A stretch of DNA of 64,000 bases from Armatimonadota bacterium. GTDB lineage: Bacteria > Armatimonadota > Fimbriimonadia > Fimbriimonadales > Fimbriimonadaceae. The notes under the pieces were generated by a model that was not told the DNA's origin, did no database searches, and saw only the letters and a program-made list of their open reading frames with translations. This document shows positions 1-64,000 of the stretch, in pieces. Where the stretch lies: the NCBI GenBank assembly GCA_018268395.1, contig JAFDWQ010000005.1, positions 345,939-409,938 on the forward strand, given 5' to 3'. The first letter of the stretch is position 1. Each line of letters starts with the position of its first letter. Position numbers and translations under genes: made by a program.

Positions 1-206
1 TTGACAACCACCTTCGCAGGAACCGTCCCCACATCCATCTGGCAGAGCAGTTCGTGCCCGCCATAACGCGATTTTTGACGGCTTTCCCTGCGGTCTAGGA
101 TCTGAACGTCCCCGAACCCGGCACGAGAGAGCACCTTGGACGTGACCATGAGCAGCGAGTGAAGCGAACAGTTCTGTAGCGCACATTTGATCTGGTTCTC
201 ATTCAT
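1..206 (-). CDS. N-terminal fragment, possibly restriction-endonuclease-like
   Basis: A gene running off the left edge; only the first 68 residues are visible. It starts with ATG at 206 and its start overlaps the stop of the upstream regulator gene (ATGA), so the two are translationally coupled. The visible part reads as a folded protein with a motif of the type KSRYGGHELLCQ, a context I associate weakly with restriction-endonuclease-like proteins. No catalytic residues are visible, so the function is a guess. That it is coding is more secure: clean frame, coupled start, and downstream position in the operon. Confidence 0.55.
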   Translation of the reverse strand, partial: MNENQIKCALQNCSLHSLLMVTSKVLSRAGFGDVQILDRRESRQKSRYGGHELLCQMDVGTVPAKVVV

Positions 207-628
207 AGGACTCCTTTCTCCCCGTAGCCTCGGGGATAGCGTGACGTCACCCAGGTTCCTGGCACGACGTCCGCATAGTTAGATTTGAGTGCTCCAAACT
301 CATCACAGGCGTTTTCGGGGAGACAGCCCCGGCACCCAACTAGACCGCAGGTAAAGCGGGTCAAAAAGCGGCCCGACTCTGCGCATAAATCCCTTGGATC
401 GATCCGGAAGCCTAGCTCCCGTTCGATCGCCTCCGTTAATCGAGCGACCATCCTGAACGAGGGATTGACCTCGCCGTGGATGACCCTAGACACCGAGGAG
501 ATACTGACTCCAGCATCGAGGGCGAGCTTTGACGTGCCCCTGAACGCAAACCGGTCTGAATGCGCCATCACATCGGTGAACCGATTGATGACCGGCCCGA
601 AAGCCTGGAATGGTGGTGGGTGTTTCAT
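203..628 (-). CDS. XRE/LacI-like helix-turn-helix regulator
   Basis: A 141-residue DNA-binding protein. Residues about 30-60 form a helix-turn-helix of the type SKLALDAGVSISSVSRVIHG, as in phage repressors and XRE regulators. A second half carries a cysteine cluster (CGLVGCRGCLPENAC, about residues 93-107) that could bind a metal. It is the first gene of a leftward operon and overlaps the next gene by 4 bases. It faces the recombinase gene divergently, so it probably represses its own promoter and perhaps the recombinase; the palindromes at 680-701 are the likely operator. Confidence 0.75.
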   Translation of the reverse strand: MKHPPPFQAFGPVINRFTDVMAHSDRFAFRGTSKLALDAGVSISSVSRVIHGEVNPSFRMVARLTEAIERELGFRIDPRDLCAESGRFLTRFTCGLVGCRGCLPENACDEFGALKSNYADVVPGTWVTSRYPRGYGEKGVL

Positions 629-679
629 AGAAACATTGGATCACACCGAACATAGACCGAACAAGAACTCAACCATCGA

Positions 680-701
680 TGCAATCGTTGCACGCTCGTG
701 C
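680..701. promoter_or_regulatory. overlapping palindromes, likely operator
   Basis: Two overlapping palindromes sit in the divergent gap between the regulator gene (start 628) and the recombinase unit: TGCAATCGTTGCA at 680-692 and GCACGCTCGTGC at 690-701. This is the usual position of a self-regulating phage-type repressor site. Binding is inferred from position and symmetry only. Confidence 0.4.
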
Positions 702-871
702 TGCAACTTTTCATGTCGGATTTAGGAGCGTTTAATTCTCGCATGATGCTCCCAGAAGCAAAAACCCGGGGCGGCGTTGCAACTGGGACTTGGGACCAGC
801 GCGGGGTCCCGCTACATTCTCAGCAGGACGATGATCACTTCTCATCGGGGCAACTTGCGTTTGCCAGGCCC

Positions 872-1063
872 ATGCCGACCCAAGATGGTGTAGAAAGAGT
901 CCGTTCGATCTGCCACCGCAAACTTGGCCGAAGCCTGTCCGACGAGGAGGCCTATGAAGTTCTGAACCGGATCATTGGGGTCGTCTATTACATTCATCTT
1001 GCTCACCTTCGATGCCCAAGTACGCGATCTACACCAGGAAGTCCAACGACGACAAAAAGCTGA
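872..1063 (+). CDS. small protein preceding the serine recombinase
   Basis: A 63-residue reading frame whose start (ATG 872) is chosen over upstream alternatives because the conserved-looking part begins here. It contains SLSDEEAYEVLNRIIGVVYY, a pattern resembling small helical proteins often found just before mobile-element recombinases. It overlaps the recombinase start at 1012 by 52 bases in another frame, which suggests coupled translation. The last 17 codons, inside the overlap, look uninformative. Function unknown; coding status is moderate. Confidence 0.4.
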   Translation: MPTQDGVERVRSICHRKLGRSLSDEEAYEVLNRIIGVVYYIHLAHLRCPSTRSTPGSPTTTKS

Positions 1064-2667
1064 CCGAGAAATCAACGGGCGAGCAGCTCAATGAGTGTCG
1101 TCAGATCGCCTTGCGCGAAGGTTTGACGGTGACTTGGGAGTGTGAAGAGAGTCGTTCAGCAAGGACGCCAGGGCGACGGCTCAAATACACGGAGCTCGTC
1201 CGCCTGATCGAACGTGGTCGAATAGACGGCGTCCTGTGCTGGCATGTCAACCGATTGGTGAGGAATATGGAAGAGGGCGGCAGGCTCGTCCAGTTCCTCG
1301 TCGACGGCCGGATCAAGGAGATACGAACACCACACGCGACGTACAAATCGGGAGAGAACATTCTTGCGGTCGTTATTGAAGCTGCCAGCGCGACTCAGTT
1401 CAGCATCGATCTGAAGAACACCGTCAAGCGGTCGATGGACGGGAACTTTCGTGCTGGCGGGTGCAACTATAAGGCTCCCCAAGGCTATCGGAACGTCCGG
1501 GATCCGATCAATTTTGAGCGCGGTCGCATCGAAGTCGACCCCGAGCGGTTTCGCCTCATTAGAAAGGCTTGGGAGGAGTTGCTCACGGGCACGGCGACTT
1601 TGCGTCAAATCACCCGTCACCTTTCAGAGTGGGGCTATTCGATTCGGGCGACGCTCAACCGACCTGAGAGGCCCGTTTCGTACTTGGCCGTCACCGAGAT
1701 GTTCCGCAATCCATTCTACGCGGGCTTTGTCAAGCAGAACGGAGAGCTTGTGCGTGGGAGGCACGAGCCAATGGTTTCCGTCGCCGAGTTCCAGCTGGCG
1801 CAGCAGATCCTTGGCCCCAACAAGACTGCACGGCGCGTCCACGAACACGCCTTTGCCGGGCTCCTCAAATGCGCCTATTGCGGACAGACCGTGACCGCAG
1901 AGATCAAGAAGTTGCGAACGGGAGTTTGGGAGGGTTACCACTGCTCCAACACCTATGGCAAGTGCACTAAACGGGGACTCAGTTCTACAGAGCTGGAGCA
2001 ACAAATTGGCGGGCAGCTCTCCAGCCTCAGGATCGATTCCGACATTCTAGAGGTGGCTGTCGAAACAATTCGATCGGCAGTTCGCGAGCAACGTACCAAC
2101 CTCGCGGTGCAGACGTCGCAACAGGAGCAGGCGCTAGCCCGGGTCGAAGAGCGGTTGCGCAAGTTGACCGACATGTGGCTGTCAGGTCTATTGACTGACG
2201 AAGAACGGTACAGGGGGCTTGAGTCACAGCTCTCCGCGGAGCGTCTTGAGATACAAATGGCAATGAACGGCAAGGTCGTGAACGAAGGCATGATGACTCA
2301 GAATCTCGATGCTTCAGTCAGGCTCATCCGGCTAGCTGGGAACTGGCTTGGGAACTCCGACGCCGCACTCAAGAAGCAGGTCGCTCACGAATGCGGCCGC
2401 CTTCTCTTCTTTGGAGTCGAGAAGCGGGTGGAACTGGAGGTAAGGCCGCTACTCAAAGACATCGTGTCATTTATTGAGGATCAGCGGGGCTCGTTCGAAC
2501 CGCCAGAAATGGGCTCGCAGAGCAACAAAAAAGCCGCTTTACAGCGGCAGGTTTGCTTTGGTGGACCTAAACATAGCGGAGTCGAAGTGCCACAGAGCCT
2601 GCTAGACCTGTTGGCGAGCGATCGCATTGAACTGCCAAGCTTCGAGACATCCATTGGAATCCCTTAG
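1012..2667 (+). CDS. large serine recombinase
   Basis: A 551-residue site-specific recombinase of the large serine family, which integrates and excises mobile elements. The N-terminal resolvase domain starts MPKYAIYTRKSNDD, with the nucleophile Ser11 preceded by YTRK. The Recombinase domain follows (about 160-270). A zinc ribbon lies at about residues 287-318 (CAYC and HCSNTYGKC). A long coiled-coil region at about 340-420 and a C-terminal domain complete a full-length protein. It has no strong ribosome binding site and probably depends on coupling to the small upstream frame. Its attachment site is not identifiable in this window. Confidence 0.93.
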   Translation: MPKYAIYTRKSNDDKKLTEKSTGEQLNECRQIALREGLTVTWECEESRSARTPGRRLKYTELVRLIERGRIDGVLCWHVNRLVRNMEEGGRLVQFLVDGRIKEIRTPHATYKSGENILAVVIEAASATQFSIDLKNTVKRSMDGNFRAGGCNYKAPQGYRNVRDPINFERGRIEVDPERFRLIRKAWEELLTGTATLRQITRHLSEWGYSIRATLNRPERPVSYLAVTEMFRNPFYAGFVKQNGELVRGRHEPMVSVAEFQLAQQILGPNKTARRVHEHAFAGLLKCAYCGQTVTAEIKKLRTGVWEGYHCSNTYGKCTKRGLSSTELEQQIGGQLSSLRIDSDILEVAVETIRSAVREQRTNLAVQTSQQEQALARVEERLRKLTDMWLSGLLTDEERYRGLESQLSAERLEIQMAMNGKVVNEGMMTQNLDASVRLIRLAGNWLGNSDAALKKQVAHECGRLLFFGVEKRVELEVRPLLKDIVSFIEDQRGSFEPPEMGSQSNKKAALQRQVCFGGPKHSGVEVPQSLLDLLASDRIELPSFETSIGIP

Positions 2668-2949
2668 GACTTGCGGTAGGCCGCATGACCATTCGGAAAC
2701 GGAAGGAAGTTTTTCCCAACTCCTTCTCATGGAAAACCCGGGCTACATGCCTCCCTCGTACAAACCTCGCGCGCAAAGCACCGAAAAAATCGCCAAGTAC
2801 CAGGCAAACTTCCTTAAGCGGGTGGGGCGTAAGTTCACGTAGCAGCAGGCCCGCCAGCACCCCTTGCATTTGGATCGAATCCTGTCCCTGCTCGCCGCCG
2901 AGGACTTCAGTTCGTTGCACGAATGGCTGGATGTTTCAAAGCAACTCAC

Positions 2950-3540
2950 CGCTCAACGTCAAGCGGGTGCACCGGTTGCAGAAGGAAGGGCGCCTCGACC
3001 CCCTCAAGGGCTGCCAGAAATAGAGGACGGGTCAAGCCTTGCCGCTGTCGGCCGGATCCCCCAATGAGGTCTCGTCCTCGACTTCTGCTTCGGCTCCGTC
3101 CTCAACGGCACGAGGCTCAAGGTGCTGGGCGTCGTCGACGCGCACACCCGCGAGTGCCTGGCCTTGAAGGCCGCGAAGAGCTTCAAGTCGCTGCGTGTAC
3201 AGGCCGTGCCGGCCTCGCGCTTCGAGCAGCGCGGGGCGCCGCAGAACCTGAGGAGCGACAACGGCAGCGAATTCTTCGCCCGTTCGCTCGCCGTGTTCCT
3301 GTTGCAGTCCGGCACTCAGAGCCGGTTCATCAAGCCCGGCTCGCCTTGGCAGAACGGCCACGCCGAGAGCTTCGACTCGCGACTTCGTGCGGAACTGCTG
3401 GACGTCGAGGTCTTCCACAACCTGGCAGTGCCAAGCTGTCTTTGTTCCGGCGGTTCTACAACGATCAGCGGCCCCACTCCTCGCTCGGCTACATGAACCC
3501 GGCGCAGGCCGTGCTATCCTGCAGGCAGGGATCCTCTTAG
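2950..3540 (+). pseudogene. IS3-family transposase orfB remnant
   Basis: The C-terminal two thirds of an IS3-type DDE transposase, broken by several frameshifts. Recognisable pieces are NVKRVHRLQKEGRLDP near 2960, the first catalytic Asp region (VLDFCFGSVLNGTRLK, about 3076-3121), DNGSEF near 3257, and PGSPWQNGHAESFDSRLRAE with the catalytic Glu near 3365. The end YNDQRPHSSLGYMNPA (near 3457-3505) is in another frame from the middle, so there is a break near 3420. The N-terminal part of orfB is missing. An orfA of the same family lies at 36407-36712 on the other strand. Confidence 0.8.
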
Positions 3541-3555
3541 GACGATTTCATGAAT

Positions 3556-3573
3556 GGGGGCAGACAATCTGCC
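3556..3573. repeat. probable right end of the IS3 remnant
   Basis: The sequence GGGGGCAGACAATCTGCC directly follows the orfB remnant. It begins GGGGGCAGAC, close to the inverted form of IS ends of the type TGACCTGCCCCC seen at 36810 near the orfA fragment. It also forms a small hairpin (GGCAGA/TCTGCC). Confidence 0.4.
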
Positions 3574-3708
3574 AGCAGGAAGCACTTACACAACGGCTAT
3601 CTCCTCGGGAGCTAAACGGCGCATTCTCGATGTTGGCTCAGATGTCTGTCCGTCGACCCTAGGCCCTAAGACCAGATAACATCATCAACAGCGTGAAGCA
3701 AAGGAGGG

Positions 3709-5055
3709 ATGCCCATTAAGCCAGAGACGACATCCAATCAAGTCACTACCACGACTCTTCGATCTGTCCAAGTGAACATTCTCGACCCTAAAGAAGCCGT
3801 AGATGCAGTCAACGAGTGCTCGAAGCACGTTTCAGTTTATTTTACTGCATTTCTCGCCTTCACTGCATACATGGTGCTAACGATCGCATCGACGACAGAC
3901 TACATGCTTCTTGTCGGCCGAGACTTGAACTTGCCTATCGTTAACATCTCCTTGCCCCTGAAATGGTTCTACGCCGTAATGCCACCCATATTCTTGGGGT
4001 TGCACCTCAATCTTCTCCTTCACGTCGGTTGCCTGCGAGATCAGATTGATGTTTTTGAGTCGATGGGAGAACCTGCAGAACGTACGTTACGCAGGAAGTT
4101 ACTATGGCCATTTGCCTTAACGTATGCTTTCTTCCCCGAAACCTTGATTTGGTATCGTGTTGTTGAACTGCTGACTGTGCGAATAATGCCAGTTGTGGCA
4201 CTTCTTTTCATTCAGCTCCGATTCTTGCCATATCACGATACAACTATTACATCATTGCACCGAATCTGTGTACTTGTTGACTTCGCAATAGTGCTCATCT
4301 TTTATCGTATGGTCAACCGCACCAGGATATCGCGATATTTGAAGGTGCTCCAGGCCAGCGCAACTTTGTACGTTAGTGTATTCCTTTTCGTAGTACCTGG
4401 TGATCTACTTGATAGCCTGCCGTTTAGTGCAGCATGGTTGGAGTCCAACGTTTGGCCTGGAGTTCCTCTGCAAACCCACCCTATTCATCGTAATCTCCTA
4501 TTGATGGATCAGAATATTGGTAAGGACGATGTCATTCGGAACATCAGTACGATGCCCCCGGAGGAGCGAATGGGGCCTTTGGATCCATTCAAAATTCCTT
4601 CCACGTCATTCAGCGGTCGCGATCTAAGGGGCGCACGCTTCATAAGCTGCACCTTTGTACGTCCACAGTTCTTCAGTGCCGACCTTGCAGGCGCTAGATT
4701 CCTAATGTGCGATTTGCTAGGCGGTAGTTTTGAGATGGCACGCTTGGCTGATGCGCATCTGGTCGGTTGCTCACTGCGCTCGACAAACTTCCGTGGGGCC
4801 GATTTCGAGGGTGCCGTGGTTGAAAAGTCGGATTGCAGTAGCGCGGTTTTCACATACGCAGATCTTTCGTCCGCGAGTCTTAGAGATGTGTTACTGCGTA
4901 AGGCACGATTGGGACTAGCAAAATTTGAATCACGGGGACATATTCTGATACTGAGGGACACTGAATGGTCTAGCGCTGACTTTTTTCTGCGAGGGGGCAC
5001 CAAGGACTTGGATGCGATTCAATGGTTAGTAAAACATTATCCTGCAGATGGGTGA
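3709..5055 (+). CDS. membrane protein with pentapeptide repeats
   Basis: A 448-residue protein of unknown function. About six hydrophobic segments lie between residues 45 and 235 (first near VYFTAFLAFTAYMVLTIAS), so the front half is in the membrane. From about residue 302 to 405 there is a pentapeptide-repeat solenoid (FSGRDLRGARF, ADLAGARFLMCDL, NFRGADFEGA, ADLSSASL), which should form a right-handed beta-helix. A strong Shine-Dalgarno sequence (AAAGGAGGG near 3698-3706) supports the start. The gene is AT-richer than its surroundings, which points to transfer. Similar fusions occur in accessory regions, but the role is not established. Confidence 0.85.
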   Translation: MPIKPETTSNQVTTTTLRSVQVNILDPKEAVDAVNECSKHVSVYFTAFLAFTAYMVLTIASTTDYMLLVGRDLNLPIVNISLPLKWFYAVMPPIFLGLHLNLLLHVGCLRDQIDVFESMGEPAERTLRRKLLWPFALTYAFFPETLIWYRVVELLTVRIMPVVALLFIQLRFLPYHDTTITSLHRICVLVDFAIVLIFYRMVNRTRISRYLKVLQASATLYVSVFLFVVPGDLLDSLPFSAAWLESNVWPGVPLQTHPIHRNLLLMDQNIGKDDVIRNISTMPPEERMGPLDPFKIPSTSFSGRDLRGARFISCTFVRPQFFSADLAGARFLMCDLLGGSFEMARLADAHLVGCSLRSTNFRGADFEGAVVEKSDCSSAVFTYADLSSASLRDVLLRKARLGLAKFESRGHILILRDTEWSSADFFLRGGTKDLDAIQWLVKHYPADG

Positions 5056-5748
5056 CCTTGATTGGCGTAAGAATATTGACGTTCCCATTGGTGAAGACCC
5101 ATTGATAGGAGTACTGCCTGCAGGAAAGTTCGGTCTGTGCGAGGCCGAGTGATCGAGTCTCGCGGTGTCGCCACCGGGGTCTGGTTAGTTCAGGCCACGG
5201 CCGAGGGAAATGCAGACCTGAGCGGACAGGGCGCCGGCGACCATATCGCAGGCTGGTTCTGGTGGACGGAATGGCTCACAGAGTGCTGGGTGAATCCACA
5301 CGGACAGTACGCCCCCGACCACTCTTCTGGCACGCGCTGACGCTCCTCGGTTGTGCCCTGAGTTCGCTCGGTGTCTCGTACGCCGTGCACCGGACCTACG
5401 AGGGGAGTGGTGTGTTCCCGACCTCAACCTCGATCGTGACGCTCTTCACGGTGTTTGAGCCCCGTTCCGTGCATGATGCGTCTGGGATGGTCTCGGACGC
5501 ACCTACGTGTGACTCGTGGCCCTCATCTGCAACATACTGCTGCTCTTTGCCGCATCTCAGCTGATGGTCGATGTTGGATCCCCGGCTTGATTTCGCCAGA
5601 CTGCGAGCCAGTATTCAGTTGTCTACCGTATTTTATCTTCAAGGAGCCTGAAACGCCTGGCTGACAGCGCGTGATGAGGCACAGCAATGGACAAGTTGGA
5701 CGCGACCTTCTGAAAGCAGCCCCACACTATGTGGGGCTGGTGAAAGGC
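5056..5748. other. gene-poor stretch with a possible decayed membrane gene
   Basis: No convincing intact gene. In one plus-strand frame from about 5262, hydrophobic sequence (WHALTLLGCALSSLGVSYAV) appears, and in another frame near 5520 a second hydrophobic stretch (ALICNILLLFAASQLMVDVG). Together they could be pieces of one small frameshifted membrane-protein gene. No homology was recognised. Confidence 0.25.
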
Positions 5749-6330
5749 TCAAGTACATCGAAAACATAGGCCAAGGGGATCGTCTAGTGAGGCGGATCCA
5801 AAGGGCCTTTCGGCAAGGGATCGAATCATCCTGTCCACCGTCCGATTGCACCGAGAGAAGGTCGGAAGCTTCCCCGGAGCGCGTCGAGACACCGCTAGAT
5901 CAGTCTTTGGATCCCATTGATACCTCCAGAGTCGAGCGGCGCGGAATGGCTCGTTCCTTAGATCGTCGCCCAAGTGCGCACGAATGCCACCAGAAAAGAC
6001 AATTACTCGCGGCGCCCCCCATCGCAAAGGAACCACCGCTGCTCGTTGGTGAGCTTCGTTGTGCACACCGCAAACAAGGATTTCCGCGTTAAGGATTCGG
6101 CGCTCAGCCTCTCTCTCGATGTCGTCGAGCACTGCTCTGCTCCAAGGGCCGGGCCCGAAGGCTGCTTCCACACAGGAGAGCTTGCCGTGCAAGAGCCGGA
6201 CGTTGCCATACAGCCACAAGCCGCCGGCATCGTAGAAGCTTGGCTCGTCTTCGTATCGAGTGCACCTACGTGCAGGAATGTCAGAAGTTGCGCCAGATGA
6301 TGGCGCTTTGTTTAGGTTGGTAAGGGGCAT
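5749..6330 (-). CDS. DprA-like (SLOG/Rossmann-fold) protein
   Basis: A 193-residue protein resembling the nucleotide-binding Rossmann fold of DprA and related SLOG-type proteins. The pattern is LYGNVRLLHGKL, then ILVCGVHNEAHQRAAVVPLR, then GAPRVIVFSGGIR, matching the DprA-like layout in which a His-containing turn is followed by a loaded-substrate loop. I take ATG 6330 (MPLTNLN) as start because it has GAGAGG upstream and the preceding residues look random. It stands close to the ArdC-like gene, a common pairing on mobile elements. The C-terminus (from about residue 150) is basic and lacks recognisable features. Confidence 0.6.
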   Translation of the reverse strand: MPLTNLNKAPSSGATSDIPARRCTRYEDEPSFYDAGGLWLYGNVRLLHGKLSCVEAAFGPGPWSRAVLDDIEREAERRILNAEILVCGVHNEAHQRAAVVPLRWGAPRVIVFSGGIRAHLGDDLRNEPFRAARLWRYQWDPKTDLAVSRRAPGKLPTFSRCNRTVDRMIRSLAERPFGSASLDDPLGLCFRCT

Positions 6331-6592
6331 GATCGAGACCTCTCGACCCGCCGCGGCACAAGGGGCCGGGCGTGTCCTCACCATGGAAAGTCACCTCTTG
6401 TATCGGTGAAAGAAATGATCCATCGATGCAACTCTGCGTCCGTTCCTTGCACAGATGACCCATTTCTTGTGACCGGCATCGATTGGAGTGACAGTGGCCT
6501 CAGCCCAGGGCCATCGGGCTCTGGGCAACTGAGGTTTATCCCATGCACATTCAAAAAAAACGGGGCCTCGCGCGACTGTGTGAGGTCTCTTC

Positions 6593-7462
6593 GTGAACGA
6601 GAAAGTCTACGAACAGGTCACGGCCCAGATCACAAACGCACTCCTCCGAGGAGTCGTCCCATGGCGCAAACCGTGGGCCGGCGGTGATGCAATGCCGACA
6701 AACGCAAGAAGCAAGAAGCAGTACCGAGGGGTGAACGTGTTCCTACTTGCGCTCAGTCCCTTCACCGATCACCGATGGGTCACCTTCCAGCAAGCACAGG
6801 AGTTGGGAGGCAACGTCAAACGGGGCGAGCGGTCTTGCCCGGTCGTCTTTTGGAAACCCTGGCACGTCGAAGGCGTCGACCAGGAAGCCGGTGAGGTCGT
6901 GAAATGGAACGTTCCACTTCTCAAGCAGTACCACGTCTTCAACGTGGAGCAGTGCGAGAAACTAGACATCCCTCCGCTGATGCGCCACGGCAGGTTAAAT
7001 AAACGGATCGAGCGGGCTGAGCAACTGTTCCGAAGCGTCCCTGATCCTCCCCGGTTCCAAGAACAAGGGACGTCGGCCTGGTATCGACCGACCGAGGATC
7101 TCGTCCAAGTGCCACCGATCGCGTCGTTCGAATCGGCAGACTCCTACTACGCCACAGTCTTCCATGAGCTAGGACATGCCACGGGTCACGAGCGGAGACT
7201 GAACCGAGCCTCAGTCACTGGCGAGATTCAGTTCGGATCTGCCTGCTACAGCCGCGAAGAACTCACAGCGGAGCTCTGCTCAGCGTTCCTTTGCGCGGCC
7301 ATCGGACTCGACAATTCACTCATTGAAAACTCGGCGAGCTACGTCCAGTCTTGGCTCTCAGCCCTTCGAAGCGACAAGCGAGCCATTGTGTTCGCTGCCG
7401 CACGGGCACAGAAAGCCGCCGACTATCTCTTGGGAGTCACCTTTGACGACCAACCCATCTAG
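6593..7462 (+). CDS. ArdC-family antirestriction protein / zincin-like peptidase
   Basis: A 289-residue ArdC-type protein. The N-terminal single-stranded-DNA-binding domain (about 1-120) has the family pattern RGVVPWRKPW ... YRGVNVFLL ... VTFQQAQELGG. The C-terminal zinc-metallopeptidase-like domain has FHELGHATGH at about residue 193, followed by the family Glu region SREELTAEL. Proteins of this family protect incoming plasmids and conjugative elements from restriction. The start is GTG 6593, nine bases behind GAGG. The gene lies just upstream of a type I restriction operon, on the same strand, and ends at a clear terminator. Confidence 0.88.
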   Translation: MNEKVYEQVTAQITNALLRGVVPWRKPWAGGDAMPTNARSKKQYRGVNVFLLALSPFTDHRWVTFQQAQELGGNVKRGERSCPVVFWKPWHVEGVDQEAGEVVKWNVPLLKQYHVFNVEQCEKLDIPPLMRHGRLNKRIERAEQLFRSVPDPPRFQEQGTSAWYRPTEDLVQVPPIASFESADSYYATVFHELGHATGHERRLNRASVTGEIQFGSACYSREELTAELCSAFLCAAIGLDNSLIENSASYVQSWLSALRSDKRAIVFAAARAQKAADYLLGVTFDDQPI

Positions 7463-7481
7463 GCGCGTCCAGCGCCTCCCA

Positions 7482-7512
7482 GCCCCACAGCACATGCTTG
7501 GGGCCTTTTTTA
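7482..7512 (+). terminator. rho-independent terminator
   Basis: GCCCCA at 7482-7487 pairs with TGGGGC at 7499-7504 and is followed by CTTTTTTATTT. It sits 20 bases after the ArdC-like gene. Confidence 0.7.
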
Positions 7513-7589
7513 TTTGTGTCGGACTCGCCGAAACAAGAGAAGTCCACGACCGTTTGGAAGCGCGGATTTCAACTTGACCGTGGGGCGCT

Positions 7590-7849
7590 TTACTTCTTGC
7601 GCAGATATACGTGCGTCTGCAGTGGATCGGCCTCATAGTCGGTGATGACACCGAAGCGTTGGCCGTTCCTGGCAACATGTCCAGAGTGGAAGCCGTAGGG
7701 CTTTCCGAAGATCGGGTGGTTCCCCTCAAGTCTGTGTCAGTTCCTGGATTGGCACGCCGATGCTTGGCAAGAGCATCTTTGATTGAGGTCTTGTCTAGGG
7801 CCTCTTTTGCGTCGTCCCAAATTACGATTTTGCCAGTGTTTACTCGCAT
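7590..7849 (-). pseudogene. small conserved-looking gene with a frameshift
   Basis: Two halves of one small protein lie in different frames. The first half starts at ATG 7849 (MRVNTGKIVIWDDAKEAL...HRRANPGTD). The second reads GNHPIFGKPYGFHSGHVARN and on to VYLRKK, with stop at 7590. Each half has good coding character and stops having it at the same place, near 7730, where the minus strand has a GGGG run. This is either a real frameshift or a sequencing error. No function recognised. Confidence 0.55.
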
Positions 7850-7986
7850 TGTGATTTTCCTTGGCCGCTTTTTCGGAGTGGCCAGCCCGATCCTATCGCC
7901 GTGCTAAGACAATGTCGCCCGAAGGAGCTCAAGTATTAAGCCGAGGCTAAATCGAGACTCCGAATGTTGTCGCGCGCGTTTCTCCT

Positions 7987-8256
7987 TCATCGCCGCGACG
8001 ATAAGAGCCAGCTGGCAAGAAACAGCCCGATCAGCGCCAGGAGCACGGTGACGTGACCCAGGATCGCCGTCCGCCACTCCCGCCGATCGATCTGGCCGGC
8101 GCACCACTTGCAGACGACCCGCATGCCGTAGCTGGTCTGAACGTGGCTCACGCTCGTCTTCGGATACCTACGTCGAAGCCACTCTCCGGTCTTGACCCGT
8201 CGACGGAGGTGCCGTCCGTCTTCGATCTTCCGCCCACAGCGGTAGCAGTTCGCCAT
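7987..8256 (-). CDS. small zinc-ribbon membrane protein
   Basis: An 89-residue protein. Residues 4-7 (CYRC) and about 49-52 (CKWC) form a two-CxxC zinc ribbon. The C-terminus (TAILGHVTVLLALIGLFLAS) is one membrane-spanning helix followed by a short basic tail, so the ribbon would face the cytoplasm or a membrane partner. The start at ATG 8256 (MANCYRC) is preferred over longer forms because the extension overlaps the promoter region of the helicase gene. Function unknown. Confidence 0.6.
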   Translation of the reverse strand: MANCYRCGRKIEDGRHLRRRVKTGEWLRRRYPKTSVSHVQTSYGMRVVCKWCAGQIDRREWRTAILGHVTVLLALIGLFLASWLLSSRR

Positions 8257-8306
8257 TTGCCAAGTACGCCCCCAAAGCGGTCGTTCCGCAAAACCCACCC
8301 GTTTGA

Positions 8307-8345
8307 TGCAAGCGCTTGACACTCGGGAACCAAGTGTCGTATCGT
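8307..8345 (+). promoter_or_regulatory. promoter/operator of the defence operon
   Basis: TTGACA at 8316-8321 and TATCGT at 8340-8345 (spacing 18) make a plausible promoter ahead of the helicase gene. Overlapping it are TGCAAGCGCTT (8307-8317), which recurs upstream of the other excisionase-like gene (22644-22654), and an inverted repeat ACACT...AGTGT. This would let the HTH domain of the first protein regulate its own operon. The inference is from sequence only. Confidence 0.45.
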
Positions 8346-8375
8346 GCCGTTTGGTATCATACGAGAACAAACGAC

Positions 8376-10397
8376 ATGACTACATCCGGATGGCTCACGC
8401 CCGAAGAGGCTGCCAATTACCTGAGCATTGGGCGAACCAAGCTGTACGAGCTGGCACAGCTTGGGAAGATTCCAGCCCAACGGATCGACAAGCAATGGAG
8501 GTTCAAAGCTGAAGACCTGGATCGGTGGCTTTCGGTTTCAAAATCGATCGACGGGTATTTCCAAACGATCCCGGCAAACATCCTCGACAACGAGCTGCTT
8601 CGCGAACCGCAGCGCGAAGCCTATGCCAAGCTGTATGACTTCTTTAAGTCGGGTGGCAAGGACGCTCTGATTCAGCTCCCCGTGGGTTGCGGCAAGTCAG
8701 GTTTGGCGTGTATCGCACCGTTCGGCATCGCCGAGGGAAGGGTGCTGGTCATTACGCCGAACCTCACGATCCGTGACGAGATGAAGAACAATCTCGACAT
8801 CACAAACCTGAAGTGCTTTCTCAAGCGCTCGAACGTGTTGTCGAAAGTGGACATGCTTTCCGGGCCCTTCGTGACGACGCTCGACACGGGAAACACGAGC
8901 GTGACGGATGAATCTCACTTCGTCGTCACCAACGTGCAGCAACTCGCAACAAACACGGACAAGTGGCTCACAAAATTCACATCCGACTATTTCGACATGA
9001 TCATCGTCGACGAGGCACACCATAGCGCCGCGTCGAGCTGGCAGAAGGTGAACGACCACTTTCCGAAAGCCAAGGTTATCAACCTTACGGCGACGCCGTT
9101 CCGCAGCGACGCTAAGGAAATCGGTGGTGATCGGATCTATCGGTATCCGTTCCGCAGTGCGATGGCTAGGGGTTACATCAAGAGCCTCACCGTGGTCTAC
9201 GTTTCTCCGCAGGAGATCGAGCTCACATTCAAGGGCGAGAGTGAGGCAACGACGCTCACGCTAGACGAAGTCCTGAAGCTAAAGGAGGAGGAATGGTTCA
9301 GCCGTGGCATTGCCATGTCGGACAAATGCAACGAGTCGATCGTGGACAACAGTCTGGAGAAAGTCGAGTTCCTTCGAAACGGGTCTAGCATCAAGCACCA
9401 GATCATCGCCGTTGCAATGTCTATTCCGCACGCGGAGAAGATCCGGCTGCTCTATGAGGAGCGAAACTACGACGTAGCTGTCATCCACAGCAAGATGAGC
9501 GAAGAGGATCAAGCCACCGTCCTCAAACGCCTTCGCAGCAATGAACTCGACGCCATTATCAACGTGCAGAAGCTGGGCGAGGGCTTTGACCACCCTCAGC
9601 TTAGTGTTGCCGCCGTCTTCCGACCTTACCGCTCTCTAAGCCCCTACCTTCAGTTCGTGGGCCGTATTATGCGCGTGAACGTCCAGAACAAGCCGCGCGA
9701 TCCGGACAACTATGGATTCATAGTGACCCACGCTGGGATGAACCTCGACCGACTTCTAGACGACTTCAAGCAATTCGAAAAGGACGACGAGGAGTTCTGG
9801 GCGAAGATTAGCGCGGGATTGGAGCCGGACGAGCCGCCGCTTCCTCGGGGGGAAGGTGGCGGACGCCAAAACATCAAAGCGCCGCTCGTCGTCCATGGTG
9901 AAATCGTCAATACGCTCTTTGAAGAGGAGTTCATTGACGACGAAGAGGAACGTCTCCAGCAACTCCGAGAACAGCTCGAAGCCCTTGGCTTTGATCCCGG
10001 CAAAGCTACGGAGATAGTCCGCACGGAAAGGAAGGAGCGCTACGAAGTGGTTCCCGCGGCGTCCCCGCTCGTCGTTCAACCTCAGAAAGAGCTGGAGAGG
10101 CTGCGCAAACAGCTAGACATTGAGATTCGGGCCAAGGCAAAGGTGGTCGTCGTGAACAGCGGATTGAAGATTATTGGTCGAGACATTCCCGCCAAACTCA
10201 TTCCGGACATCGCCGCCGTGAACAATTTGATCGCCGTGATCGTGATGATGAGCCAGGCCGTCAAGCAGAAAGTAAACGACCGGCCACGTGCCGAGTGGAG
10301 TCGCGACGACTTTGCACGGGCAATTGAGCTGGTTCCTGGAATCGCGCAAGATACCGTGAGGCGAATCTTGGCGGCCAAGGGAGCTAAAGATGCCTAA
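8376..10397 (+). CDS. superfamily 2 helicase with N-terminal excisionase-type DNA-binding domain
   Basis: A 673-residue fusion. Residues 1-55 are a MerR/excisionase-type winged helix (GWLTPEEAANYLSIGRTKLY ... WRFKAEDLDRWL). The rest is a DEAD/DEAH helicase of the restriction-helicase kind: Walker A LPVGCGKSG (about 100), VVDEAHHS-type DEAH box (about 210), TATPFRSD (about 238) and the C-terminal lobe with QFVGRIMRV (about 425). The end (560-673) is charged and helical. It is first in a dense operon with type I restriction genes, overlapping the next gene by 8 bases. I take ATG 8376 because the frame upstream runs through the promoter. Likely role: defence-associated ATPase or remodeller, possibly also regulating the operon. 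Confidence 0.85.
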   Translation: MTTSGWLTPEEAANYLSIGRTKLYELAQLGKIPAQRIDKQWRFKAEDLDRWLSVSKSIDGYFQTIPANILDNELLREPQREAYAKLYDFFKSGGKDALIQLPVGCGKSGLACIAPFGIAEGRVLVITPNLTIRDEMKNNLDITNLKCFLKRSNVLSKVDMLSGPFVTTLDTGNTSVTDESHFVVTNVQQLATNTDKWLTKFTSDYFDMIIVDEAHHSAASSWQKVNDHFPKAKVINLTATPFRSDAKEIGGDRIYRYPFRSAMARGYIKSLTVVYVSPQEIELTFKGESEATTLTLDEVLKLKEEEWFSRGIAMSDKCNESIVDNSLEKVEFLRNGSSIKHQIIAVAMSIPHAEKIRLLYEERNYDVAVIHSKMSEEDQATVLKRLRSNELDAIINVQKLGEGFDHPQLSVAAVFRPYRSLSPYLQFVGRIMRVNVQNKPRDPDNYGFIVTHAGMNLDRLLDDFKQFEKDDEEFWAKISAGLEPDEPPLPRGEGGGRQNIKAPLVVHGEIVNTLFEEEFIDDEEERLQQLREQLEALGFDPGKATEIVRTERKERYEVVPAASPLVVQPQKELERLRKQLDIEIRAKAKVVVVNSGLKIIGRDIPAKLIPDIAAVNNLIAVIVMMSQAVKQKVNDRPRAEWSRDDFARAIELVPGIAQDTVRRILAAKGAKDA

Positions 10398-10638
10398 AGG
10401 ACGGCCGCCCTCGATGCTGAGCATGGGCAATGGCCCTTTGAAGTTCGTCACCTCGGTCAACGCGACCAATTGCAAGAGGTGCAAAGGACGCATTCTCGGG
10501 AAGACGTTGTGTGCTGAGCTTCCAGTATTCCAAAATGGATTCCCCATACCAAAGCGTGTCTGCCTCTCCTGTGCTGCTGCTATCGTCAACACGACGCAGT
10601 CCGACCTCGACAACCTGCGCGCTCAATTACCGGCATGA
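10390..10638 (+). CDS. small zinc-finger protein
   Basis: An 82-residue protein with two CxxC pairs (CKRC near residue 28 and CLSC near residue 59), a probable treble-clef or zinc-ribbon module. Its ATG overlaps the end of the helicase gene and it is followed 38 bases later by hsdM, so it belongs to the operon. No homologue recognised; it could be a partner of the helicase. Confidence 0.65.
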   Translation: MPKGRPPSMLSMGNGPLKFVTSVNATNCKRCKGRILGKTLCAELPVFQNGFPIPKRVCLSCAAAIVNTTQSDLDNLRAQLPA

Positions 10639-10676
10639 ACCTTCCGGAATGCGCTCACTTCCACTAATCTGAACTT

Positions 10677-12212
10677 ATGCTCACAGGCGACCTACGAAAC
10701 CAAATCGACCGACTCTGGGACTCGTTCTGGTCGGGTGGAATCTCCAACCCCCTGGAGGTGATGGAGCAGATCACGTACCTGCTCTTCCTTCGGCGTCTCG
10801 ACGAGCTCCAGCAGCTTGAGGAGAACAAGGCCTCTCGCCTCGGTCAGCCGATCGAGCACCGTTTCTATCCGGATGGAAAGGATACGAAAGGGCGTTCATA
10901 CCAAGACCTTCGTTGGAGCCGGTTCAAGCATTTCGCCCCCGCCGAAATGTACGAGGTGGTGAATGAGCACGTCTTCCCGTTCCTCAGGACGCTAGGCGGT
11001 AATGGCAGCACCTACGCCCATCACATGAAGGACGCACGGTTCACGATCCCGACCGCTGCACTCCTGTCCAAGGTTGTCGACCTCATCGACAAAGTGCCGA
11101 TGGAAGACCGGGACACCAAGGGCGACCTGTACGAGTACATGCTCAGCAAGATCGCCACGGCCGGTCAAAACGGGCAGTTCCGCACTCCGCGTCACATCAT
11201 CCAGCTTATGGTCGAGATGATGGCTCCACGACCGACCGACACGATCTGCGATCCAGCCAGTGGCACTTGCGGCTTTTTAGTTGCGGCCGGCGAGTACCTT
11301 CGCCGCGAGAACCCGGAAATGCTCCGCGACCCCAAGCTCCGCGACCACTTCCACGGGCAGATGTTCCACGGTTACGACTTTGACAACACCATGCTCCGCA
11401 TCGGCAGCATGAACATGATGTTGCACGGAGTCGAGAACCCGGTCATCACCTACCGCGACTCCTTGGCCCAGGATCACGGCGGCGAGGCGAACAAGTACAC
11501 GCTGGTCTTGGCAAATCCGCCGTTCGCAGGCTCTCTGGACTATGAGAGCACGGCCAAGGACTTGCTCCAGATCGTCAAGACGAAGAAGACCGAGCTCCTT
11601 TTCCTTGCACTCTTCCTCAGGCTCATGAAGCCGGGTGGTCGGGCCGCGGTCATCGTCCCTGACGGTGTGCTCTTCGGATCGAGCACCGCTCACAGGGCTC
11701 TCCGCCAGCTCATCGTCGAGGAACAAAAACTGGACGCCGTTGTCAGCCTTCCGAGTGGAGCATTCAAGCCCTACGCCGGCGTCTCGACTGCCGTGCTGTT
11801 CTTCAGCAAGACCAACTCGGGGGGAACAGACGAGGTCTGGTTTTACGACGTCAAAGCTGACGGCAGGAGCCTCGACGACAAACGGACTCCCCTTCTTGGT
11901 GAGGACAAGCTTGGGCCGGTTCCTGCAACGAAGTTGACCGAGGAAGAGCACGCCAAGAACAATCTGCCCGATGTACTGGCACGGTGGGGCCATCGAGCAG
12001 ACACTGAGCGCCAGAATCCAAGAACGGCTCAGAGCTTCACTGTGCCCAAGTCTGAGATCGCGGCCAACGGCTACGACCTCAGCCTCAATCGGTACAAGGA
12101 GATCGAGCACGAGGAGGTCGAGCATCGCGACCCGAAAGAGATCTTGGCACAGCTCTGGAAACTAGAAGAGGAGATTCAAGCAGGCATGCGCGAGCTTGAA
12201 GCAATGCTATGA
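10677..12212 (+). CDS. hsdM: type I restriction-modification methyltransferase subunit
   Basis: A 511-residue HsdM, which transfers a methyl group from S-adenosylmethionine to adenine in the sequence chosen by HsdS. The N-terminal helical HsdM_N domain (about 1-140) is followed by the methyltransferase core: motif I DPASGTCGF near residue 192 (the common form is DPACGTGGF) and the catalytic NPPF near residue 280. The C-terminal region has the usual GYDLSLNRYKE and a closing coiled helix. Its stop overlaps the TIR gene (ATGA), so M and S are separated here by two extra genes. Confidence 0.95.
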   Translation: MLTGDLRNQIDRLWDSFWSGGISNPLEVMEQITYLLFLRRLDELQQLEENKASRLGQPIEHRFYPDGKDTKGRSYQDLRWSRFKHFAPAEMYEVVNEHVFPFLRTLGGNGSTYAHHMKDARFTIPTAALLSKVVDLIDKVPMEDRDTKGDLYEYMLSKIATAGQNGQFRTPRHIIQLMVEMMAPRPTDTICDPASGTCGFLVAAGEYLRRENPEMLRDPKLRDHFHGQMFHGYDFDNTMLRIGSMNMMLHGVENPVITYRDSLAQDHGGEANKYTLVLANPPFAGSLDYESTAKDLLQIVKTKKTELLFLALFLRLMKPGGRAAVIVPDGVLFGSSTAHRALRQLIVEEQKLDAVVSLPSGAFKPYAGVSTAVLFFSKTNSGGTDEVWFYDVKADGRSLDDKRTPLLGEDKLGPVPATKLTEEEHAKNNLPDVLARWGHRADTERQNPRTAQSFTVPKSEIAANGYDLSLNRYKEIEHEEVEHRDPKEILAQLWKLEEEIQAGMRELEAML

Positions 12213-13174
12213 GTAATGATCCGCACCGAGCATTCATTTCACACGCCAGCGAGGATAAGCCGGTCTATGCCGAGCCCCTGGCTGTCAGCCTGCGTGCGAT
12301 GGGTGTGGACGCTTGGTTAGACAAATGGGAGATGCAACCAGGCGACAGCCTGATCCAGAAAATCTTCTCAGAAGGAATTCATGGCACAGACGCGGCCGTG
12401 ATCATCCTATCCCATACAAGCATCGTTAAGCCTTGGGTTCAAAAAGAACTCAATGTCGCGGCAGTCGACAACATCCAAAAAGCGCTCCGCTTGATCCCGG
12501 TTCGGGTCGATGACTGTACAGTGCCCGACGTGCTCCGTGATCTCCTTTGGTTGGACTGGACTGCCGAAGGCGGTGCGGAACCCGTTGCTAAGCGGATCGT
12601 CGAGACGCTTCACGGACATAGTTCCAAGCCACCACTTGGAACACCGCCTCCCCACCTGACAGCACCGAGGTTCACTGTCCCCGGCTTGAACGCCCGTGAC
12701 ATCAAAGTCCTCCAGATCATCTTTGAAGCGTCTCTGGAAAGCGGAACTGTGCTAATTCAGGGCGAACCAATCCTCGGGCCCGCAGAAGAGGCAGGACTTT
12801 CCTTTGACCAGGTTAAGGAGTCCATCCAAATGCTTGAGTCTCGCGGCTTCATCGTCGACGAAGATCAAACAATCGCTCAGCGCCAAGTGATCGTCACCCT
12901 AAACCCGGGTGAAGCACTGAAGCTTGGGCAATCGTATGGATATGACCTTGAAGCCATGCTTCGTAAGCTCGTGGCCATAGTCTGCAATGAGCAAGCACAC
13001 TCTCTTTATGCCCTGGTCGAGCAGTTGCCCGAGTACCCTCGGGGCCTTGTCGAGGCATCGGTCAGAGTGCTCGCAGGAAATGGCTTTTGGCGAGAGTCCG
13101 GAACGATCGACGGGAATCTCCATATCTATTCGGTCACGCCGACAGCGAAGCGATGGTTGGAGGCGAATACATGA
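12209..13174 (+). CDS. TIR-domain protein with C-terminal winged-helix region
   Basis: A 321-residue protein. Residues about 5-135 are a TIR domain: RAFISHASEDK, GVDAWLDKWEMQPGDSLIQK, VIILSHTS, and WVQKEL with a Glu (about residue 79) in the place of the catalytic Glu of NAD-cleaving TIRs. The rest (about 160-321) looks like one or two helical winged-helix units (EEAGLSFDQVKESIQMLESR; NGFWRES). It overlaps hsdM and the RhuM gene by 4 bases each, so all three are co-translated. Bacterial TIR proteins commonly act as NAD-depleting abortive-infection effectors; activity here is inferred. Confidence 0.85.
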   Translation: MSNDPHRAFISHASEDKPVYAEPLAVSLRAMGVDAWLDKWEMQPGDSLIQKIFSEGIHGTDAAVIILSHTSIVKPWVQKELNVAAVDNIQKALRLIPVRVDDCTVPDVLRDLLWLDWTAEGGAEPVAKRIVETLHGHSSKPPLGTPPPHLTAPRFTVPGLNARDIKVLQIIFEASLESGTVLIQGEPILGPAEEAGLSFDQVKESIQMLESRGFIVDEDQTIAQRQVIVTLNPGEALKLGQSYGYDLEAMLRKLVAIVCNEQAHSLYALVEQLPEYPRGLVEASVRVLAGNGFWRESGTIDGNLHIYSVTPTAKRWLEANT

Positions 13175-14187
13175 GCGACCAACCCAGGTCAGGCGAGATC
13201 ATCCTCTACACCGCCACCGATGGCGTGGCCCGAATTGAAGTCACATACGAGAGCGAGACGTTCTGGCTCTCTCAGCGGAAGATCGCCGACCTGTTTGGCG
13301 TGTCCGTGCCGACCGTCAACGAGCACCTGGCGAACGTCTTTGAGTCTGGCGAACTCGACCGCGAGGCAACTATTCGGAAATTCCGAATAGTTCAGGTGGA
13401 GGGCGACCGGGAGGTCGAACGCGAGGTCGAGCACTACTCTCTCGACGCCATCATTGCCGTCGGCTACCGGGTCAACTCCAAGCAGGCGACTCAGTTCCGG
13501 ATCTGGGCCACCAACACCCTCAAAGAGTACGTCATCAAGGGCTTCGTCCTGGACGACGAGCGGCTCAAGCTCAACAAGCGGTTCGGCAAGGACTACTTCG
13601 ACGAGCTCCTTGAACGCATCCGGGAAATCCGGGCGAGCGAGCGGCGCTTCTATCTGAAGATCACCGACCTCTACGAGCAAGCAAGTATCGACTACGATGC
13701 CAAGGCGGAGATCACCAAGACCTTCTTCGCGACCGTCCAGAACAAGCTCCATTGGGCCGTGAGTGGTCAAACCGCTGCCGAAATCATCGCCGATCGGGCT
13801 GACGCGACCAAGCCGAGCATGGGGCTCACGACGTGGAAGAACGCACCGCACGGCAAGGTGCTGAAAGGTGATGTCGGAACGGCGAAGAATTACTTGATCG
13901 AGAGGGAGATCAAGGACTTGGAGCGCATCGTCACGATGTACCTCGACTACGCCGAGCTCCAGGCGTCGCGGCACATCGCGATGAAGATGGCCGACTGGGT
14001 CGAGAAGCTCGACGCCTTCCTTCAGTTCAACGGCTTCGAGGTGCTCGACAACCCTGGCAAGGTCTCGGCCGAGGTGGCCAAGCGACTGGCTGAGGAGCAG
14101 TACGAAAAGTACAGGGTCAGGCAAGACGAGGCGTTCGAGAGCGACTTTGAACGTGAGGTGAAGCGAATCGAAGGGGAGGAACAATGA
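13171..14187 (+). CDS. RhuM-family protein
   Basis: A 338-residue member of the RhuM (virulence RhuM) family. The start MSDQPRSGEIILYTATDG leads into the family pattern with FWLSQRKIADLFGVSVPTVN, HYSLDAIIAVGYRVNSKQAT, QFRIWATNTLKEYVIKGFVL and DDERL. The first part resembles a phage antirepressor/KilA-N-type DNA-binding module. RhuM genes are often inserted between hsdM and hsdS in type I systems, as here, where 4-base overlaps exist on both sides. The biochemical function is not known. Confidence 0.9.
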   Translation: MSDQPRSGEIILYTATDGVARIEVTYESETFWLSQRKIADLFGVSVPTVNEHLANVFESGELDREATIRKFRIVQVEGDREVEREVEHYSLDAIIAVGYRVNSKQATQFRIWATNTLKEYVIKGFVLDDERLKLNKRFGKDYFDELLERIREIRASERRFYLKITDLYEQASIDYDAKAEITKTFFATVQNKLHWAVSGQTAAEIIADRADATKPSMGLTTWKNAPHGKVLKGDVGTAKNYLIEREIKDLERIVTMYLDYAELQASRHIAMKMADWVEKLDAFLQFNGFEVLDNPGKVSAEVAKRLAEEQYEKYRVRQDEAFESDFEREVKRIEGEEQ

Positions 14188-15365
14188 CCTACGAGACGTT
14201 ACCGCTAGCGAAGGTCGCCACATTTCTAGATTCAAAACGTAGGCCGGTCAAAGAGGCTGACCGAGTGGAGGGGCCGTATCCCTACTACGGGGCGAACGGT
14301 CAGCAGGGATGGATAGACGGCTTTCTGTTTGACGAGCCGCTAATTCTTCTCGCCGAGGACGGTGGCCACTTTGATGATCCCAAGCGAGGGATTGCATATG
14401 CCATCAAAGGCAAGACATGGGTTAACAACCACGCACATGTCCTGAAACCGAGTGAGAGGATGGATTTTCGATATCTCCTCCACGCTCTCAAGAATCGAGA
14501 TGTTCGAGCGTACATTAACGGAAGCACACGAGCGAAACTCACCAAGGACGGAGCCGCGAGAATCCCAGTCCAGGTTCCGCCGCTCGACGAGCAACGCCGC
14601 ATCGCGTCGATTCTGGACAAGGCCGAGGACCTCCTCGCTAAACGCCGCGCCGCGCTCGACCTCCTCGACCAGCTCCCGCAAGCCACCTTCCTCGAAATGT
14701 TTGGCGACCCCGCCACCAACCCCAAGGGCTGGCAAGTTCGCCCACTACGTGATGCGGCCGATGGCAAATATGGCGTGAAAGCGGGGCCGTTTGGGTCAGC
14801 TATCAAGAAGGAGGACTACGTCTCTCATGGGTATCGCGTCTATGGTCAGGAGCAGGTCATTGGTGGCAGTTTTGAGATCGGAGACTATTACATCGACGAA
14901 CGCAAGTATAAGAAGCTTGAATCCTGTGCCGTCAAGACTGGCGATCTCTTAATGAGCCTGGTCGGGTCATTTGGAAAGGTTCTAGTTGTTCCAGAAGGCA
15001 TTGAACCGGGCATCATCAATCCTCGACTGCTCAAGATTACGCCTAACTCCTCATTGCTTAATTCAACGTTCTTAGCTCACCAGATTCAGTTCCCAACCAC
15101 CCAATCTCGGCTATCTAGCGTGGCTCACGGCGGAACAATGGGCGTGCTAAATGCTGGCATTCTGAAGGATCTTATCACCGTCATGCCTCCCATCGACCTC
15201 CAACGCCGATTCGTCGCCCGAGTGGAGGCGATCCACCGCGCCAAAGCCGCCCACCGATCCGCCCTCGAGAAACTCGACGCCCTCTTTTCTACGCTCCAAA
15301 GCCGAGCTTTCGAACAAGGGCAGACCCCGCCCGAATACATGACGCGAGAACTCGTTTCCCGCTAG
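14184..15365 (+). CDS. hsdS: type I restriction-modification specificity subunit
   Basis: A 393-residue HsdS, which recognises the two halves of the target and holds the M and R subunits. Two target-recognition domains (about 5-135 and 180-330) are separated by a conserved helix (PPLDEQRRIASILDKAEDLL, about 132-170). A second helix follows at the end (PPIDLQRRFVARVEAI). The target sequence cannot be read from this. The start overlaps the RhuM stop by 4 bases. Confidence 0.94.
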   Translation: MTYETLPLAKVATFLDSKRRPVKEADRVEGPYPYYGANGQQGWIDGFLFDEPLILLAEDGGHFDDPKRGIAYAIKGKTWVNNHAHVLKPSERMDFRYLLHALKNRDVRAYINGSTRAKLTKDGAARIPVQVPPLDEQRRIASILDKAEDLLAKRRAALDLLDQLPQATFLEMFGDPATNPKGWQVRPLRDAADGKYGVKAGPFGSAIKKEDYVSHGYRVYGQEQVIGGSFEIGDYYIDERKYKKLESCAVKTGDLLMSLVGSFGKVLVVPEGIEPGIINPRLLKITPNSSLLNSTFLAHQIQFPTTQSRLSSVAHGGTMGVLNAGILKDLITVMPPIDLQRRFVARVEAIHRAKAAHRSALEKLDALFSTLQSRAFEQGQTPPEYMTRELVSR

Positions 15366-15377
15366 AATGAGGGAGCC

Positions 15378-16583
15378 ATGTCGAGCACCGTCCGAACTCG
15401 GCTCAGTCACGAGACCCTGAAATGGGCCCGTGCTGCGAGTGGCTTTGAACCTGACGAGGTGGCCAAGTCGGCGGGTGTTTCACTTCAGCGATACAAGGAA
15501 TGGGAGACAGGAGATGACCGACCCACCTTCAGACAACTTCGCCAAGTGGCGAACAAGCTGAAGCGCCCGCTGGCAATGTTCTACTTGCGGAAGCCACCTG
15601 TCGAACCGGCCCTTCCTCCCGACTTTCGAGTTGTTCCAGGCAAGGAGGACAGCTCGTATAGCCCTGAGTTACGGCTTGAAATCCGAAAGGCCGAGCGGAT
15701 GCAACTGCTTCTGGCATGTTTGGTCGAAGAATTGAATCTTTCGCAGCCAAAGGACGTACCTCGCATCCGAGTCGAGGACGACCCAGAGTCCGCCGGAGGG
15801 CTCTTGCGCAGTTTCCTTGGACTTTCCGTTGAGCAACAACTCAGTGTCGGCGAGCCAGCGGCTCTCTACCGAGAATGGCGAGACGCCATCTTTTCGCGAG
15901 GGGTTGTACCGATACAATTTGGTGTTGAGCGCGAGCAAGCGCTGGGCTTTGCCTTGTGGCACGACTTTGCACCCCTCGTGGCCGTCAATACGAGGCAAGC
16001 AGCGGAAGCGAAGACTTTCACCCTGCTTCACGAGTTGGCACACATTGCCTTGCGTATGCCAGGCGTTTCGGATGCGGCAATTCCCTTCAGGCAAGTCTCC
16101 GACGGATCACGATCCGAGATAGAAGCCTTTTGCAACCGCGTTGCCGCCGCCACCTTGTTGCCGGCGGACTCAGATGCTCTGAAGGCCACAATGTCGGCTC
16201 TTACGCAGACGGCGAAGTTGGATCTAGCCTCTTTTCGCCTGCAGGCCCGCCGTTACGGTGTCAGCAAGTATGCCTTGGCCTACAGGCTCTCTAGTCTAAA
16301 CCCGGATCTCGGAAGCGGAGTACAGGCCGCTGTTTCTCAGTGGTTTGCCATCGATAACGCCAAGAAGCCAGCCCCTACTGTGAAGAAGGGCGGGCCGCCG
16401 CCCGCGCTGATAACTCTCGGCAGACGCGGACGAGGCTTTTCCAAGGCAGTTCTGTCTGCAGTGCGTGAGAGCCGCCTTAGCGTTGATGATGCACGAGACC
16501 TGCTCGATCTTGAACCGCACCATTTCCCCAAGCTTGAGGAGTACGTTTTCAAGGGCACTCCCGATGAGGAGGGCGAGGAGTGA
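15378..16583 (+). CDS. XRE-ImmA/IrrE-type metallopeptidase
   Basis: A 401-residue protein with an N-terminal XRE helix-turn-helix (about 10-65; DEVAKSAGVSLQRYKEWETG) and an ImmA/IrrE zinc peptidase domain with HELAH at about residues 219-223 plus a downstream Glu in SRSEIEAFCN. Members cleave repressors in response to a signal or act as antitoxins when coupled to a toxin. GAGGGA seven bases before ATG 15378 is a good ribosome binding site. The stop overlaps the next gene (GTGA), which encodes a PIN-like DUF4411 protein; this pair is a known toxin-antitoxin-like arrangement. Confidence 0.9.
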   Translation: MSSTVRTRLSHETLKWARAASGFEPDEVAKSAGVSLQRYKEWETGDDRPTFRQLRQVANKLKRPLAMFYLRKPPVEPALPPDFRVVPGKEDSSYSPELRLEIRKAERMQLLLACLVEELNLSQPKDVPRIRVEDDPESAGGLLRSFLGLSVEQQLSVGEPAALYREWRDAIFSRGVVPIQFGVEREQALGFALWHDFAPLVAVNTRQAAEAKTFTLLHELAHIALRMPGVSDAAIPFRQVSDGSRSEIEAFCNRVAAATLLPADSDALKATMSALTQTAKLDLASFRLQARRYGVSKYALAYRLSSLNPDLGSGVQAAVSQWFAIDNAKKPAPTVKKGGPPPALITLGRRGRGFSKAVLSAVRESRLSVDDARDLLDLEPHHFPKLEEYVFKGTPDEEGEE

Positions 16584-17077
16584 GCAATACATACTTGCTC
16601 GACAACAATGTGTTGATCTTCCTCCAGTGGGGCGATCCCCACTTTCAATTCGGGCCAATTTACGACTGGATAGATACGATGGGTCAAGCTGGCCGCCTAT
16701 TCGTTCCTGAGGTTGTGCTTGGTGAGTTCAAGAACAAGGAGCGAAGGCAATGGTTCGACGACCGCCCTCATCTGTGCCTCAAACACGATGACGACCAGGA
16801 CGAGTGTCTGGCAGAGCTGGTTAATCAGCTCCCTGACTTCGTTGACCCTTCAAAGACATCCGAGGATGGCGATCAGCCCCTTGTGTCGGCTGCGATGAAG
16901 CTCAACCGCGTGGCCACCGGGGACTTTGGCTCGGGCCCGGCGATCGTTGTGTCACACGAGCAGCGCCGAAAGGCAACGTTTCCATATCTGAAGGTTCCGG
17001 ACGCCTGCGATCACTACCAGATTCATTGCGTCGATTTCTTCGAGATGCTAAGGATGGAGGGAGTGCTAACCATCTGA
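16580..17077 (+). CDS. DUF4411-type PIN-like protein, probable toxin
   Basis: A 165-residue PIN-like protein of the DUF4411 kind. It begins YLLDNNVLIFLQ with the first acidic residue of the PIN active site, has EVVLGEF near residue 46, and DQPLVSAA with a further Asp in the second half. PIN-domain proteins are usually ribonucleases. The GTG start at 16580 overlaps the ImmA gene by 4 bases, and hsdR follows after 6 bases. The genomic pairing with an ImmA-type gene suggests a toxin-antitoxin module lodged inside the restriction operon. Confidence 0.75.
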   Translation: MSNTYLLDNNVLIFLQWGDPHFQFGPIYDWIDTMGQAGRLFVPEVVLGEFKNKERRQWFDDRPHLCLKHDDDQDECLAELVNQLPDFVDPSKTSEDGDQPLVSAAMKLNRVATGDFGSGPAIVVSHEQRRKATFPYLKVPDACDHYQIHCVDFFEMLRMEGVLTI

Positions 17078-17083
17078 TCCGTC

Positions 17084-20000
17084 ATGGATTCTCAGTTTTC
17101 CTTCTTACAGCTCGAGTTTCCCGAAGCCTTCGAATCCGCCTACCGGGCGGAGGCTTTGGCAAACCCGGATCCTCGGGCGGCATGCTTCTACGCACGCCGC
17201 GCCCTCGAGTTGGCCGTCACCTGGATTTACGAGAACGATCCGGCAGTTCAGCTCCCCTATCGCGAAGACCTGAGCGCACTCATCCACGAGCCGTCGTTCC
17301 GGCAGCTCGTCGGCCAGCCCGTCTTCTACAAATGCCGCGCGATCAAGGAGCTCGGCAACCTAGCAGTCCACTCCAACAAACCAATGACGGCGAACGAGTC
17401 AGTGTCAGCTGTCCGTGAGCTCTTTCACGTCTGTTACTGGCTCGTCCGCACGTACGGGAAGGGTGCGAAACCAGAACCGGGAACAACGTTCAACCCGGCT
17501 CTTCTTCCAACGGACTCGGGAGTCCCAAAGCAGACCCTGGCCGAGCTCCAAGCACTGAACGATCAGTTGGCGACAGAGCGTGAGAAGCTGTTCACAGCCC
17601 TCTCTGAGCGAGATGACTTGGACGAGCAGCTCAAGAAAGCTCGTGCGGAGCTTGCGGCAGTCAAAAAGGCAAACGAAGCGACTCCAGATCGGCACAACTA
17701 CTCCGAGGCCGAGACTCGCGACCTCTTCATTGATCTCCTGCTCTTGGAGGCAGGATGGACCCTCGACAAATCCGAAGACCGAGAATTCGAGGTTGACGGA
17801 ATGCCGAACAACGAGGGTAAGGGGTTCGTCGACTACGTCCTTTGGGGAGATGATGGCAAACCGGTCGGACTCGTGGAAGCCAAGCGCACGAAGCGGGATC
17901 CTCGCGAGGGGCAGCACCAGGCAAAGCTCTATGCCGACTGCTTGGAGAAGCGGTTCGGGCAACGGCCGGTGATCTTCTACACGAACGGCTACCAGCACTG
18001 GATGTGGGACGACGCGTCGTACCCACCCCGGGAAGTGCAGGGGTTTTTCAAGAAGGCGGAGCTTGAGCTGATGATCCAGCGGCGACTGTCGCGGAAGTTG
18101 CTGGCCCGCACGGCGATCAACGAGAAAATTGTCGAGCGCTACTACCAGACGAGGGCGATACGCCGTATCGGCGAGTCCTTCGAGCAGGACAACATGCGCC
18201 GCAGTCTGCTGGTTATGGCGACTGGCGCCGGCAAGACGCGAACGGTCATTGCCCTTGCTGACCAACTGATGCGAGCAAATTGGGCGAAGCGCGTGCTCTT
18301 CCTGGCCGACCGCGTTGCACTTGTTAACCAAGCGGTGAACGCGTTCAAAAAGCACTTGCCTGAAGCGACGACCGTCAACCTCGTCACCGAGAAGAACGTC
18401 GAAGGCAGAATCTACGTCAGTACGTACCCGACCATGATCGGCCTGATCGACGAGACGAAGGGCCAAGAGCGAATGTTTGGGCCAGGTCACTTTGACCTCA
18501 TCGTGATCGACGAGGCCCACCGCTCGATCTTCATGAAGTACAAGTCGATCTTCGACTACTTCGACAGCCTGTTGGTAGGATTGACGGCGACGCCGAAGGA
18601 CGAAGTCGACCGCAACACTTACAAGCTGTTCGAGTTGGAAGATGGCGTGCCGACCGACGCATATCCGCTTGAAGACGCGGTTCTTGACCACTACCTGGTG
18701 CCAGCGCGATCGGTGTCCGTCCCTCTGAAGTTCCACTCTGAAGGGATCAAGTACGACGACTTGTCCGATGATGAGAAGGAACAGTTTGAGCTCACCGATT
18801 GGAAGGAGCGCGACGATGTGCTCCAGAGCAAGAAGGTCGAGGCCACGGCGATCAACCAGTGGCTGTTCAACGAAGACACGGTCGACAAGGTGCTTAAGCA
18901 CCTAATGGAGCGCGGGCTGAAGGTTGACGGCGGCGATAAGCTTGGCAAGACCATCATTTTCGCCAAGAACCACGACCACGCGGTCTTCATCGCCGATCGC
19001 TTCAACAAGAACTACCCGATTTACAAGGGCGATTTCGCCAAAGTCATCGATTTTAAGACCGAGTACGCCCAGGATCTCATCGACAAGTTCAGCAGCGCGC
19101 CGAAGATGCCTCAGATCGCGATCTCAGTGGACATGCTCGACACCGGAATCGATGTTCCTGAAGTCGTGAATCTCGTCTTCTTCAAGCAAGTTCGTTCCAA
19201 AACCAAGTTCTGGCAGATGGTCGGGCGCGGCACGCGCTTGTGCCCTGACCTCTTCGGCCCAGGTCTGGACAAGAAGGAGTTCTTCATCTTTGACTACTGC
19301 GGCAATCTAGAGTTCTTCAGCCAGGATATGGAGGGCACTGACGGCACTTCTGGCATGTCGCTCTCCGCGAGGCTGTTTGCGGCTCGCTTGCAGCTGATCG
19401 CCAAGCTGAGCTCTACGGAAACGGGCGCCACAGCAGTCAGGGAGCACGTCGAACAATACGGCGAACCAAAGTCGGACGAGGAAGTGATGAAGTCCATCGT
19501 CGGAATCCTCATGGCGGAGGTTGGCTCGATGAACACGGGCAATTTCATCGTGCGTGCAAAGCGGAAGTTTGTCGAGAAGTACCAGCAAGCTGAGGAGTGG
19601 GGCGACCTAGACCCGGAAAAGCTAGCTGAGCTGGAACACGAAATCGCAGGCCTACCGACTGAGCAAGCTCCCGAAGCAGTGGAGTCCAAGCAGTTCGATC
19701 TGACAATGCTCCGAGTCCAACTGGCGCTCCTCAATTCATCGCCCACCTACAAGCGGCTGAAGCAACAAGTGCAGGACATTGCCGGAGCTTTAGAGGAGTC
19801 GGCCGACATTCCAGCAATCAAGGCTCAGATGAACCTCATCGAGGACTTACAGAACGATGGATGGTGGGAGGATGTGACTGTTCCGATGCTGGAGATGGTC
19901 AGGCTCCGATTGCGCACACTGGTCAAGCTCATCGAACGACAAAAGGGCAATCCGGTCTACACAGACTTTGGCGACGAGATGGGCGAGGAGTCCGAGGTCA

Positions 20001-20491
20001 CCTTGCCTGGATTTACGAGCGCCGTCAGCTTTGAGCGATTTCGCGAGAAGGCACGTGCCTTTCTGCGGGCGCACCAAGACAAGGAAGCGATCCAGAAACT
20101 CCGCCTGAACGAGCCGATGACCGAAGCAGATCTTGCCCAGTTGCAGGAGATCCTAGTTGAAAGCGGAACAGGCGACGAGGAGACAATCCAAAAGGCTTCG
20201 GAGCAGGGGCTTGGATTATTCGTGCGATCCCTGGTCGGGCTAGATCGAGAGGCTGCGAAGTGCGCGTTCAACGAGTTTCTTGTCGGTAGGGAGCTGAATC
20301 CGAACCAGATCGAATTCATCGATCTGATCATCAACTATCTCACGGAACACGGGGTGATGGAGCCGCGGGCACTGTACGAGTCCCCCTTTACGGACATCAA
20401 TCCCCTCGGCCCCGATGGGGTCTTCGAGTCAGGTTGGGTCGACAAGATCATCGGCGCGCTCACCTCAATCCGAGAACACGCCCTGGCATAG
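17084..20491 (+). CDS. hsdR: type I restriction endonuclease subunit R
   Basis: An 1135-residue HsdR, the motor and nuclease of the type I complex. The N-terminus (about 1-120) is a DUF4145/HEPN-like helical domain (FYARRALELAVTWIYEND), followed by a coiled coil (about 150-200). The nuclease has a D...ExK site (FVDYVLWG ... VGLVEAKR, about 248-268). The helicase has Walker A ATGAGKTRT (about 377), DEAHRS (about 475), LTATPKDE (about 505) and QMVGRGTRLC (about 713). A C-terminal coupling domain ends the protein. It closes the operon; together with hsdM and hsdS it gives a complete system. Confidence 0.95.
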   Translation: MDSQFSFLQLEFPEAFESAYRAEALANPDPRAACFYARRALELAVTWIYENDPAVQLPYREDLSALIHEPSFRQLVGQPVFYKCRAIKELGNLAVHSNKPMTANESVSAVRELFHVCYWLVRTYGKGAKPEPGTTFNPALLPTDSGVPKQTLAELQALNDQLATEREKLFTALSERDDLDEQLKKARAELAAVKKANEATPDRHNYSEAETRDLFIDLLLLEAGWTLDKSEDREFEVDGMPNNEGKGFVDYVLWGDDGKPVGLVEAKRTKRDPREGQHQAKLYADCLEKRFGQRPVIFYTNGYQHWMWDDASYPPREVQGFFKKAELELMIQRRLSRKLLARTAINEKIVERYYQTRAIRRIGESFEQDNMRRSLLVMATGAGKTRTVIALADQLMRANWAKRVLFLADRVALVNQAVNAFKKHLPEATTVNLVTEKNVEGRIYVSTYPTMIGLIDETKGQERMFGPGHFDLIVIDEAHRSIFMKYKSIFDYFDSLLVGLTATPKDEVDRNTYKLFELEDGVPTDAYPLEDAVLDHYLVPARSVSVPLKFHSEGIKYDDLSDDEKEQFELTDWKERDDVLQSKKVEATAINQWLFNEDTVDKVLKHLMERGLKVDGGDKLGKTIIFAKNHDHAVFIADRFNKNYPIYKGDFAKVIDFKTEYAQDLIDKFSSAPKMPQIAISVDMLDTGIDVPEVVNLVFFKQVRSKTKFWQMVGRGTRLCPDLFGPGLDKKEFFIFDYCGNLEFFSQDMEGTDGTSGMSLSARLFAARLQLIAKLSSTETGATAVREHVEQYGEPKSDEEVMKSIVGILMAEVGSMNTGNFIVRAKRKFVEKYQQAEEWGDLDPEKLAELEHEIAGLPTEQAPEAVESKQFDLTMLRVQLALLNSSPTYKRLKQQVQDIAGALEESADIPAIKAQMNLIEDLQNDGWWEDVTVPMLEMVRLRLRTLVKLIERQKGNPVYTDFGDEMGEESEVTLPGFTSAVSFERFREKARAFLRAHQDKEAIQKLRLNEPMTEADLAQLQEILVESGTGDEETIQKASEQGLGLFVRSLVGLDREAAKCAFNEFLVGRELNPNQIEFIDLIINYLTEHGVMEPRALYESPFTDINPLGPDGVFESGWVDKIIGALTSIREHALA

Positions 20492-20527
20492 GATTGCCCT
20501 GGCCAATTCCGTGCCAGGGCTTCATTC

Positions 20528-21121
20528 TCACTTGTCTGATGCTTGAACAGGCTCAAGTAGTCGTAACCTGTTGCCCGCAGCAGCCCACGAATCACGAATC
20601 GACTTCTTGTACTTGGGCAGCACCCCAACAAAGTCGACTGATGTAACTCGGCGGTCTTTACAGATTCGATCGATTGACTTTGTGTAGCGAGAGATGGTGG
20701 GGGTATTCGAGGCCGAGTCATCTCCCCCGTCGGTCATCACGGTGACCTGTACGCGGTCAGCGGTCGTTGCGGATAGCCGGGCCGAAACAGCCTCTGCCAT
20801 GTCAACGAAGTTCGTGCCTCGGCGCTTATCCGACGAGTCGGTTCCTCGTTTCAATCTGGAAACGATGGCCTCGATTGGCGTCGAGTCAATTTCTCCCGCG
20901 AGAAGTTCTTCAGTGGTAGACCCCATCCTGTAGAGGCTGAACGTCGTACTGGGATCCGCTGACTCCAGCCTCGATACGACAACTGCTTGTTGTTGAGCAC
21001 GCTCGGCTCGGGTGCTTCCGCTGTAGTCGACGACGAGCACAAGTTCAGTTCTGCTCCCGTGGATGCAAGCGGCCTGGCACAGAACCACCGCGATCAATAT
21101 GAGGGACGAGTAGCCCTTCAC
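20528..21121 (-). CDS. von Willebrand factor A lipoprotein
   Basis: A 197-residue exported protein. A hydrophobic N-terminal signal ends at Cys19 (VLCQAAC), a possible lipoprotein site. A VWA domain follows, with an intact MIDAS metal site DYSGS (Asp32, Ser34, Ser36), a Thr near residue 98 in RGTNFVDMAE and VTVMTDGGDD near residue 127. The GTG start at 21121 overlaps the stop of the upstream membrane-protein gene. It probably acts with that protein at the membrane; the partner and ligand are unknown. It converges on hsdR, 36 bases away. Confidence 0.8.
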   Translation of the reverse strand: MKGYSSLILIAVVLCQAACIHGSRTELVLVVDYSGSTRAERAQQQAVVVSRLESADPSTTFSLYRMGSTTEELLAGEIDSTPIEAIVSRLKRGTDSSDKRRGTNFVDMAEAVSARLSATTADRVQVTVMTDGGDDSASNTPTISRYTKSIDRICKDRRVTSVDFVGVLPKYKKSIRDSWAAAGNRLRLLEPVQASDK

Positions 21122-22335
21122 AGTCCGTTCTCCTTGTCGGCCCGGCGAAATCGCTTCGTCGCATCCTGCGCCTGGGCCTTCCAGCCAGCGAATCGAGCGT
21201 GTCTCCGATGGATTCGGAGGTCTGCCTTATGTTCCTCGGGCATGTCGGGAGATTCCGGAGTCTCTGAGTGATGCCTGTCAATCACCCCGGCAAGCGTACG
21301 TTGAACCTCTTGGATCTTCGGATCCAGCCGATCGAGCTCGCGCTCGATCGTTTTCACTGTGTTGAGCGACTCGATGGCGTTTCGCACTTCCAGATAGTGG
21401 CGTTGGTCTTCCATCTCGGCGCGCTCGTGCCTTCTCTGCTCGGCTTCGATTCGCCGCGATGATTCAATTGCGTAAGCGTCGTTGAAAGCGACAACACTCG
21501 CACCCACGACATAGACGGAGCTCAGACAGCAACCAATCAGAAAGGCCAGCCAAAAAGGCGTCGCGTGCGCTGGATCGACAAGTGCGCGTGCGGCATTGAC
21601 AGCAAGGATTGCCTTGGCGTCGATGAGAGCCACCGCGAAGATGCACGCACTAGAAACGGTCATTGCTGTCGTAAGGGCCAATCTTGGCTTCATCCGATCG
21701 GCCGAGGCGGCCATTGTTCCGGCGCGCTTCCACGTTGGATGCACCGTGAGGAAGACACCTGCCACGATCACCGCAGCGAGTGCCATCGAGATCAACAGGG
21801 CAATTGGATTGAAGGCGAGTTGTTTTGGTGGCGTTTGCATGACCACTGCACCCATGCCGACGGTAGCCAGAACGAAGCACCCGACCATTCCGGCCCATTT
21901 GAGAATTTGACTTCCCCCAAGGGCCGAGGTGTGCACTCCGGCTAGCCCCGCACGGTCAGCTGCATCGGCCTCGTGCAGCTTTGTGATCGCGTAGACGTCC
22001 TGAACTGAAGTGTGACCAGGCACGTACTCCAGACCAAGCACGGCGAGAGCCTTGACAGCCACCTCGTTAGCCGCGCACAGGTCGGACTCCAAGGTCACCC
22101 TTTGTGTGAGTAGCTTCTGGAGCCGCTCCGACTCAATTGACTCAACAAGGTCGATTTGCCGACCCTTCCTTTCGATGTGCCGCCGATGTTCCGACAAGCG
22201 CTCATCCAGTTTCGCCTCGTGGATGGCCTCGCGCTCGGCGTGAGTGTGCAGCCATTCTTGGATCTCGTGGTCGAGCCCGGCTTGCTTGGCGTCGCGCTCG
22301 GCAGATTGGTGAGTTTGTTTTCCGTTGCTTTCCAT
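21118..22335 (-). CDS. membrane protein flanked by coiled coils
   Basis: A 405-residue protein. Residues about 1-110 are highly charged and helical, consistent with a coiled coil (HEIQEWLHTHAEREAIHEAK; RRHIERKGRQIDLVES). Four hydrophobic segments follow at about 140-160, 170-190, 210-235 and 245-270, then a second charged helix (RIEAEQRRHERAEMEDQRHY). I chose ATG 22335 because it follows the HTH gene's stop by 4 bases with GGTGA upstream. Co-translated with the VWA lipoprotein. Function unknown. Confidence 0.75.
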   Translation of the reverse strand: MESNGKQTHQSAERDAKQAGLDHEIQEWLHTHAEREAIHEAKLDERLSEHRRHIERKGRQIDLVESIESERLQKLLTQRVTLESDLCAANEVAVKALAVLGLEYVPGHTSVQDVYAITKLHEADAADRAGLAGVHTSALGGSQILKWAGMVGCFVLATVGMGAVVMQTPPKQLAFNPIALLISMALAAVIVAGVFLTVHPTWKRAGTMAASADRMKPRLALTTAMTVSSACIFAVALIDAKAILAVNAARALVDPAHATPFWLAFLIGCCLSSVYVVGASVVAFNDAYAIESSRRIEAEQRRHERAEMEDQRHYLEVRNAIESLNTVKTIERELDRLDPKIQEVQRTLAGVIDRHHSETPESPDMPEEHKADLRIHRRHARFAGWKAQAQDATKRFRRADKENGL

Positions 22336-22339
22336 GATT

Positions 22340-22579
22340 TCACCGCGACCGGCTGAAGGTGTGGAAGCTTCGCGATTCGACTTGCGCGTCCCTGGATTCT
22401 CTCGCCTGGACGAATGCGTCCAGTTGGGCCGAGGTGATGCGACGAGCGCGCCCGATCGTGATGCTTTCCAGTTCACCGGATTCGATGAGTCGGTACACGA
22501 ACGCCCGCGAGAGCGAAAGAAGCCGGCAGGCCTCCATGACTGTGTAGGCGAGCTTCGAATGATTCATGTGCTGACTCAT
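22340..22579 (-). CDS. excisionase-family DNA-binding protein
   Basis: A 79-residue winged-helix protein of the excisionase/MerR type: AYTVMEACRLLSLSRAFVYR then RARRITSAQLDAFV. It leads the operon with the membrane protein and VWA lipoprotein genes. Either ATG 22579 or ATG 22567 may be the start. Its fold type is the same as the N-terminal domain of the helicase at 8376, and the two genes share an upstream 11-mer, which suggests a common or reciprocal control. Confidence 0.8.
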   Translation of the reverse strand: MSQHMNHSKLAYTVMEACRLLSLSRAFVYRLIESGELESITIGRARRITSAQLDAFVQARESRDAQVESRSFHTFSRSR

Positions 22580-22629
22580 GCGGCGATGGTCACACGGTGC
22601 GTTCTTAGGTTCCGAATTGACGCCAGATT

Positions 22630-22654
22630 CTTTAGCCGGGACTAAAGCGCTTGC
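22630..22654 (-). promoter_or_regulatory. operator-like inverted repeat
   Basis: A perfect inverted repeat, CTTTAG-TCCCGG-CTAAAG on the minus strand (22647 to 22630), lies upstream of the excisionase-type gene and is directly preceded by TGCAAGCGCTT (22654 to 22644). The same 11-mer occurs ahead of the helicase gene at 8307. Regulatory role inferred from position and symmetry. Confidence 0.45.
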
Positions 22655-22952
22655 ACCGATGGCGAGCGACTTGTGCCTCAGAGTGAAGCTGATAGAGTCG
22701 GATAGCGGTGGCTCTCAACGGGCCGATGCACCAGAGACCGTGCGCCACAAAGCACGCTGGTTGTCGGCCCTTACGGAGCCACCATACGAACACCGAATCA
22801 ATCAAAGTTCCCGCTGGGTCTCATCGACGCGCTTACGGTCCCCAATCAAAAAAGCGATGTGTGGCAGATTTCCTCATTCGCGATAATGGTAAGATCTTGC
22901 TTCTCGACCGTCTGGCGATCGGCCGCATTCTTGCACTGTGGTTTCCCCACCA
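22655..22952. other. intergenic stretch without recognisable gene
   Basis: About 300 bases between the HTH operon and immunity gene A. Short open frames exist on the plus strand, but none has convincing composition or a ribosome binding site. No RNA structure was recognised. Confidence 0.4.
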
Positions 22953-23444
22953 TTACATCCTGAACATAGGCTGGATTTTGCCGCTAGACTTATCAACAAT
23001 GATCGTTAGGGAGTCGCTTCGATTGGCATTTGTGTACGTGGCCGCGAAGACTCCAGAGAAATCATCAATTGTTACTGTAACCGGGAAACGCAGTTCATAG
23101 TGGAGTGCTACCTTCAGTGTCTCAAGCAGCATTGTCGTTCTCTTTGCCCAGCTCTTTGACTTCCGGCTCCGCCTGTTACCGGAGCTGTCCCCAAAACCCT
23201 GAGTTTCGAGGCCCTCATGTTGCCGCACAGGAGCGGAAACAATACTTGGACTATGGCCCGACGATTTCACTATCAGCGTCAGGGCCTCATCGGCCCAGAC
23301 TGCCTGCAAAGTAAAAGCCCTTGGCACCGTCTTGCCAAGGATTGAATTGTTCGCGCACCTGTAGAGAGCCATGGCTTCGGGCCCCGACAGTATTTGGGGC
23401 GACACCAGAGGAAGCCCCGAAAGAGCAATTAGCAGCGTCATCAT
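22953..23444 (-). CDS. putative exported immunity protein of Rhs tip A
   Basis: A 163-residue protein with a hydrophobic N-terminal signal (MMTLLIALSGLPLVS), so it is probably periplasmic or surface-exposed. It starts 20 bases after the stop of the tip A toxin gene on the same strand, the standard position of a cognate immunity gene, with AAGGA about 12 bases upstream. No family recognised. It is AT-richer than the tip's conserved part, matching the toxin half. An exported immunity protein suggests that the toxin acts outside the cytoplasm. Confidence 0.65.
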   Translation of the reverse strand: MMTLLIALSGLPLVSPQILSGPEAMALYRCANNSILGKTVPRAFTLQAVWADEALTLIVKSSGHSPSIVSAPVRQHEGLETQGFGDSSGNRRSRKSKSWAKRTTMLLETLKVALHYELRFPVTVTIDDFSGVFAATYTNANRSDSLTIIVDKSSGKIQPMFRM

Positions 23445-23464
23445 TTATAGAAATAATCCTTATG

Positions 23465-24319
23465 TTATCTAATTCCGTACCTAGCACATTCCTTAGGGAT
23501 TGGGCAGTTGTTTCGCTTGAAGAAAATGCATTCCGAGCGCAGAAAAACGTCGACATCGCTTTCGCACTGTGCTGGATTCGCGGCCCTTTTGCACTTGCTC
23601 TTGGAGTTGATCGCACACGAATAGCTAATCATGTGTGCTTCACACTCCCGCGGATTGCCATCACTGTTAGTTGGACCATCTGGCCGTCCGTTACAAGTCG
23701 CCGTGTTGCGAGCATGCCACAACTCGTGTTTTGCAATACATTCTAAGATGAAGGACGGTGGCTTATGGCCCAAACCCTTCTTAAGTACACCGGCGTAGAC
23801 GCACACGTATGGTGAGCCGCAACAGCATATTGTTTCACCCACTGGGGCACCACCTGTCCTATCCATTTCATCCAAGTGCCCTCTTTCGAGACTTTCGCAA
23901 ATGCCTTCGCATTTTGCTATGTAAAGAATAAGGCCAATCTGGGCACTAAGGCCGGTAAAGTCGGAGAATGCTTGCGGCATCGCAGATGCATAGATGTACG
24001 CTGACTCTTTGGGCCAGATGGGATCCACGGTCATCCATCTTCCGAGGTTTTGGCGATAGTGCCTGGCCCTGACGTACGTCCTGCGGCTGGTGTCCTTGTA
24101 GTAGCCGAGGGTGCCCACGTACTGGAACGGTGTCGCGCTGGAGCCGGACCTGAGTTCGCCGTACGGCCAGTACTCCCAAGAATCGGTCACCGATTGCGCG
24201 TTGTCGAGCAGGGCCACGGTCGATCCAAGCGGGTCGGGGACGAAGTCCTTCCGCACCCCGCCCCTCACCTCAGAGACGACCTCGCCGTCCACGACCGTGT
24301 ACCGAGCCTTCATCGGCAT
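23465..24319 (-). CDS. Rhs tip A: Rhs C-terminal core plus metallopeptidase-like toxin
   Basis: A 284-residue orphan Rhs tip. Residues 1-100 are the conserved Rhs end (VVSEVRGGVRKDFVPDPLGS, WEYWPYGE, GYYKDTSRRTYVRARHYRQ, WMTVDP). From about 105 a variable domain begins. It is cysteine-rich and contains HELWH at 198-202 with Glu225/Glu227 downstream, an HExxH zinc-peptidase signature. No Rhs core precedes it on its strand: the neighbouring gene is a divergent methyltransferase. It has its own ATG but no good ribosome binding site. Its first 270 bases are nearly identical to tip B in inverse orientation. I infer a silent toxin cassette. Confidence 0.8.
   Translation of the reverse strand: MPMKARYTVVDGEVVSEVRGGVRKDFVPDPLGSTVALLDNAQSVTDSWEYWPYGELRSGSSATPFQYVGTLGYYKDTSRRTYVRARHYRQNLGRWMTVDPIWPKESAYIYASAMPQAFSDFTGLSAQIGLILYIAKCEGICESLERGHLDEMDRTGGAPVGETICCCGSPYVCVYAGVLKKGLGHKPPSFILECIAKHELWHARNTATCNGRPDGPTNSDGNPRECEAHMISYSCAINSKSKCKRAANPAQCESDVDVFLRSECIFFKRNNCPIPKECARYGIR
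24090..24242. repeat. inverted repeat copy 1 (tip A)
   Basis: A 153-base segment perfectly identical, in inverse orientation, to 32878-33030 in tip B. Similarity with a few mismatches continues on both sides, to about 24050 and 24312. It codes for the conserved Rhs end. Confidence 0.95.
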
Positions 24320-24373
24320 GATCTGACGGACATTGTACGACAGTTTTCAGGTGCCGGATACAATCCGGACTCA

Positions 24374-24970
24374 GTGTCGTTCCGAGAGCAGTGGTACAGC
24401 GACGAACAAGCCCGGTTCCTGGCCGTGCTCGCCAGACTTTGCCGTCCGCTTGAAGGGTCAGTCCTCGAATTCGGCAGTTGGGAAGGTAAAAGTACATGCG
24501 CCATCGCAAACTCAGTGCATCCACAAGTCGTGACTGCAGTCGACACGTGGCAGGGTAGTGCGGACGAAGACCCCGAGCACGTCTCAGTCAAAGCCGCGAA
24601 GGAGCGAGACGTCAAGGCCATGTTCGATTCGAACGTGCGGGCTCTGACCGCAGGCAATATCCGCGCCGTCGTCGAGGATTGTCACCGCTTCATGGAAGAT
24701 TACGCCAGCCCGGTGAAGTTCTGTCACATCGATGCGAGCCACGACTACGACAGCGTGAGCCGCTCCATTAGGGCCGTGCTTCCGAACCTCGTTGAAGGAG
24801 GGATCCTTTGCGGCGACGACTTCATCAACGCCAGCAGCCTGGCTCCCGGATTGAACGGCGGAGTCGAGCGGGCAGTTCGAGAGTGCCTGCCCGGGTTCCT
24901 GTCTCGCGGAAACCTTTGGTATTGGATCACGACTGCCAGGCGCATGGCCCTTCTACACGGATCCGGGTAA
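24374..24970 (+). CDS. class I SAM-dependent methyltransferase
   Basis: A 198-residue methyltransferase-like protein. LEFGSWEGKSTCAIA (about 32-46) is a motif-I-type SAM site; VTAVDTWQGS and FCHIDASHDYDSVSRSI, with the metal-type Asp/His pattern, and GGILCGDDF follow. This layout resembles methyltransferases and hydroxylase-like proteins found in sugar and cephalosporin clusters. The start is uncertain: GTG 24374 is the first sensible one, only 55 bases from the divergent start of tip A, and the N-terminus may have been trimmed by rearrangement. It overlaps the next, converging gene by 18 bases. A role with the glycosyltransferases is likely. Confidence 0.75.
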   Translation: MSFREQWYSDEQARFLAVLARLCRPLEGSVLEFGSWEGKSTCAIANSVHPQVVTAVDTWQGSADEDPEHVSVKAAKERDVKAMFDSNVRALTAGNIRAVVEDCHRFMEDYASPVKFCHIDASHDYDSVSRSIRAVLPNLVEGGILCGDDFINASSLAPGLNGGVERAVRECLPGFLSRGNLWYWITTARRMALLHGSG

Positions 24971-25678
24971 GACTGGGTGGAGGTACGTCGCTCCCACGTC
25001 GGTCGCGCGAAAAAGACCCGAAAACCTCATCCAAGAATCCGCCCTCATCTCGAACAGTGCGCCTGCGTAATCCGGATACCTGTCGGCGGCCGGATGCAGA
25101 CGCGTCAAGTCGGCCTTGCGCCAGCGGTCTGCCTCGATAAGATAGCACTGGTCGGAGAACCCTCGACCGATCGAATAGCCACGGCGTTCTGCGACCGAAA
25201 CGGAGCGGACTTCCCGCAGGTTCCCGTTCCAAACAGGGTTCACGCATGCTGTTTCCAGATCTTCCGATAGAAGCCGGCATCCTCTGCCGACCCAGTCGCT
25301 CTGGTGGCCTAAGGCCGCATCGCTCGCGTAATGCACGAGGAACCTCGTCTCGCAAAGCCGGATCCCGACAAGTTCGGCGGACGAGTACCAAAGCCCTCGC
25401 CCAAGATCGGCCGCAACGAGGTCGAACGAAGCGAGGACGGGCTCAAGGCAGTCGGGAACAAAGATGGCTGATGTTGCGAGGCCCTTCTTGACCAGGTGAT
25501 CGGCCGCCTTCATGGCCGCGACCGGGTCCTTCACGTTGTTCACCAAGATCCTCCGCTCTTCGAAAGGGGTTTCGTGCCGATCGATCAAGGACGCGAAGTG
25601 GCGTTCTTCGAGCACCTGCCGCCAGTCTGCTTCCCAGCACTTCGTTTCGAACGTCACGGACAGATCGTTACTCAACAA
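24953..25678 (-). CDS. uncharacterised protein beside glycosyltransferases
   Basis: A 241-residue protein of unrecognised family, with no signal or membrane segment. It has the look of a nucleotide-sugar-linked alpha/beta protein (RRILVNNVKDPVAAMKAADH, FDLVAADLGRGLWYSSAELV, GFSDQCYLIEADRWRKADL). It is divergent from the large glycosyltransferase gene, 51 bases away, and converges on the methyltransferase. It may be a glycosyltransferase-like or sugar-modifying protein; this is inferred from context. Confidence 0.6.
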   Translation of the reverse strand: MLSNDLSVTFETKCWEADWRQVLEERHFASLIDRHETPFEERRILVNNVKDPVAAMKAADHLVKKGLATSAIFVPDCLEPVLASFDLVAADLGRGLWYSSAELVGIRLCETRFLVHYASDAALGHQSDWVGRGCRLLSEDLETACVNPVWNGNLREVRSVSVAERRGYSIGRGFSDQCYLIEADRWRKADLTRLHPAADRYPDYAGALFEMRADSWMRFSGLFRATDVGATYLHPVLPGSV

Positions 25679-25729
25679 TCCGCATCATGACGGATCGTAG
25701 CGACCGTTCCTATTGTATGATTTTCATCC

Positions 25730-28700
25730 ATGGGTAAGACGACCTCGCGCCGAGGGCTCTGCGTGGTCTATTGCGTCCACGACGACCGGTACTACCTCGA
25801 AGAGGCGATCGGGTCGTTCAAAGGGGCGGGGCCGGTCTACGCTTTCGTCAGTAGGATCCCATGGCACGGCGCCCTGGGAGACTGGCAGGCAGCAGGCCAA
25901 GCAGCGGTAAAGGCAGGGGCCACGGTCGTCGAAGGCGAATGGCCCGACGAAGACTCCCACCGCCGAGCGGCCCTGGACTTCGTCAAGGTGCAGGGCTACT
26001 CTTTCGCTCTCATACCGGATGGCGACGAGATCATCGAAGACCGCTTGCTCGGACAGCTTGTGTCGGTCGCGGCTGGAGACCAAGCCGACGTGGTGAATGT
26101 GGAATGGGACACGTACTGGTGGTCGCCGGAGTACGTCGTCCGTCCACGAGAGCCGTTTAGGCCCGTGATGCTGGTCAAACTCGACACCGCGCACCACGTC
26201 CATTTGCGCCAGTTCATAGGCGACCGGACGATGTCTCTCGGAGAAAAGTGCGGCATCGTCCACCACTTGTCGTACTGCGGCCCGGACGAGAGGATCCGAA
26301 GGAAGATCGGATCCTGGTCTCACCGGCGCGAAGTCGTACCGGGCTGGTACTCGGACGTCTGGTGCAGATGGAAGTCGGACCGTGCCCTACGGCACCTGCA
26401 TCCGACGCACCCTTCGAACTACGGGTTCGCGGAACGGATCCGGATCCCTGCTCAGTTGTCGTCGGTCGCAAAAGAACCAGAAGCGTCCCGCGCCAGCCAG
26501 CGCCGCGGCACATCTGAGAAGTGGCCCACGGTGTCCGTATGCATCCCGCTCTTCGGTGGAGAAGAAGACATCGCAGCGTGCCTCGACAGTCTCGAGAGCT
26601 GCCGCGACCTTCTGCACGAAGTGATCGTCGTCGACAACGGGTCCCCCGACAAGGCCGCGTCAAGAGTGAAGGAGTGCGAATGGGCGACGCTCATCGAGAA
26701 CGAGCGCAACCTCGGGTTCGCCAAAGCCAGCAACCAAGCCTACGCACATTCTTCCGGCGATGTAGTGCTGTTCTTGAACAGCGATACGGTCGTCCCCAGG
26801 TCGGGACTCGTGGCGCTGATCGAGGATCTAGAACTCTCAGGCACGATCGCGGCCGCAGGGCCGCTTTCCAACACCGTCGGACATTCTCAGCGGACAGAGC
26901 CGACTTACACGCGCCTCGAAAACCTCGAACTGTTCGCGGAAGACCTGGCGTCGACTGGATCGGAGCCCCGCGACACGGACATGGCCGTGGGATTTTGCCT
27001 GGCCGTCAGGAGGCGCGTGCTTGAGGAGGTCGGACCTTTCGACGAATCGTTCGGGACCGGACTCTTCGAGGACAACGACCTCTGTCACCGTATCCGCAGG
27101 GCAGGCTACCGCATCGTGGTCTCGACGAGGTCGTACGTCCACCACAAAGGCTCGGCGAGTTTTGCAAGGGCCGGAATCGACTCCGGCCGGCTGCTTCAGG
27201 AGAACGCGCAGAAGTACAAGGACAAGTGGAGGCACGACCTTGAGACAGGGTTCGTGGACGTGCTCCCTGGACTGTCCGAAAGGGCGTGCACGTACGTGGC
27301 GGACCGCAAGCCGGAAGTGCTGGTCAGAAAGCTGCGCCCTTTGGTCGAGCGGGCGGACGTCAGCCTTTGCATGATCGTGCGCGACGAAGAGCGCGTGATC
27401 GGAGACTGTCTGAGGAGCGCGGCACCGTTCTTCCGGGAGATCGTCGTGGTCGATACAGGATCGACCGACCGGACGGTGGAGATCGCGCGCTCGTTCGGCG
27501 CGCGCGTGTACGAGCACACTTGGGAGTCGAGCTTTTCAGTGGCCCGTAACCGATCGCTCTCGTACGCGAACGGCAAGTGGATCTTTTGGATGGACGCGGA
27601 CGACACCTTGCCTTGGTCGACCGGTGAGGCACTCTTACAGTCGGCCGTAGGGGCACCCGGGCACGTGCACGCCTTTGTCGTCCCCGTGCAGTTCGTGGAG
27701 GACGGCGCGCCGTCTGGAACCCGAGTCGACCATGTCAAGCTCTTCAGACGGCTCCCGAACGTGCAGTTCGAGGGCCGGATCCACGAGCAGGTCCTTCCCA
27801 GCATCAGGCTCCATGGTGGCGATCTGGGCAGGTTGCCGCAAGTCGTGCTCCATTCGGGATACGACACGTCCGAGGCAGGTCAGGCGAAGAAGCGCGCGAG
27901 GGACAGGGTATTGCTAGCCCTCGATTACTTCGAACGGCCCGGGCATCCGTTCGTGCTGTTCAACCTCGGAATGACCTGCCACTTCACCGGACACCACCGG
28001 AAGGCCGTAAGGTGGCTCAAGAGAGGATTGAAGTCGGCGAACGCTACCGAAAGCCACGTGCGAAAAGCGTACGACCTATTGGGCGTCTCGTTGAGGGAGC
28101 TTGGGAGGCACCACGAAGCGAAGGAAGCCTTTAAGGAGGGGCTGGAGCGCGTGGGAGAAGACGCCGAGCTCCGTTTTCACCTGGGGCTGTCGTGCACGCA
28201 GGAGGAGCGGTACGAAGAAGCACTGGTCCACTATGACGCGGTCCTCGCCTACGATCCGGACTCCGCGTTCCACAGTTTCGACATCGGGATCCTAGGGTTC
28301 AAGACGCTTCACAACCGTGCGGGGGTCCTTGCGCGTCTTGGCCGGTACTCGGAGGCCAAGACAGACTACAGCGCGGCCATCGAACAAGCTCCCGACTTCC
28401 TTCCCAGCACCTTTGAACTGTTCGACCTCGCACTTGGGAAAGAGGACTGGGAATGCGCCGAACGGTGCATCGGCCACGTTGAGTCGCAAGAGGGCCGCTC
28501 AAGGAACTATATTGGGATGGTCGCGAGATATGGGTCCGCGATCGGCGGGCCCGGCGGAGACGTAGCGGCCATTTCAAGGGCCGTCGAACGGCATCCTGCC
28601 GAGACGGAACCCAGGCTCATGCTCGGACGTCGTCTGGCGGAGACCGGGCGGCTTATAGAAGCCAAGCCGCACTTGGCGCACCTTGCTTCACGAGGCGTAG

Positions 28701-28876
28701 CGGAAGCCGCGTACGTCCTTGCCGTAGCCGAAGTTATGAGGGACGACTATCCGGCTGCCCGCGACTGGATGTTGCTCGCGCACTCGTTGAACCCCGGCCA
28801 CGGTCAGACCGTCGAACAGCTCGCGCGGATCAATGCGGCGCTCGGAATGCCTGAGGAGTCCGGGCTTGTACAGTGA
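25730..28876 (+). CDS. multidomain glycosyltransferase with TPR repeats
   Basis: A 1048-residue protein. Residues 1-230 form a degenerate glycosyltransferase-like domain (GLCVVYCVHDDRYYLEEAIG; LIPDGDEI). A GT2 domain starts near 266 (VSVCIPLFGGEEDIAACLDS, VVDNGSPD, LNSDTVVP, ending FEDNDLCHRIRRAGY). A second GT2 domain starts near 544 (VSLCMIVRDEERVIGDCL, VVDTGSTDRT, WMDADDTL). From about 745 a run of TPR repeats fills the rest. It should polymerise or decorate with sugars, using the TPRs to hold a protein. It starts the operon that ends in the Rhs core, so surface glycosylation of or near Rhs is plausible. Confidence 0.88.
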   Translation: MGKTTSRRGLCVVYCVHDDRYYLEEAIGSFKGAGPVYAFVSRIPWHGALGDWQAAGQAAVKAGATVVEGEWPDEDSHRRAALDFVKVQGYSFALIPDGDEIIEDRLLGQLVSVAAGDQADVVNVEWDTYWWSPEYVVRPREPFRPVMLVKLDTAHHVHLRQFIGDRTMSLGEKCGIVHHLSYCGPDERIRRKIGSWSHRREVVPGWYSDVWCRWKSDRALRHLHPTHPSNYGFAERIRIPAQLSSVAKEPEASRASQRRGTSEKWPTVSVCIPLFGGEEDIAACLDSLESCRDLLHEVIVVDNGSPDKAASRVKECEWATLIENERNLGFAKASNQAYAHSSGDVVLFLNSDTVVPRSGLVALIEDLELSGTIAAAGPLSNTVGHSQRTEPTYTRLENLELFAEDLASTGSEPRDTDMAVGFCLAVRRRVLEEVGPFDESFGTGLFEDNDLCHRIRRAGYRIVVSTRSYVHHKGSASFARAGIDSGRLLQENAQKYKDKWRHDLETGFVDVLPGLSERACTYVADRKPEVLVRKLRPLVERADVSLCMIVRDEERVIGDCLRSAAPFFREIVVVDTGSTDRTVEIARSFGARVYEHTWESSFSVARNRSLSYANGKWIFWMDADDTLPWSTGEALLQSAVGAPGHVHAFVVPVQFVEDGAPSGTRVDHVKLFRRLPNVQFEGRIHEQVLPSIRLHGGDLGRLPQVVLHSGYDTSEAGQAKKRARDRVLLALDYFERPGHPFVLFNLGMTCHFTGHHRKAVRWLKRGLKSANATESHVRKAYDLLGVSLRELGRHHEAKEAFKEGLERVGEDAELRFHLGLSCTQEERYEEALVHYDAVLAYDPDSAFHSFDIGILGFKTLHNRAGVLARLGRYSEAKTDYSAAIEQAPDFLPSTFELFDLALGKEDWECAERCIGHVESQEGRSRNYIGMVARYGSAIGGPGGDVAAISRAVERHPAETEPRLMLGRRLAETGRLIEAKPHLAHLASRGVAEAAYVLAVAEVMRDDYPAARDWMLLAHSLNPGHGQTVEQLARINAALGMPEESGLVQ

Positions 28877-29228
28877 CCGGGTCCTTGCGCTCGCTCTCGA
28901 TTGTCGCCACTTCGGCCGACTGGAGGGTCCCACGCACGAAGGGCTCGTGGGGATTCCAGGCGAAGGAGAGTTCGCGTTTTTTTCGCTCAGGATCGTCGAC
29001 GGAACAGTACAGGAAGCCGCGTTCGAGACTTATACGTGTCCTGCCGCAAAGGCGTCCTGCGAACTCCTCTGCCGCGTCATCGAAGGCAAAACATTAGAAA
29101 AGTCTAAATTAATTTCTGATAATGACCTGTTACTATTGATAGGAGGACTACCGGAAGGCAAGGGCCACTTAGCCGGCCTGGCAGTCTCCGCGTTACGGAG
29201 CTGCCTTCGCGGGGTCAAAACGGAGTAA
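28866..29228 (+). CDS. NifU/IscU-like protein with missing cluster ligands
   Basis: A 120-residue homologue of the IscU/NifU iron-sulfur scaffold fold. I start it at TTG 28866, inside the end of the previous gene, because the typical beginning (M)YSDRVLALALDCRHFG then aligns. THEGLVGIPGEGEF, TYTCPAAKASCELLC and GGLPEGKGHLAGLAV follow the family. Of the three usual cysteines only the middle one (about residue 58) remains: the first is replaced by GE and the last by GHL instead of xHC. It therefore may not assemble clusters in the usual way. It is co-transcribed between the glycosyltransferase and Rhs genes. Confidence 0.75.
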   Translation: MYSDRVLALALDCRHFGRLEGPTHEGLVGIPGEGEFAFFSLRIVDGTVQEAAFETYTCPAAKASCELLCRVIEGKTLEKSKLISDNDLLLLIGGLPEGKGHLAGLAVSALRSCLRGVKTE

Positions 29229-29235
29229 AGGGAAG

Positions 29236-29478
29236 ATGTTCGATTGGAGCGGGCCACCGTTTTGGTGCGGGACGTGCGTAGACAGCGGATCTGGGGGTAG
29301 CGGCGGAGGCTTTGGCTCCGGCGGAGGAAACGGATCCGGACCGTGCAGGTGCAACGTGGGTGGTAGTTATTGCGTTTCAGCCGGATTGACCAGGCTCCCG
29401 TCACAGTCCTGTCCGAACGTCTCTCCGCTCGCGGTGCCCGCGACCCCGTCCTCCTGCCCGGTCGTACCGCCTGTGTAG
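29236..29478 (+). CDS. small Gly/Cys/Pro-rich protein
   Basis: An 80-residue frame with a ribosome binding site (GGGAAG) just before ATG 29236, 7 bases after the IscU-like gene and 16 bases before the Rhs core frame. It is rich in Gly and Ser at the front (GSGGSGGGFGSGGGNGSG) and has seven cysteines (WCGTC, CRC). It could be a peptide partner or linker of the Rhs protein. No family recognised; it may also be chance. Confidence 0.45.
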   Translation: MFDWSGPPFWCGTCVDSGSGGSGGGFGSGGGNGSGPCRCNVGGSYCVSAGLTRLPSQSCPNVSPLAVPATPSSCPVVPPV

Positions 29479-29494
29479 GCCAGATTTTTTGAAG

Positions 29495-32400
29495 ATGCAC
29501 GAAAAGTCGATACCAAGAAGCCGCACGCCCGAGGGACTGCCCGATTACGGCGATCCTTTGGTGGCCCAACGACAGCACCCGCACCGTCCCTCGCCCGACC
29601 CGGTCACCGGAAACCTTGTCATCGATCCTGAGATCCGCTTGAAGGCGCTCGGGTTCGACATCGATATCAGCTTTTACTACAGCTCCCAAAACGATAAGGA
29701 CGACGTGTGCGGTAGGGGCCGGTGGTCGAACGCGTTTCAGCAGATCGTAAGCTATCCGAAAGGCGCCGTCCTGACCCGCGGAGACCTCGCGTCGTACGTC
29801 TATTCGATCATCGGCACGAGCGGGAACACGACTACGTTCCTGGGCTTGAACGAACAGTGCAGGACGAGCCTTTCGTACGACACGGCCGCGGACAAGTACA
29901 CGGAGTACTACTCCAACGGCATGCGGATGTTGTACGCCGTGGCAGGATCCGATCCGACGAAGTACAGCGTCGAAAGCGCGATCGACCCTGTTGGGAACAA
30001 GCATTCGTACAGCTACGACGCCAACGGAAACCTGGAATCGATCGAGGTTCCGGGCGGTCGGTTGCTTACGTTCGCGTACGTCTCCAGTTCCCCGACGTCG
30101 CTCCTGCAGAGCGCGACGGACTGGGCCGGCCGGACTTGGTCGTTCACGTACGACGCGAACCGGAACCTCGTTTCGCTGACGGTTCCGACCGGATGTGAGA
30201 CGGGGTACGCGTACACGAACGTCTCGACCGGTCATGCGTCCTTTGCGACCGTCCTGTACAGCGTCACGGACCCGCGAGGCTTCTTGACGTCGTACGCCTA
30301 CGACTCCGACCTCCAGGTCGTGGGCATGTACCTCGGAGCTGGCGCAGTTTGGAACTATGCCTACGACCGGCCGAACAGCCGGACCGTAGTCACCAGCCCG
30401 ACGGGAGGCTTGACGACCTACAACTACGGTCCGACGACGGGTCAGGTCTCGGTGGTGGAGACTCCGGACGGGGTCGTCGAGTCATTGACGTACGACGCCA
30501 ACGGTTATCTCGCTTCCTCGAGGAAGCAGTTAGGCGTTGCGACGAGCTGGACCTACGACCGCTTCGGTCTCGTACAGACAGAAACGGACGCACTGGGAAA
30601 GGTCAAGACGTTCGAGTACGACCAGTGGCTCAACCTCACAAAGGTGACGGACGCACTCGGCAACGTTTGGACGTTCGTCTACACGGACGGTGTCACTTCC
30701 GCTAGCGCGCGACGCCTTTTCGCCTCCGTCGATCCCTTAGACAACAGGACGACGAACAGCTATACGGCAGAGGGGCTCCTTCAAACGACGAAGGATCCCA
30801 GAGGACTGGTGACGACCTTCGCCTACGACGCGTTCGGCAACCTTGCGAGCGTCACGTACCGCGACGGTGGGGTGGTGACGAATTCCTACGACACGCTCGG
30901 CCGCCTGACTATGCAGGCTGACCAACTGAACCGTGTGACCACCTTCGCCTACGACGCAGCCGATAACTTGGTCGGGCGCACCGGGCCCTACGACGGAGCG
31001 GGGTCACCCGGCGCGGCGACACCGGTCTGGACGTACGTCTTCGACCAGTGCCTGATGACCGCCGAAGTCGACCCATTGGGGAACAGGACATCGTATACGT
31101 TCGGGAGGTACTCCAACAAGACGACGGTCAAAGACGCGCTTGGAAACGTTACCAGTTTCGGTTTCGACCCTATGGGGTACGTTGTCAGCGTTACCGACGC
31201 GCTCCTCAACGTCACGACGTACGAATATGACATCGCGAAGCGGCTCACGACGCTGACCGATCAACTAGAGTTCACGACCACGTACGCGTACGACCTTGCA
31301 GGCCGTCAGACGACCGTCACCGATGCCCGAGGCCATTCGGTCTACACGCAGTTCGACGGCCGCAACAACGTCACGACCGTCACAGACGCGCTCGGCAAGA
31401 AGACCACGTTCGGCTATGACGACCTCGGAAGACAGGTCCAGGTGACGGATCCGCTCGGTAACGTGTCATCGACCGTGTTCGATGCCGCAGGAAGGGTCAA
31501 AGCGTCTGTCGACCCCATGGGTGGCCGCACCACGTATTCCTTCGACAAAGCGGGGAACGTGGTGACAGTGATTGACGCGAACCAGAAGGTCACCACGAAT
31601 ACGTTTTCGGGCACTTCTAACCGTTTGGTGTCCGTGACCGACGCCAATGGGAACACGACGGGCTACCAATACGACCTTGCCGGTCAGCAAACGACGATCA
31701 TCGATCCTGCCGGCGGGACGATCGTGACCTCGTACACGGTCGAGGGATGGCGCCGCTCCATTCAGAACGAGATCGGGAAGGCGACGACGACCTCATACGA
31801 TAAGAAGGGCCGCCCCGTGACCGTCATCAACGCCCGGTCGAGGATCAAGACCATCACGTACGACGCCCTTGACCGCGTCGTTAGCCTTCAGTACCAGAGC
31901 GGAGACGTCGCTACGATGGCCTACGATGTGCTTGGCAGGCGGACAACGCTTCAGGATTGGGTCGGCGTGACGACATACGTCTTCTCCAAGCGCGGAGAAC
32001 TGACCGACGAGACGCAAGTGGGGAACAGGATCCAGCGGATGTTCGACGCCGTCGGAAACCGGACGACGCTCATCGATCCGGACGGCGGGTCGTTCGCCTA
32101 CGCGTACGACGCGAACGACCGTCTTGTCAGCCTCACAGACCCAGGTGCCGGTACGACGACGATCGCGTACGACGACGCGGGCAGCCGGATCGGCATGAAA
32201 CTTCCCAACGGATCCAGGCGACAGTACCAGTACGACAAGTCCGGCCGGTTGACGACCCAAGTGGAGCTCGACGCTGGCGGGACACCGATCATGACGATGG
32301 TGGACTCGTACGACAACGTCGGCAACCGCACCAGGCGGGACAAGGACTCGGTCGTCACATCGTGGTCCTACGACGACGGTTACCGCCTCACTGGCCAGCA

Positions 32401-32782
32401 AACGAACGGCGCTTGGGCGACCTTCGCTTACGACACTCGGGGCAACATCAAAGTCAAGCACCATCAAGGTACGAACCCGATGAGTTTCACGCTCGATGCG
32501 GCCAACCGCCTCGTGACGATGCTGCAGGGAACGACCAAGACCACGTACGCATACGACGACAACGGCAATCTGGTGCACGAAAACGCCCCGTTCAACGCGT
32601 ATTCGTTCGTTTACGACGATGAAGACAGGTTGCTCGTGGAAAACTCCTTAAGCGCATCGCCGAGCCTGTCGACCTACGCTTACAATGCGGACGGGCTCCG
32701 ACAGACGGCGGTTCCTGCAGCGGTCTCGCCAGTCAAAACGACGTTCGTCTGGGACGGGACCGACTATCTCGGTGAGTATTGA
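29495..32782 (+). CDS. Rhs/YD-repeat core protein without its tip
   Basis: A 1095-residue Rhs-family protein. The N-terminus has the pattern DPVTGNLVIDPEIRLKALGF and no obvious signal peptide. From about residue 160 nearly the whole length consists of YD repeats (SYDANGN, YDAFGN, YDDLGRQ, AYDDNGN), which fold into a shell enclosing a toxic C-terminal tip. It ends at TTFVWDGTDYLGEY, where a continuous Rhs protein would go on into its conserved tip. Here tandem stops TGA TAG follow, and the tip begins in the same frame at 32801. Start is ATG 29495 or TTG 29489. Confidence 0.92.
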   Translation: MHEKSIPRSRTPEGLPDYGDPLVAQRQHPHRPSPDPVTGNLVIDPEIRLKALGFDIDISFYYSSQNDKDDVCGRGRWSNAFQQIVSYPKGAVLTRGDLASYVYSIIGTSGNTTTFLGLNEQCRTSLSYDTAADKYTEYYSNGMRMLYAVAGSDPTKYSVESAIDPVGNKHSYSYDANGNLESIEVPGGRLLTFAYVSSSPTSLLQSATDWAGRTWSFTYDANRNLVSLTVPTGCETGYAYTNVSTGHASFATVLYSVTDPRGFLTSYAYDSDLQVVGMYLGAGAVWNYAYDRPNSRTVVTSPTGGLTTYNYGPTTGQVSVVETPDGVVESLTYDANGYLASSRKQLGVATSWTYDRFGLVQTETDALGKVKTFEYDQWLNLTKVTDALGNVWTFVYTDGVTSASARRLFASVDPLDNRTTNSYTAEGLLQTTKDPRGLVTTFAYDAFGNLASVTYRDGGVVTNSYDTLGRLTMQADQLNRVTTFAYDAADNLVGRTGPYDGAGSPGAATPVWTYVFDQCLMTAEVDPLGNRTSYTFGRYSNKTTVKDALGNVTSFGFDPMGYVVSVTDALLNVTTYEYDIAKRLTTLTDQLEFTTTYAYDLAGRQTTVTDARGHSVYTQFDGRNNVTTVTDALGKKTTFGYDDLGRQVQVTDPLGNVSSTVFDAAGRVKASVDPMGGRTTYSFDKAGNVVTVIDANQKVTTNTFSGTSNRLVSVTDANGNTTGYQYDLAGQQTTIIDPAGGTIVTSYTVEGWRRSIQNEIGKATTTSYDKKGRPVTVINARSRIKTITYDALDRVVSLQYQSGDVATMAYDVLGRRTTLQDWVGVTTYVFSKRGELTDETQVGNRIQRMFDAVGNRTTLIDPDGGSFAYAYDANDRLVSLTDPGAGTTTIAYDDAGSRIGMKLPNGSRRQYQYDKSGRLTTQVELDAGGTPIMTMVDSYDNVGNRTRRDKDSVVTSWSYDDGYRLTGQQTNGAWATFAYDTRGNIKVKHHQGTNPMSFTLDAANRLVTMLQGTTKTTYAYDDNGNLVHENAPFNAYSFVYDDEDRLLVENSLSASPSLSTYAYNADGLRQTAVPAAVSPVKTTFVWDGTDYLGEY

Positions 32783-32800
32783 TAGAATGGAGGCAAGGCC
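32783..32800 (+). promoter_or_regulatory. in-frame double stop and ribosome binding site between Rhs core and tip
   Basis: After the last codon of the core come TGA TAG AAT GGA GGC AAG, then GCC and ATG 32801 in the same frame. GGAGG is about 8 bases before the ATG. The core and tip B would therefore be two polypeptides unless the stops are read through. The heptamer TAGAATG (32786-32792) has counterparts at the same place ahead of tips A and C and the decayed tip. Confidence 0.8.
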
Positions 32801-33649
32801 ATGGCGATGAAGGCCCGGTACACGGTGGCGGACGGCGAGGTCGTCTCCGAGGTGAGGGGCGGGGTGCGGAAGGACTACGTCCCCGACCCGCTTGGATCGA
32901 CCGTGGCCCTGCTCGACAACGCGCAATCGGTGACCGATTCTTGGGAGTACTGGCCGTACGGCGAACTCAGGTCCGGCTCCAGCGCGACACCGTTCCAGTA
33001 CGTGGGCACCCTCGGCTACTACAAGGACACGAGCCGCCGGACGTACGTCAGGGCTCGGCATTATCGGCAAAGCCAGGCGAGATGGCAGACAATAGATCCA
33101 CTGTGGCCAAGAGCTGGATATACTGGGTACGACGTGGGCAACCCTTTAAACGACATTGATCCCTCGGGATTAGAGCCACGAGGGAAATGCGAATTGTCTT
33201 TCTTTTGTATTCCCCTAGGCCTTGGCGCCAAGTCTTGCATGCTCTGTCTTACCAAACAGGTTAGAAATAAGGTAATCATAATCAAGTGCTGGCCAGCGGG
33301 CTCTGGAGGACACGGAGATCCCATTCCTAAGGGCTGCTGGTGCTTCAACCAATCCAACTGGGTTAATCGATTGCAGCTTGGTCGTCCCTCGCGAGCATGG
33401 GGAGAAGGCAACTGCATCATGCCCCTCGTCCCATGTCCAAAGGACGAAGCGAGAATGAGAAGGGAGAATCCTACTCGTAAATTCCACCCAGGAAGCATGT
33501 GTCTTCATGGAGGGGGGGAAATCAATAACATGGAGTCTGGCGGCTGCATTACAACAGAGTCAAAGATGATCATGGAGTTAAAGACACTCCTAAAGAAACA
33601 TTGCCTAAACACTTCGGGAAAATGCGGTATTACAATTCACGTAAGCTAG
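32801..33649 (+). CDS. Rhs tip B: Rhs C-terminal core plus L,D-transpeptidase-like (Tlde1-type) toxin
   Basis: A 282-residue Rhs tip directly downstream of the core. Residues 1-100 are the conserved Rhs end, ending in the signature NPLNDIDPSG (about 114-123). The toxin part (about 126-282) is cysteine-rich and has LHGGGEINNMESGGCIT with His236 and Cys249, the His...S-x-G-C-I arrangement of YkuD/Tlde1 peptidoglycan L,D-transpeptidases. Such toxins cut or alter peptidoglycan stems in the periplasm. The assignment rests on this motif and on the exported immunity protein. It overlaps the immunity gene by 28 bases. Confidence 0.75.
   Translation: MAMKARYTVADGEVVSEVRGGVRKDYVPDPLGSTVALLDNAQSVTDSWEYWPYGELRSGSSATPFQYVGTLGYYKDTSRRTYVRARHYRQSQARWQTIDPLWPRAGYTGYDVGNPLNDIDPSGLEPRGKCELSFFCIPLGLGAKSCMLCLTKQVRNKVIIIKCWPAGSGGHGDPIPKGCWCFNQSNWVNRLQLGRPSRAWGEGNCIMPLVPCPKDEARMRRENPTRKFHPGSMCLHGGGEINNMESGGCITTESKMIMELKTLLKKHCLNTSGKCGITIHVS
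32878..33030. repeat. inverted repeat copy 2 (tip B)
   Basis: Perfectly identical in inverse orientation to 24090-24242 over 153 bases. Flanking similarity with scattered mismatches extends to about 32807 and 33070. It lies just inside tip B, behind the core. Confidence 0.95.
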
Positions 33650-34116
33650 TGCTTCGAACTTTCGCTTCGATATGCCTCGTTATTGGACTGCGGAATGACG
33701 GACTAGCACAGAGTTCGGAGCAGTCCAAACTAGTGGAGAGATTAGTTCGACAATGGAAAAGCCTCGATAATGCCCCGACTTCTAAATCTGTCTGGACGTG
33801 GCATGTTGGCATTCCTAGCCGGCTATTTGACGCAGGTGATAAAGGTAAGATTGCGCTCCTATTCCTCCAGCCGTCGCAGTCCCCATCTAGCGATCTTGAA
33901 CTAGCTGATAAAAAGATTCGATCTCTGATGGCATTGTCAGATAAAGGGCTAAGAAAACTTCGGGAGCCATACGTTCTGCATTCGATTCATTGGGCTAGTA
34001 AAGCGCTAGATTCGTTGACAAAGCAGCAGTTTGACCATTGGTTGAAGGAATTTGTGAAAGCTCAACCAGGTAAGGGCGAAGCGAGAATGCTAATTGAACT
34101 CCTAAGCAAGAAGTAG
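33622..34116 (+). CDS. putative periplasmic immunity protein of Rhs tip B
   Basis: A 164-residue protein starting at ATG 33622, within the end of tip B. It has a signal peptide (MRYYNSRKLVLRTFASICL...GLAQ) that would deliver it to the periplasm, the right place to block a peptidoglycan-directed toxin. The mature part is helical and basic and shows no recognised domain. Low GC, like the toxin half. The start is chosen for its GGGA upstream and the fit of the signal peptide. Confidence 0.7.
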   Translation: MRYYNSRKLVLRTFASICLVIGLRNDGLAQSSEQSKLVERLVRQWKSLDNAPTSKSVWTWHVGIPSRLFDAGDKGKIALLFLQPSQSPSSDLELADKKIRSLMALSDKGLRKLREPYVLHSIHWASKALDSLTKQQFDHWLKEFVKAQPGKGEARMLIELLSKK

Positions 34117-34151
34117 AGGATCAGTTGTTTGGTTTTTTTGCGGAATGACAG

Positions 34152-34367
34152 GTCTGGGCAAGCCCAGACTTATTTGCCTATGAATATGGTCGCAATAATC
34201 CTGAACGATTTCAAGATCCTTCAGGTATGTGGGTGGGTGGCCCGGTCTGGCAACGAGCCATGGTCAGCAGGCGGGCGGTGGATTTCCGTTGCAGACCGGG
34301 GCCAAAACGGCACTTACCGACGGTCGCGACGGGTGGCCCGATCAAGAGTGACCTCTCGCTCGCGTAG
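34152..34367 (+). pseudogene. remnant of an Rhs C-terminus
   Basis: A fragment with the Rhs end signature DLFAYEYGRNNPERFQDPSG followed by about 50 residues of unknown sequence (MWVGGPVWQRAMVSRRAVDF...) and a stop at 34365. It lacks start, core and the preceding conserved end, so it is a decayed displaced tip. Confidence 0.65.
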
Positions 34368-34594
34368 CCCGAGAAGATCGCATTATGGATCCTCACTGTA
34401 GAATGGGGCCGTGAGGCGTGTCCTTCGGACGCTGTCGGCAGGGGTTTCGTCACCGTGCCCGAGCCTGGAGGCTGCCGGGTGTCCTCTGCCTCGCGCCCCG
34501 GTCGAACCGAGGTCAAGATCCTGCGGAACCGGGGTGCAACGGGCACGAGGCACTCCGTTCACCCCGTCCACCCCGGAGGGAGATCACCCCTTGG

Positions 34595-34678
34595 TCAGGC
34601 CACCCGCCGGTATTGAGCGGCTTGGACAATCCCAAGGAGGTCGGAGACGACGACCGTGTACCGGGCCTTCATCGGCAT
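34595..34678 (-). pseudogene. remnant of an Rhs tip leader
   Basis: Starts MPMKARYTVV at ATG 34678 like the other tips and then diverges into 17 codons before a stop. TAGAATG lies at 34696-34690, where the other tips have it. It is the 5' stub of a fourth tip cassette, in the same orientation as tips A and C. Confidence 0.65.
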
Positions 34679-34817
34679 GGACGTGCACACATTCTACGCC
34701 AGTACTCGCACAAGTAGTCGCTGCCGTCCCTGACGAAGGTCGTCTTCGCCGAAGAGACCGCCCTTTCAGCTCCAGAAGGCACTTGCCTCGAAGTACGATC
34801 GTCCACCCAGTGGTAAT

Positions 34818-35351
34818 TTAGCCGCGCTCCTCGGATCCAGGCAGCTCGGTGGCAACAGTGGATAGCGCGCGACCTTTGTGCAAATCAACTTCTGGAAACA
34901 ACCAGAGGGCCCCTAAGAGTAAGACCGCCAAGCCAGCATGGGTGGCGTCATTTGTGTCGCCTACATTGAAGAGGACTGACATGAGCACGATCCATAAAAC
35001 TGGCAACACAATCAAGCGAGTCAGCTGCGTACGTTTGTCCAGCGAAGCGAGGTGTCGGGCCCGCGTGCAGCCCAGCACCATTACGCAAAACAGCAGTCCC
35101 AACCAAATGTCGTATGCAGCAGATTCCCAGAAAGGAACGGAATGCCGGTCAGCAAGCCACTCGCTGTGCCACTCTGTCGGACTGGCGCCTGATGGCGTAC
35201 CCATCAACCAGACCCACAAGCCCCACCTATCGAAGGTTAAGAAGTATACGGCAAGCGAACTAAAGACGATTTCAACGAAGATGAAGACTATCCAAGCAAA
35301 CCTCTGTTGCTGTCCCCCGTACGAGCCCTGCATTCGATCAGTTCGTACCAT
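34818..35351 (-). CDS. putative membrane immunity protein of Rhs tip C
   Basis: A 177-residue membrane protein with about four hydrophobic helices (AWIVFIFVEIVFSSLAVYFL, IWLGLLFCVMVLGC, IVLPVLWIVLMSVLF, AGLAVLLLGALWLF). Its ATG overlaps the end of tip C by 14 bases on the same strand, so it is the likely cognate immunity gene. Multi-pass immunity proteins usually protect against toxins acting on or at the inner membrane. No family recognised. Confidence 0.7.
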   Translation of the reverse strand: MVRTDRMQGSYGGQQQRFAWIVFIFVEIVFSSLAVYFLTFDRWGLWVWLMGTPSGASPTEWHSEWLADRHSVPFWESAAYDIWLGLLFCVMVLGCTRARHLASLDKRTQLTRLIVLPVLWIVLMSVLFNVGDTNDATHAGLAVLLLGALWLFPEVDLHKGRALSTVATELPGSEERG

Positions 35352-36204
35352 TATGTTCCAAATCTAACCGTGATGCGGCCTCATCACTTGTCCCTCTGTG
35401 CCGGTTATCCCTGCAGCTTGGAATATCACCTACACAATCATAGGGAGTGGGATATGGTTCAGGTTTTCCATGTCGATAGCCAAATAAGTGTATCAACTCA
35501 TGAAGGATGATGCAGTGCAACGAGGGGCATTTGGAAGTCCAAGCATCGTCACAAATGACAACTGTGGTGCGATCTTTAATGTAGGCGCACCCACCGTTGC
35601 ATCGTGGATCCCCCCAGTTTTGGCAGTGAAGTGTAACCACGGTCGACGAACTGTTGGAGCAGAGGGCAGCAATTTGATCATATGCGCCAAGCTTGTACGG
35701 TTCTGCGCACACGACCTTGCCCAGGCACTTCTCTAGCAGAGATACGCGAGGGCACAAGGCAGTTTTGAAACTATCGCAAATTTGATATCGCATTGCTTTT
35801 GTGCAATTGATCGTGGCAAATGGCAAGGCGCAAGTGCCTGTTGGGTCAGTGCTGGTCGAAGGAGATGATCCGGAGTAAGAATATGGCCTTTCGACTGGCC
35901 ACAACAGATCGACCGTCAGCCACTTGCCCACGCTCTGACGGTAGTGCCTCGCCCTGACGTACGTCCGTCGGCTCGAGTCCTTGTAATAGCCCAAAGTGCC
36001 GACGAATTGGAACGGCGTCGCGCTCGACCCGGTCCGGACCTCTCCGTACGGCCAGTACTCCCAGGAGTCGGTCACGGACTGGGAGTTGTCCAGCAGAGCC
36101 ACGGTCGAGCCCAAGGGGTCGGGAACGTAGTCCTTCCGGATGCCCAAGCGCACCTCGGAGACCACCTCCCCCTCCACCACCGTGTATCGGGCCTTCATTG
36201 CCAT
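35338..36204 (-). CDS. Rhs tip C: Rhs C-terminal core plus HExxHxxxxxH metallopeptidase-like toxin
   Basis: A 288-residue orphan Rhs tip. Residues 1-100 are the conserved end, related to but more diverged from tips A and B. The toxin part (about 124-288) is cysteine-rich and has HELIHLFGYRH (His235, Glu236, His239, His245), a complete zinc-peptidase motif of the metzincin-like spacing. GGAG lies about 9 bases before ATG 36204, and an in-frame TGA stands at 36228-36226, as in the B linker. No core lies upstream; the IS3 remnant does. It is in inverse orientation to tip B. Confidence 0.8.
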   Translation of the reverse strand: MAMKARYTVVEGEVVSEVRLGIRKDYVPDPLGSTVALLDNSQSVTDSWEYWPYGEVRTGSSATPFQFVGTLGYYKDSSRRTYVRARHYRQSVGKWLTVDLLWPVERPYSYSGSSPSTSTDPTGTCALPFATINCTKAMRYQICDSFKTALCPRVSLLEKCLGKVVCAEPYKLGAYDQIAALCSNSSSTVVTLHCQNWGDPRCNGGCAYIKDRTTVVICDDAWTSKCPSLHCIILHELIHLFGYRHGKPEPYPTPYDCVGDIPSCRDNRHRGTSDEAASRLDLEHNGTN

Positions 36205-36406
36205 CGGGATGCTCCGCTCATTGTATCACAGCATTCAGTTCGGCGTCTGAAGCAGCGGGAGGTAAAAGACAGATTGGCGACTTGCCACCGGAAGAAGTAA
36301 TGGCCGCTCTGGTGCTACGGATCGAAGCGCATGAGGCGGAAGACCGGTATCTTCGCGATCGCCTCTCAGGAGGAATCAGCACGCCTTGCAGTGACCCCGA
36401 GCTCCC

Positions 36407-36712
36407 TCAAAAGCCTCGCTCCCGCAGCCCGCTGGGGAGCACCCACCCGTTTTCTCTGAACAGCCTCCTGACGGCGTCGACCTCCAGGTCCCGCTCGGCC
36501 GGCAGCCGCTTCAGGGCCTCGCTCTCGGCCTCCAGTTCGCGCAGGCGCCTGACGTCCTGCGTCTCGAGCCCCGAGTACTTGCGCCTCCAGACGTAGAAGG
36601 TGTTCGGGCTCACGCCGTGCTCCCGGCACAGCTCCGCCTGGGTCTTGCGGCCCTCGGCCGCCTCTTGAAGGATCCTGACGGTCTGCTCTTCCGTGTACTT
36701 GCTCTTCTTCAT
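36407..36712 (-). CDS. IS3-family transposase orfA (element incomplete)
   Basis: A 101-residue OrfA with the HTH_Tnp pattern KKSKYTEEQTVRILQEAAEG, CREHGVSPNTFYVWRRKYSG and a leucine-zipper-like end. It looks intact, but orfB is absent downstream: within 40 bases the IS similarity stops. The element is therefore dead unless complemented. It is the right family and the opposite orientation to pair with the orfB remnant at 2950-3540. Confidence 0.85.
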   Translation of the reverse strand: MKKSKYTEEQTVRILQEAAEGRKTQAELCREHGVSPNTFYVWRRKYSGLETQDVRRLRELEAESEALKRLPAERDLEVDAVRRLFRENGWVLPSGLRERGF

Positions 36713-36771
36713 CGCGAGTCCTCCCCGCCATCTTCAAGGGACGGGACGGACTACTCTTGTGGCGTCTTCAT

Positions 36772-36810
36772 TTCCGGGGGGCAGACCACCTCATTCCGGG
36801 GGGCAGGTCA
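36772..36810. repeat. left end of the IS3 element with direct repeats
   Basis: Two copies of TTCCGGGGGGCAG (36772-36784 and 36794-36806). Read on the minus strand the end begins TGACCTGCCCCCCGG at 36810, followed 22 bases on by CTGCCCCCCGG. This is a typical IS3-type terminus and supports the element's left boundary. Confidence 0.6.
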
Positions 36811-36834
36811 CTAGGAGCCAGTAGCGCTCAGATT

Positions 36835-37719
36835 CTACAATGATCGTTGCGCTTGCGAAAGAGAAATCTGCGCACCAAGACTACCCATGCGAAGTGGAAG
36901 ATATACTGAGCGCATCCATCGTGCGACCGACTCTTTTGACATTCTACTGATCGAGACCACACTCGGAGCATAAACGTCGAAGTAGAAACCCACAGAGTCA
37001 TTCGCGTCTTCCAGATCCATGAAGATCGCGGAGAAAAGACAGATGTCTGGAGAAACGCTGGAGACTTTGATTACTCCACTGTTCTCTAAGTTATGTAAGC
37101 GCTGGACTCCGAACTGAAGCTCCGCATCGTTCTTTCCTTTCGACGCCTCGAGCAAGAGTGTCCTCCAAAAATCTATGGCTTGTGATTCCGATGCGCACAA
37201 AAAGTTAAACGTGGCAATAGGACGCTCACTATCTTGAGGGGTTAAGAGCCTTGCCACGATTTCATGCAAGACGTGGTGTCCGCAAGCGTCGTTCATCACC
37301 TCTGGAACGACGACTGCGGAGAGCGAAACGCACTCTCTCGCCATCCGGACGAGCATAGTGAAGTCCGACCGGTCGCACCGGATTTCGGAGCCAGCAGCTT
37401 CTATCCCGAACGCCACTTGAAGCCTACCAAGCACGTGATTGCGATCCGACTTGGAATGTTCCGCTAGGCGCCTTTCGAAGGCCGACCGGATATGGCTCTG
37501 GAGTTCTGCGCTGCAAGGGCGCTTCATCCTGAAGACAGGGCTGAGCGAAGCTAGTAGGCTCTCCCTGCTAGCGTGACGCACGCCGCCTTGGCGGAAGATG
37601 TCGTCGGCTAGATCTTTCAGCGATCCGAACAGCGGGTGGCCGCGTTTATCTTGAAACGCCAGTAATGCCGTCAGTGGTTCGCTTGCCTCGAGCGAAGCGT
37701 CGTGCCGTTGCTTTGCCAT
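36835..37719 (-). CDS. uncharacterised 294-residue protein
   Basis: A protein without signal or membrane segments. The front is helical (MAKQRHDASLEASEPLTALL...RHPLFGSLKDLADDIFRQ), and the second half shows beta/alpha character (RPIATFNFLCASESQAIDFW, VIKVSSVSPDICLFSAIFMD, GFYFDVYAPSVV). I do not recognise a family. It stands alone next to the IS end and is AT-richer than the chromosomal genes, so it is probably accessory. Confidence 0.65.
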   Translation of the reverse strand: MAKQRHDASLEASEPLTALLAFQDKRGHPLFGSLKDLADDIFRQGGVRHASRESLLASLSPVFRMKRPCSAELQSHIRSAFERRLAEHSKSDRNHVLGRLQVAFGIEAAGSEIRCDRSDFTMLVRMARECVSLSAVVVPEVMNDACGHHVLHEIVARLLTPQDSERPIATFNFLCASESQAIDFWRTLLLEASKGKNDAELQFGVQRLHNLENSGVIKVSSVSPDICLFSAIFMDLEDANDSVGFYFDVYAPSVVSISRMSKESVARWMRSVYLPLRMGSLGAQISLSQAQRSL

Positions 37720-37776
37720 TGCGTCCTCCGTGACGAGCAGGTCGGATAGTATCCGTCCGACGGAGATAATACTCGG

Positions 37777-37927
37777 CTAGAAGCTGCAGGTCCTGGGTAT
37801 TGCTAGTCCGATCCGCTAGTTGCCGCTATAGTGGCTATATGAAAGCCGGGCCCTGTGTGGGCCCGGACGGACGTAGGCCAGAACTAGCTACTTGGAGAAT
37901 GCCTAGTCTGGCTAATCGACCCACTAG
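37777..37927. repeat. cluster of CTAG motifs with a strong hairpin
   Basis: Six CTAG tetramers within 151 bases (37777, 37803, 37816, 37884, 37903, 37924), several as CTAGTC/CTAGTT. In the middle is a perfect hairpin, CCGGGCCC-TGTGT-GGGCCCGG (37846-37866), with no T run after it. The cluster lies between two divergent genes and could be regulatory. Confidence 0.45.
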
Positions 37928-37986
37928 TCGTGGATCATCATGATGGTAGGCCACGATTGACGGTTTGTCAAATCTTATAAGGCAAA

Positions 37987-38211
37987 ATGACAATCAATTG
38001 GCTGACTGACATCGACGATGAGCCCATCGCTGCCGAAACATGCGTATGGATGTGGCTAACCGATCGGCAAAAATATGAAAGTGCAGCTAGGTTCGAGCTC
38101 TTGGCATCACTTTGCGAACAACGCTTGAGGGAAATCGAATCAAACCTCTTGAAGACTCGAGTTCTGGCAATGGCCGACATGGAGACGGCCAGTCACGCGC
38201 TCGCCCATTGA
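37987..38211 (+). CDS. small uncharacterised protein
   Basis: A 74-residue frame with AAGG shortly before ATG 37987. The composition is that of a soluble helical protein (MTINWLTDIDDEPIAAETCVW ... LASLCEQRLREIES). No motif recognised. It directly follows the CTAG/hairpin region. Confidence 0.4.
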   Translation: MTINWLTDIDDEPIAAETCVWMWLTDRQKYESAARFELLASLCEQRLREIESNLLKTRVLAMADMETASHALAH

Positions 38212-38743
38212 GAGCCGAGTACATCATAGAGGCGTCGTAGATCGTCCCGTGACTCCTTTTCCGAGAAATTCCCCTCTACCGGGCGTCTGGTGCCCGAACT
38301 GCCACGACTTTAGTCGACCGCATTTGGTCGTTGACAACAAGGATCTTCGCCTGATACTGGCAGGTTCGAGTGCCAGCGGTTTCCGTTCATCAACTAGACG
38401 AAGACGGGCGTTTGCGGCCACGGTTACTAATAGCTAGGATGGCAGGACAGGTGATGCATCAACCAGATCGATTCGGCTAGAGTGAATACGAAGCACTTGC
38501 CGACCAATCGGTGTTCATCTCCGTATCGGGCTGGCTGAGCACGTGGGGTGGTTGAGTGTTGCTGGAGCCTCGACGAGGGATACCACGCAACGTGCTTCAT
38601 GCCGGACCGAGCACCGTAGCTTCCAGTCTTGAACCGCAAGATTCCGGTTCGAACCGTCGGCGATCCTAAATGCAGCAAGAGCTCTCCGGGCCGCGACATC
38701 TCTGGCTTCCCAGTTCGTGGCTTCAAGCGTTCATAATGCGGAC
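38212..38743. other. stretch without a convincing gene
   Basis: About 530 bases between the small gene and the HEPN-like gene. A 62-codon plus-strand frame at 38249-38437 (with WCPNCHDF) has neither a good ribosome binding site nor a recognisable fold. GGTTCGAACC-like bits near 38650 do not form a tRNA. Confidence 0.4.
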
Positions 38744-39298
38744 ATGGAAGACCCCGAGGCCGCTCGACAACCGACGGAGGAACAGATGCTCGAGGCACTA
38801 GCGACAGCGTCCGAGGAACTGCTCAAGGATGCAAATGCATGGTTCGGCAAGAGCGACGTGCTCCGCCGCGCCGGAGATATTCTCGATGAGGCATACAAGG
38901 CCGCTGTTAGGCATGTCATCCACCTCTCTACTGCTGCCGCCGCAGGCACCGATGTGAGTCGCGATCTTCCGGGAGCGCAAAAGGACACGAATCTGCACGC
39001 GGTAAGTCAGATGCTCTACCAGCTGAGCATGGAGAACGCCTTGAAAGGGATCGCGGTAAAGCAGGGAAAGGAGCCGCTAAGATCGCACGATCTCGTGGAG
39101 TTGGCAAAGGCAGCCGGGATAGTCCTAGAAGCCGGTGAGGAGAGCAAGCTGAAAGTACTCAACCGGATGAATGAGCTCGGTCGATATCGCGTCGGGGGGT
39201 CAGAGAAGAAGGGGTACACACACGGGACAGTCGGCTTCAACAACATGGACAAGCTCTACGAGTCGATCTGGAACAAGATCCGAAAGGCTGCTCAGTAG
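38744..39298 (+). CDS. HEPN-like protein
   Basis: A 184-residue all-helical protein. Its second half (ENALKGIAVKQGKEPLRSHD, LVELAKAAGI, KVLNRMNELGRYRVG) follows the pattern of HEPN-type proteins with a helix bearing ENALKG and a downstream RY/H region; the strict RxxxxH ribonuclease motif is not clear. The start may be ATG 38744 or ATG 38717; neither has a strong ribosome binding site. A TIR-domain gene follows after 14 bases on the same strand, so the two likely form a defence pair. Confidence 0.6.
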   Translation: MEDPEAARQPTEEQMLEALATASEELLKDANAWFGKSDVLRRAGDILDEAYKAAVRHVIHLSTAAAAGTDVSRDLPGAQKDTNLHAVSQMLYQLSMENALKGIAVKQGKEPLRSHDLVELAKAAGIVLEAGEESKLKVLNRMNELGRYRVGGSEKKGYTHGTVGFNNMDKLYESIWNKIRKAAQ

Positions 39299-39312
39299 GT
39301 ACGATCAACCAT

Positions 39313-40035
39313 ATGGCTCGATGCACAGCACCCAGACAGGGTCACCGAACAGCGAGCGGCGCAGCGAACTGCCCAGTATGCGGCAGCCGCTATGGACGCT
39401 ACGGCGGTTTTGGCGGCTACGGTAGCGGTAGCAGCTACGGATCGAGCTCGTACCCATCCTCCTCATCGTCGGTGAGTAGCGGAGCGGGCCGTAGCAGCGG
39501 CGGCGGATCCAGCCGTAGCACAAGACCACGATGGTCGCGAGCCGGTTCCTCTCAGTTGTACACGCCTGGCGAGGTGCAAGCGCTCACGCCGATCCGCAAC
39601 AGTGTAGAGAACCTAGCGAAGCAACCTGATCTTCGGGACGTTTTCCTCTGCCACGCGTGGGACGACCGGAAGGCGGCTGCAAAGGAGCTACACGATCTGC
39701 TCGAGTCGCTTGGTGTCCGGGTCTGGTTCAGCGAGAAGGACGTTGGTCTCGGCGTACCGTTGCTTCGCGCCATCGACAAGGGCTTGGCGAACTCGCGAAT
39801 TGGGATCGTACTCGTTACCCCCGCGCTGCTGAGTCGCCTCCTGAAAGAGACCATCGTCGACAAAGAACTTTCGGCGCTCTTGGCGGGCAATAGACTCGTT
39901 CCAATCGTGCACGAAACGACGTATGATGCTCTCCGCGAAGTGAGCCCCTTGCTGGCGTCCCGAACCGGCTTGGATACTGCCGAAGAGACGATGGCAGACG
40001 TCGCGGCCAAGATCGCCGAGCTGGTCGCCCTCTAG
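39313..40035 (+). CDS. TIR-domain protein with Gly/Ser/Tyr-rich leader
   Basis: A 240-residue protein. The N-terminus MARCTAPRQGHRTAS...CPVC is a small Cys/His module, followed by a low-complexity Gly-Ser-Tyr-rich region (about 25-72). A TIR domain lies at about 100-235: DVFLCHAWDDR, GVRVWFSEKDVGLGVPLLRA, GIVLVTPALLS and DKELSALL with the Glu in the place of the NADase catalytic residue. I recall this layout as a recurring family of bacterial TIR proteins. Presumed effector of abortive infection; partner is the HEPN-like protein upstream. Confidence 0.88.
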   Translation: MARCTAPRQGHRTASGAANCPVCGSRYGRYGGFGGYGSGSSYGSSSYPSSSSSVSSGAGRSSGGGSSRSTRPRWSRAGSSQLYTPGEVQALTPIRNSVENLAKQPDLRDVFLCHAWDDRKAAAKELHDLLESLGVRVWFSEKDVGLGVPLLRAIDKGLANSRIGIVLVTPALLSRLLKETIVDKELSALLAGNRLVPIVHETTYDALREVSPLLASRTGLDTAEETMADVAAKIAELVAL

Positions 40036-40079
40036 CTCTGTCCCGACGAGTGACTGGGGCAAATGGCGACCCGTCGTCG

Positions 40080-40643
40080 CTAGATGGTGGTCCCCGACAC
40101 GACAAGGGTCAGACATTTCAGCTTTAACAGATTCACAAAGTCCGGAACAGAATTGAGAGCGTCAAGATCGGGCCTGGTCACGACAATGATTCTGATTTTG
40201 TCGATCAATGCAGTGGCAGTCTCAAAGCGGGCCTGCGTCAGACCGGCGGAGTCGCCAGTGATGCCGTTCATAGCCAGCAGAATTCCAAGTGTGCAGCCAC
40301 GGTGTCTCAGCCTAGTGGAAAAGTATGCTACTTCATGGGATCCAATAGGACTGCTCCAATTCTTGCACTCGACCAGGATGATGTCCGGAAATGCCGAAAG
40401 GCTTCCGCTAACAGCAGAGTTGTACACGGCCAAGTCGATCTCTTCTGTTTGGAAAGTGTTCAACCGATTGCGCAAGACAAGGTCAATGCCCGGTATTACG
40501 CGGAAGATGTTCTCAACGAGCGATTCGAGAGCCTTGCCTTTTTGCTGCACAGTGGCCGACGTATCACAGGCGCGAAGATCCGCTTCCAACTGCAGTCGGA
40601 AGGCAGACTTCTTCGCTGTCTTAGCCACCATGCACCGCGGCAT
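40080..40643 (-). CDS. restriction-endonuclease-like nuclease
   Basis: A 187-residue protein with a PD-(D/E)xK nuclease core: a helix KGKALESLVENIFRVIPG, then EEIDLAVYN with the Asp and IILVECKNW with Glu-x-Lys. This resembles Mrr/restriction-endonuclease-type catalytic domains. It overlaps the upstream gene by 23 bases, so they form a two-gene unit in which both products carry nuclease domains. The C-terminal part (LIDKIRIIVVTRPDLDAL) has a Rossmann-like look. Target unknown. Confidence 0.75.
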   Translation of the reverse strand: MPRCMVAKTAKKSAFRLQLEADLRACDTSATVQQKGKALESLVENIFRVIPGIDLVLRNRLNTFQTEEIDLAVYNSAVSGSLSAFPDIILVECKNWSSPIGSHEVAYFSTRLRHRGCTLGILLAMNGITGDSAGLTQARFETATALIDKIRIIVVTRPDLDALNSVPDFVNLLKLKCLTLVVSGTTI

Positions 40644-41487
40644 TTCGCGACCGGACTAGCTCTGTTACGAACTCTCCATCAGCAAGTGAGTGTTTCAGAG
40701 TTTCCAGCGAGACCTCGAATACAAATGGAGGCCCAGCGAGTCTTCTCCACTTGATCAATGGCGGCCCGGGCTCGGCTGTCGCCACCGTGACAATTAGTCC
40801 AATGCCGGCACCGGACTGTTCAAGGAAGCGGCTGACTTGCGCAACCGCATCTGACTTGATGGGCCCCCCTTTTACTTCCACGGCGAGCAACGGGCTTGAA
40901 AACACGGAGCTGAGTTCGTCTATCCATACCGCAAAGTCCACTTGGGGTGGCCCGGTGGAAGGCTTAGATTCACGGATCAAGTATCCGGCCTCCTCGAACA
41001 TTCTGGCGATCTCCGACTCCGCAGCAGAGTGCCATTGCTTGTGGGGCCGCTGGGTCACGCTGGCCCTGACACGGCGGGCGCTCGTGCTTTCACTTCTTCG
41101 TCTGTGCAGCGAGGCGAGAAAAGCTTCCAGATTGAACCTAATTGCTTCAGCGTCGTTCGCTGCCGCAAGCACGACATGATAGGAAGAGAATTCTATTGGT
41201 ATTTGCGTCTTCGGGTCGACGATTATCAACAGCGGCTTTCCAGATCCGATGGCGATGCCAGCTTCGAGCATGGTCCACCGGCCCTCATAAACAGGGGGAA
41301 ACACGATGCAAAGGAAGTCACATTTCCGTATTCCCGCTCTAATCGCGGCGACCACCGTCGAGTGGCTGTGGACTTTTGTGACGTCCACCCATTCTACGTT
41401 TTGCCTTGCAAGTTCCGAACGAAGGACTGCCGTGTCAACGTTGTATGGGGCGGAGACGAAGCACCTATAGTTTTTTTCGTGATTCAC
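40621..41487 (-). CDS. SLOG/TIR-like sensor fused to a PD-(D/E)xK nuclease
   Basis: A 288-residue two-domain protein. Residues 1-125 resemble TIR-like or nucleoside-deoxyribosyltransferase-like folds (YRCFVSAPYNVDTAVLRSEL, CDFLCIVFP, GRWTMLEAGIAIGSGKPLLI). Residues about 150-260 form a nuclease core (SEIARMFEEAGYLIRES, VDFAVWID, LLAVEVKGG with Asp and Glu-x-Lys). The start is GTG 41487. A sensor-plus-nuclease fusion is typical of defence effectors. It is co-translated with the nuclease at 40080-40643. Confidence 0.7.
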   Translation of the reverse strand: MNHEKNYRCFVSAPYNVDTAVLRSELARQNVEWVDVTKVHSHSTVVAAIRAGIRKCDFLCIVFPPVYEGRWTMLEAGIAIGSGKPLLIIVDPKTQIPIEFSSYHVVLAAANDAEAIRFNLEAFLASLHRRRSESTSARRVRASVTQRPHKQWHSAAESEIARMFEEAGYLIRESKPSTGPPQVDFAVWIDELSSVFSSPLLAVEVKGGPIKSDAVAQVSRFLEQSGAGIGLIVTVATAEPGPPLIKWRRLAGPPFVFEVSLETLKHSLADGEFVTELVRSRNAAVHGG

Positions 41488-41531
41488 TGCTAGAGCCTGT
41501 CGATCAGCGAGAAGTCTACCGTCGGGAAACC

Positions 41532-41615
41532 ATGAGTGGTGGCACCGCCCGGTTCCTTACTTGGGTTGCACCACCATCCTCCTCTGGGAGCTTCGGCGGT
41601 GCAGGCTACGGCTGA
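41532..41615 (+). CDS. possible 27-residue Gly/Ser-rich peptide
   Basis: A very short frame, MSGGTARFLTWVAP then SSSGSFGGAGYG and stop. The end resembles the low-complexity part of the TIR protein at 39313. It might be a fragment of such a gene or chance. The rest of 41488-41765 shows nothing clear apart from a short repeat GCGTAAACTGCGAATAAACTGC near 41735 (two copies of TAAACTGC). Confidence 0.2.
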   Translation: MSGGTARFLTWVAPPSSSGSFGGAGYG

Positions 41616-41765
41616 CGCGCCCCGACGCGAGATAACGCGGGTTCTGCACGATTTCGGCCGCAAATCGAACTCCTACAGGAGATAGCTGCCCGCTGACACT
41701 GCCGTAGCTCGCGGGTCCACCAGGAAAAGTGCGCGTAAACTGCGAATAAACTGCAAAACGACAAG

Positions 41766-41787
41766 CGCCCTCCGGTGTCGGAGGGCG
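41766..41787 (-). terminator. hairpin downstream of tRNA-Asn
   Basis: A 9-bp perfect stem CGCCCTCCG/CGGAGGGCG with a 4-base loop, 27 bases past the tRNA 3' end on its strand, followed by a short T-rich stretch (GTCGTTTTGC). Likely terminator of the tRNA transcript. Confidence 0.5.
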
Positions 41788-41813
41788 ATTTGACTGATTT
41801 TGAACCTAAGAAG

Positions 41814-41889
41814 TGGCTGCCGCAGTAGGACTCGAACCTACGACCCGCTGATTAACAGTCAGCTGCTCTACCGACTGAGCTATGCGGCA
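41814..41889 (-). tRNA. tRNA-Asn(GTT)
   Basis: A complete tRNA of 76 bases including an encoded CCA. The acceptor stem TGCCGCA pairs with TGCGGCA. The anticodon loop CTGTTAATC has GTT, and the T loop is GGTTCGAATCC. The 3' end faces the accessory region to the left, the usual orientation when a tRNA serves as an integration site. I found no second copy of its 3' end in the window. Confidence 0.97.
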
Positions 41890-42405
41890 GTGTTCCGGAC
41901 GGGAATTGTACCAGAGATCATCGGTCGGACGGGTGGCGCAGATTAGGGCCTGTACGGTGCCGTGGCAGAAATTTGAAGAGGGGGGCAGAACCGTCCGCAG
42001 GCCCAAAAGTGAGCCTGGCCGCGAGGGAGGAGCGGAAGGGCCGAACGGCCTTCGGTTCCATGGTGGGGTCGCATCACCCGCCACAAGAAAGGCGGCCCGT
42101 CGATTGTCCTCCGCGTCAGAGTGGGAAGCCCACAACGAGACTCGGGAGGCGAGGAGAAGCCGCCCCGTCGGAGGGCTTGTACCGAGTCCCAAGCCGGCCG
42201 TCGATCGTCCAACGAAAACGGCTTCTCGACGGATCTATCGCGGCGTGGTGGACGAGCGGCCGCCATCCTTGGTCGACGGCCAGCCTGGGCGGACAAATTC
42301 GAGCCGGGCCGGGACGAGGAGTCCACGGTCCGGCTGTCTCGGCCGATCGGTCAGGGATCACCGGATCCTGCGAAGCCGTCGGAGCCTTCCGAAAGGGAAC
42401 GAGGG
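41890..42405. other. GC-rich stretch without recognisable gene
   Basis: About 515 bases between the tRNA and the TlpA-like gene. All six frames are open in places because of high GC, but none has a start with a ribosome binding site or a recognisable domain. I looked for RNase P RNA, tmRNA and SRP RNA signatures and saw none. Confidence 0.4.
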
Positions 42406-43485
42406 CTAGCCCGAGCCTTTGGCCTTCGCTTCGAGATCCTTCTTCTGCTTTTCGATCGCGGCCTTGAACTGCTCGTTGTCCTTGAGTTCGCTGGTCGGGA
42501 TCAGTGACTGCACTTTGGTCACGGCTTCCAGCGCTGACTTGTAGTCCTTGAGCTGGGTGTGGAAGTAGGCCGCGTACTGGTAGACCATCATGTTCTTCTC
42601 GTCGCCCGCCTTCACGGCCAGATCGAGGGCGTACCGGCCCTGGTCGACTTCGGCGGACGTGCCCTTCACTTGGCGGATGGCGAAACTGCAGAGCGCCATG
42701 ATCGACTCTTCGTCCTTCTTGTCGGCCAGTTCCTGCGCCGACTTCTTCCATGCGCCGGCGTCCTCTTTGGCGAGCCAGCCGAAGCGGATCATCTTGGCGG
42801 TGTTCGCCTGGTCCGGGTTCTTGGCCACGAGGTCGTCGAGCTTGGTCTTAGCGTCTTCCCGCTTGCCGTCGTCGAACAACTTCGTGATCGCGCCGATCTC
42901 CTGCTGGACCGCCATCATTTTCCGGTTGGCGGCGGCCGATTTCTCGAACTTGGCTTTGAACGCGTCCACGTCGAACGTGCCCGCTTTCACCTCTTCGAGC
43001 GGCTTGTCCATGCTCATCGGATGGCCGATCCACATGACCTTCCCGTCCTTGACGATGAAGGCGCTGGGGATCCCGTTCTGACCTGCAGCAGACATCCACG
43101 ACTGGGACATGCCTTCCTTGTTGCCCGAGTAACCGACGTTGTAGTCCATTTTGGGACCCATGTCGGCCACGAACTTCGCAATGTTGCCGTCGACGTCGTC
43201 TTCCCAGATGCTGACGCCGATGAACGTGACATCCTTGTTCTTCTTCGCCATCTCACTGAGATGGGGGATGGACTCGCGGCAGGGACCGCACCAGGTCGCC
43301 CAAAACTCCACGACATAGGTCTTCCCGGGCTCGAACTCCTTGACGGGTTTGCCCTTGTACCAAGTCTTGACGTCGAGTTTCGGTGCCGGCATTCCGGGGC
43401 CGAGGTCGGCCGAGGACAGGCTCGGCAAGGCGCACGCCACGAGCGCGAGCGGAAGAAGACGGCTAAAACGTCGCATGACGTTCAC
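42406..43485 (-). CDS. TlpA-like thioredoxin-fold protein, exported
   Basis: A 359-residue exported protein. A signal peptide (RRFSRLLPLALVACALPSLSSA) is followed by an AhpC/TlpA-type thioredoxin domain (about 30-185): VVEFWATWCGPCRESIPHL has the redox motif WCGPC, and GIPSAFIVKDGKVMWIGHP has the cis-proline region. The rest (about 190-355) is helical, TPR-like (KYALDLAVKAGDEKN-type repeats; YQYAAYFHTQLKDYKSALEA). It probably reduces disulfides in the periplasm. It ends 515 bases from the tRNA and follows the sugar transporter operon by 57 bases; a functional link is not obvious. Confidence 0.9.
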   Translation of the reverse strand: MNVMRRFSRLLPLALVACALPSLSSADLGPGMPAPKLDVKTWYKGKPVKEFEPGKTYVVEFWATWCGPCRESIPHLSEMAKKNKDVTFIGVSIWEDDVDGNIAKFVADMGPKMDYNVGYSGNKEGMSQSWMSAAGQNGIPSAFIVKDGKVMWIGHPMSMDKPLEEVKAGTFDVDAFKAKFEKSAAANRKMMAVQQEIGAITKLFDDGKREDAKTKLDDLVAKNPDQANTAKMIRFGWLAKEDAGAWKKSAQELADKKDEESIMALCSFAIRQVKGTSAEVDQGRYALDLAVKAGDEKNMMVYQYAAYFHTQLKDYKSALEAVTKVQSLIPTSELKDNEQFKAAIEKQKKDLEAKAKGSG

Positions 43486-43542
43486 TTTACACGCCGCTAA
43501 GGTGCCTTCGTTCCCGAAAAGCGCACGATCGGGCAGGATGCT

Positions 43543-44568
43543 TTAGAATTGGAACCGGTCGATGTTCTCTTTGGTGAAGACCATCGGGTCGCCGAGGAGG
43601 ACGTTGTCGCCCTTGACCGCCCGCTTGCCGAGCCGTTTCGAATCGAATTCGGTCGCGCCCGGCTTCAGCTCTCCCGTGGCGAGTGCTTTGGCCACCTCCA
43701 CCGTCAAGAACCCGAGGTCCTTCGTGTTCCAAAGCAAGACGGACTTGACCGTCCCGTCCTTGACGAAGGCCCGCATGTCGTTCGGCGTCGAGAGGCCCGT
43801 GACCATGACTTGGCCGGCTTTTCCGGCCTGCTTGACCGCTTCAGCCGCTCCGGGAAAGGCGACAGAACTGATCGCGAAGACGCCCTTCAGATTGGGATAG
43901 GCCTTCATGAGGTCGGTCGTGACTTCGAAGGCCAACTTCTGGTCTTCGTTCGAGGCCTTGGTCGCCACGAGCTTGAGGTTGGGGTACTTCTCGAGCCGCA
44001 CTTTCATGTGCTTCATCCACTCGTTCTGATTGGCCGCCGTCAGCCGGGCCGTGACGATCGCGACGTCGCCACCCGCCTCGCCGATGTCCTTGGCCATCGT
44101 ATCCACGAGCCCGAAACCGATCTGTTCGGCCGTGGCCTGGTTGACGAAGTAGTCCCGGCTCGACGCGTCGGCATCGGCGTCCCACGTGATGACTTTGACG
44201 CCTTTGTCCCGCGCCTCTTTAAGGGCAGGGCCGAGCACGGCCGGATCGTTCACCGAAACGGCGATGACGTCCGCACCTTTGAGGGCCCACTTCTGGATCA
44301 TGGCCGCGGCCTTTTCGGGGGAGCCGTCGGTGGGGCCGTCATAGTGGACTTCGACACCGCCGAGTTCCTTCGCCGCCTCTTCCGCCCCTTCCGAGCACGA
44401 CGTAAAGTAGGGCACACCTTTCTGTTTCGGCAAGAGATAGACCTGGACCGTCTTGCCGCCTGCCATTGAGCCTCCGCCCCCACCGTCGCGAGCGGTGCCT
44501 TCGCCTCCGCCTGAACAACCGGCCAGGGCAAGGGTCGCGAAAAGGGCGAGGACGAAACTGCGTCGCAT
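43543..44568 (-). CDS. sugar ABC transporter substrate-binding lipoprotein
   Basis: A 341-residue periplasmic-binding lipoprotein of the ribose/rhamnose/autoinducer-2 (CUT2) group. The lipobox LALAGC is followed by a Gly-rich linker and the two-lobed binding fold: VYLLPKQKGVPYFTSCSEGA, KGADVIAVSVNDP, DAGADASS-like VITWDADADAS, VFAISSVAFPGAAEAVK. It is the last gene of the transporter operon. Similarity in style to RhaS-type binding proteins makes rhamnose a candidate; the ligand is not proven. Confidence 0.9.
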   Translation of the reverse strand: MRRSFVLALFATLALAGCSGGGEGTARDGGGGGSMAGGKTVQVYLLPKQKGVPYFTSCSEGAEEAAKELGGVEVHYDGPTDGSPEKAAAMIQKWALKGADVIAVSVNDPAVLGPALKEARDKGVKVITWDADADASSRDYFVNQATAEQIGFGLVDTMAKDIGEAGGDVAIVTARLTAANQNEWMKHMKVRLEKYPNLKLVATKASNEDQKLAFEVTTDLMKAYPNLKGVFAISSVAFPGAAEAVKQAGKAGQVMVTGLSTPNDMRAFVKDGTVKSVLLWNTKDLGFLTVEVAKALATGELKPGATEFDSKRLGKRAVKGDNVLLGDPMVFTKENIDRFQF

Positions 44569-44578
44569 CGGCGCGATT

Positions 44579-45505
44579 CTATCCGATGGACCGGTTGCGG
44601 TTTCGGAGTGAAGCAGCGGCCGTCGCGACGACCAGGAGGGCCGCGATGACGATCAGATTGAGTTCGTCACGTTCCCAATGCCAACTGACGAACTGTCGCG
44701 TTTCATGGACGAGCAACACCCCAAGGGTCGTACCGACCACGCTTCCACGGCCCCCGAAAACGCTCGTCCCGCCCAAGACGACGGCGGTGATCACGTCGAG
44801 TTCCATTCCTTGGCCGATGTCGGCCTTGACCGTGTTCCGTCGAGCCGCGTAGAGGACGGCCGCTGTTCCGGCCGCCAGACCCGTGAGGACATAGGCGCAA
44901 GTCTTCACTCGGTCGACTTTGACTCCAGACATCCGGGTGGCCGTTTCGTTGTGACCGATCGCGAACAGGACTTGCCCGCCGGGGGTCAGAGCGAGCACTG
45001 CGGCGGCGGCGACCAGAGCCGCAAGGAAGAGCAGGGAAGGGAGGGCCCCACCCATTGCTGACGCGTAGGAGCCTGGGAATCCGGAGATCGGTCGGGCGTG
45101 GCTGAGGCCCTCCGCAAGGCCATAGAAGGCGGACATCGTCGCCAGGGTCACGATCAGGGGAGCGATCTTTGCTTTGGCGACGAAGAGCCCGTTGGCCCAT
45201 CCACAGAGCGCGCCGGTCACGACCCCGACGGCCAGGCCCGCCCAAGGGGATCCCGTCCGCTCGAACGTCAGACCGAATCCGACCGATGCCAAAGACATCG
45301 CCGCGCCCACGGAGAGGTCGATCCCGCCCGTCAGCATGACCAGCGTCATCGGGATTGCGATCAGGGCCGTCTCCCAGACAAGCCCGGAGAGCTCGGCCTG
45401 CGTCCTCCATGTGACGAACGAGGGGTCCGCGACCCTGGCGCCGATAAGAAGAGCCAGCAAGAGGACGGCCAGAAGCGCTTCATGGCCCGATCGGAACCGA
45501 CTCAT
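44579..45505 (-). CDS. sugar ABC transporter permease 2
   Basis: A 308-residue membrane protein of the BPD_transp_2 (RbsC-like) family with 8-10 hydrophobic segments. The hallmark TGGIDLSVGAAMSLASVGFG is near residue 62, and GGTSVFGGRGSVVGTTLGV is near residue 245. The start is ATG 45505 (MSRFRSGHEALL); the upstream continuation is out of family. It overlaps the stop of the first permease by 4 bases. Forms the channel with the other permease. Confidence 0.92.
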   Translation of the reverse strand: MSRFRSGHEALLAVLLLALLIGARVADPSFVTWRTQAELSGLVWETALIAIPMTLVMLTGGIDLSVGAAMSLASVGFGLTFERTGSPWAGLAVGVVTGALCGWANGLFVAKAKIAPLIVTLATMSAFYGLAEGLSHARPISGFPGSYASAMGGALPSLLFLAALVAAAAVLALTPGGQVLFAIGHNETATRMSGVKVDRVKTCAYVLTGLAAGTAAVLYAARRNTVKADIGQGMELDVITAVVLGGTSVFGGRGSVVGTTLGVLLVHETRQFVSWHWERDELNLIVIAALLVVATAAASLRNRNRSIG

Positions 45506-46473
45506 GTGGCCAACGCCTCCCTTTCGGACCGGGATTCGACGATCCGGTCGGCGACGACGGCCCCAAGGATGAACAGGCCTTGGACCGCCCGCTCCCAATA
45601 GGTGGCTTGATCGCCCAGGCGAAGGTAAACGAGTTCCGTACGCACCGTGCCGAGGAGGAAAACGCCGAACAAGGCGCCGATGACGCTGCCCCGTCCTCCC
45701 GTGATCGAAACACCGCCGACCACGACGCACGTGATGACGAACAACTCCCAGCCGGTTCCGAATCCAGACTCGATCACGGAAAGCCGGGGGACCGAGACCA
45801 CCGTCGCGAGGGCCGTCAACACTCCGAGCAGGACGAAGGAGACGAGCTTGATCCGGCCTTTCCGCAGGCCCGTCACGTCCGCCGCATGCGGGTCGCTTCC
45901 TACGGCGTACGCCCGTCGACCGAACGGCGTCCAAACAGCCGCGGTCGCGGCAAGGGCCACTACCGCCGTAGCCGCGATCACGGGGACAGGGACGCCGGCG
46001 AGCGCCCCGGTCCCGATCGTCCGGAGCCCGGGAGGCAGGTCCGTGATCCACTTGCCTCCCAACATGACCTCCGTACAGCCGCGATAGAGCGACAGGGCGG
46101 CCAAAGTCACGATGATCGACGGGAGCCGGACCAGGCTGACGAGGAGGCCGTTTGCAAGTCCGAGAACGCCTCCCAGACCGAGAGTCACGGCGATCGCCGC
46201 CGGTGGGCTCCAACCTCCGAGAGTCGGAGAACTCAAGGTCCCAAGTACCGACGCGAGAAGGCCCGCCATCGCTCCGACGGAAACGTCGATCTCACCGACG
46301 ACGACGACCAGCGTCATGCCGCACGCGACGATGGCGAAAGGTGCGTTCTGAACGAGCAGGTCGCGGACGTTGACCGCTGAGAGGAACAACGGGTTGACCG
46401 CTTGGACGACGATCATCGCGACCAGGACGAGTCCGAGGATTCCGGTCTCGCGTCGCGCGAGAAGGGACTTCAC
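45502..46473 (-). CDS. sugar ABC transporter permease 1
   Basis: A 323-residue BPD_transp_2 permease. It has about nine membrane segments and the family signatures VVGEIDVSVGAMAGLLASVL (about residue 60) and GGVSITGGRGSVIGALFGVF (about 270). The GTG start at 46473 (VKSLLARRETG) overlaps the ATPase stop (GTGA). Two different permeases in one operon are typical of rhamnose- and AI-2-type CUT2 transporters. Confidence 0.92.
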   Translation of the reverse strand: MKSLLARRETGILGLVLVAMIVVQAVNPLFLSAVNVRDLLVQNAPFAIVACGMTLVVVVGEIDVSVGAMAGLLASVLGTLSSPTLGGWSPPAAIAVTLGLGGVLGLANGLLVSLVRLPSIIVTLAALSLYRGCTEVMLGGKWITDLPPGLRTIGTGALAGVPVPVIAATAVVALAATAAVWTPFGRRAYAVGSDPHAADVTGLRKGRIKLVSFVLLGVLTALATVVSVPRLSVIESGFGTGWELFVITCVVVGGVSITGGRGSVIGALFGVFLLGTVRTELVYLRLGDQATYWERAVQGLFILGAVVADRIVESRSEREALAT

Positions 46474-47975
46474 GGTGCGCCCCCGGAAAACGAGAGGGCC
46501 ATGACCCGTTCCTCTGTGGCATCGGCCGCCGAGACTTCGCCGGCGATCTTGCCTTGGGCCATCACGAGGATCCGGTCGCTGATCGACAAGAGTTCGGGGA
46601 GGTCGGACGACACCACGATCACCGCCTGGCCCGAATCGGCAAGTCCACGGACGATCCGGTGGATTTCGGACTTCGCTCCGATGTCGACGCCGCGCGTCGG
46701 CTCGTCGAGGATGACCACCTTCGGTCGGGTGGACAACCACTTACCGACGACGACCTTTTGTTGGTTTCCGCCCGAGAGCGCGGCCACGGGCAGTCCGGGT
46801 CCAGCCGTTTTGATGCGGAGTTCCGCTGTCTGCTCGGTGACGACGGCTTCCTCCGCCTTTCGAGCGATCAGCCCGGCCCGAGCAAGACGGTCGCGAACGG
46901 CCAGGACAAGGTTCGTCCGGACACTGAGAGGAAGGACAAGGCCTTCGGACCGCCGATCCTCCGGGACGAGCGCGATCCCCGCCTTCAAAGCCGCACCAAG
47001 GTCGCCCGGTTTTAACCGGGAACCGTTCGCTTCGACATGGCCCCGATCGGCGCGATCGAGTCCGGCCAAGATCCGGACCGTCTCGGTCCGGCCGGATCCG
47101 ACCAGGCCCCCTATCCCGAGCACCTCGCCGGCGTGGACGTCGAAGCTGACGTCGTCGATCGCTCCCTTCCGACCGAGGCTCCGCGCTCGAAGGGCCACCG
47201 GGCCGCGTGCGGACGGGCGGGGTTCGTGTGGCGGGACGTCGCGACCGATCATGGACCGTATCAGGCTCCCATGGTCGAAGTCCGTCGCTGGGCGGGTCTC
47301 GACGATCGCTCCGTCGCGCAACACCGTGACCGAATGGCACAACTGCAGGACTTCCTCGAGGCGGTGGCTGACGAAGAGGACGGAGACGCCTTGGCCGTTC
47401 AACCGTCTCACGGTCTCGTGCAGCGTCTTCGCTTCACGAGGAGAGAGCGATGCTGTGGGCTCGTCCATGATCAGGAGCCTGCATTCCGCCGCAAGGGCCC
47501 GAGCGACCGCGACCATCTGCCGGTGAGCGATCGAAAACCGACCCACCGGGACGCCGAACGGAAGGTCTTGCCCGAGGGCGTCCATGAGTCGGGCCGCTTC
47601 GGCGCGCGAAGACCTTCGGTCGAGCACGAGTCCCCTGGCCCAGGTCTTTTCCCGACCCAGAGCAAGGTTGTCTTCGATGGAGAGGTCCGGGAACAGGGTG
47701 GGTTCTTGATGGATGACACCGATACCGGCCCTGGCGCAACCGAGCGGGTCACCGAACGGGATCGGCCTTCCATCGAACAAGGCCGTTCCTCGGTCGGGTC
47801 GGACGGATCCGGTCAGGACTTTGATCAGGGTCGACTTTCCGGCTCCGTTCTCGCCGACCAAACCACGGACTTCGGCGGACCCGACGTGGAGGGTGACGCC
47901 GCTGAGGGCCGCTGCCCCGTCGTACGACTTGGCGACGTCGTTCACGTCAAGGAGCGGCGTCCCGGCCATCCGCAC
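46470..47975 (-). CDS. sugar ABC transporter ATPase, two-domain
   Basis: A 501-residue RbsA-like ATP-binding protein. The first domain has Walker A GENGAGKST near residue 41, the signature-type region FSIAHRQMVAVARALA and LLIMDEPTASLS. The second has the degenerate GLVGSGRTE in place of Walker A, LSGGNQQKVVVGKWLS and VVILDEPTRGVD. It is the first gene of the operon ATPase-permease-permease-binding protein, all with overlaps or short gaps. It is divergent from the prepilin gene at 48152, and the 176-base gap holds the promoters. Confidence 0.93.
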   Translation of the reverse strand: MRMAGTPLLDVNDVAKSYDGAAALSGVTLHVGSAEVRGLVGENGAGKSTLIKVLTGSVRPDRGTALFDGRPIPFGDPLGCARAGIGVIHQEPTLFPDLSIEDNLALGREKTWARGLVLDRRSSRAEAARLMDALGQDLPFGVPVGRFSIAHRQMVAVARALAAECRLLIMDEPTASLSPREAKTLHETVRRLNGQGVSVLFVSHRLEEVLQLCHSVTVLRDGAIVETRPATDFDHGSLIRSMIGRDVPPHEPRPSARGPVALRARSLGRKGAIDDVSFDVHAGEVLGIGGLVGSGRTETVRILAGLDRADRGHVEANGSRLKPGDLGAALKAGIALVPEDRRSEGLVLPLSVRTNLVLAVRDRLARAGLIARKAEEAVVTEQTAELRIKTAGPGLPVAALSGGNQQKVVVGKWLSTRPKVVILDEPTRGVDIGAKSEIHRIVRGLADSGQAVIVVSSDLPELLSISDRILVMAQGKIAGEVSAADATEERVMALSFSGGAP

Positions 47976-48079
47976 GGATGATAACCCTTCCGCCCGCTTC
48001 GTGGCCCGATCTTCTGGACGGGAACAGTGCGGCTGAGTCGAATCGAGGACAAAAACCGTCCTGGTTTGGAACGGTGCAC

Positions 48080-48108
48080 TTGTCCGGGTGAGGGTTCCTA
48101 CCTATAAT
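48080..48108 (+). promoter_or_regulatory. sigma-70-type promoter for the first prepilin gene
   Basis: TTGTCC (48080-48085), spacing of 17, TATAAT (48103-48108). Transcription would start near 48115. This excludes the in-frame ATG at 48107, which lies in the -10 box, and supports ATG 48152. Confidence 0.7.
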
Positions 48109-48151
48109 GTCGGTAGGGCCCGGACGCTTCATCGTCGGGGATCGGACAAGA

Positions 48152-48985
48152 ATGTCGCGTTTGAAGCAAAGAGGCTTTACACTGGTGGAACTTCTGACGG
48201 TCATCGCGATCATCGCGATCTTGGCCGCGATGTTCATGCCCGTAATTCAAAGCGCGCGCCTCGCCGCGTTCAAGACGCTCTCGGGGAAAAACCTCAGCCA
48301 GATTTCGACCGCCGCCATCCTCTACTCGAACGACTGCGACCAGGTCATGCCTCCCGTTTACACCCACGGGGCGCCGGTGAACGGCGGGACACAGGAGATC
48401 ATCGGAACCGACCAGGTCGTGATGCCGTACATCCAGACCGAACGTCTCTGGGGAAGCCCGGTCGATTCTACGTACCGGGCGACGGCCGACCCGAGCTTCT
48501 ACAACGACGGCGACTACATGAAGCGCTCCATCAAGCGCAGCTACCAGTTCATCGGCAACGTCATCACGAAACGCGCGAACGGGTACGACGTCGACACCGG
48601 AATGGGCGTCGGGTTCCCGACGGGGTACTGGGACATGCCGGGACGGGCACAGTCCTCCTACGAGATCCCGGCCCAAACGGTCTTCATGGTCGAAGGCTGG
48701 CGCGGCGACTACGAGTACAGCACCGTCGGCAGCATCTACTACAACGCCGTTTGGTCGTGTCTCACCTGGATGTTCCCGGGCCGCCCCAAAGACAACGATT
48801 CCGGCTGGAAGTCGATGATCCACCCTTCGTGCCATCAAGAGTACGAAGACTCGCGTTCGAATCCCGGTTACTTCGGCGGAAAGGGGCTGTACACGTTCGC
48901 CGATTCGCACCTGGCGATGCTGACGTGGCAGAAAGTCGCGATGAACGATTTCGAGCTCCTTCGTGCGGTCGGCCGTAGCCGCTGA
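48152..48985 (+). CDS. type IV pilin-like (prepilin N-methylation) protein
   Basis: A 277-residue protein with a class III prepilin signal: a short basic leader (MSRLKQR), cleavage after Gly in GFTLVELLTVIAIIAILAAM, and a hydrophobic helix. The globular part contains the pattern DQVMPPVYTHGAPVNGG, YWDMPGRAQSS and an end FADSHLAMLTW of the H-X-DG/pseudopilin group. It is a paralogue of the next gene. Probably exported and assembled in or near a pseudopilus, or anchored by its helix. The promoter at 48080 fixes the start. Confidence 0.9.
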   Translation: MSRLKQRGFTLVELLTVIAIIAILAAMFMPVIQSARLAAFKTLSGKNLSQISTAAILYSNDCDQVMPPVYTHGAPVNGGTQEIIGTDQVVMPYIQTERLWGSPVDSTYRATADPSFYNDGDYMKRSIKRSYQFIGNVITKRANGYDVDTGMGVGFPTGYWDMPGRAQSSYEIPAQTVFMVEGWRGDYEYSTVGSIYYNAVWSCLTWMFPGRPKDNDSGWKSMIHPSCHQEYEDSRSNPGYFGGKGLYTFADSHLAMLTWQKVAMNDFELLRAVGRSR

Positions 48986-49121
48986 ACGTACGCCGCCGAC
49001 CCTCGGCCGCAGCCTGTTTTCGATTTGTCTTAGGGTCGAGAATCAATAATGCCGGCCTCGTAAATTTGACGTTCACGGCGCGCTGCCGCTGTGGAAAGAC
49101 GCCCTTGACGCGGAGGATTCT

Positions 49122-49961
49122 ATGAGTGTGCGAAAGGGCTTTACTCTCATCGAACTGCTGGTCGTGATCGCCATCATCGCGATCCTAGCGGCCATCTTGT
49201 TCCCGGTTTTTAATGCTGCCAAAAGAGCGGCGTACCAAACCCAATCTTCGAGCAACGCCAAGCAGATCGTCTTGGCCGCCACGATGTACTCGAACGACAA
49301 CGACGACCTATGCCCCCCGGTCTACACCCACGGGCCGATGGTCAACGGTGGCGGACAGGACATCATCTACGCCGACCAGATCCTGATGAGCTATGTGAAG
49401 TCGGAAAAGATCTGGGCGAGCTCGGTCGACGACGCTAAGCGGAACGACCCGGTCGTGGGCAACTACACCTGGGCCTATAACGACGGCGACCTGATGAAGA
49501 AGCAGCTCAAGCGCAGCTACGCCTTCGTCGGCAACATCATGACCAAGACCAAGAACGGTTACGACCCCGATACGGGCATGGGCGTCGGCTTCCCGTCCGG
49601 TTATTGGGACCAACCGGGCCGGTCGTTGACCTCCTACGAAAAGCCGGCCGAGACCGCCATGCTCGTCGAGGCCTGGAGCCCGAGCGATCCGTACAACTAT
49701 GTCGGCAGCATCTACTACGCCGCCGTCTGGAACTGCTGGTCGTGGATGCTTCCTGGCCGTCCGAAAGACTACGCGACGATCGTCGCCGACCTCGTGCCCG
49801 CCTCGTGCACCGCGCAGTGGGACCAGTTCAAATCGAACCCGGGATACGCCAAGAGCAAAGGCGTCTACGCCTTCGCGGACGGTCACGTAGGACTGCTGAC
49901 GTGGGACAGGGCCGTCGCGGACGAGTTCGAAGTCTTCCGCGCCGTCAACAAGAAGAGCTGA
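49122..49961 (+). CDS. type IV pilin-like protein, paralogue
   Basis: A 279-residue protein very similar in plan to its neighbour: MSVRKGFTLIELLVVIAI with the prepilin peptidase site, then DLCPPVYTHGPMVNGGGQD, TGMGVGFPSGYWDQPGRS and FADGHVGLLTW. GGAGG just before the ATG is a good ribosome binding site. The two genes look like a tandem duplication with substantial divergence. It ends at a terminator. Confidence 0.9.
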   Translation: MSVRKGFTLIELLVVIAIIAILAAILFPVFNAAKRAAYQTQSSSNAKQIVLAATMYSNDNDDLCPPVYTHGPMVNGGGQDIIYADQILMSYVKSEKIWASSVDDAKRNDPVVGNYTWAYNDGDLMKKQLKRSYAFVGNIMTKTKNGYDPDTGMGVGFPSGYWDQPGRSLTSYEKPAETAMLVEAWSPSDPYNYVGSIYYAAVWNCWSWMLPGRPKDYATIVADLVPASCTAQWDQFKSNPGYAKSKGVYAFADGHVGLLTWDRAVADEFEVFRAVNKKS

Positions 49962-49981
49962 CCTCTTCATCGACCGTAGCG

Positions 49982-50010
49982 AGACCCCGGTGGCAGGCCC
50001 ACCGGGGTCT
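49982..50010 (+). terminator. rho-independent-type hairpin
   Basis: A 12-bp stem AGACCCCGGTGG/CCACCGGGGTCT with a 5-base loop, followed by TGTCG. It lies 20 bases past the second prepilin gene and just before carB. Confidence 0.65.
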
Positions 50011-50048
50011 TGTCGCGTTCCGGGTGCCAAAATGGACGCCGCACCTGC

Positions 50049-51560
50049 ATGAAGATCCTCGTCATCGGTAGCGGACCCATCGTCATCGGCCAGGCGGCCG
50101 AATTCGACTATGCAGGCACCCAGGCGTGCAAGTCCCTCCGCGAAGAAGGGCACACCGTCGTCCTCGTCAATTCCAATCCGGCGACGATCATGACCGACGA
50201 GGAAACGGCGGAAGCCGTCTACATCGAACCGCTGACCCCCGAGTTCTGCGAACGCGTCATCGCCCGAGAACGTCCCGAAGGGCTCTTGCCGACGTTGGGC
50301 GGGCAGACGGGGCTCAATCTGGCGTCCCAACTGGCCGAGCTCGGGATCCTCGAAAAGTACGGTGTCCGGCTCCTCGGCACGCAGCTCGATGCGATCCGTA
50401 AGGCCGAGGACCGAGAGCTCTTCCGTTCGTTGATGCGAGAGATCAAAGAGCCCGTTCCCGAGAGCTGGATCGTCGAATCCGAAGCGGAACTTGAAGCCCT
50501 GTTGGAGATCGTCCCCTACCCCTGCATCGTCCGCCCGGCGTATACGTTGGGCGGGACGGGGGGAGGCGTCGCGAACGACCGTGAGGAGCTGTGGGAGACG
50601 GGCCGAAAGGGCTTAGCCTTGTCGATGAGGTCGCAGATCATGGTCGAACGCTCGCTCCTCGGTTGGAAGGAGGTCGAATACGAGGTCATGCGGGACTCGA
50701 AGGGGAACTGCATCACCGTCTGCAACATGGAGAACCTGGACCCGATGGGTGTCCACACCGGGGACTCGATCGTCGTCGCTCCGTCCCAGACCCTGAGCGA
50801 CATCGAGTACCACATGCTCCGGTCGGCTTCGCTCAAGATCATCCAGGCCCTAGGGATCGAAGGCGGGTGCAACGTCCAGCTCGCGGTCAACCCGGATTCT
50901 TTCGACTACTACGTCATCGAAGTCAACCCCCGTGTTTCACGGTCGTCCGCCCTGGCCTCCAAGGCGACCGGCTATCCGATCGCGCGGGTCGCGGCCAAGA
51001 TCGCCGTCGGAAAGTCCCTTGACGAGATCGACAACGCCGTCACGAAGAAGACGAAGGCGTGCTTCGAGCCGGCCCTGGACTACTGCGTCGTCAAAATCCC
51101 GCGATGGCCCTTCGACAAGTTCACTTCGGGCGACCGGAGGTTGGGCACCCAGATGAAGGCGACGGGCGAAGTCATGGCGATCGACCGGTCGTTCGAGGCG
51201 GCGCTACTTAAGGCCGTCCGGGGCCTGGAAGTCAAGTCGAAAGACCTCTTTTCGGCCAAGATGTCCTCGCTGGACGACGACGCCCTCAAAGAAGCGCTCC
51301 GCGTACCTACCGACGAACGGTTGTGGGCTCTCGCTGAGGCCTTGAGACGAGGTTGGCCCGTCACAGAAGTCCGGGCGCTGAGCCGCGTCGACCTGTGGTT
51401 CCTGAGAAAGATCCAGGCCATGGTGCGTGACGATGCCGGGACACCCTCAGTGACGAAGACCGTCTACAAAATGGTGGACACCTGCGCAGGCGAGTTCGAG
51501 TCTCACACCCCCTACTTCTATGCGACCGTCGGTGACGCCAGCGACGACGCTGGCTCCTAG
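50049..51560 (+). CDS. carB: carbamoyl-phosphate synthase large subunit, N-terminal half
   Basis: A 503-residue protein matching only the first half of CarB, which normally has about 1070 residues and makes carbamoyl phosphate for pyrimidine and arginine synthesis. It begins [20 protein letters not shown] and has the ATP-grasp site [13 protein letters not shown] and [19 protein letters not shown]. It runs through the oligomerisation domain and stops right after [17 protein letters not shown], the linker between the halves. The second ATP-grasp half and the allosteric domain are absent here, and a glycosidase gene follows after 8 bases. A split carB (two genes) is the likely explanation. Confidence 0.92.
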
Positions 51561-51568
51561 GCCCGACG

Positions 51569-54076
51569 ATGCTCGCCTTCGCCCTGGCCGCGACCCTGCA
51601 GGTTCCCGTCGTCCTCGAGTACGAGCCGTTCGGCGGCCTTCAGATCCGGGTCGGGCCGGTTCCGATCGTCCGTGGATCGGCGTTCGAGTACAAGGATCCT
51701 CGGACCGGCGCCACGCTCTACAGTTCCCGGTGGGCGCCCAAGGCCGTGACCAGGGCGTCCGACGGGTCCGTGCGCGTCACGTACACCGGAAACGGCGGAA
51801 ACGCGCTCGGCATCCACGACTTTCGGCCGACTCCGACCGGAGTCAAAGCCCGGTACCAGTTCCAATGGCGGGGTGCAGGCACCGTCCGTGTCGAAAGCAC
51901 GTACGCGCTCCTGTGGGGGCCGGCCGTCTCTCACGGGGCTGCATCGTTCGACGGAGGTCAAGGCACGTCGCTCTCGTCCCCGATGAAAGGGTCGTGGGAG
52001 GACAGGAAGGTGTCCGCAGGCAACACCGCTTTTCGCTTCTCGAGCCCCATAGGAACGGTCGCTGTGGCGTTCCAAGGCAGCACGGCCGATCTCTACGACG
52101 TTCGGGAACTTCCGGTCGAATGGGCGGAAAAGTCGTGCCTCTTCTGGCTCGGCAAGTCAGGCTCGACCATCAATCCTGGCGAGACCCTGGACGTCGAGGC
52201 GGAGTGGTCGGTCTCGCCCCAATGGCACGTTCCCGGTCGTGCGGAGCCTGTCGCGTTGAAGCCGGTCCAGACGCCTCATGCGAAGGAACCTTCGGACCGA
52301 CCGTCCGTGATCGTCCCCCGTCCGCGCTCTTGGACCCCGACCTCTGGCCAATTGATCCTCGGCGGAGACGGGAACGGAGAGTGGTCCGCCATGCTGGCCG
52401 ACAGGACGGCCCGCAAGTTCCGGACGGCGACGGTGACGACGTGTCCGGTCAACGTCTCGCCGGATGCTGCGGTCAGCGGGCCTGAATCCTATCGGCTTAC
52501 GGTCAAACCGGACGGGGTCGCGGTCTCGGCCAACGGCACGGCGGCGACGGTCCGGGCCGTAGAGACGTTGGCCAAACTTGTCCGTCCCGTCCAAGGCCGG
52601 TTGGCCGTTCCTTGCGGCGTCGTCGACGATGGGCCGGTGGTCTCTTGGCGTGGCGTGCACTTCTTTTCCGGACCCGATCCGAACGGGTTCCAGCGCGACT
52701 TGGTCGAAAACGTCCTCGGCCCGCTGGCCTTCAACCGCGCCGTCGTCGAATGCGAACGGACGCGGTGGGCCGTGCTCGGCCGCTCGACGCCGTCAACCTG
52801 GGCCTCGCCGACCGATGTCAAATCGCTGTTCGAGGTTCTACGCGCCCAAGGTATCGAACCCATACCCCTCGTTCAAAGCCTCGGGCATATGGACTGGCTG
52901 CTGACCGGAGAGCGGAGCGCCCTGGCTGTCAGGCCCGAGACCCCGTACGTCCTCGATGTTCGGAAGAAGCCGGCGCGAGACCTTGTCGTTTCGGTTTGGG
53001 AGGAGGCCGTCGACATCTTGAAACCCCGGACGGTCCACTTCGGACTGGACGAGACCGATGTCCGGGGCATGCCGGACGATCCGACCCTAGCGACCCGCCT
53101 CTGGGAGGCCCAGGTACCGGAGCTCGTCCAATGGGCGCGCAAGAAATCGCACCGGACGATGTTCTGGGGCGACATGTTGCTCGCTCCCGGCCAGGCGCCG
53201 GACGCGTGTCATGGAAAAGACGGAGAGCAAGGGGCCCGTCGTCATGTGGCCGCCAAGGGCCTGGGCACGGTGGCTGACTGGCACTACGCGTCGTTCGACG
53301 ATCCGGCCCGTTACACGTCTCTTCCGACCTGGAGGTCGAAAGGGTACGAGCCGGTCGCGGCAAGTTGGTGGCGACCGAAGAACGTACGTGCCCACACTCT
53401 GGCGGCGATCAAGGCCGGCGCCGGGACGCTTCAGACCACCTGGGCCGGATATGCGATGGACGAAAGGGCCGCCCTCCGCGAAGCACGACAGGGCGCGGCC
53501 TACGTACTGGCGGCGGACTACTCCTGGAGCGGTCGGACTGAAACTCCGGACAAGCTCGGTTACGATCCCTTGGACGTGTTCTGCGACTCCCTCTGGAGGC
53601 CCCGTCGGTGCGTCGCGGACGAAGCCGGACAACTTTGGGAAGACCCCCGTTCCGGTCGAAAGGGCAGCGCCAAGATCGGCGAGACCCGGTTTTCTATCGT
53701 CGGTCCGTGGACGCTTTGGACGCCCCTGTCGCGGGACGGGGCGTCCGGGACGGGGACGATCGAGTTCACCCTCGGAACGGAGGTGCGCGACGTGTGCTTC
53801 GCTGCCGATTGCGTGGCATGGGAGGACGAAGCGGCTCCGGTCGCACGGATCAGCGTCGAAGCTGAGGACGGGACCAAGACGAGCGTCGACGTGCTCTATG
53901 GTGCCGACGTCCGAGCGCCCGAGGACGAACGGACCGTGCTCCGCTATCGGTCGGCCAAGGGCCTGTCGTCGATCGAGGTCCACCTGGACGGACCGGGCCA
54001 GCGGATCCGAAGAGTGGTCGTCGAACCCCTCAGCCAGACGGCCGGATTCCGGATCCACGGAGTGACGACCTTGTGA
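51569..54076 (+). CDS. GH20-type glycoside hydrolase, exported
   Basis: An 835-residue protein with a short hydrophobic start (MLAFALAATLQVPVV). A beta-rich front (about 20-240) is followed by a GH20b-like domain (SYRLTVKPDGVAVSANGTAA, VRAVETLAKL, about 305-345) and a TIM-barrel with the catalytic pair in HFGLDETDVRG near residue 491-500. The tail (about 715-835) is beta-rich. GH20 enzymes release N-acetylhexosamines, for example from chitin or peptidoglycan sugars. It starts 8 bases after carB and overlaps the next gene by 4 bases. Confidence 0.8.
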   Translation: MLAFALAATLQVPVVLEYEPFGGLQIRVGPVPIVRGSAFEYKDPRTGATLYSSRWAPKAVTRASDGSVRVTYTGNGGNALGIHDFRPTPTGVKARYQFQWRGAGTVRVESTYALLWGPAVSHGAASFDGGQGTSLSSPMKGSWEDRKVSAGNTAFRFSSPIGTVAVAFQGSTADLYDVRELPVEWAEKSCLFWLGKSGSTINPGETLDVEAEWSVSPQWHVPGRAEPVALKPVQTPHAKEPSDRPSVIVPRPRSWTPTSGQLILGGDGNGEWSAMLADRTARKFRTATVTTCPVNVSPDAAVSGPESYRLTVKPDGVAVSANGTAATVRAVETLAKLVRPVQGRLAVPCGVVDDGPVVSWRGVHFFSGPDPNGFQRDLVENVLGPLAFNRAVVECERTRWAVLGRSTPSTWASPTDVKSLFEVLRAQGIEPIPLVQSLGHMDWLLTGERSALAVRPETPYVLDVRKKPARDLVVSVWEEAVDILKPRTVHFGLDETDVRGMPDDPTLATRLWEAQVPELVQWARKKSHRTMFWGDMLLAPGQAPDACHGKDGEQGARRHVAAKGLGTVADWHYASFDDPARYTSLPTWRSKGYEPVAASWWRPKNVRAHTLAAIKAGAGTLQTTWAGYAMDERAALREARQGAAYVLAADYSWSGRTETPDKLGYDPLDVFCDSLWRPRRCVADEAGQLWEDPRSGRKGSAKIGETRFSIVGPWTLWTPLSRDGASGTGTIEFTLGTEVRDVCFAADCVAWEDEAAPVARISVEAEDGTKTSVDVLYGADVRAPEDERTVLRYRSAKGLSSIEVHLDGPGQRIRRVVVEPLSQTAGFRIHGVTTL

Positions 54077-55110
54077 ACCGTGGCCCCCTACAGGAAGCCG
54101 TCGAAAGCGCACGAAGGACCGGACTGTTCACCTGTGCGTCTTGGGCGGTCTTCGACCGGTCCGTCTGTGAGACCGGTGCGACCGGCGTCGTGGGGGGACG
54201 GCCCGTCCTCGATTCCACCTGCTTCGACTTGGCCAGCCTGACCAAGGTCTTGGCCACGACGAGCCTGGCCCACGCTTTGTCAGTACGGGGAGGACTGGAC
54301 CTCGACGGGTCTGTGTCCGCAGTCCTTCGCGAGTTCCCTCACGGGGAGGTCACGTTCCGCCATTTGCTGGAGCACCGGTCCGGGCTGCCTGCCTACTTGG
54401 ATCTGGCCGGCGCTGTGACGTCGCCAGAAGAGGCTTGGTCGCAAATCGTCTCGAGTCCGTGTCGGAACCGACCAGGGGACGTCACGGACTATAGCTGCCT
54501 CGGCTTCATCGTTTTGGGGAGGGCCATCGAAAAGTTGTCCGCCGAACGCCTCGACACTGCGTTCGCGGTCGGCGTGGCCGGGCCCCTTGGATTGAAGGAG
54601 ACGGCCTTTAGGAGCACGTTGACGCCTGACGGATCCGTTCCTCCGACGTCAAAGGCCGAAGCTTGGAGGGGGCTCCCGAGTCCCTGGATCCAGGGGATCG
54701 TCCACGACCCCTTGGCGTTCGTCCTCGGCGGAGTCTCTGGCAACGCGGGCCTCTTCGGTTCCGCCCGAGACGTGGGCCGGTTCGGACAAACCGTTCTGCA
54801 AGGTCGTGCGCCCTTGCAGACGCTCGGCTCCGAAGGTTGGGCTCGACGCGACGATGAGAGCCGACCGCGGGGGTTAGGGTGGGATTTCAAGTCCGCCGAT
54901 GGGACTTCGGCGGGTTGCACGATGTCGTGGAAGACGTTCGGTCACACGGGCTTCACGGGGACGTCACTCTGGATCGATCCCGTCGCGAGGTCCGGCGCGG
55001 CACTATTGACGAACGCGGTCCTGACCCTTCCGGACCGGGAGGCTCTGAGAAGGTTCCGGTCGACGTTCTGTGACTTAGCCGCGAAAGCCGTCGCGGCCCA
55101 GACGTCATGA
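54073..55110 (+). CDS. beta-lactamase-fold serine hydrolase
   Basis: A 345-residue protein of the serine beta-lactamase/penicillin-binding (class C-like) family. SLTK near residue 55 is the SxxK nucleophile motif, DYSCLG near residue 140 takes the YxN place with the Asn replaced by Cys, and GHTGFTG near residue 295 is the third, HTG motif. No signal peptide, so it may act on cytoplasmic substrates or cell-wall recycling products released by the preceding glycosidase. The GTG start overlaps the GH20 stop. Confidence 0.85.
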   Translation: MNRGPLQEAVESARRTGLFTCASWAVFDRSVCETGATGVVGGRPVLDSTCFDLASLTKVLATTSLAHALSVRGGLDLDGSVSAVLREFPHGEVTFRHLLEHRSGLPAYLDLAGAVTSPEEAWSQIVSSPCRNRPGDVTDYSCLGFIVLGRAIEKLSAERLDTAFAVGVAGPLGLKETAFRSTLTPDGSVPPTSKAEAWRGLPSPWIQGIVHDPLAFVLGGVSGNAGLFGSARDVGRFGQTVLQGRAPLQTLGSEGWARRDDESRPRGLGWDFKSADGTSAGCTMSWKTFGHTGFTGTSLWIDPVARSGAALLTNAVLTLPDREALRRFRSTFCDLAAKAVAAQTS

Positions 55111-55247
55111 CGTTTTTGTAGGAAGAAGTCCCTGGGCCGGAACTTTGTGCACAAAAATGGCATAATCAAAGACGAGGCTTCGGCTCCGCATTTGCTCTCC
55201 CCTTGGCGGTGTTCTGAGGCCTCATTCCTCTTTCTCCCCGCGGCCTG

Positions 55248-56072
55248 TCACAGCGACTTTTCGAGTTCGGGTACAGCGTCGTACAGGTCGGCGACCAGGC
55301 CGAAGTCCGCGAACTCGAAGATCGGAGCGTCCGGATCCTTGTTGATCGCGACGATGCACTTGCTGTCCTTGATCCCCGCCATATGCTGCGTCGATCCGCT
55401 GATCCCGGCGGCGATGTAGAGGTCCGGGGCGACGATCTTGCCTGTCTGACCGACCTGAAGTTCGTTCGGGGCGATACCCGAGTCGACGGCGGCACGGGTC
55501 GCGCCGACCGCCCCGCCGAGCTTGTCGGCCAGACCCCCGATCACCCGCTCGAAAGTTTCCGCGTCTTTGAGCGGCCGTCCGCCTGAGACGACGCGCTTGG
55601 CCTGGGTCAAGTCCGGTCTACTGCCGCCCCGGACGTTCGTCGCGGTCCTTTGCACGAGCGAGGGTCCGACCGTCAGTGGCGTAGACGACGCCGGACCTTG
55701 TCCGGATGCGGGGAACGAACTCGGTCGGAACGTCAAGACGACCGGGGACGCCGTCGCTTCGACAGTGGCCGTCACGGTCCCGGCGATGATCGGCCGCTCG
55801 AACACCGTCGGAGAGACGACCGCCGTGACGTCGGTGACCATGCCGCAGTCCAAAAGACCCGCGACGCGGGCCATCACGTCCTTGGACCGCATCGAGGACA
55901 CGGCCGCAATGTGGGTATGGCCCTGAACAGCGGCCTGGACGGCGGTCGCCGCCGCGTCCGAAAGGGCGTCAGCGGGCACATGGACCGAGTCCCAAGGTTG
56001 ACCGAGCGCCTCGCAGAAGCCTCCGGCCCGCGACTCATCGTCGGATTCGAAAGCCACGAACAGCGTTTTCAA
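55248..56072 (-). CDS. etfA: electron transfer flavoprotein alpha subunit
   Basis: A 274-residue EtfA, which carries the FAD and passes electrons from acyl-CoA dehydrogenases to the quinone pool. The C-terminal FAD-binding domain is clear: [70 protein letters not shown]. Somewhat shorter than the usual 310-320 residues because of a compact N-terminal domain. Start overlaps the etfB stop (ATGA). Confidence 0.95.
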
Positions 56073-56815
56073 AGGGCACCCCGCTCTTTCAAGGCTGCGA
56101 CCAGTTCAGAGACGGAACCCACCTTGCGACCTGCGGGGCGAGGCGGGGGCGCTTTCAAGGACACGACACGGGTCTTGGGAACAGCCGTCGTGGATCGTGC
56201 CGTCTTTTGAAGCGGCTTGGACCGCGCTTTGATAATGCCGGGCAAAGCGATGTAGCGGGGTTCGTTCAGGCGGAGGTCGGTGGTCACGACGCAGGGAAGC
56301 GGGACCGACAGCGTCTCTTCGCCTTGGTCGGTCTCACGGGTCACTTCGATGCCACCGCCTTGAGAGACGATCTTGCAAGCGAACGTGGCCTGTGGCCAGC
56401 CGAGACGGGCTGCGAGCATCTGGCCCGCTTGGTTACAATCGTCGTCCGTCGCTTGCTTGCCCATGAGCACGAGGTCCGGTTTGAGCTGACCGACCACGGC
56501 CGCCAGTTCAGCGGCGACGACGGTGGAGTCCATCGCGTCGGTCGTTTCGACCAGAAGGGCTTCGTCGGCGCCGATCGCAAGGACCTTGCGGAGCTGGTCT
56601 TCGCACTCGGCCGGTCCGATGGAGACGACCGTCACATGGACGCCGGGGTCGGCCTCCTTCATCCGGACGGCCTCCTCGACCGCGATCTCGTCGAACGGGT
56701 TCACGTCGAACTTGACCGAGGCCGTGTCGAGCCCGCTACCGTCCGGCAAGGGGCGGACTTTCGCATAGGGGTCGACCACGCGTTTGACGGGTACGAGGAC
56801 CTTCATGCCGGGCAT
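56069..56815 (-). CDS. etfB: electron transfer flavoprotein beta subunit
   Basis: A 248-residue EtfB ([76 protein letters not shown]). It forms the heterodimer with EtfA and holds AMP. Two ATGs, 56815 and 56806, are possible; the second gives the usual N-terminus. It is first of the two-gene operon and divergent from the beta-oxidation gene 106 bases away, a functional pairing. Confidence 0.95.
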
Positions 56816-56921
56816 GGTACCGGGCCTCGTCGTGGCCGATAGGGAGTCGGTCGCTCCGGGACGACGCCCTCCGGTATCATCGCCCCAGCCTCGGACGGCC
56901 GGTCAAGGTCAGGAGACACCC

Positions 56922-59075
56922 ATGGACAACTCGCCCCGCAACGTCGTCGTGATCGGCGCAGGAACGATGGGGAGCGGCATTGCCGCGCACCTCGCCAACC
57001 TTGGCCTTGGGGTGACCCTCCTTGACGTGTCCGAAGACACCGTCCACGCCGCGTTCGGCCGCGCCAAAAAGGCGAAACCGCCGCACTTCTACGTCCCCGA
57101 GACCGCCGACACGGTCAAATTGGCGAGCATCGAACACGGTTCGGTCGCGATCCGCGAAGCGGACTGGGTGTGCGAAGCGATCGTCGAGAAGCTAGAGGCT
57201 AAGAAGGCTTTGTTCTCGCTGATCGAGCCGCTGCTCAGGGACGATGCGTTCGTCTCGACGAACACGAGCGGCCTCGAAATCTCCCTGCTCTGCGACGGTC
57301 GGAGCCCGTCGTTCCGCCGACGCCTCGTCGGCACCCATTTCTTCAACCCTCCCCGTTACTTGAAGCTCCTTGAACTGATCCCGACGACGGACAGCGATCC
57401 GGCCGTCGTGGAGGCGATGACCAGGTTCCTTGAAGAGCGTTGTGCCCGGCGCGTCGTCCCCGCGAAAGACACGCCAGGATTCATCGCGAACCGGTTCGGA
57501 ATGTGGTCGATGTTCTTCTCGGTGCACTGCGCGGAGCGTTTGGGCCTCTCGGTCGAGGAAGTCGACGCGATCACGGGCCCGTTCATGGGCCGTCCTCGGT
57601 CGGGGAGTTTCCGCTTGAACGACATCGTCGGCCTGGACATCATGCAGGACATCGCCACGAACCTCGTGTCCCGCTGTCCTCATGACCCGTACACGAAGCA
57701 GTTCACGCCGCCGCGGTCGTTCGAATACTTGCTCGAGAAAGGCTGGATCGGGGACAAGGCCGGGCAAGGCTACTACCGCCGGGAGGGTCGCGAGTTGATG
57801 TCGCTCGACCTCCAGGGACTCGGATACCGCGTCCGACAGGAGCCGCAACTTTCGTCGCTCGTCGAACTCGGCCGGAAGCCGCTGGCCGAAAGGCTCCGTG
57901 AGGGTCTCGAACTCCGTGACCAGGTCGGCTCGTTCTTACGGTCGTATCTGCCGACGGCTCTGGAGTACGCCGAGTACCTGCGACAAGACATCTGCCATTC
58001 GGTCGAGGACTTCGACCGGGTCATGATGTGGGGCTTCGGCTGGGAAGCCGGACCGTTCGAAACGACGGACATGGTCCAGAGCCGTGGCGCTCCTTGGTAC
58101 CAAGGCTCGACGATGTCCGACGGATTGGGCGGTACGGTCCCAAGAAAGTCCGAACCGCAGTTCGCCGGCATCCGGGATTTCCCGGTCGTCGAAGCGACCG
58201 CGACGTTCCGCGTCCGTGACATGGGCGACGGCGTCCGGTTAATCGGCACGACGACGAAGATGGGTGTGTTCACGGTCGGACTGGTCAAGGAACTGACGGA
58301 GTACTTGAAATCGGGTCAGGCCGGGCCGATCGTGCTCTCGAGCGAGTCGCGCTCGTTCTCTGCCGGCTTCGACCTGCAGTTCTTGCTCGACGCCGCCCAA
58401 GACAAGCGGTCGGCCGAGATCGATGCCGAACTTCAGAACCTGCAACAGCTCGGCGTCCTCCTGTCGACCTTGCCGACGGTCGCAGCCGTCTTCGGCCATT
58501 GCTTGGGCGGAGGGTACGAAATGGCGACCTCCTGCGCGCTGGTCGCCGCCCATCCCGAGACGCAAATGGGCCTGCCGGAAGCCAAGGTCGGTTTGATCCC
58601 TGGAGGGGGAGGGGCGGCCCGCATGCGGCAACGGCACGATTCCAGTGCGAAAAGCATCGTGGACGCGGTCCGGACTCTCGTGACAGGGACGGTGTCGTCG
58701 AACGCGGACGAAGCCCGTAAGCTCGGGTTCATGCGGCGGCGGGACGTCACCGTCTATCACCCGGACCGACTGTTCACCGAAGCCAAGCGTCTCGCCCTGA
58801 CGGTCGCGCCCCAGCCCGAGACGCACTGGGGCGCGGTCACGGGGCCCGTCGGAGGCATGATCGAACAGGCCCTGCAAGACCTGCTGAAGGCAGGCGAGAT
58901 CACCGAGCACGACCACACGGTGGCCGAGCAACTGAGGCACGTCTTCGTGAAGTCGGCAGGTCTGGACGACGCCTTCGCGAAAGAACGCGCCGCCTTCGAC
59001 GTCCTCCTGGCCCACGGATTGACGCTCGCGAGGATCCGCCATATGCTTGAAACGGGAAAACCGTTGAGGAATTAG
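56922..59075 (+). CDS. 3-hydroxyacyl-CoA dehydrogenase / enoyl-CoA hydratase
   Basis: A 717-residue beta-oxidation enzyme with the dehydrogenase first: NAD-binding GAGTMGSGIAAHLANLGL near residue 11, catalytic region VGTHFFNPPRYLKLLELIP, DTPGFIANRF. The enoyl-CoA hydratase/isomerase domain follows from about 440 (SFSAGFDLQFLL; FGHCLGGGYEMATSCALV; GLPEAKVGLIPGGGG). This order is that of Bacillus FadN rather than E. coli FadB. AGGAG precedes ATG 56922. Works with the acyl-CoA dehydrogenase electron carrier encoded by etfAB. Confidence 0.94.
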   Translation: MDNSPRNVVVIGAGTMGSGIAAHLANLGLGVTLLDVSEDTVHAAFGRAKKAKPPHFYVPETADTVKLASIEHGSVAIREADWVCEAIVEKLEAKKALFSLIEPLLRDDAFVSTNTSGLEISLLCDGRSPSFRRRLVGTHFFNPPRYLKLLELIPTTDSDPAVVEAMTRFLEERCARRVVPAKDTPGFIANRFGMWSMFFSVHCAERLGLSVEEVDAITGPFMGRPRSGSFRLNDIVGLDIMQDIATNLVSRCPHDPYTKQFTPPRSFEYLLEKGWIGDKAGQGYYRREGRELMSLDLQGLGYRVRQEPQLSSLVELGRKPLAERLREGLELRDQVGSFLRSYLPTALEYAEYLRQDICHSVEDFDRVMMWGFGWEAGPFETTDMVQSRGAPWYQGSTMSDGLGGTVPRKSEPQFAGIRDFPVVEATATFRVRDMGDGVRLIGTTTKMGVFTVGLVKELTEYLKSGQAGPIVLSSESRSFSAGFDLQFLLDAAQDKRSAEIDAELQNLQQLGVLLSTLPTVAAVFGHCLGGGYEMATSCALVAAHPETQMGLPEAKVGLIPGGGGAARMRQRHDSSAKSIVDAVRTLVTGTVSSNADEARKLGFMRRRDVTVYHPDRLFTEAKRLALTVAPQPETHWGAVTGPVGGMIEQALQDLLKAGEITEHDHTVAEQLRHVFVKSAGLDDAFAKERAAFDVLLAHGLTLARIRHMLETGKPLRN

Positions 59076-59122
59076 GGTCCGGGCCTCGAATCACTTCGAG
59101 GGGCTGGAAAGTCCTTTCTCTT

Positions 59123-60364
59123 GTGAGTCTCACGGCCGCCCTCTTGTTGACCCTTGGCATCGCACAGGCCCACGACATGGCCACGCCCTACACGTTGGCG
59201 CAGCCCGTCCGACTGGCCATCACGCCTTTGATGGACGGAAGGGTCGAAGAGGAGGAGTGGGACGCTCTGGCCGAGTCCGGTGGATGCCGATCGTTCTTCC
59301 AATGGGAGCCGGAAACGCTGTATTGGGGCGCCAGGGCTAAGGACGGAGAAGACATCGTCCTGTCCCTTGATATGAACGCGGACGGGTGGCTCGTCGGAAG
59401 CGACAACCTCGAATTCCGCGTGAGTTTCACCGGAGGGAACCCGACCGTCTCGGTGCGCCGGCTCGACGCTTCTGACCCGAACGGGCCGGCGTGGGTCGCA
59501 TCGCGGGTCTTGAACGAGAGTCTCAAAGTCACTGCGACCCAAGGTCAAGGTGAGTGGGACCTCGAAGCCTCGTTCGTGCCGCCGTCGGCCAAATCTCCAG
59601 CCATAGGATCCCGCTACGGGCTCCGGATCGACGCGGTCACGGCCGGCTCGTCGACGGGTGACCCGTTCCAGCCGCGCGCCCTGGGCTTCGTCAAGCTTCA
59701 AATGGACGTCGGCCAAGACCTCCCGAGCGGGTTTAGTTGGAAACCCGACTTTCTGGTGCGCTCCGTGCCGGTCGACGACGCCTTTAAGGTCAAGTACCAC
59801 TTCAAGAAGACCGAAGAGGTCGGATTCAACCAAGTCGAGTGCCGGGCCGAAGGCTTGGCGCGCGGCCTCATGGCGACGGGTTCGCGCCCGTTCCCGCTTT
59901 GGGACAAGAAGGGCACGGCCAAGGACGAATACGTCTCGGCGATCGCGACCAAGGCCGGCGTCGGTTATCGCGTCCTGCGCATGACCCTTGGTGACGGAGA
60001 AGGGAAGAAGACGGTCCTTCGTTCGAGTTTCCGGATCGCCGACCTCATCGACTTCGACGTCCGCCTTCCCAAGGTGCTCACGCTGGATCCGGACGCCCGG
60101 ATCGTCCGAGGGAGCGTCGACCTCAGGTCGAACGGACTGAAGAGGGTCGACGGCTCGTTCACGGTCAAGGTTCCAGAAGCCTGGACCGTCACGCGCGGGA
60201 AGACGACGAACTTTGTGATCTACCATGCCCGGGGCATGTCGAAAGTTCCGATCGAACTCATCGTCCCGCGCGACCAAGTCGGGGTCTTCCCCCTGACGTT
60301 CACGGCAAAGGTCGGGGACAAGACGATCGAGAAGACGACGTTCCTGTCCGTCGGCCAGCAGTGA
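59123..60364 (+). CDS. exported protein with sugar-binding-like (CBM9/DOMON-type) domain
   Basis: A 413-residue protein with a signal peptide (MSLTAALLLTLGIAQA). The following domain (about 25-210) has the pattern MDGRVEEEEWDALAES ... FFQWEPETLYWGARAKDGED, typical of CBM9-like beta-sandwiches of extracellular proteins. The rest (215-413) is beta-rich, Ig-like. GTG start. Binding specificity unknown. It overlaps the methyltransferase gene by 4 bases. Confidence 0.7.
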   Translation: MSLTAALLLTLGIAQAHDMATPYTLAQPVRLAITPLMDGRVEEEEWDALAESGGCRSFFQWEPETLYWGARAKDGEDIVLSLDMNADGWLVGSDNLEFRVSFTGGNPTVSVRRLDASDPNGPAWVASRVLNESLKVTATQGQGEWDLEASFVPPSAKSPAIGSRYGLRIDAVTAGSSTGDPFQPRALGFVKLQMDVGQDLPSGFSWKPDFLVRSVPVDDAFKVKYHFKKTEEVGFNQVECRAEGLARGLMATGSRPFPLWDKKGTAKDEYVSAIATKAGVGYRVLRMTLGDGEGKKTVLRSSFRIADLIDFDVRLPKVLTLDPDARIVRGSVDLRSNGLKRVDGSFTVKVPEAWTVTRGKTTNFVIYHARGMSKVPIELIVPRDQVGVFPLTFTAKVGDKTIEKTTFLSVGQQ

Positions 60365-61110
60365 AGCCTGACCCACGAGAGCAGTTCGGTAGGGAAGCCG
60401 AGAAGTACCTCACGTCGAAGGCGCACGACGATCCGGACGCGCTCCTCGGTCTGGCCGGACTCCTGCCGGGAACCATGGGTCGCAGCCTGGACGTCGGGGC
60501 GGGGGCCGGGCACATGGCGTTCGTTCTGGCACCGCGATGTGACGTGACGGTCGCACTCGATCCGACTCCGGCGATGTTGCAGATCGTGAGAAGGGAAGCG
60601 CAGCGGCGCGGCTTGGACCGTCTTGTGACCGTCCAGGCGTTCGCCGAGCGCCTGCCGTTCCAAAGCGGGGTCTTCGACGCCGTCACGTGCCGCGTCGCCG
60701 CGCACCATTTCGACGGGCCCGAAGCGTTCGTCCACGAATCCGCGCGCGTGCTCGCGCCCAAGGGGGCGTTTCTGTTGGTCGATACGGTCGCTCCCGACGA
60801 TGATCTGGCCGACGAAGCGGTCAACAGGATCGAAACGGTCCGAGACCCTTCCCATCGACGGAACAAGAAGGTCTCCGAGTGGGAGTCCCTCGCACGAAGC
60901 GCCGGGCTCGACGTCGTCGAAGTCCATTGTAGGCCCAAGCCGCTCGTCTTCCAGGATTGGATGGACCGGATGTCGGTGGCAGAGTCCGACCGCCGCTGGT
61001 TGACCGGGGCGATGGAGTCCGCGACGGGCCCGTTGAGGGACTACCTGTCCTTCGACGGGACGTCGTTCCACTTGACGGAAATGACACTGTCCGCCCGAAA
61101 GGCGTCTTAG
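60361..61110 (+). CDS. class I SAM-dependent methyltransferase
   Basis: A 249-residue methyltransferase of the UbiE/Methyltransf_11 kind: LDVGAGAGHMAFVLAP (motif I), VALDPTPAMLQ, VQAFAERLPFQSGVFDAVTC, VLAPKGAFLLVDTVAPD. The substrate is unknown. GTG start, overlapping the preceding stop. Confidence 0.88.
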   Translation: MKPDPREQFGREAEKYLTSKAHDDPDALLGLAGLLPGTMGRSLDVGAGAGHMAFVLAPRCDVTVALDPTPAMLQIVRREAQRRGLDRLVTVQAFAERLPFQSGVFDAVTCRVAAHHFDGPEAFVHESARVLAPKGAFLLVDTVAPDDDLADEAVNRIETVRDPSHRRNKKVSEWESLARSAGLDVVEVHCRPKPLVFQDWMDRMSVAESDRRWLTGAMESATGPLRDYLSFDGTSFHLTEMTLSARKAS

Positions 61111-61158
61111 AGTGAAGGAAGGGGCCTGAGCGACCGATAACAATACCGGGGTCTCCGC

Positions 61159-61917
61159 GTGTCCGTACCCGTCAGCGTCATCGTCCCGCTGGTCAGCCCG
61201 TTCACCGACGACACGTCGTCGCTGAGCGAGGTCCGCCACGCCCGCATCGTCCGGTTCCACCGTGAACGAGGGGCGGGAGGGTTCGTCGTCGGTTCGTCGG
61301 CGGGCGAGACGTTCGGAATCTCGCTGTCCGAACGGAAGCAGATCCTTGAGTGGACCGTTCGCGAAGCCCACGGACTGCCCGTTTACGTCGACGTGACGGC
61401 GATGACGACGGCCGCGACGATCGACCTCGCCCAGCACGCCGAACGGCACGGGGCACGGGCAGCATTGTTCACGGTCGGACCGGGGCTTCATTTGAACGCC
61501 CAGGAGTCGCGCTCGTACATGAGTTCGGTGTTCCGACACGGCAACCTCCCGTGCGCCTATATGGGGCCGAACGCGACACCCGAAGAAGGGGTCACGGTCT
61601 TCAAAGTCCAGCCTGTCGAGGAACCGTGGATCCTTGAGAAGGGCCTGTCGACGGAAGAGTTCCAGCACTCGGTCGAAACGGCGAGCCCGCTCGGTGTCCT
61701 TGGCCCGGACCTGGCGAAGAAGGCCATCGCGAACTGGCCCGACTTCCAGGCCAAGCTGAGGGCGTTGTTCGTGTATTACGGGACGCACCGGGTCGGCAAG
61801 GCCGCCTTAGGATGCCTCGGCATCGAGGCGGGTCATCCGCGCGGACCGGTCCAGGACATGGACGGCAAAGGCCTCGAAGTCTTGTCGTCTGTGATCGACG
61901 AACTCATCGCGGCGTGA
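61159..61917 (+). CDS. DapA-like aldolase-family protein, possibly inactive
   Basis: A 252-residue protein of the dihydrodipicolinate synthase/N-acetylneuraminate lyase fold. VSVIVPLVSPFTDD, RFHRERGAGGFVVGSSAGET, LSERKQILEWTV and PVYVDVTAMTT follow the family. Beyond PCAYMGPNATPEEG, however, the strand that usually carries the Schiff-base lysine (IVGIKE-type) is not recognisable, and the protein is about 40 residues shorter than usual. The C-terminus resumes with RVGKAALGCLGIEAG. It may be non-catalytic or have a changed reaction. GTG start. Confidence 0.7.
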   Translation: MSVPVSVIVPLVSPFTDDTSSLSEVRHARIVRFHRERGAGGFVVGSSAGETFGISLSERKQILEWTVREAHGLPVYVDVTAMTTAATIDLAQHAERHGARAALFTVGPGLHLNAQESRSYMSSVFRHGNLPCAYMGPNATPEEGVTVFKVQPVEEPWILEKGLSTEEFQHSVETASPLGVLGPDLAKKAIANWPDFQAKLRALFVYYGTHRVGKAALGCLGIEAGHPRGPVQDMDGKGLEVLSSVIDELIAA

Positions 61918-62746
61918 CCCGCCGCGTCAGCTTGACCACCGACCGGCCTTCGCTCACTTTGACCGGTTCGACCACGAATTCGTCGTCGTGAAGCTTGACG
62001 GTAAGCGGGAGTTTGGCCTCGGGGTCGCGGAACAGGATTCCGGCCGCCAGTTCGAGCAGCTCGCGGACGATCACCTCGTGGTCGGCCTCTTGCAGGAGCG
62101 TCTCCAGTTCCCGTCTTCCGACTTTGCGGAGCCCCAGCGTCGCTCCGACATGGCCTTCCGGGGTCGTCCTCCAGACCGTCCGGAGGTGCAGGTCGGCCCG
62201 TTCGGCGTTCGGGTTCGTTTCCAACTCTTGCGCAAGTTCCTCGACGAGCCAGAACCGCTCGGTCACGGTGTCGAAAACGATCTGACCACCGACCGCGCGC
62301 GCCATGGCATCGGCGAGGTGAGTGAGGAACTGGAGGTGACGACGGTCGGGCAGTTTCTCCTGGCTGGCGTACCGGACTTTGGCGATCGTCGTACTTTCGG
62401 ACAGCCGTTCCAGAATCTGGGCGTCGGGAACGGCGTCGCTCTCGAACAGGTCGGGCCGGAAGACGTGGGGGTTTTTCTCCCTCTTAGCGAGGCCGAGATG
62501 GAGCCGGATGTCGCTGAACAAGACGCCTTCGCGCGACGTGATACAAGGCCGTCCGGGTTTGTTGTGCGGGTTACGCCCGATGACGTGGTCCATCAGGACG
62601 GGCGTCAGCGGCAGCTTTTCGGCGTTCGAGTAGACCCAGAACTCGGCCACGGCGAAGTACCCAGCTTGGCGTCTTCCGTTCGCCCAGCGGAAACCCAGAA
62701 CGGTCAGGAAGAGGGCGACGAACCCGCCTAGGACAAGCCAGCCCAT
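61904..62746 (-). CDS. membrane-anchored uncharacterised protein
   Basis: A 280-residue protein with one N-terminal membrane helix (MGWLVLGGFVALFLTVLGF) and a large soluble part (GRPCITSREGVLFSDIRLHL ... FLTHLADAMARAVGGQIVFD ... GHVGATLGLRKVGRRELETL). The start at ATG 62746 overlaps the zinc-ribbon stop (TGATG). No family recognised. Last gene of a three-gene operon; it converges on the DapA-like gene with a 14-base overlap. Confidence 0.7.
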   Translation of the reverse strand: MGWLVLGGFVALFLTVLGFRWANGRRQAGYFAVAEFWVYSNAEKLPLTPVLMDHVIGRNPHNKPGRPCITSREGVLFSDIRLHLGLAKREKNPHVFRPDLFESDAVPDAQILERLSESTTIAKVRYASQEKLPDRRHLQFLTHLADAMARAVGGQIVFDTVTERFWLVEELAQELETNPNAERADLHLRTVWRTTPEGHVGATLGLRKVGRRELETLLQEADHEVIVRELLELAAGILFRDPEAKLPLTVKLHDDEFVVEPVKVSEGRSVVKLTRRVTPR

Positions 62747-62961
62747 CACGGTGTCATGCCGTTGATCCATACCCTTGCGAGCAGGATTTCGTCGTCGTCG
62801 AGCAGGGCGTGGCACACGCCGCAAAGTCCTGCTTCATTGACCTTAGGACTTCGGCACAGGAGACAGGAATCCCGCTGGCGGGCCGACAGGACGATGTCCG
62901 GCCGGGACAGCGCCCATGGAAGTTCCGAACGTTTGAGACCGGTGTTCGTCAGTCGTGCCAT
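62746..62961 (-). CDS. small zinc-ribbon protein
   Basis: A 71-residue protein with CLLC and CGVC (about 33-36 and 48-51), a two-CxxC zinc ribbon, and a charged tail (LLDDDEILLARVWINGM). The start at ATG 62961 lies 1 base after the stop of the preceding gene; the longer upstream frame is a shadow. Co-translated with the membrane protein that follows. Function unknown. Confidence 0.65.
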   Translation of the reverse strand: MARLTNTGLKRSELPWALSRPDIVLSARQRDSCLLCRSPKVNEAGLCGVCHALLDDDEILLARVWINGMTP

Positions 62962-62962
62962 G

Positions 62963-63499
62963 TCACTGGGTCTCGACCACGAGTCTCTTGACCGTCCAAC
63001 CTTGCGTACCCCGGACGTACTCCACGCGCCACGCGGCGTTCGGGGCGTACAGTCCCCAGGCCGCGGCTCCGCCCAGGTTCTTGTTGAACAAACCCGTCGC
63101 GCCTTGGCTCGACTGGGGCCACCTTGAGGACTCCTTGCACGACCCGTCGACCAGGGAACAAAAGTACTTGAACTGGCGAAGGAAGAACGGGGTCGGTTCT
63201 TTCGACGTGGAGACTTGCGTGCCACGATAGCTGAACGCCAGGATGTCGTTCTCGGCAGGCGCGTATTCGTCGTCGAACAACATGCCGTACGCGACGTTCT
63301 CGGACGTGGGGACGGAGTAGACGGCCAGATCGAGCCGGCCGCCGCACATCGTACGGAAGGACTTCCAGTCGGCGGCGCGCAACGTCGCTACGGAGCGCCG
63401 GACCATATCGCTAAAGAACGGCGTCGCGACGGGTGGAGGAACGGGCGTGGGTGCGACCAGCGCGGTATGCCCCAGCGCGATGGCGAATGCGACCGTCAC
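62963..63499 (-). CDS. exported uncharacterised protein
   Basis: A 178-residue protein with an N-terminal signal-like segment (MTVAFAIALGHTALVA), a Pro-rich linker and a soluble domain (DWKSFRTMCGGRLDLAVYSV ... DILAFSYRGTQVSTSKEP). No family recognised. First gene of the leftward operon, divergent from the exonuclease III gene with a 38-base gap. Confidence 0.65.
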   Translation of the reverse strand: MTVAFAIALGHTALVAPTPVPPPVATPFFSDMVRRSVATLRAADWKSFRTMCGGRLDLAVYSVPTSENVAYGMLFDDEYAPAENDILAFSYRGTQVSTSKEPTPFFLRQFKYFCSLVDGSCKESSRWPQSSQGATGLFNKNLGGAAAWGLYAPNAAWRVEYVRGTQGWTVKRLVVETQ

Positions 63500-63537
63500 G
63501 GTTTCATTATCCCCATCCAGGTGACTGGTAACATGAC

Positions 63538-64000
63538 GTGCCGGTGAAAATCGCGACCTTCAATGTGAACTCCGTCCGGGCCCGGTTGCCGGTCTTGTTG
63601 AGATGGCTTCAAGAGGAGTCTCCTGACTGCGTCGCACTGCAAGAGACGAAGGTCGAGGACGCAAAGTTCCCCTTGGCCGAGTTTTTGGAAGCCGGATACA
63701 CGGTTTCCCATCACGGGCAGCCCCGATACAACGGTGTGGCCTTCCTTTCGAAACGTCCGATGGAGGACGTGACGACGGGATTCGGCGACCCGGACTGGCC
63801 CGAAGACTGTCGGATCATCCAAGGCACTTATCAAGGAGTGAAGGTCATTGGAACGTACGTGCCCAACGGGACGGCCGTCGGCAGTGAGAAGTTCGCCTAC
63901 AAGCTCGCTTGGTTCGAACGGTTCGGCCGGTTGGTCCGCGAAAGGACGAGTCCGGACGATCCCGTCGTCTGGCTCGGTGACATCAACGTGGCCCCTCGTC
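63538..64000 (+). CDS. xthA: exodeoxyribonuclease III, N-terminal part
   Basis: The first 154 residues of an ExoIII-type base-excision repair nuclease, cut by the window edge. KIATFNVNSVRARLPVLLRW, VALQETKVED (metal-binding Glu), YNGVAFLSKRP, YVPNGTAVGSEKFAYKLAWF and the GDINVAP (catalytic Asp/Asn) motif are all visible. Start GTG 63538 or GTG 63544; the former adds Met-Pro. Confidence 0.93.
   Translation, partial: MPVKIATFNVNSVRARLPVLLRWLQEESPDCVALQETKVEDAKFPLAEFLEAGYTVSHHGQPRYNGVAFLSKRPMEDVTTGFGDPDWPEDCRIIQGTYQGVKVIGTYVPNGTAVGSEKFAYKLAWFERFGRLVRERTSPDDPVVWLGDINVAPR

What the first reader, a model, noticed from the sequence alone, without database searches (positions are those of the whole stretch)
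8376..10397. Helicase with a built-in excisionase-type DNA-binding domain
The MerR/excisionase module at residues 1-55 is fused in frame to a DEAH helicase. Such helicases usually lack a sequence-specific binder. It could regulate its own promoter or recruit the motor to a site.
Basis: seen in the sequence. Interest (0 to 1): 0.5.

Follow-up and report, generated by a model that had tools for sequence, protein, structure and literature searches.

The report
Self-regulating helicase with small zinc-finger partner
This is a travelling two-gene cassette, a DNA motor protein that carries its own promoter-binding switch plus a small zinc-finger-like partner, and it is probably a bacterial defence against foreign DNA.

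Summary
In detail: 8376-10397 encodes a 673-aa SF2 helicase with an in-frame excisionase-type HTH (Pfam HTH_17, residues 6-52). (1) An 82-aa ORF overlapping its stop (10390-10638) has a counterpart at 17 of 17 testable HTH_17-type loci. It fits no Pfam or PHROG family; its predicted fold is nearest, at modest Z, to PARP-1 DNA-break fingers. (2) Upstream of HTH-bearing genes, but not of HTH-less cousins, lie direct repeats spaced 10 bp (group z 12.9 and 10.8 against -0.3). A motif learned from other loci ranks the window's own promoter first in 64 kb; in the own genome a consensus of its two sites occurs at 0-1 mismatch only there. So the HTH most likely controls its own operon. (3) HTH-less cousins fill a plasmid slot that elsewhere carries AIPR, DUF262, TIR or anti-phage dCTP deaminase genes; some HTH-bearing loci lie near Gabija, DISARM-like or RM genes. 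The closest HsdM loci elsewhere lack it, so it is separable from this RM system. Defence function is inferred, not shown.

The parts
8316..8345 (+). promoter-like site TTGACA-18-TATCGT
   Evidence: 1 found, mean 0.1 in shuffles of the region; consensus match only
8334..8363 (+). operator half 1: two direct 20-mer hits 10 bp apart (8334-8353 and 8344-8363), over and just after the -10
   Evidence: matrix from other loci; 8344/8345 also
8358..8377 (-). operator half 2: the motif in inverted orientation, reaching into the start codon
8376..10397 (+). HTH_17-SF2 helicase fusion, 673 aa
8391..8531 (+). HTH_17 / excisionase-type domain (residues 6-52)
8598..9677 (+). SF2 motor (ResIII residues 75-243, Helicase_C residues 334-434)
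10390..10638 (+). 82-aa partner with C28-x2-C31 and C58-x2-C61 and a conserved PS near the N terminus; overlaps the helicase gene's last 8 nt
10677..12212 (+). HsdM (N6 methyltransferase), 38 nt after the partner gene; possibly read from the same promoter
12209..13174 (+). TIR-domain protein
13165..14187 (+). RhuM-family protein (ATG at 13165 chosen by me; the ORF list starts at a TTG at 13087)
14184..15365 (+). HsdS specificity subunit
15378..16583 (+). HTH_3 / IrrE-like (Peptidase_M78) protein
16580..17077 (+). DUF4411 protein
17084..20491 (+). HsdR restriction subunit

Best explanation
A mobile two-gene cassette. Gene 1 is an SF2 DNA motor (RadD/XPB/HsdR-like core) whose N-terminal HTH binds a phased array of sites over its own promoter, head to tail at about one protomer per 10 bp, and so represses the operon (inferred from strong comparative evidence). 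Gene 2 is a small partner, probably a treble-clef finger shaped like the PARP-1 break sensors, translationally coupled in the window and probably bound to the motor (inferred from their pairing). Together they most likely recognise ends, nicks or junctions in foreign DNA and translocate on it, as an anti-phage or anti-plasmid defence; autoregulation keeps the motor low. In this window the cassette heads a same-strand, closely packed type I restriction cluster with TIR and RhuM genes and may control it too. Shown here: fusion, pairing, phased repeats that go with the HTH, spread on mobile elements, cargo-slot and neighbourhood association. Inferred: repression, complex, DNA-end recognition, defence.
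For: Fusion and motor. Partner: a small ORF of this sort starts -56 to +30 nt from the helicase stop at 17 of 17 HTH_17-type loci with DNA beyond it, 6 of 7 MerR-type and 17 of 17 HTH-less proteobacterial-type (judged by position, length, motif and eye); in 10 of 10 genomes the partner profile matches once only, at the helicase (these loci were rows of the profile, so the news is that no second copy was found). Operator: spacing-10 repeats, group z 12.9 (15 dereplicated HTH_17-type) and 10.8 (7 MerR-type) against -0.3 (16 HTH-less); controls -1.2 to 2.1; runs of 6 or more in 9 of 20, 5 of 7 and 0 of 16; a matrix from other loci puts the window's promoter first in 4 of 4 runs, first and second in 3 of 4, while control matrices (HTH-less upstreams; -150..-75) do not; own genome. 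Precedent: BldC binds 9-bp direct repeats head to tail; RdfS, about 10 bp per molecule (passages). Partner fold: the 12 best VIA rows are PARP-1 fingers, Z 5.1-6.0; Foldseek ranks 1-22 are PARP-1 or ligase III fingers. Defence: slot swap; PADLOC at 1e-15 matched 154 (overlapping) families among 57 neighbour proteins, 4 among 77 control proteins. Separable from the RM: in 10 of 10 other genomes with the closest HsdM the best helicase E is 3.4e-10 or worse, and DNA similarity begins at 10674-10677 in 8 of 11 such loci.
Against: No experiment. PARP-like Z values are under 8 and a RING finger follows at 4.9, so this may be only the general treble-clef arrangement; Foldseek E is 0.055 or worse. The second Cys pair is lost in several partners (L080, L151, L152, L161, L153, L156), so zinc is not universal. 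Two remoter relatives in the own phylum (L019, L020) have no such partner. The slot swap concerns HTH-less cousins, set off by a branch of 1.47 changes per column. L005, L006 and L014 show no defence neighbour that I recognised. In the window itself the spacing-10 run is only 4, and 11 of 27 HTH-bearing loci have runs of 3-4. The neighbour comparison rests on 6 loci and 6 control stretches. None of 862 matching annotated phage records covers 80% of the protein.
Confidence: 0.55

Rival explanations
1. Plasmid maintenance or replication helper: the motor and its partner aid replication, resolution or conjugation of the mobile element that carries them.
For: Many relatives lie on plasmids (323 plasmid records with a match, 7 covering 80% or more); on a 5.9-kb Klebsiella plasmid the HTH-less helicase starts inside the end of the rep gene, with a like arrangement behind an unnamed gene on a 6.2-kb Serratia plasmid; recombinase, ParA or mobilisation genes are neighbours in several records.
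Against: Plasmids with the same backbone (about 94% identity in the four that I read) carry quite different genes in that slot. Copies also lie on chromosomal contigs among defence genes (window, L010) and in a viral contig next to what I read as tail genes (L054; not searched).
Confidence: 0.2
2. DNA-repair accessory of RadD type, horizontally spread; the partner supplies break recognition.
For: RadD is the best motor profile and structural match; the partner resembles break-sensing PARP fingers.
Against: 81.5 bits against the RadD family cut-off of 720; rare and patchy (5 of 385, 2 of 369 and 1 of 296 genomes, the genome searched from included each time).
Confidence: 0.12
3. The HTH recruits the motor to a specific site in target DNA, so the fusion is a sequence-addressed translocase rather than a self-regulator.
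For: The fusion itself; HTH type and site type change together (HTH_17 with TATCRTTTG-like, MerR-like with TGCATAAGGT-like), though that is a contrast of two types only.
Against: The only strong site in the 3.7-Mb own genome is the own promoter, and the sites overlap its -10. Phage genomes were not scanned for the site.
Confidence: 0.1
4. It is an extra subunit or controller gene of this type I restriction system only.
For: 38 nt ahead of hsdM, same strand, tight spacing to hsdR; a relative (L009) also lies upstream of an hsdM on the same strand.
Against: The plasmid relatives that I read have no type I genes listed beside them; the closest HsdM loci elsewhere lack it.
Confidence: 0.08

Closest known systems
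RadD (YejH), with XPB and HsdR motors
   Same: SF2 core; best motor profile and best solved structures
   Different: far under the RadD family score; extra N-terminal HTH; RadD has a zinc ribbon in its own chain (title and abstract start of PMC9049331), here the finger is a separate gene
BldC / RdfS / Xis-type winged HTH (HTH_17)
   Same: same Pfam domain; phased direct repeats; BldC 9 bp and RdfS about 10 bp per molecule (passages)
   Different: there a stand-alone small protein; here fused to a motor
zf-PARP fingers (PARP-1 Zn1/Zn2, DNA ligase III)
   Same: predicted fold nearest to these; an HTH-less cousin's partner gives zf-PARP E 0.009
   Different: below the Pfam cut-off; C-x2-C and C-x2-C in this partner, while PARP has a His ligand (recalled)
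MADS defence (MAD1 HTH, MAD2 methyltransferase)
   Same: excisionase-type HTH next to a type I-like methyltransferase; hits to mad1 and mad2 models
   Different: MAD1 score 45.8 against a cut-off of 80, MAD2 107.2 against 720; HTH not fused to a helicase there (recalled)
RtcR-type control of defence operons
   Same: an HTH fused to an ATPase is proposed to switch on a downstream defence operon (passage of PMC11090510)
   Different: a CARF-ATPase with a C-terminal HTH, not a DNA motor
Two-gene helicase defences such as Hachiman or Gabija
   Same: helicase plus a partner gene, found in defence islands (recalled)
   Different: no nuclease domain found in either gene by Pfam; no PADLOC system fits the pair

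Membership tests
HTH_17 / excisionase domain | score above curated cut-off | tested here: met
   54.7 against 27 bits; TIGR01764 50.6 against 28.8
HTH_17 / excisionase domain | binds DNA as a head-to-tail array | not testable with these tools
   only indirect: phased repeats
SF2 helicase | Walker A, DEAH and C-terminal helicase motifs intact | tested here: met
RadD equivalog | NCBIfam NF053632 cut-off 720 bits | tested here: not met
   81.5 bits
EcoAI-type HsdR | NCBIfam NF046051 cut-off 550 bits | tested here: not met
   61.8 bits; no HSDR_N match in Pfam
MADS MAD1 | NCBIfam NF047737 cut-off 80 bits | tested here: not met
   45.8 bits
zf-PARP (partner) | Pfam PF00645 cut-off 39.3 bits | tested here: not met
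   no hit for the window's partner; 17.2 bits at best, in a cousin's
zf-PARP (partner) | PARP-finger fold | tested here: inconclusive
   top rows but Z 5.1-6.0, Foldseek E 0.055
known anti-phage systems (PADLOC 2023) | both genes match one system | tested here: not met
   helicase only partial matches, partner none at E 0.1
anti-phage defence in general | protects cells from phage | not testable with these tools
   only association:

The most novel reading that the evidence does not exclude
A motor that reports its own use: the helicase sits as a repressive array on its promoter, and when invading DNA with ends or nicks, recognised by the PARP-like partner, engages the motor, protein is drawn off the operator and the cassette, and in this window the type I RM/TIR operon behind it, is switched on. 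The effector would be its own sensor and regulator, a titration switch for defence.
Probability: 0.18. Interest if true: 0.85.

Novelty: new variant of a known kind. Interest (0 to 1): 0.62.

Why it matters
If right, it adds a two-gene family, whose partner fits no Pfam or PHROG family, to the candidate defence systems; it gives a case in which a DNA motor is its own repressor; and it offers a bacterial protein that may share the PARP break-sensing finger's shape. The operator prediction is exact enough to test with one gel, and the small plasmids offer a ready phage-challenge test.

Tried and rejected
Part of the type I RM: rejected as the main reading. Transposon ends: a repeat search on eight loci gave a 49-nt direct repeat (86%) around the cassette in L013, a 46-nt one (78%) in L011, and otherwise only short or imperfect repeats; L011, L012, L013 and L054 share a left boundary 498-515 bp before the ATG, but no right end was settled. 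Inverted repeats upstream: not consistent across loci. HTH against solved structures by sequence: nothing better than E 0.22, so the BldC/RdfS link rests on the Pfam family and on papers. Literature for a described helicase plus small zinc-finger pair: searches gave 0 papers, 87 gave 2, 91 gave 1, 109 listed 10 of 47, 114 listed 4; no listed title names such a system. Of these I looked into one, PMC11090510 (passages), which treats other systems; the rest I saw as listings. Only open PubMed Central papers are held. PADLOC neighbour test: 6 loci (L006, L007, L008, L010, L012, L013) and 6 control stretches of the same genomes, ORFs of 180 aa or more from my own simple caller; the tool tells families, many of them overlapping models of the same protein, and shows the first 25 of 154; the commonest matched 2 proteins. 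L005 was left out because its control contig held only 3,759 bases. The partner of the Firmicutes/Leptospira cousins (about 105 aa) was not followed. L180-L183 were fetched and not used. The viral fold library was not searched.

Full report
What is there. The gene at 8376-10397 (+) encodes 673 residues from its ATG. Pfam finds HTH_17 at 6-52 (E 1.2e-14), ResIII at 75-243 and Helicase_C at 334-434, all above cut-off; NCBIfam agrees on the excisionase domain and gives RadD, HsdR, UvrB and XPB as partial motor matches, none near its cut-off. A model built from 26 aligned relatives has mean pLDDT 79, and its nearest solved structures are RadD, XPB and an HsdR fragment.

Relatives. With the window protein as query, 11 loci in named genomes and 7 plasmid records at 80% coverage or more, of 323 with any match, carry relatives; viral contigs gave HTH-bearing relatives (L053, L054, L073, L080) and HTH-less ones. 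Of 862 annotated phage records with a match none covers 80% of the protein. Identity to the window protein is 38-79% in the 19-row alignment, HTH included. The family is rare: at E 1e-80, 5 of 385 genomes of one class, 2 of 369 of another and 1 of 296 of a phylum, each count including the genome searched from. A tree of 50 motor cores separates an HTH-less group of 16 (100/100), a MerR-type group of 7 (96/99), an HTH_17-type group of 14 (91/90) and a Firmicutes/Leptospira-type group of 10 (99/97); one HTH_17 row (L015) and one HTH-less row (L153) fall outside their groups. The window's nearest row is labelled Propionibacterium (80% over 379 columns), and a row labelled Methanolobus lies among bacterial ones, which fits movement between phyla, with the caution that several labels come from MAGs.

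The partner gene. An 82-aa ORF at 10390-10638 overlaps the last 8 nt of the helicase gene. A plasmid search with it found 7 records, the same 7 that hold full-length helicases, always just downstream; no row names a feature of its own for it, though that gene table is incomplete. In HTH-less cousins it is annotated as a hypothetical protein. All 17 HTH_17-type loci with DNA beyond the stop have a counterpart; 3 more (L004, L053, L054) end too early. Of MerR-type loci 6 of 7 have one, the exception being L048, whose helicase frame ends early; of HTH-less proteobacterial-type loci 17 of 17 (my judgement by position, length and motif). Two remoter relatives, L019 and L020, have none. In 10 of 10 genomes that gave rows of the profile, it matches exactly once, at the helicase. 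Among 14 partners of the HTH_17 type, P7, S8, C28, C31, C58, C61 and L73 are invariant; with HTH-less and MerR-type partners added, only C28 and L73 are (17 rows). No Pfam or PHROG family fits. The AlphaFold2 model (pLDDT 84.2) has a two-strand hairpin and a long C-terminal helix, with the first Cys pair before the hairpin and the second at the helix start. Foldseek ranks 1-22 are PARP-1 fingers or the ligase III finger (E 0.055 and worse). The 12 best VIA rows are PARP-1 fingers, Z 5.1-6.0 over 57-68 residues; the next row, a RING finger, has 4.9. The aligned ranges are consistent with the Cys pairs falling on the PARP zinc ligands (inference; ligand numbers recalled). Z below 8 is not proof. 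Several partners lack the second pair (L080, L151, L152, L161, L153, L156).

The switch. Reading the DNA before the start codons suggested repeats. The test asked for direct repeats at each spacing from 6 to 30 in the 75 nt before the start codon, against 200 letter shuffles. Spacing 10 is the top spacing in HTH_17-type loci (z 13.6 for 20, 12.9 for 15 dereplicated) and MerR-type loci (10.8 for 7), and not in HTH-less loci (-0.3 for 16). Controls at -150 to -75 gave -0.0, 1.8 and 0.2; in-gene controls -1.2, -0.9 and 2.1. Runs of 6 or more occur in 9 of 20, 5 of 7 and 0 of 16 loci; the window's own run is 4. Four MerR-type loci fetched after the pattern was first noticed (L080, L151, L152, L161) have runs of 11, 7, 7, 8; of the two HTH_17-type loci fetched later, L150 has 9 and L073 has 4. 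Shuffles do not model relatedness, so the contrast between classes is the main argument. A motif learned from 12 or 15 other loci, without the window, then scanned over 64 kb on both strands, gave the window's own promoter as best hit in 4 of 4 runs and as first and second in 3 of 4; motifs learned from HTH-less upstreams or from -150..-75 did not. A consensus that I drew with the window in view matches twice in the window at up to 2 mismatches, both at 8345-8376; two or more matches also occur in 34 of 100 shuffles, so it is the place and not the number that speaks. A consensus of the window's two sites occurs in the own genome at 0-1 mismatch only there; 7 places at 2 mismatches compare with 4 for the reversed control pattern. 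The sites cover the -10 of the one promoter-like site, TTGACA-18-TATCGT at 8316-8345. BldC, a MerR-like HTH, binds 9-bp direct repeats head to tail (passages of PMC5859096); RdfS, placed by its authors with the group 17 HTH domains, binds at one molecule per 10 bp (passages of PMC11963761). Autoregulation, most likely repression, is therefore my confident reading (about 0.85).

Where it lives. HTH_17-type loci lie on plasmids, on other genome contigs and in viral contigs; I read some regions as ICE-like and L054 as beside tail genes from the ORF sequences alone. Neighbours include an OLD/TOPRIM ATPase plus UvrD pair (L010), a methyltransferase plus SNF2 helicase (L008), a SNF2/NOV_C helicase (L007) and HsdM (L009), and a Shedu gene near L045. 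PADLOC at E 1e-15: 154 families, overlapping models included, matched among 57 neighbour proteins of 6 loci, with GajA at 5e-238 and GajB at 1.5e-217 (Gabija) and DrmD, DrmA and HmaA among the families shown; 4 families among 77 proteins of 6 control stretches. The HTH-less cousin on small enterobacterial plasmids (listing) lies between rep and mobC in the Klebsiella one that I read. Plasmids with about 94% identical backbone carry in that slot an anti-phage dCTP deaminase, TIR plus DUF4231, an acyltransferase or a methyltransferase. Of the 60 records listed of 1280 that match the backbone, 29 rows show non-backbone names: TIR 8, AIPR 6, DUF262 5, AAA ATPase 3, methyltransferase 2, GTPase 2, dCTP deaminase 1, acyltransferase 1, J-domain 1; the other 31 rows, the helicase plasmid itself (H101) among them, show no cargo name. 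This is association, and for the HTH-less branch, but it is the strongest pointer to defence.

In the window. From 8376 to 20491 nine genes lie on one strand with gaps of at most 38 nt or overlaps: helicase, partner, HsdM, TIR, RhuM, HsdS, HTH/IrrE-like, DUF4411, HsdR. No terminator-like site was found between the partner and hsdM; the one + strand site in 10300-20700 lies inside hsdM. In the 10 other genomes (of 291 searched, own included) with the closest HsdM, the best match to the helicase has E 3.4e-10 or worse, against 1.1e-92 or better for the five nearest relatives in that phylum, and DNA similarity begins at 10674-10677 in 8 of 11 loci. So the cassette was most likely added in front and may now drive the cluster.

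Judgement. Fusion: certain. Partner gene: near certain. Autoregulation: about 0.85. PARP-like finger: about 0.55. Defence role: about 0.55. A self-titrating switch: 0.18.

Noticed in passing
window 1012-7462: A large serine recombinase (1012-2667), a pentapeptide-repeat protein (3709-5055) and an ArdC-like antirestriction protein (6593-7462) lie just before the cassette, as in an integrated mobile element.
   Followed up: no
L158, L176-L179: Related mobilizable enterobacterial plasmids of about 5-6 kb have an exchangeable slot between rep and mobC that carries many different defence-like genes; some cargo is uncharacterised here (AAA ATPase, GTPase, J-domain, acyltransferase).
   Followed up: partly
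L049, L050, L075, L083, L086-L089, L091: Firmicutes/Leptospira-type cousins of the helicase are followed by a different small partner of about 93-112 aa (L075's matches phrog_12848, unknown function).
   Followed up: no
L011:8558, L012:9488, L013:9486, L054:7488: Four copies in different contigs share a left boundary beginning AAAAAA, followed by a hairpin (perfect in 3 of 4), 498-515 bp before the ATG, pointing to a defined mobile unit; the right end is not settled.
   Followed up: partly
L080, L151, L152, L161: Partners of four MerR-type helicases lack the second Cys pair, so the fold may persist without zinc.
   Followed up: no
L160:1291-2006: A Rhodococcus plasmid bears a broken copy in which the HTH part is annotated as a separate MerR-family regulator.
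   Followed up: no
window 29489-32782: RHS-repeat protein with 11 matched stretches.
   Followed up: no
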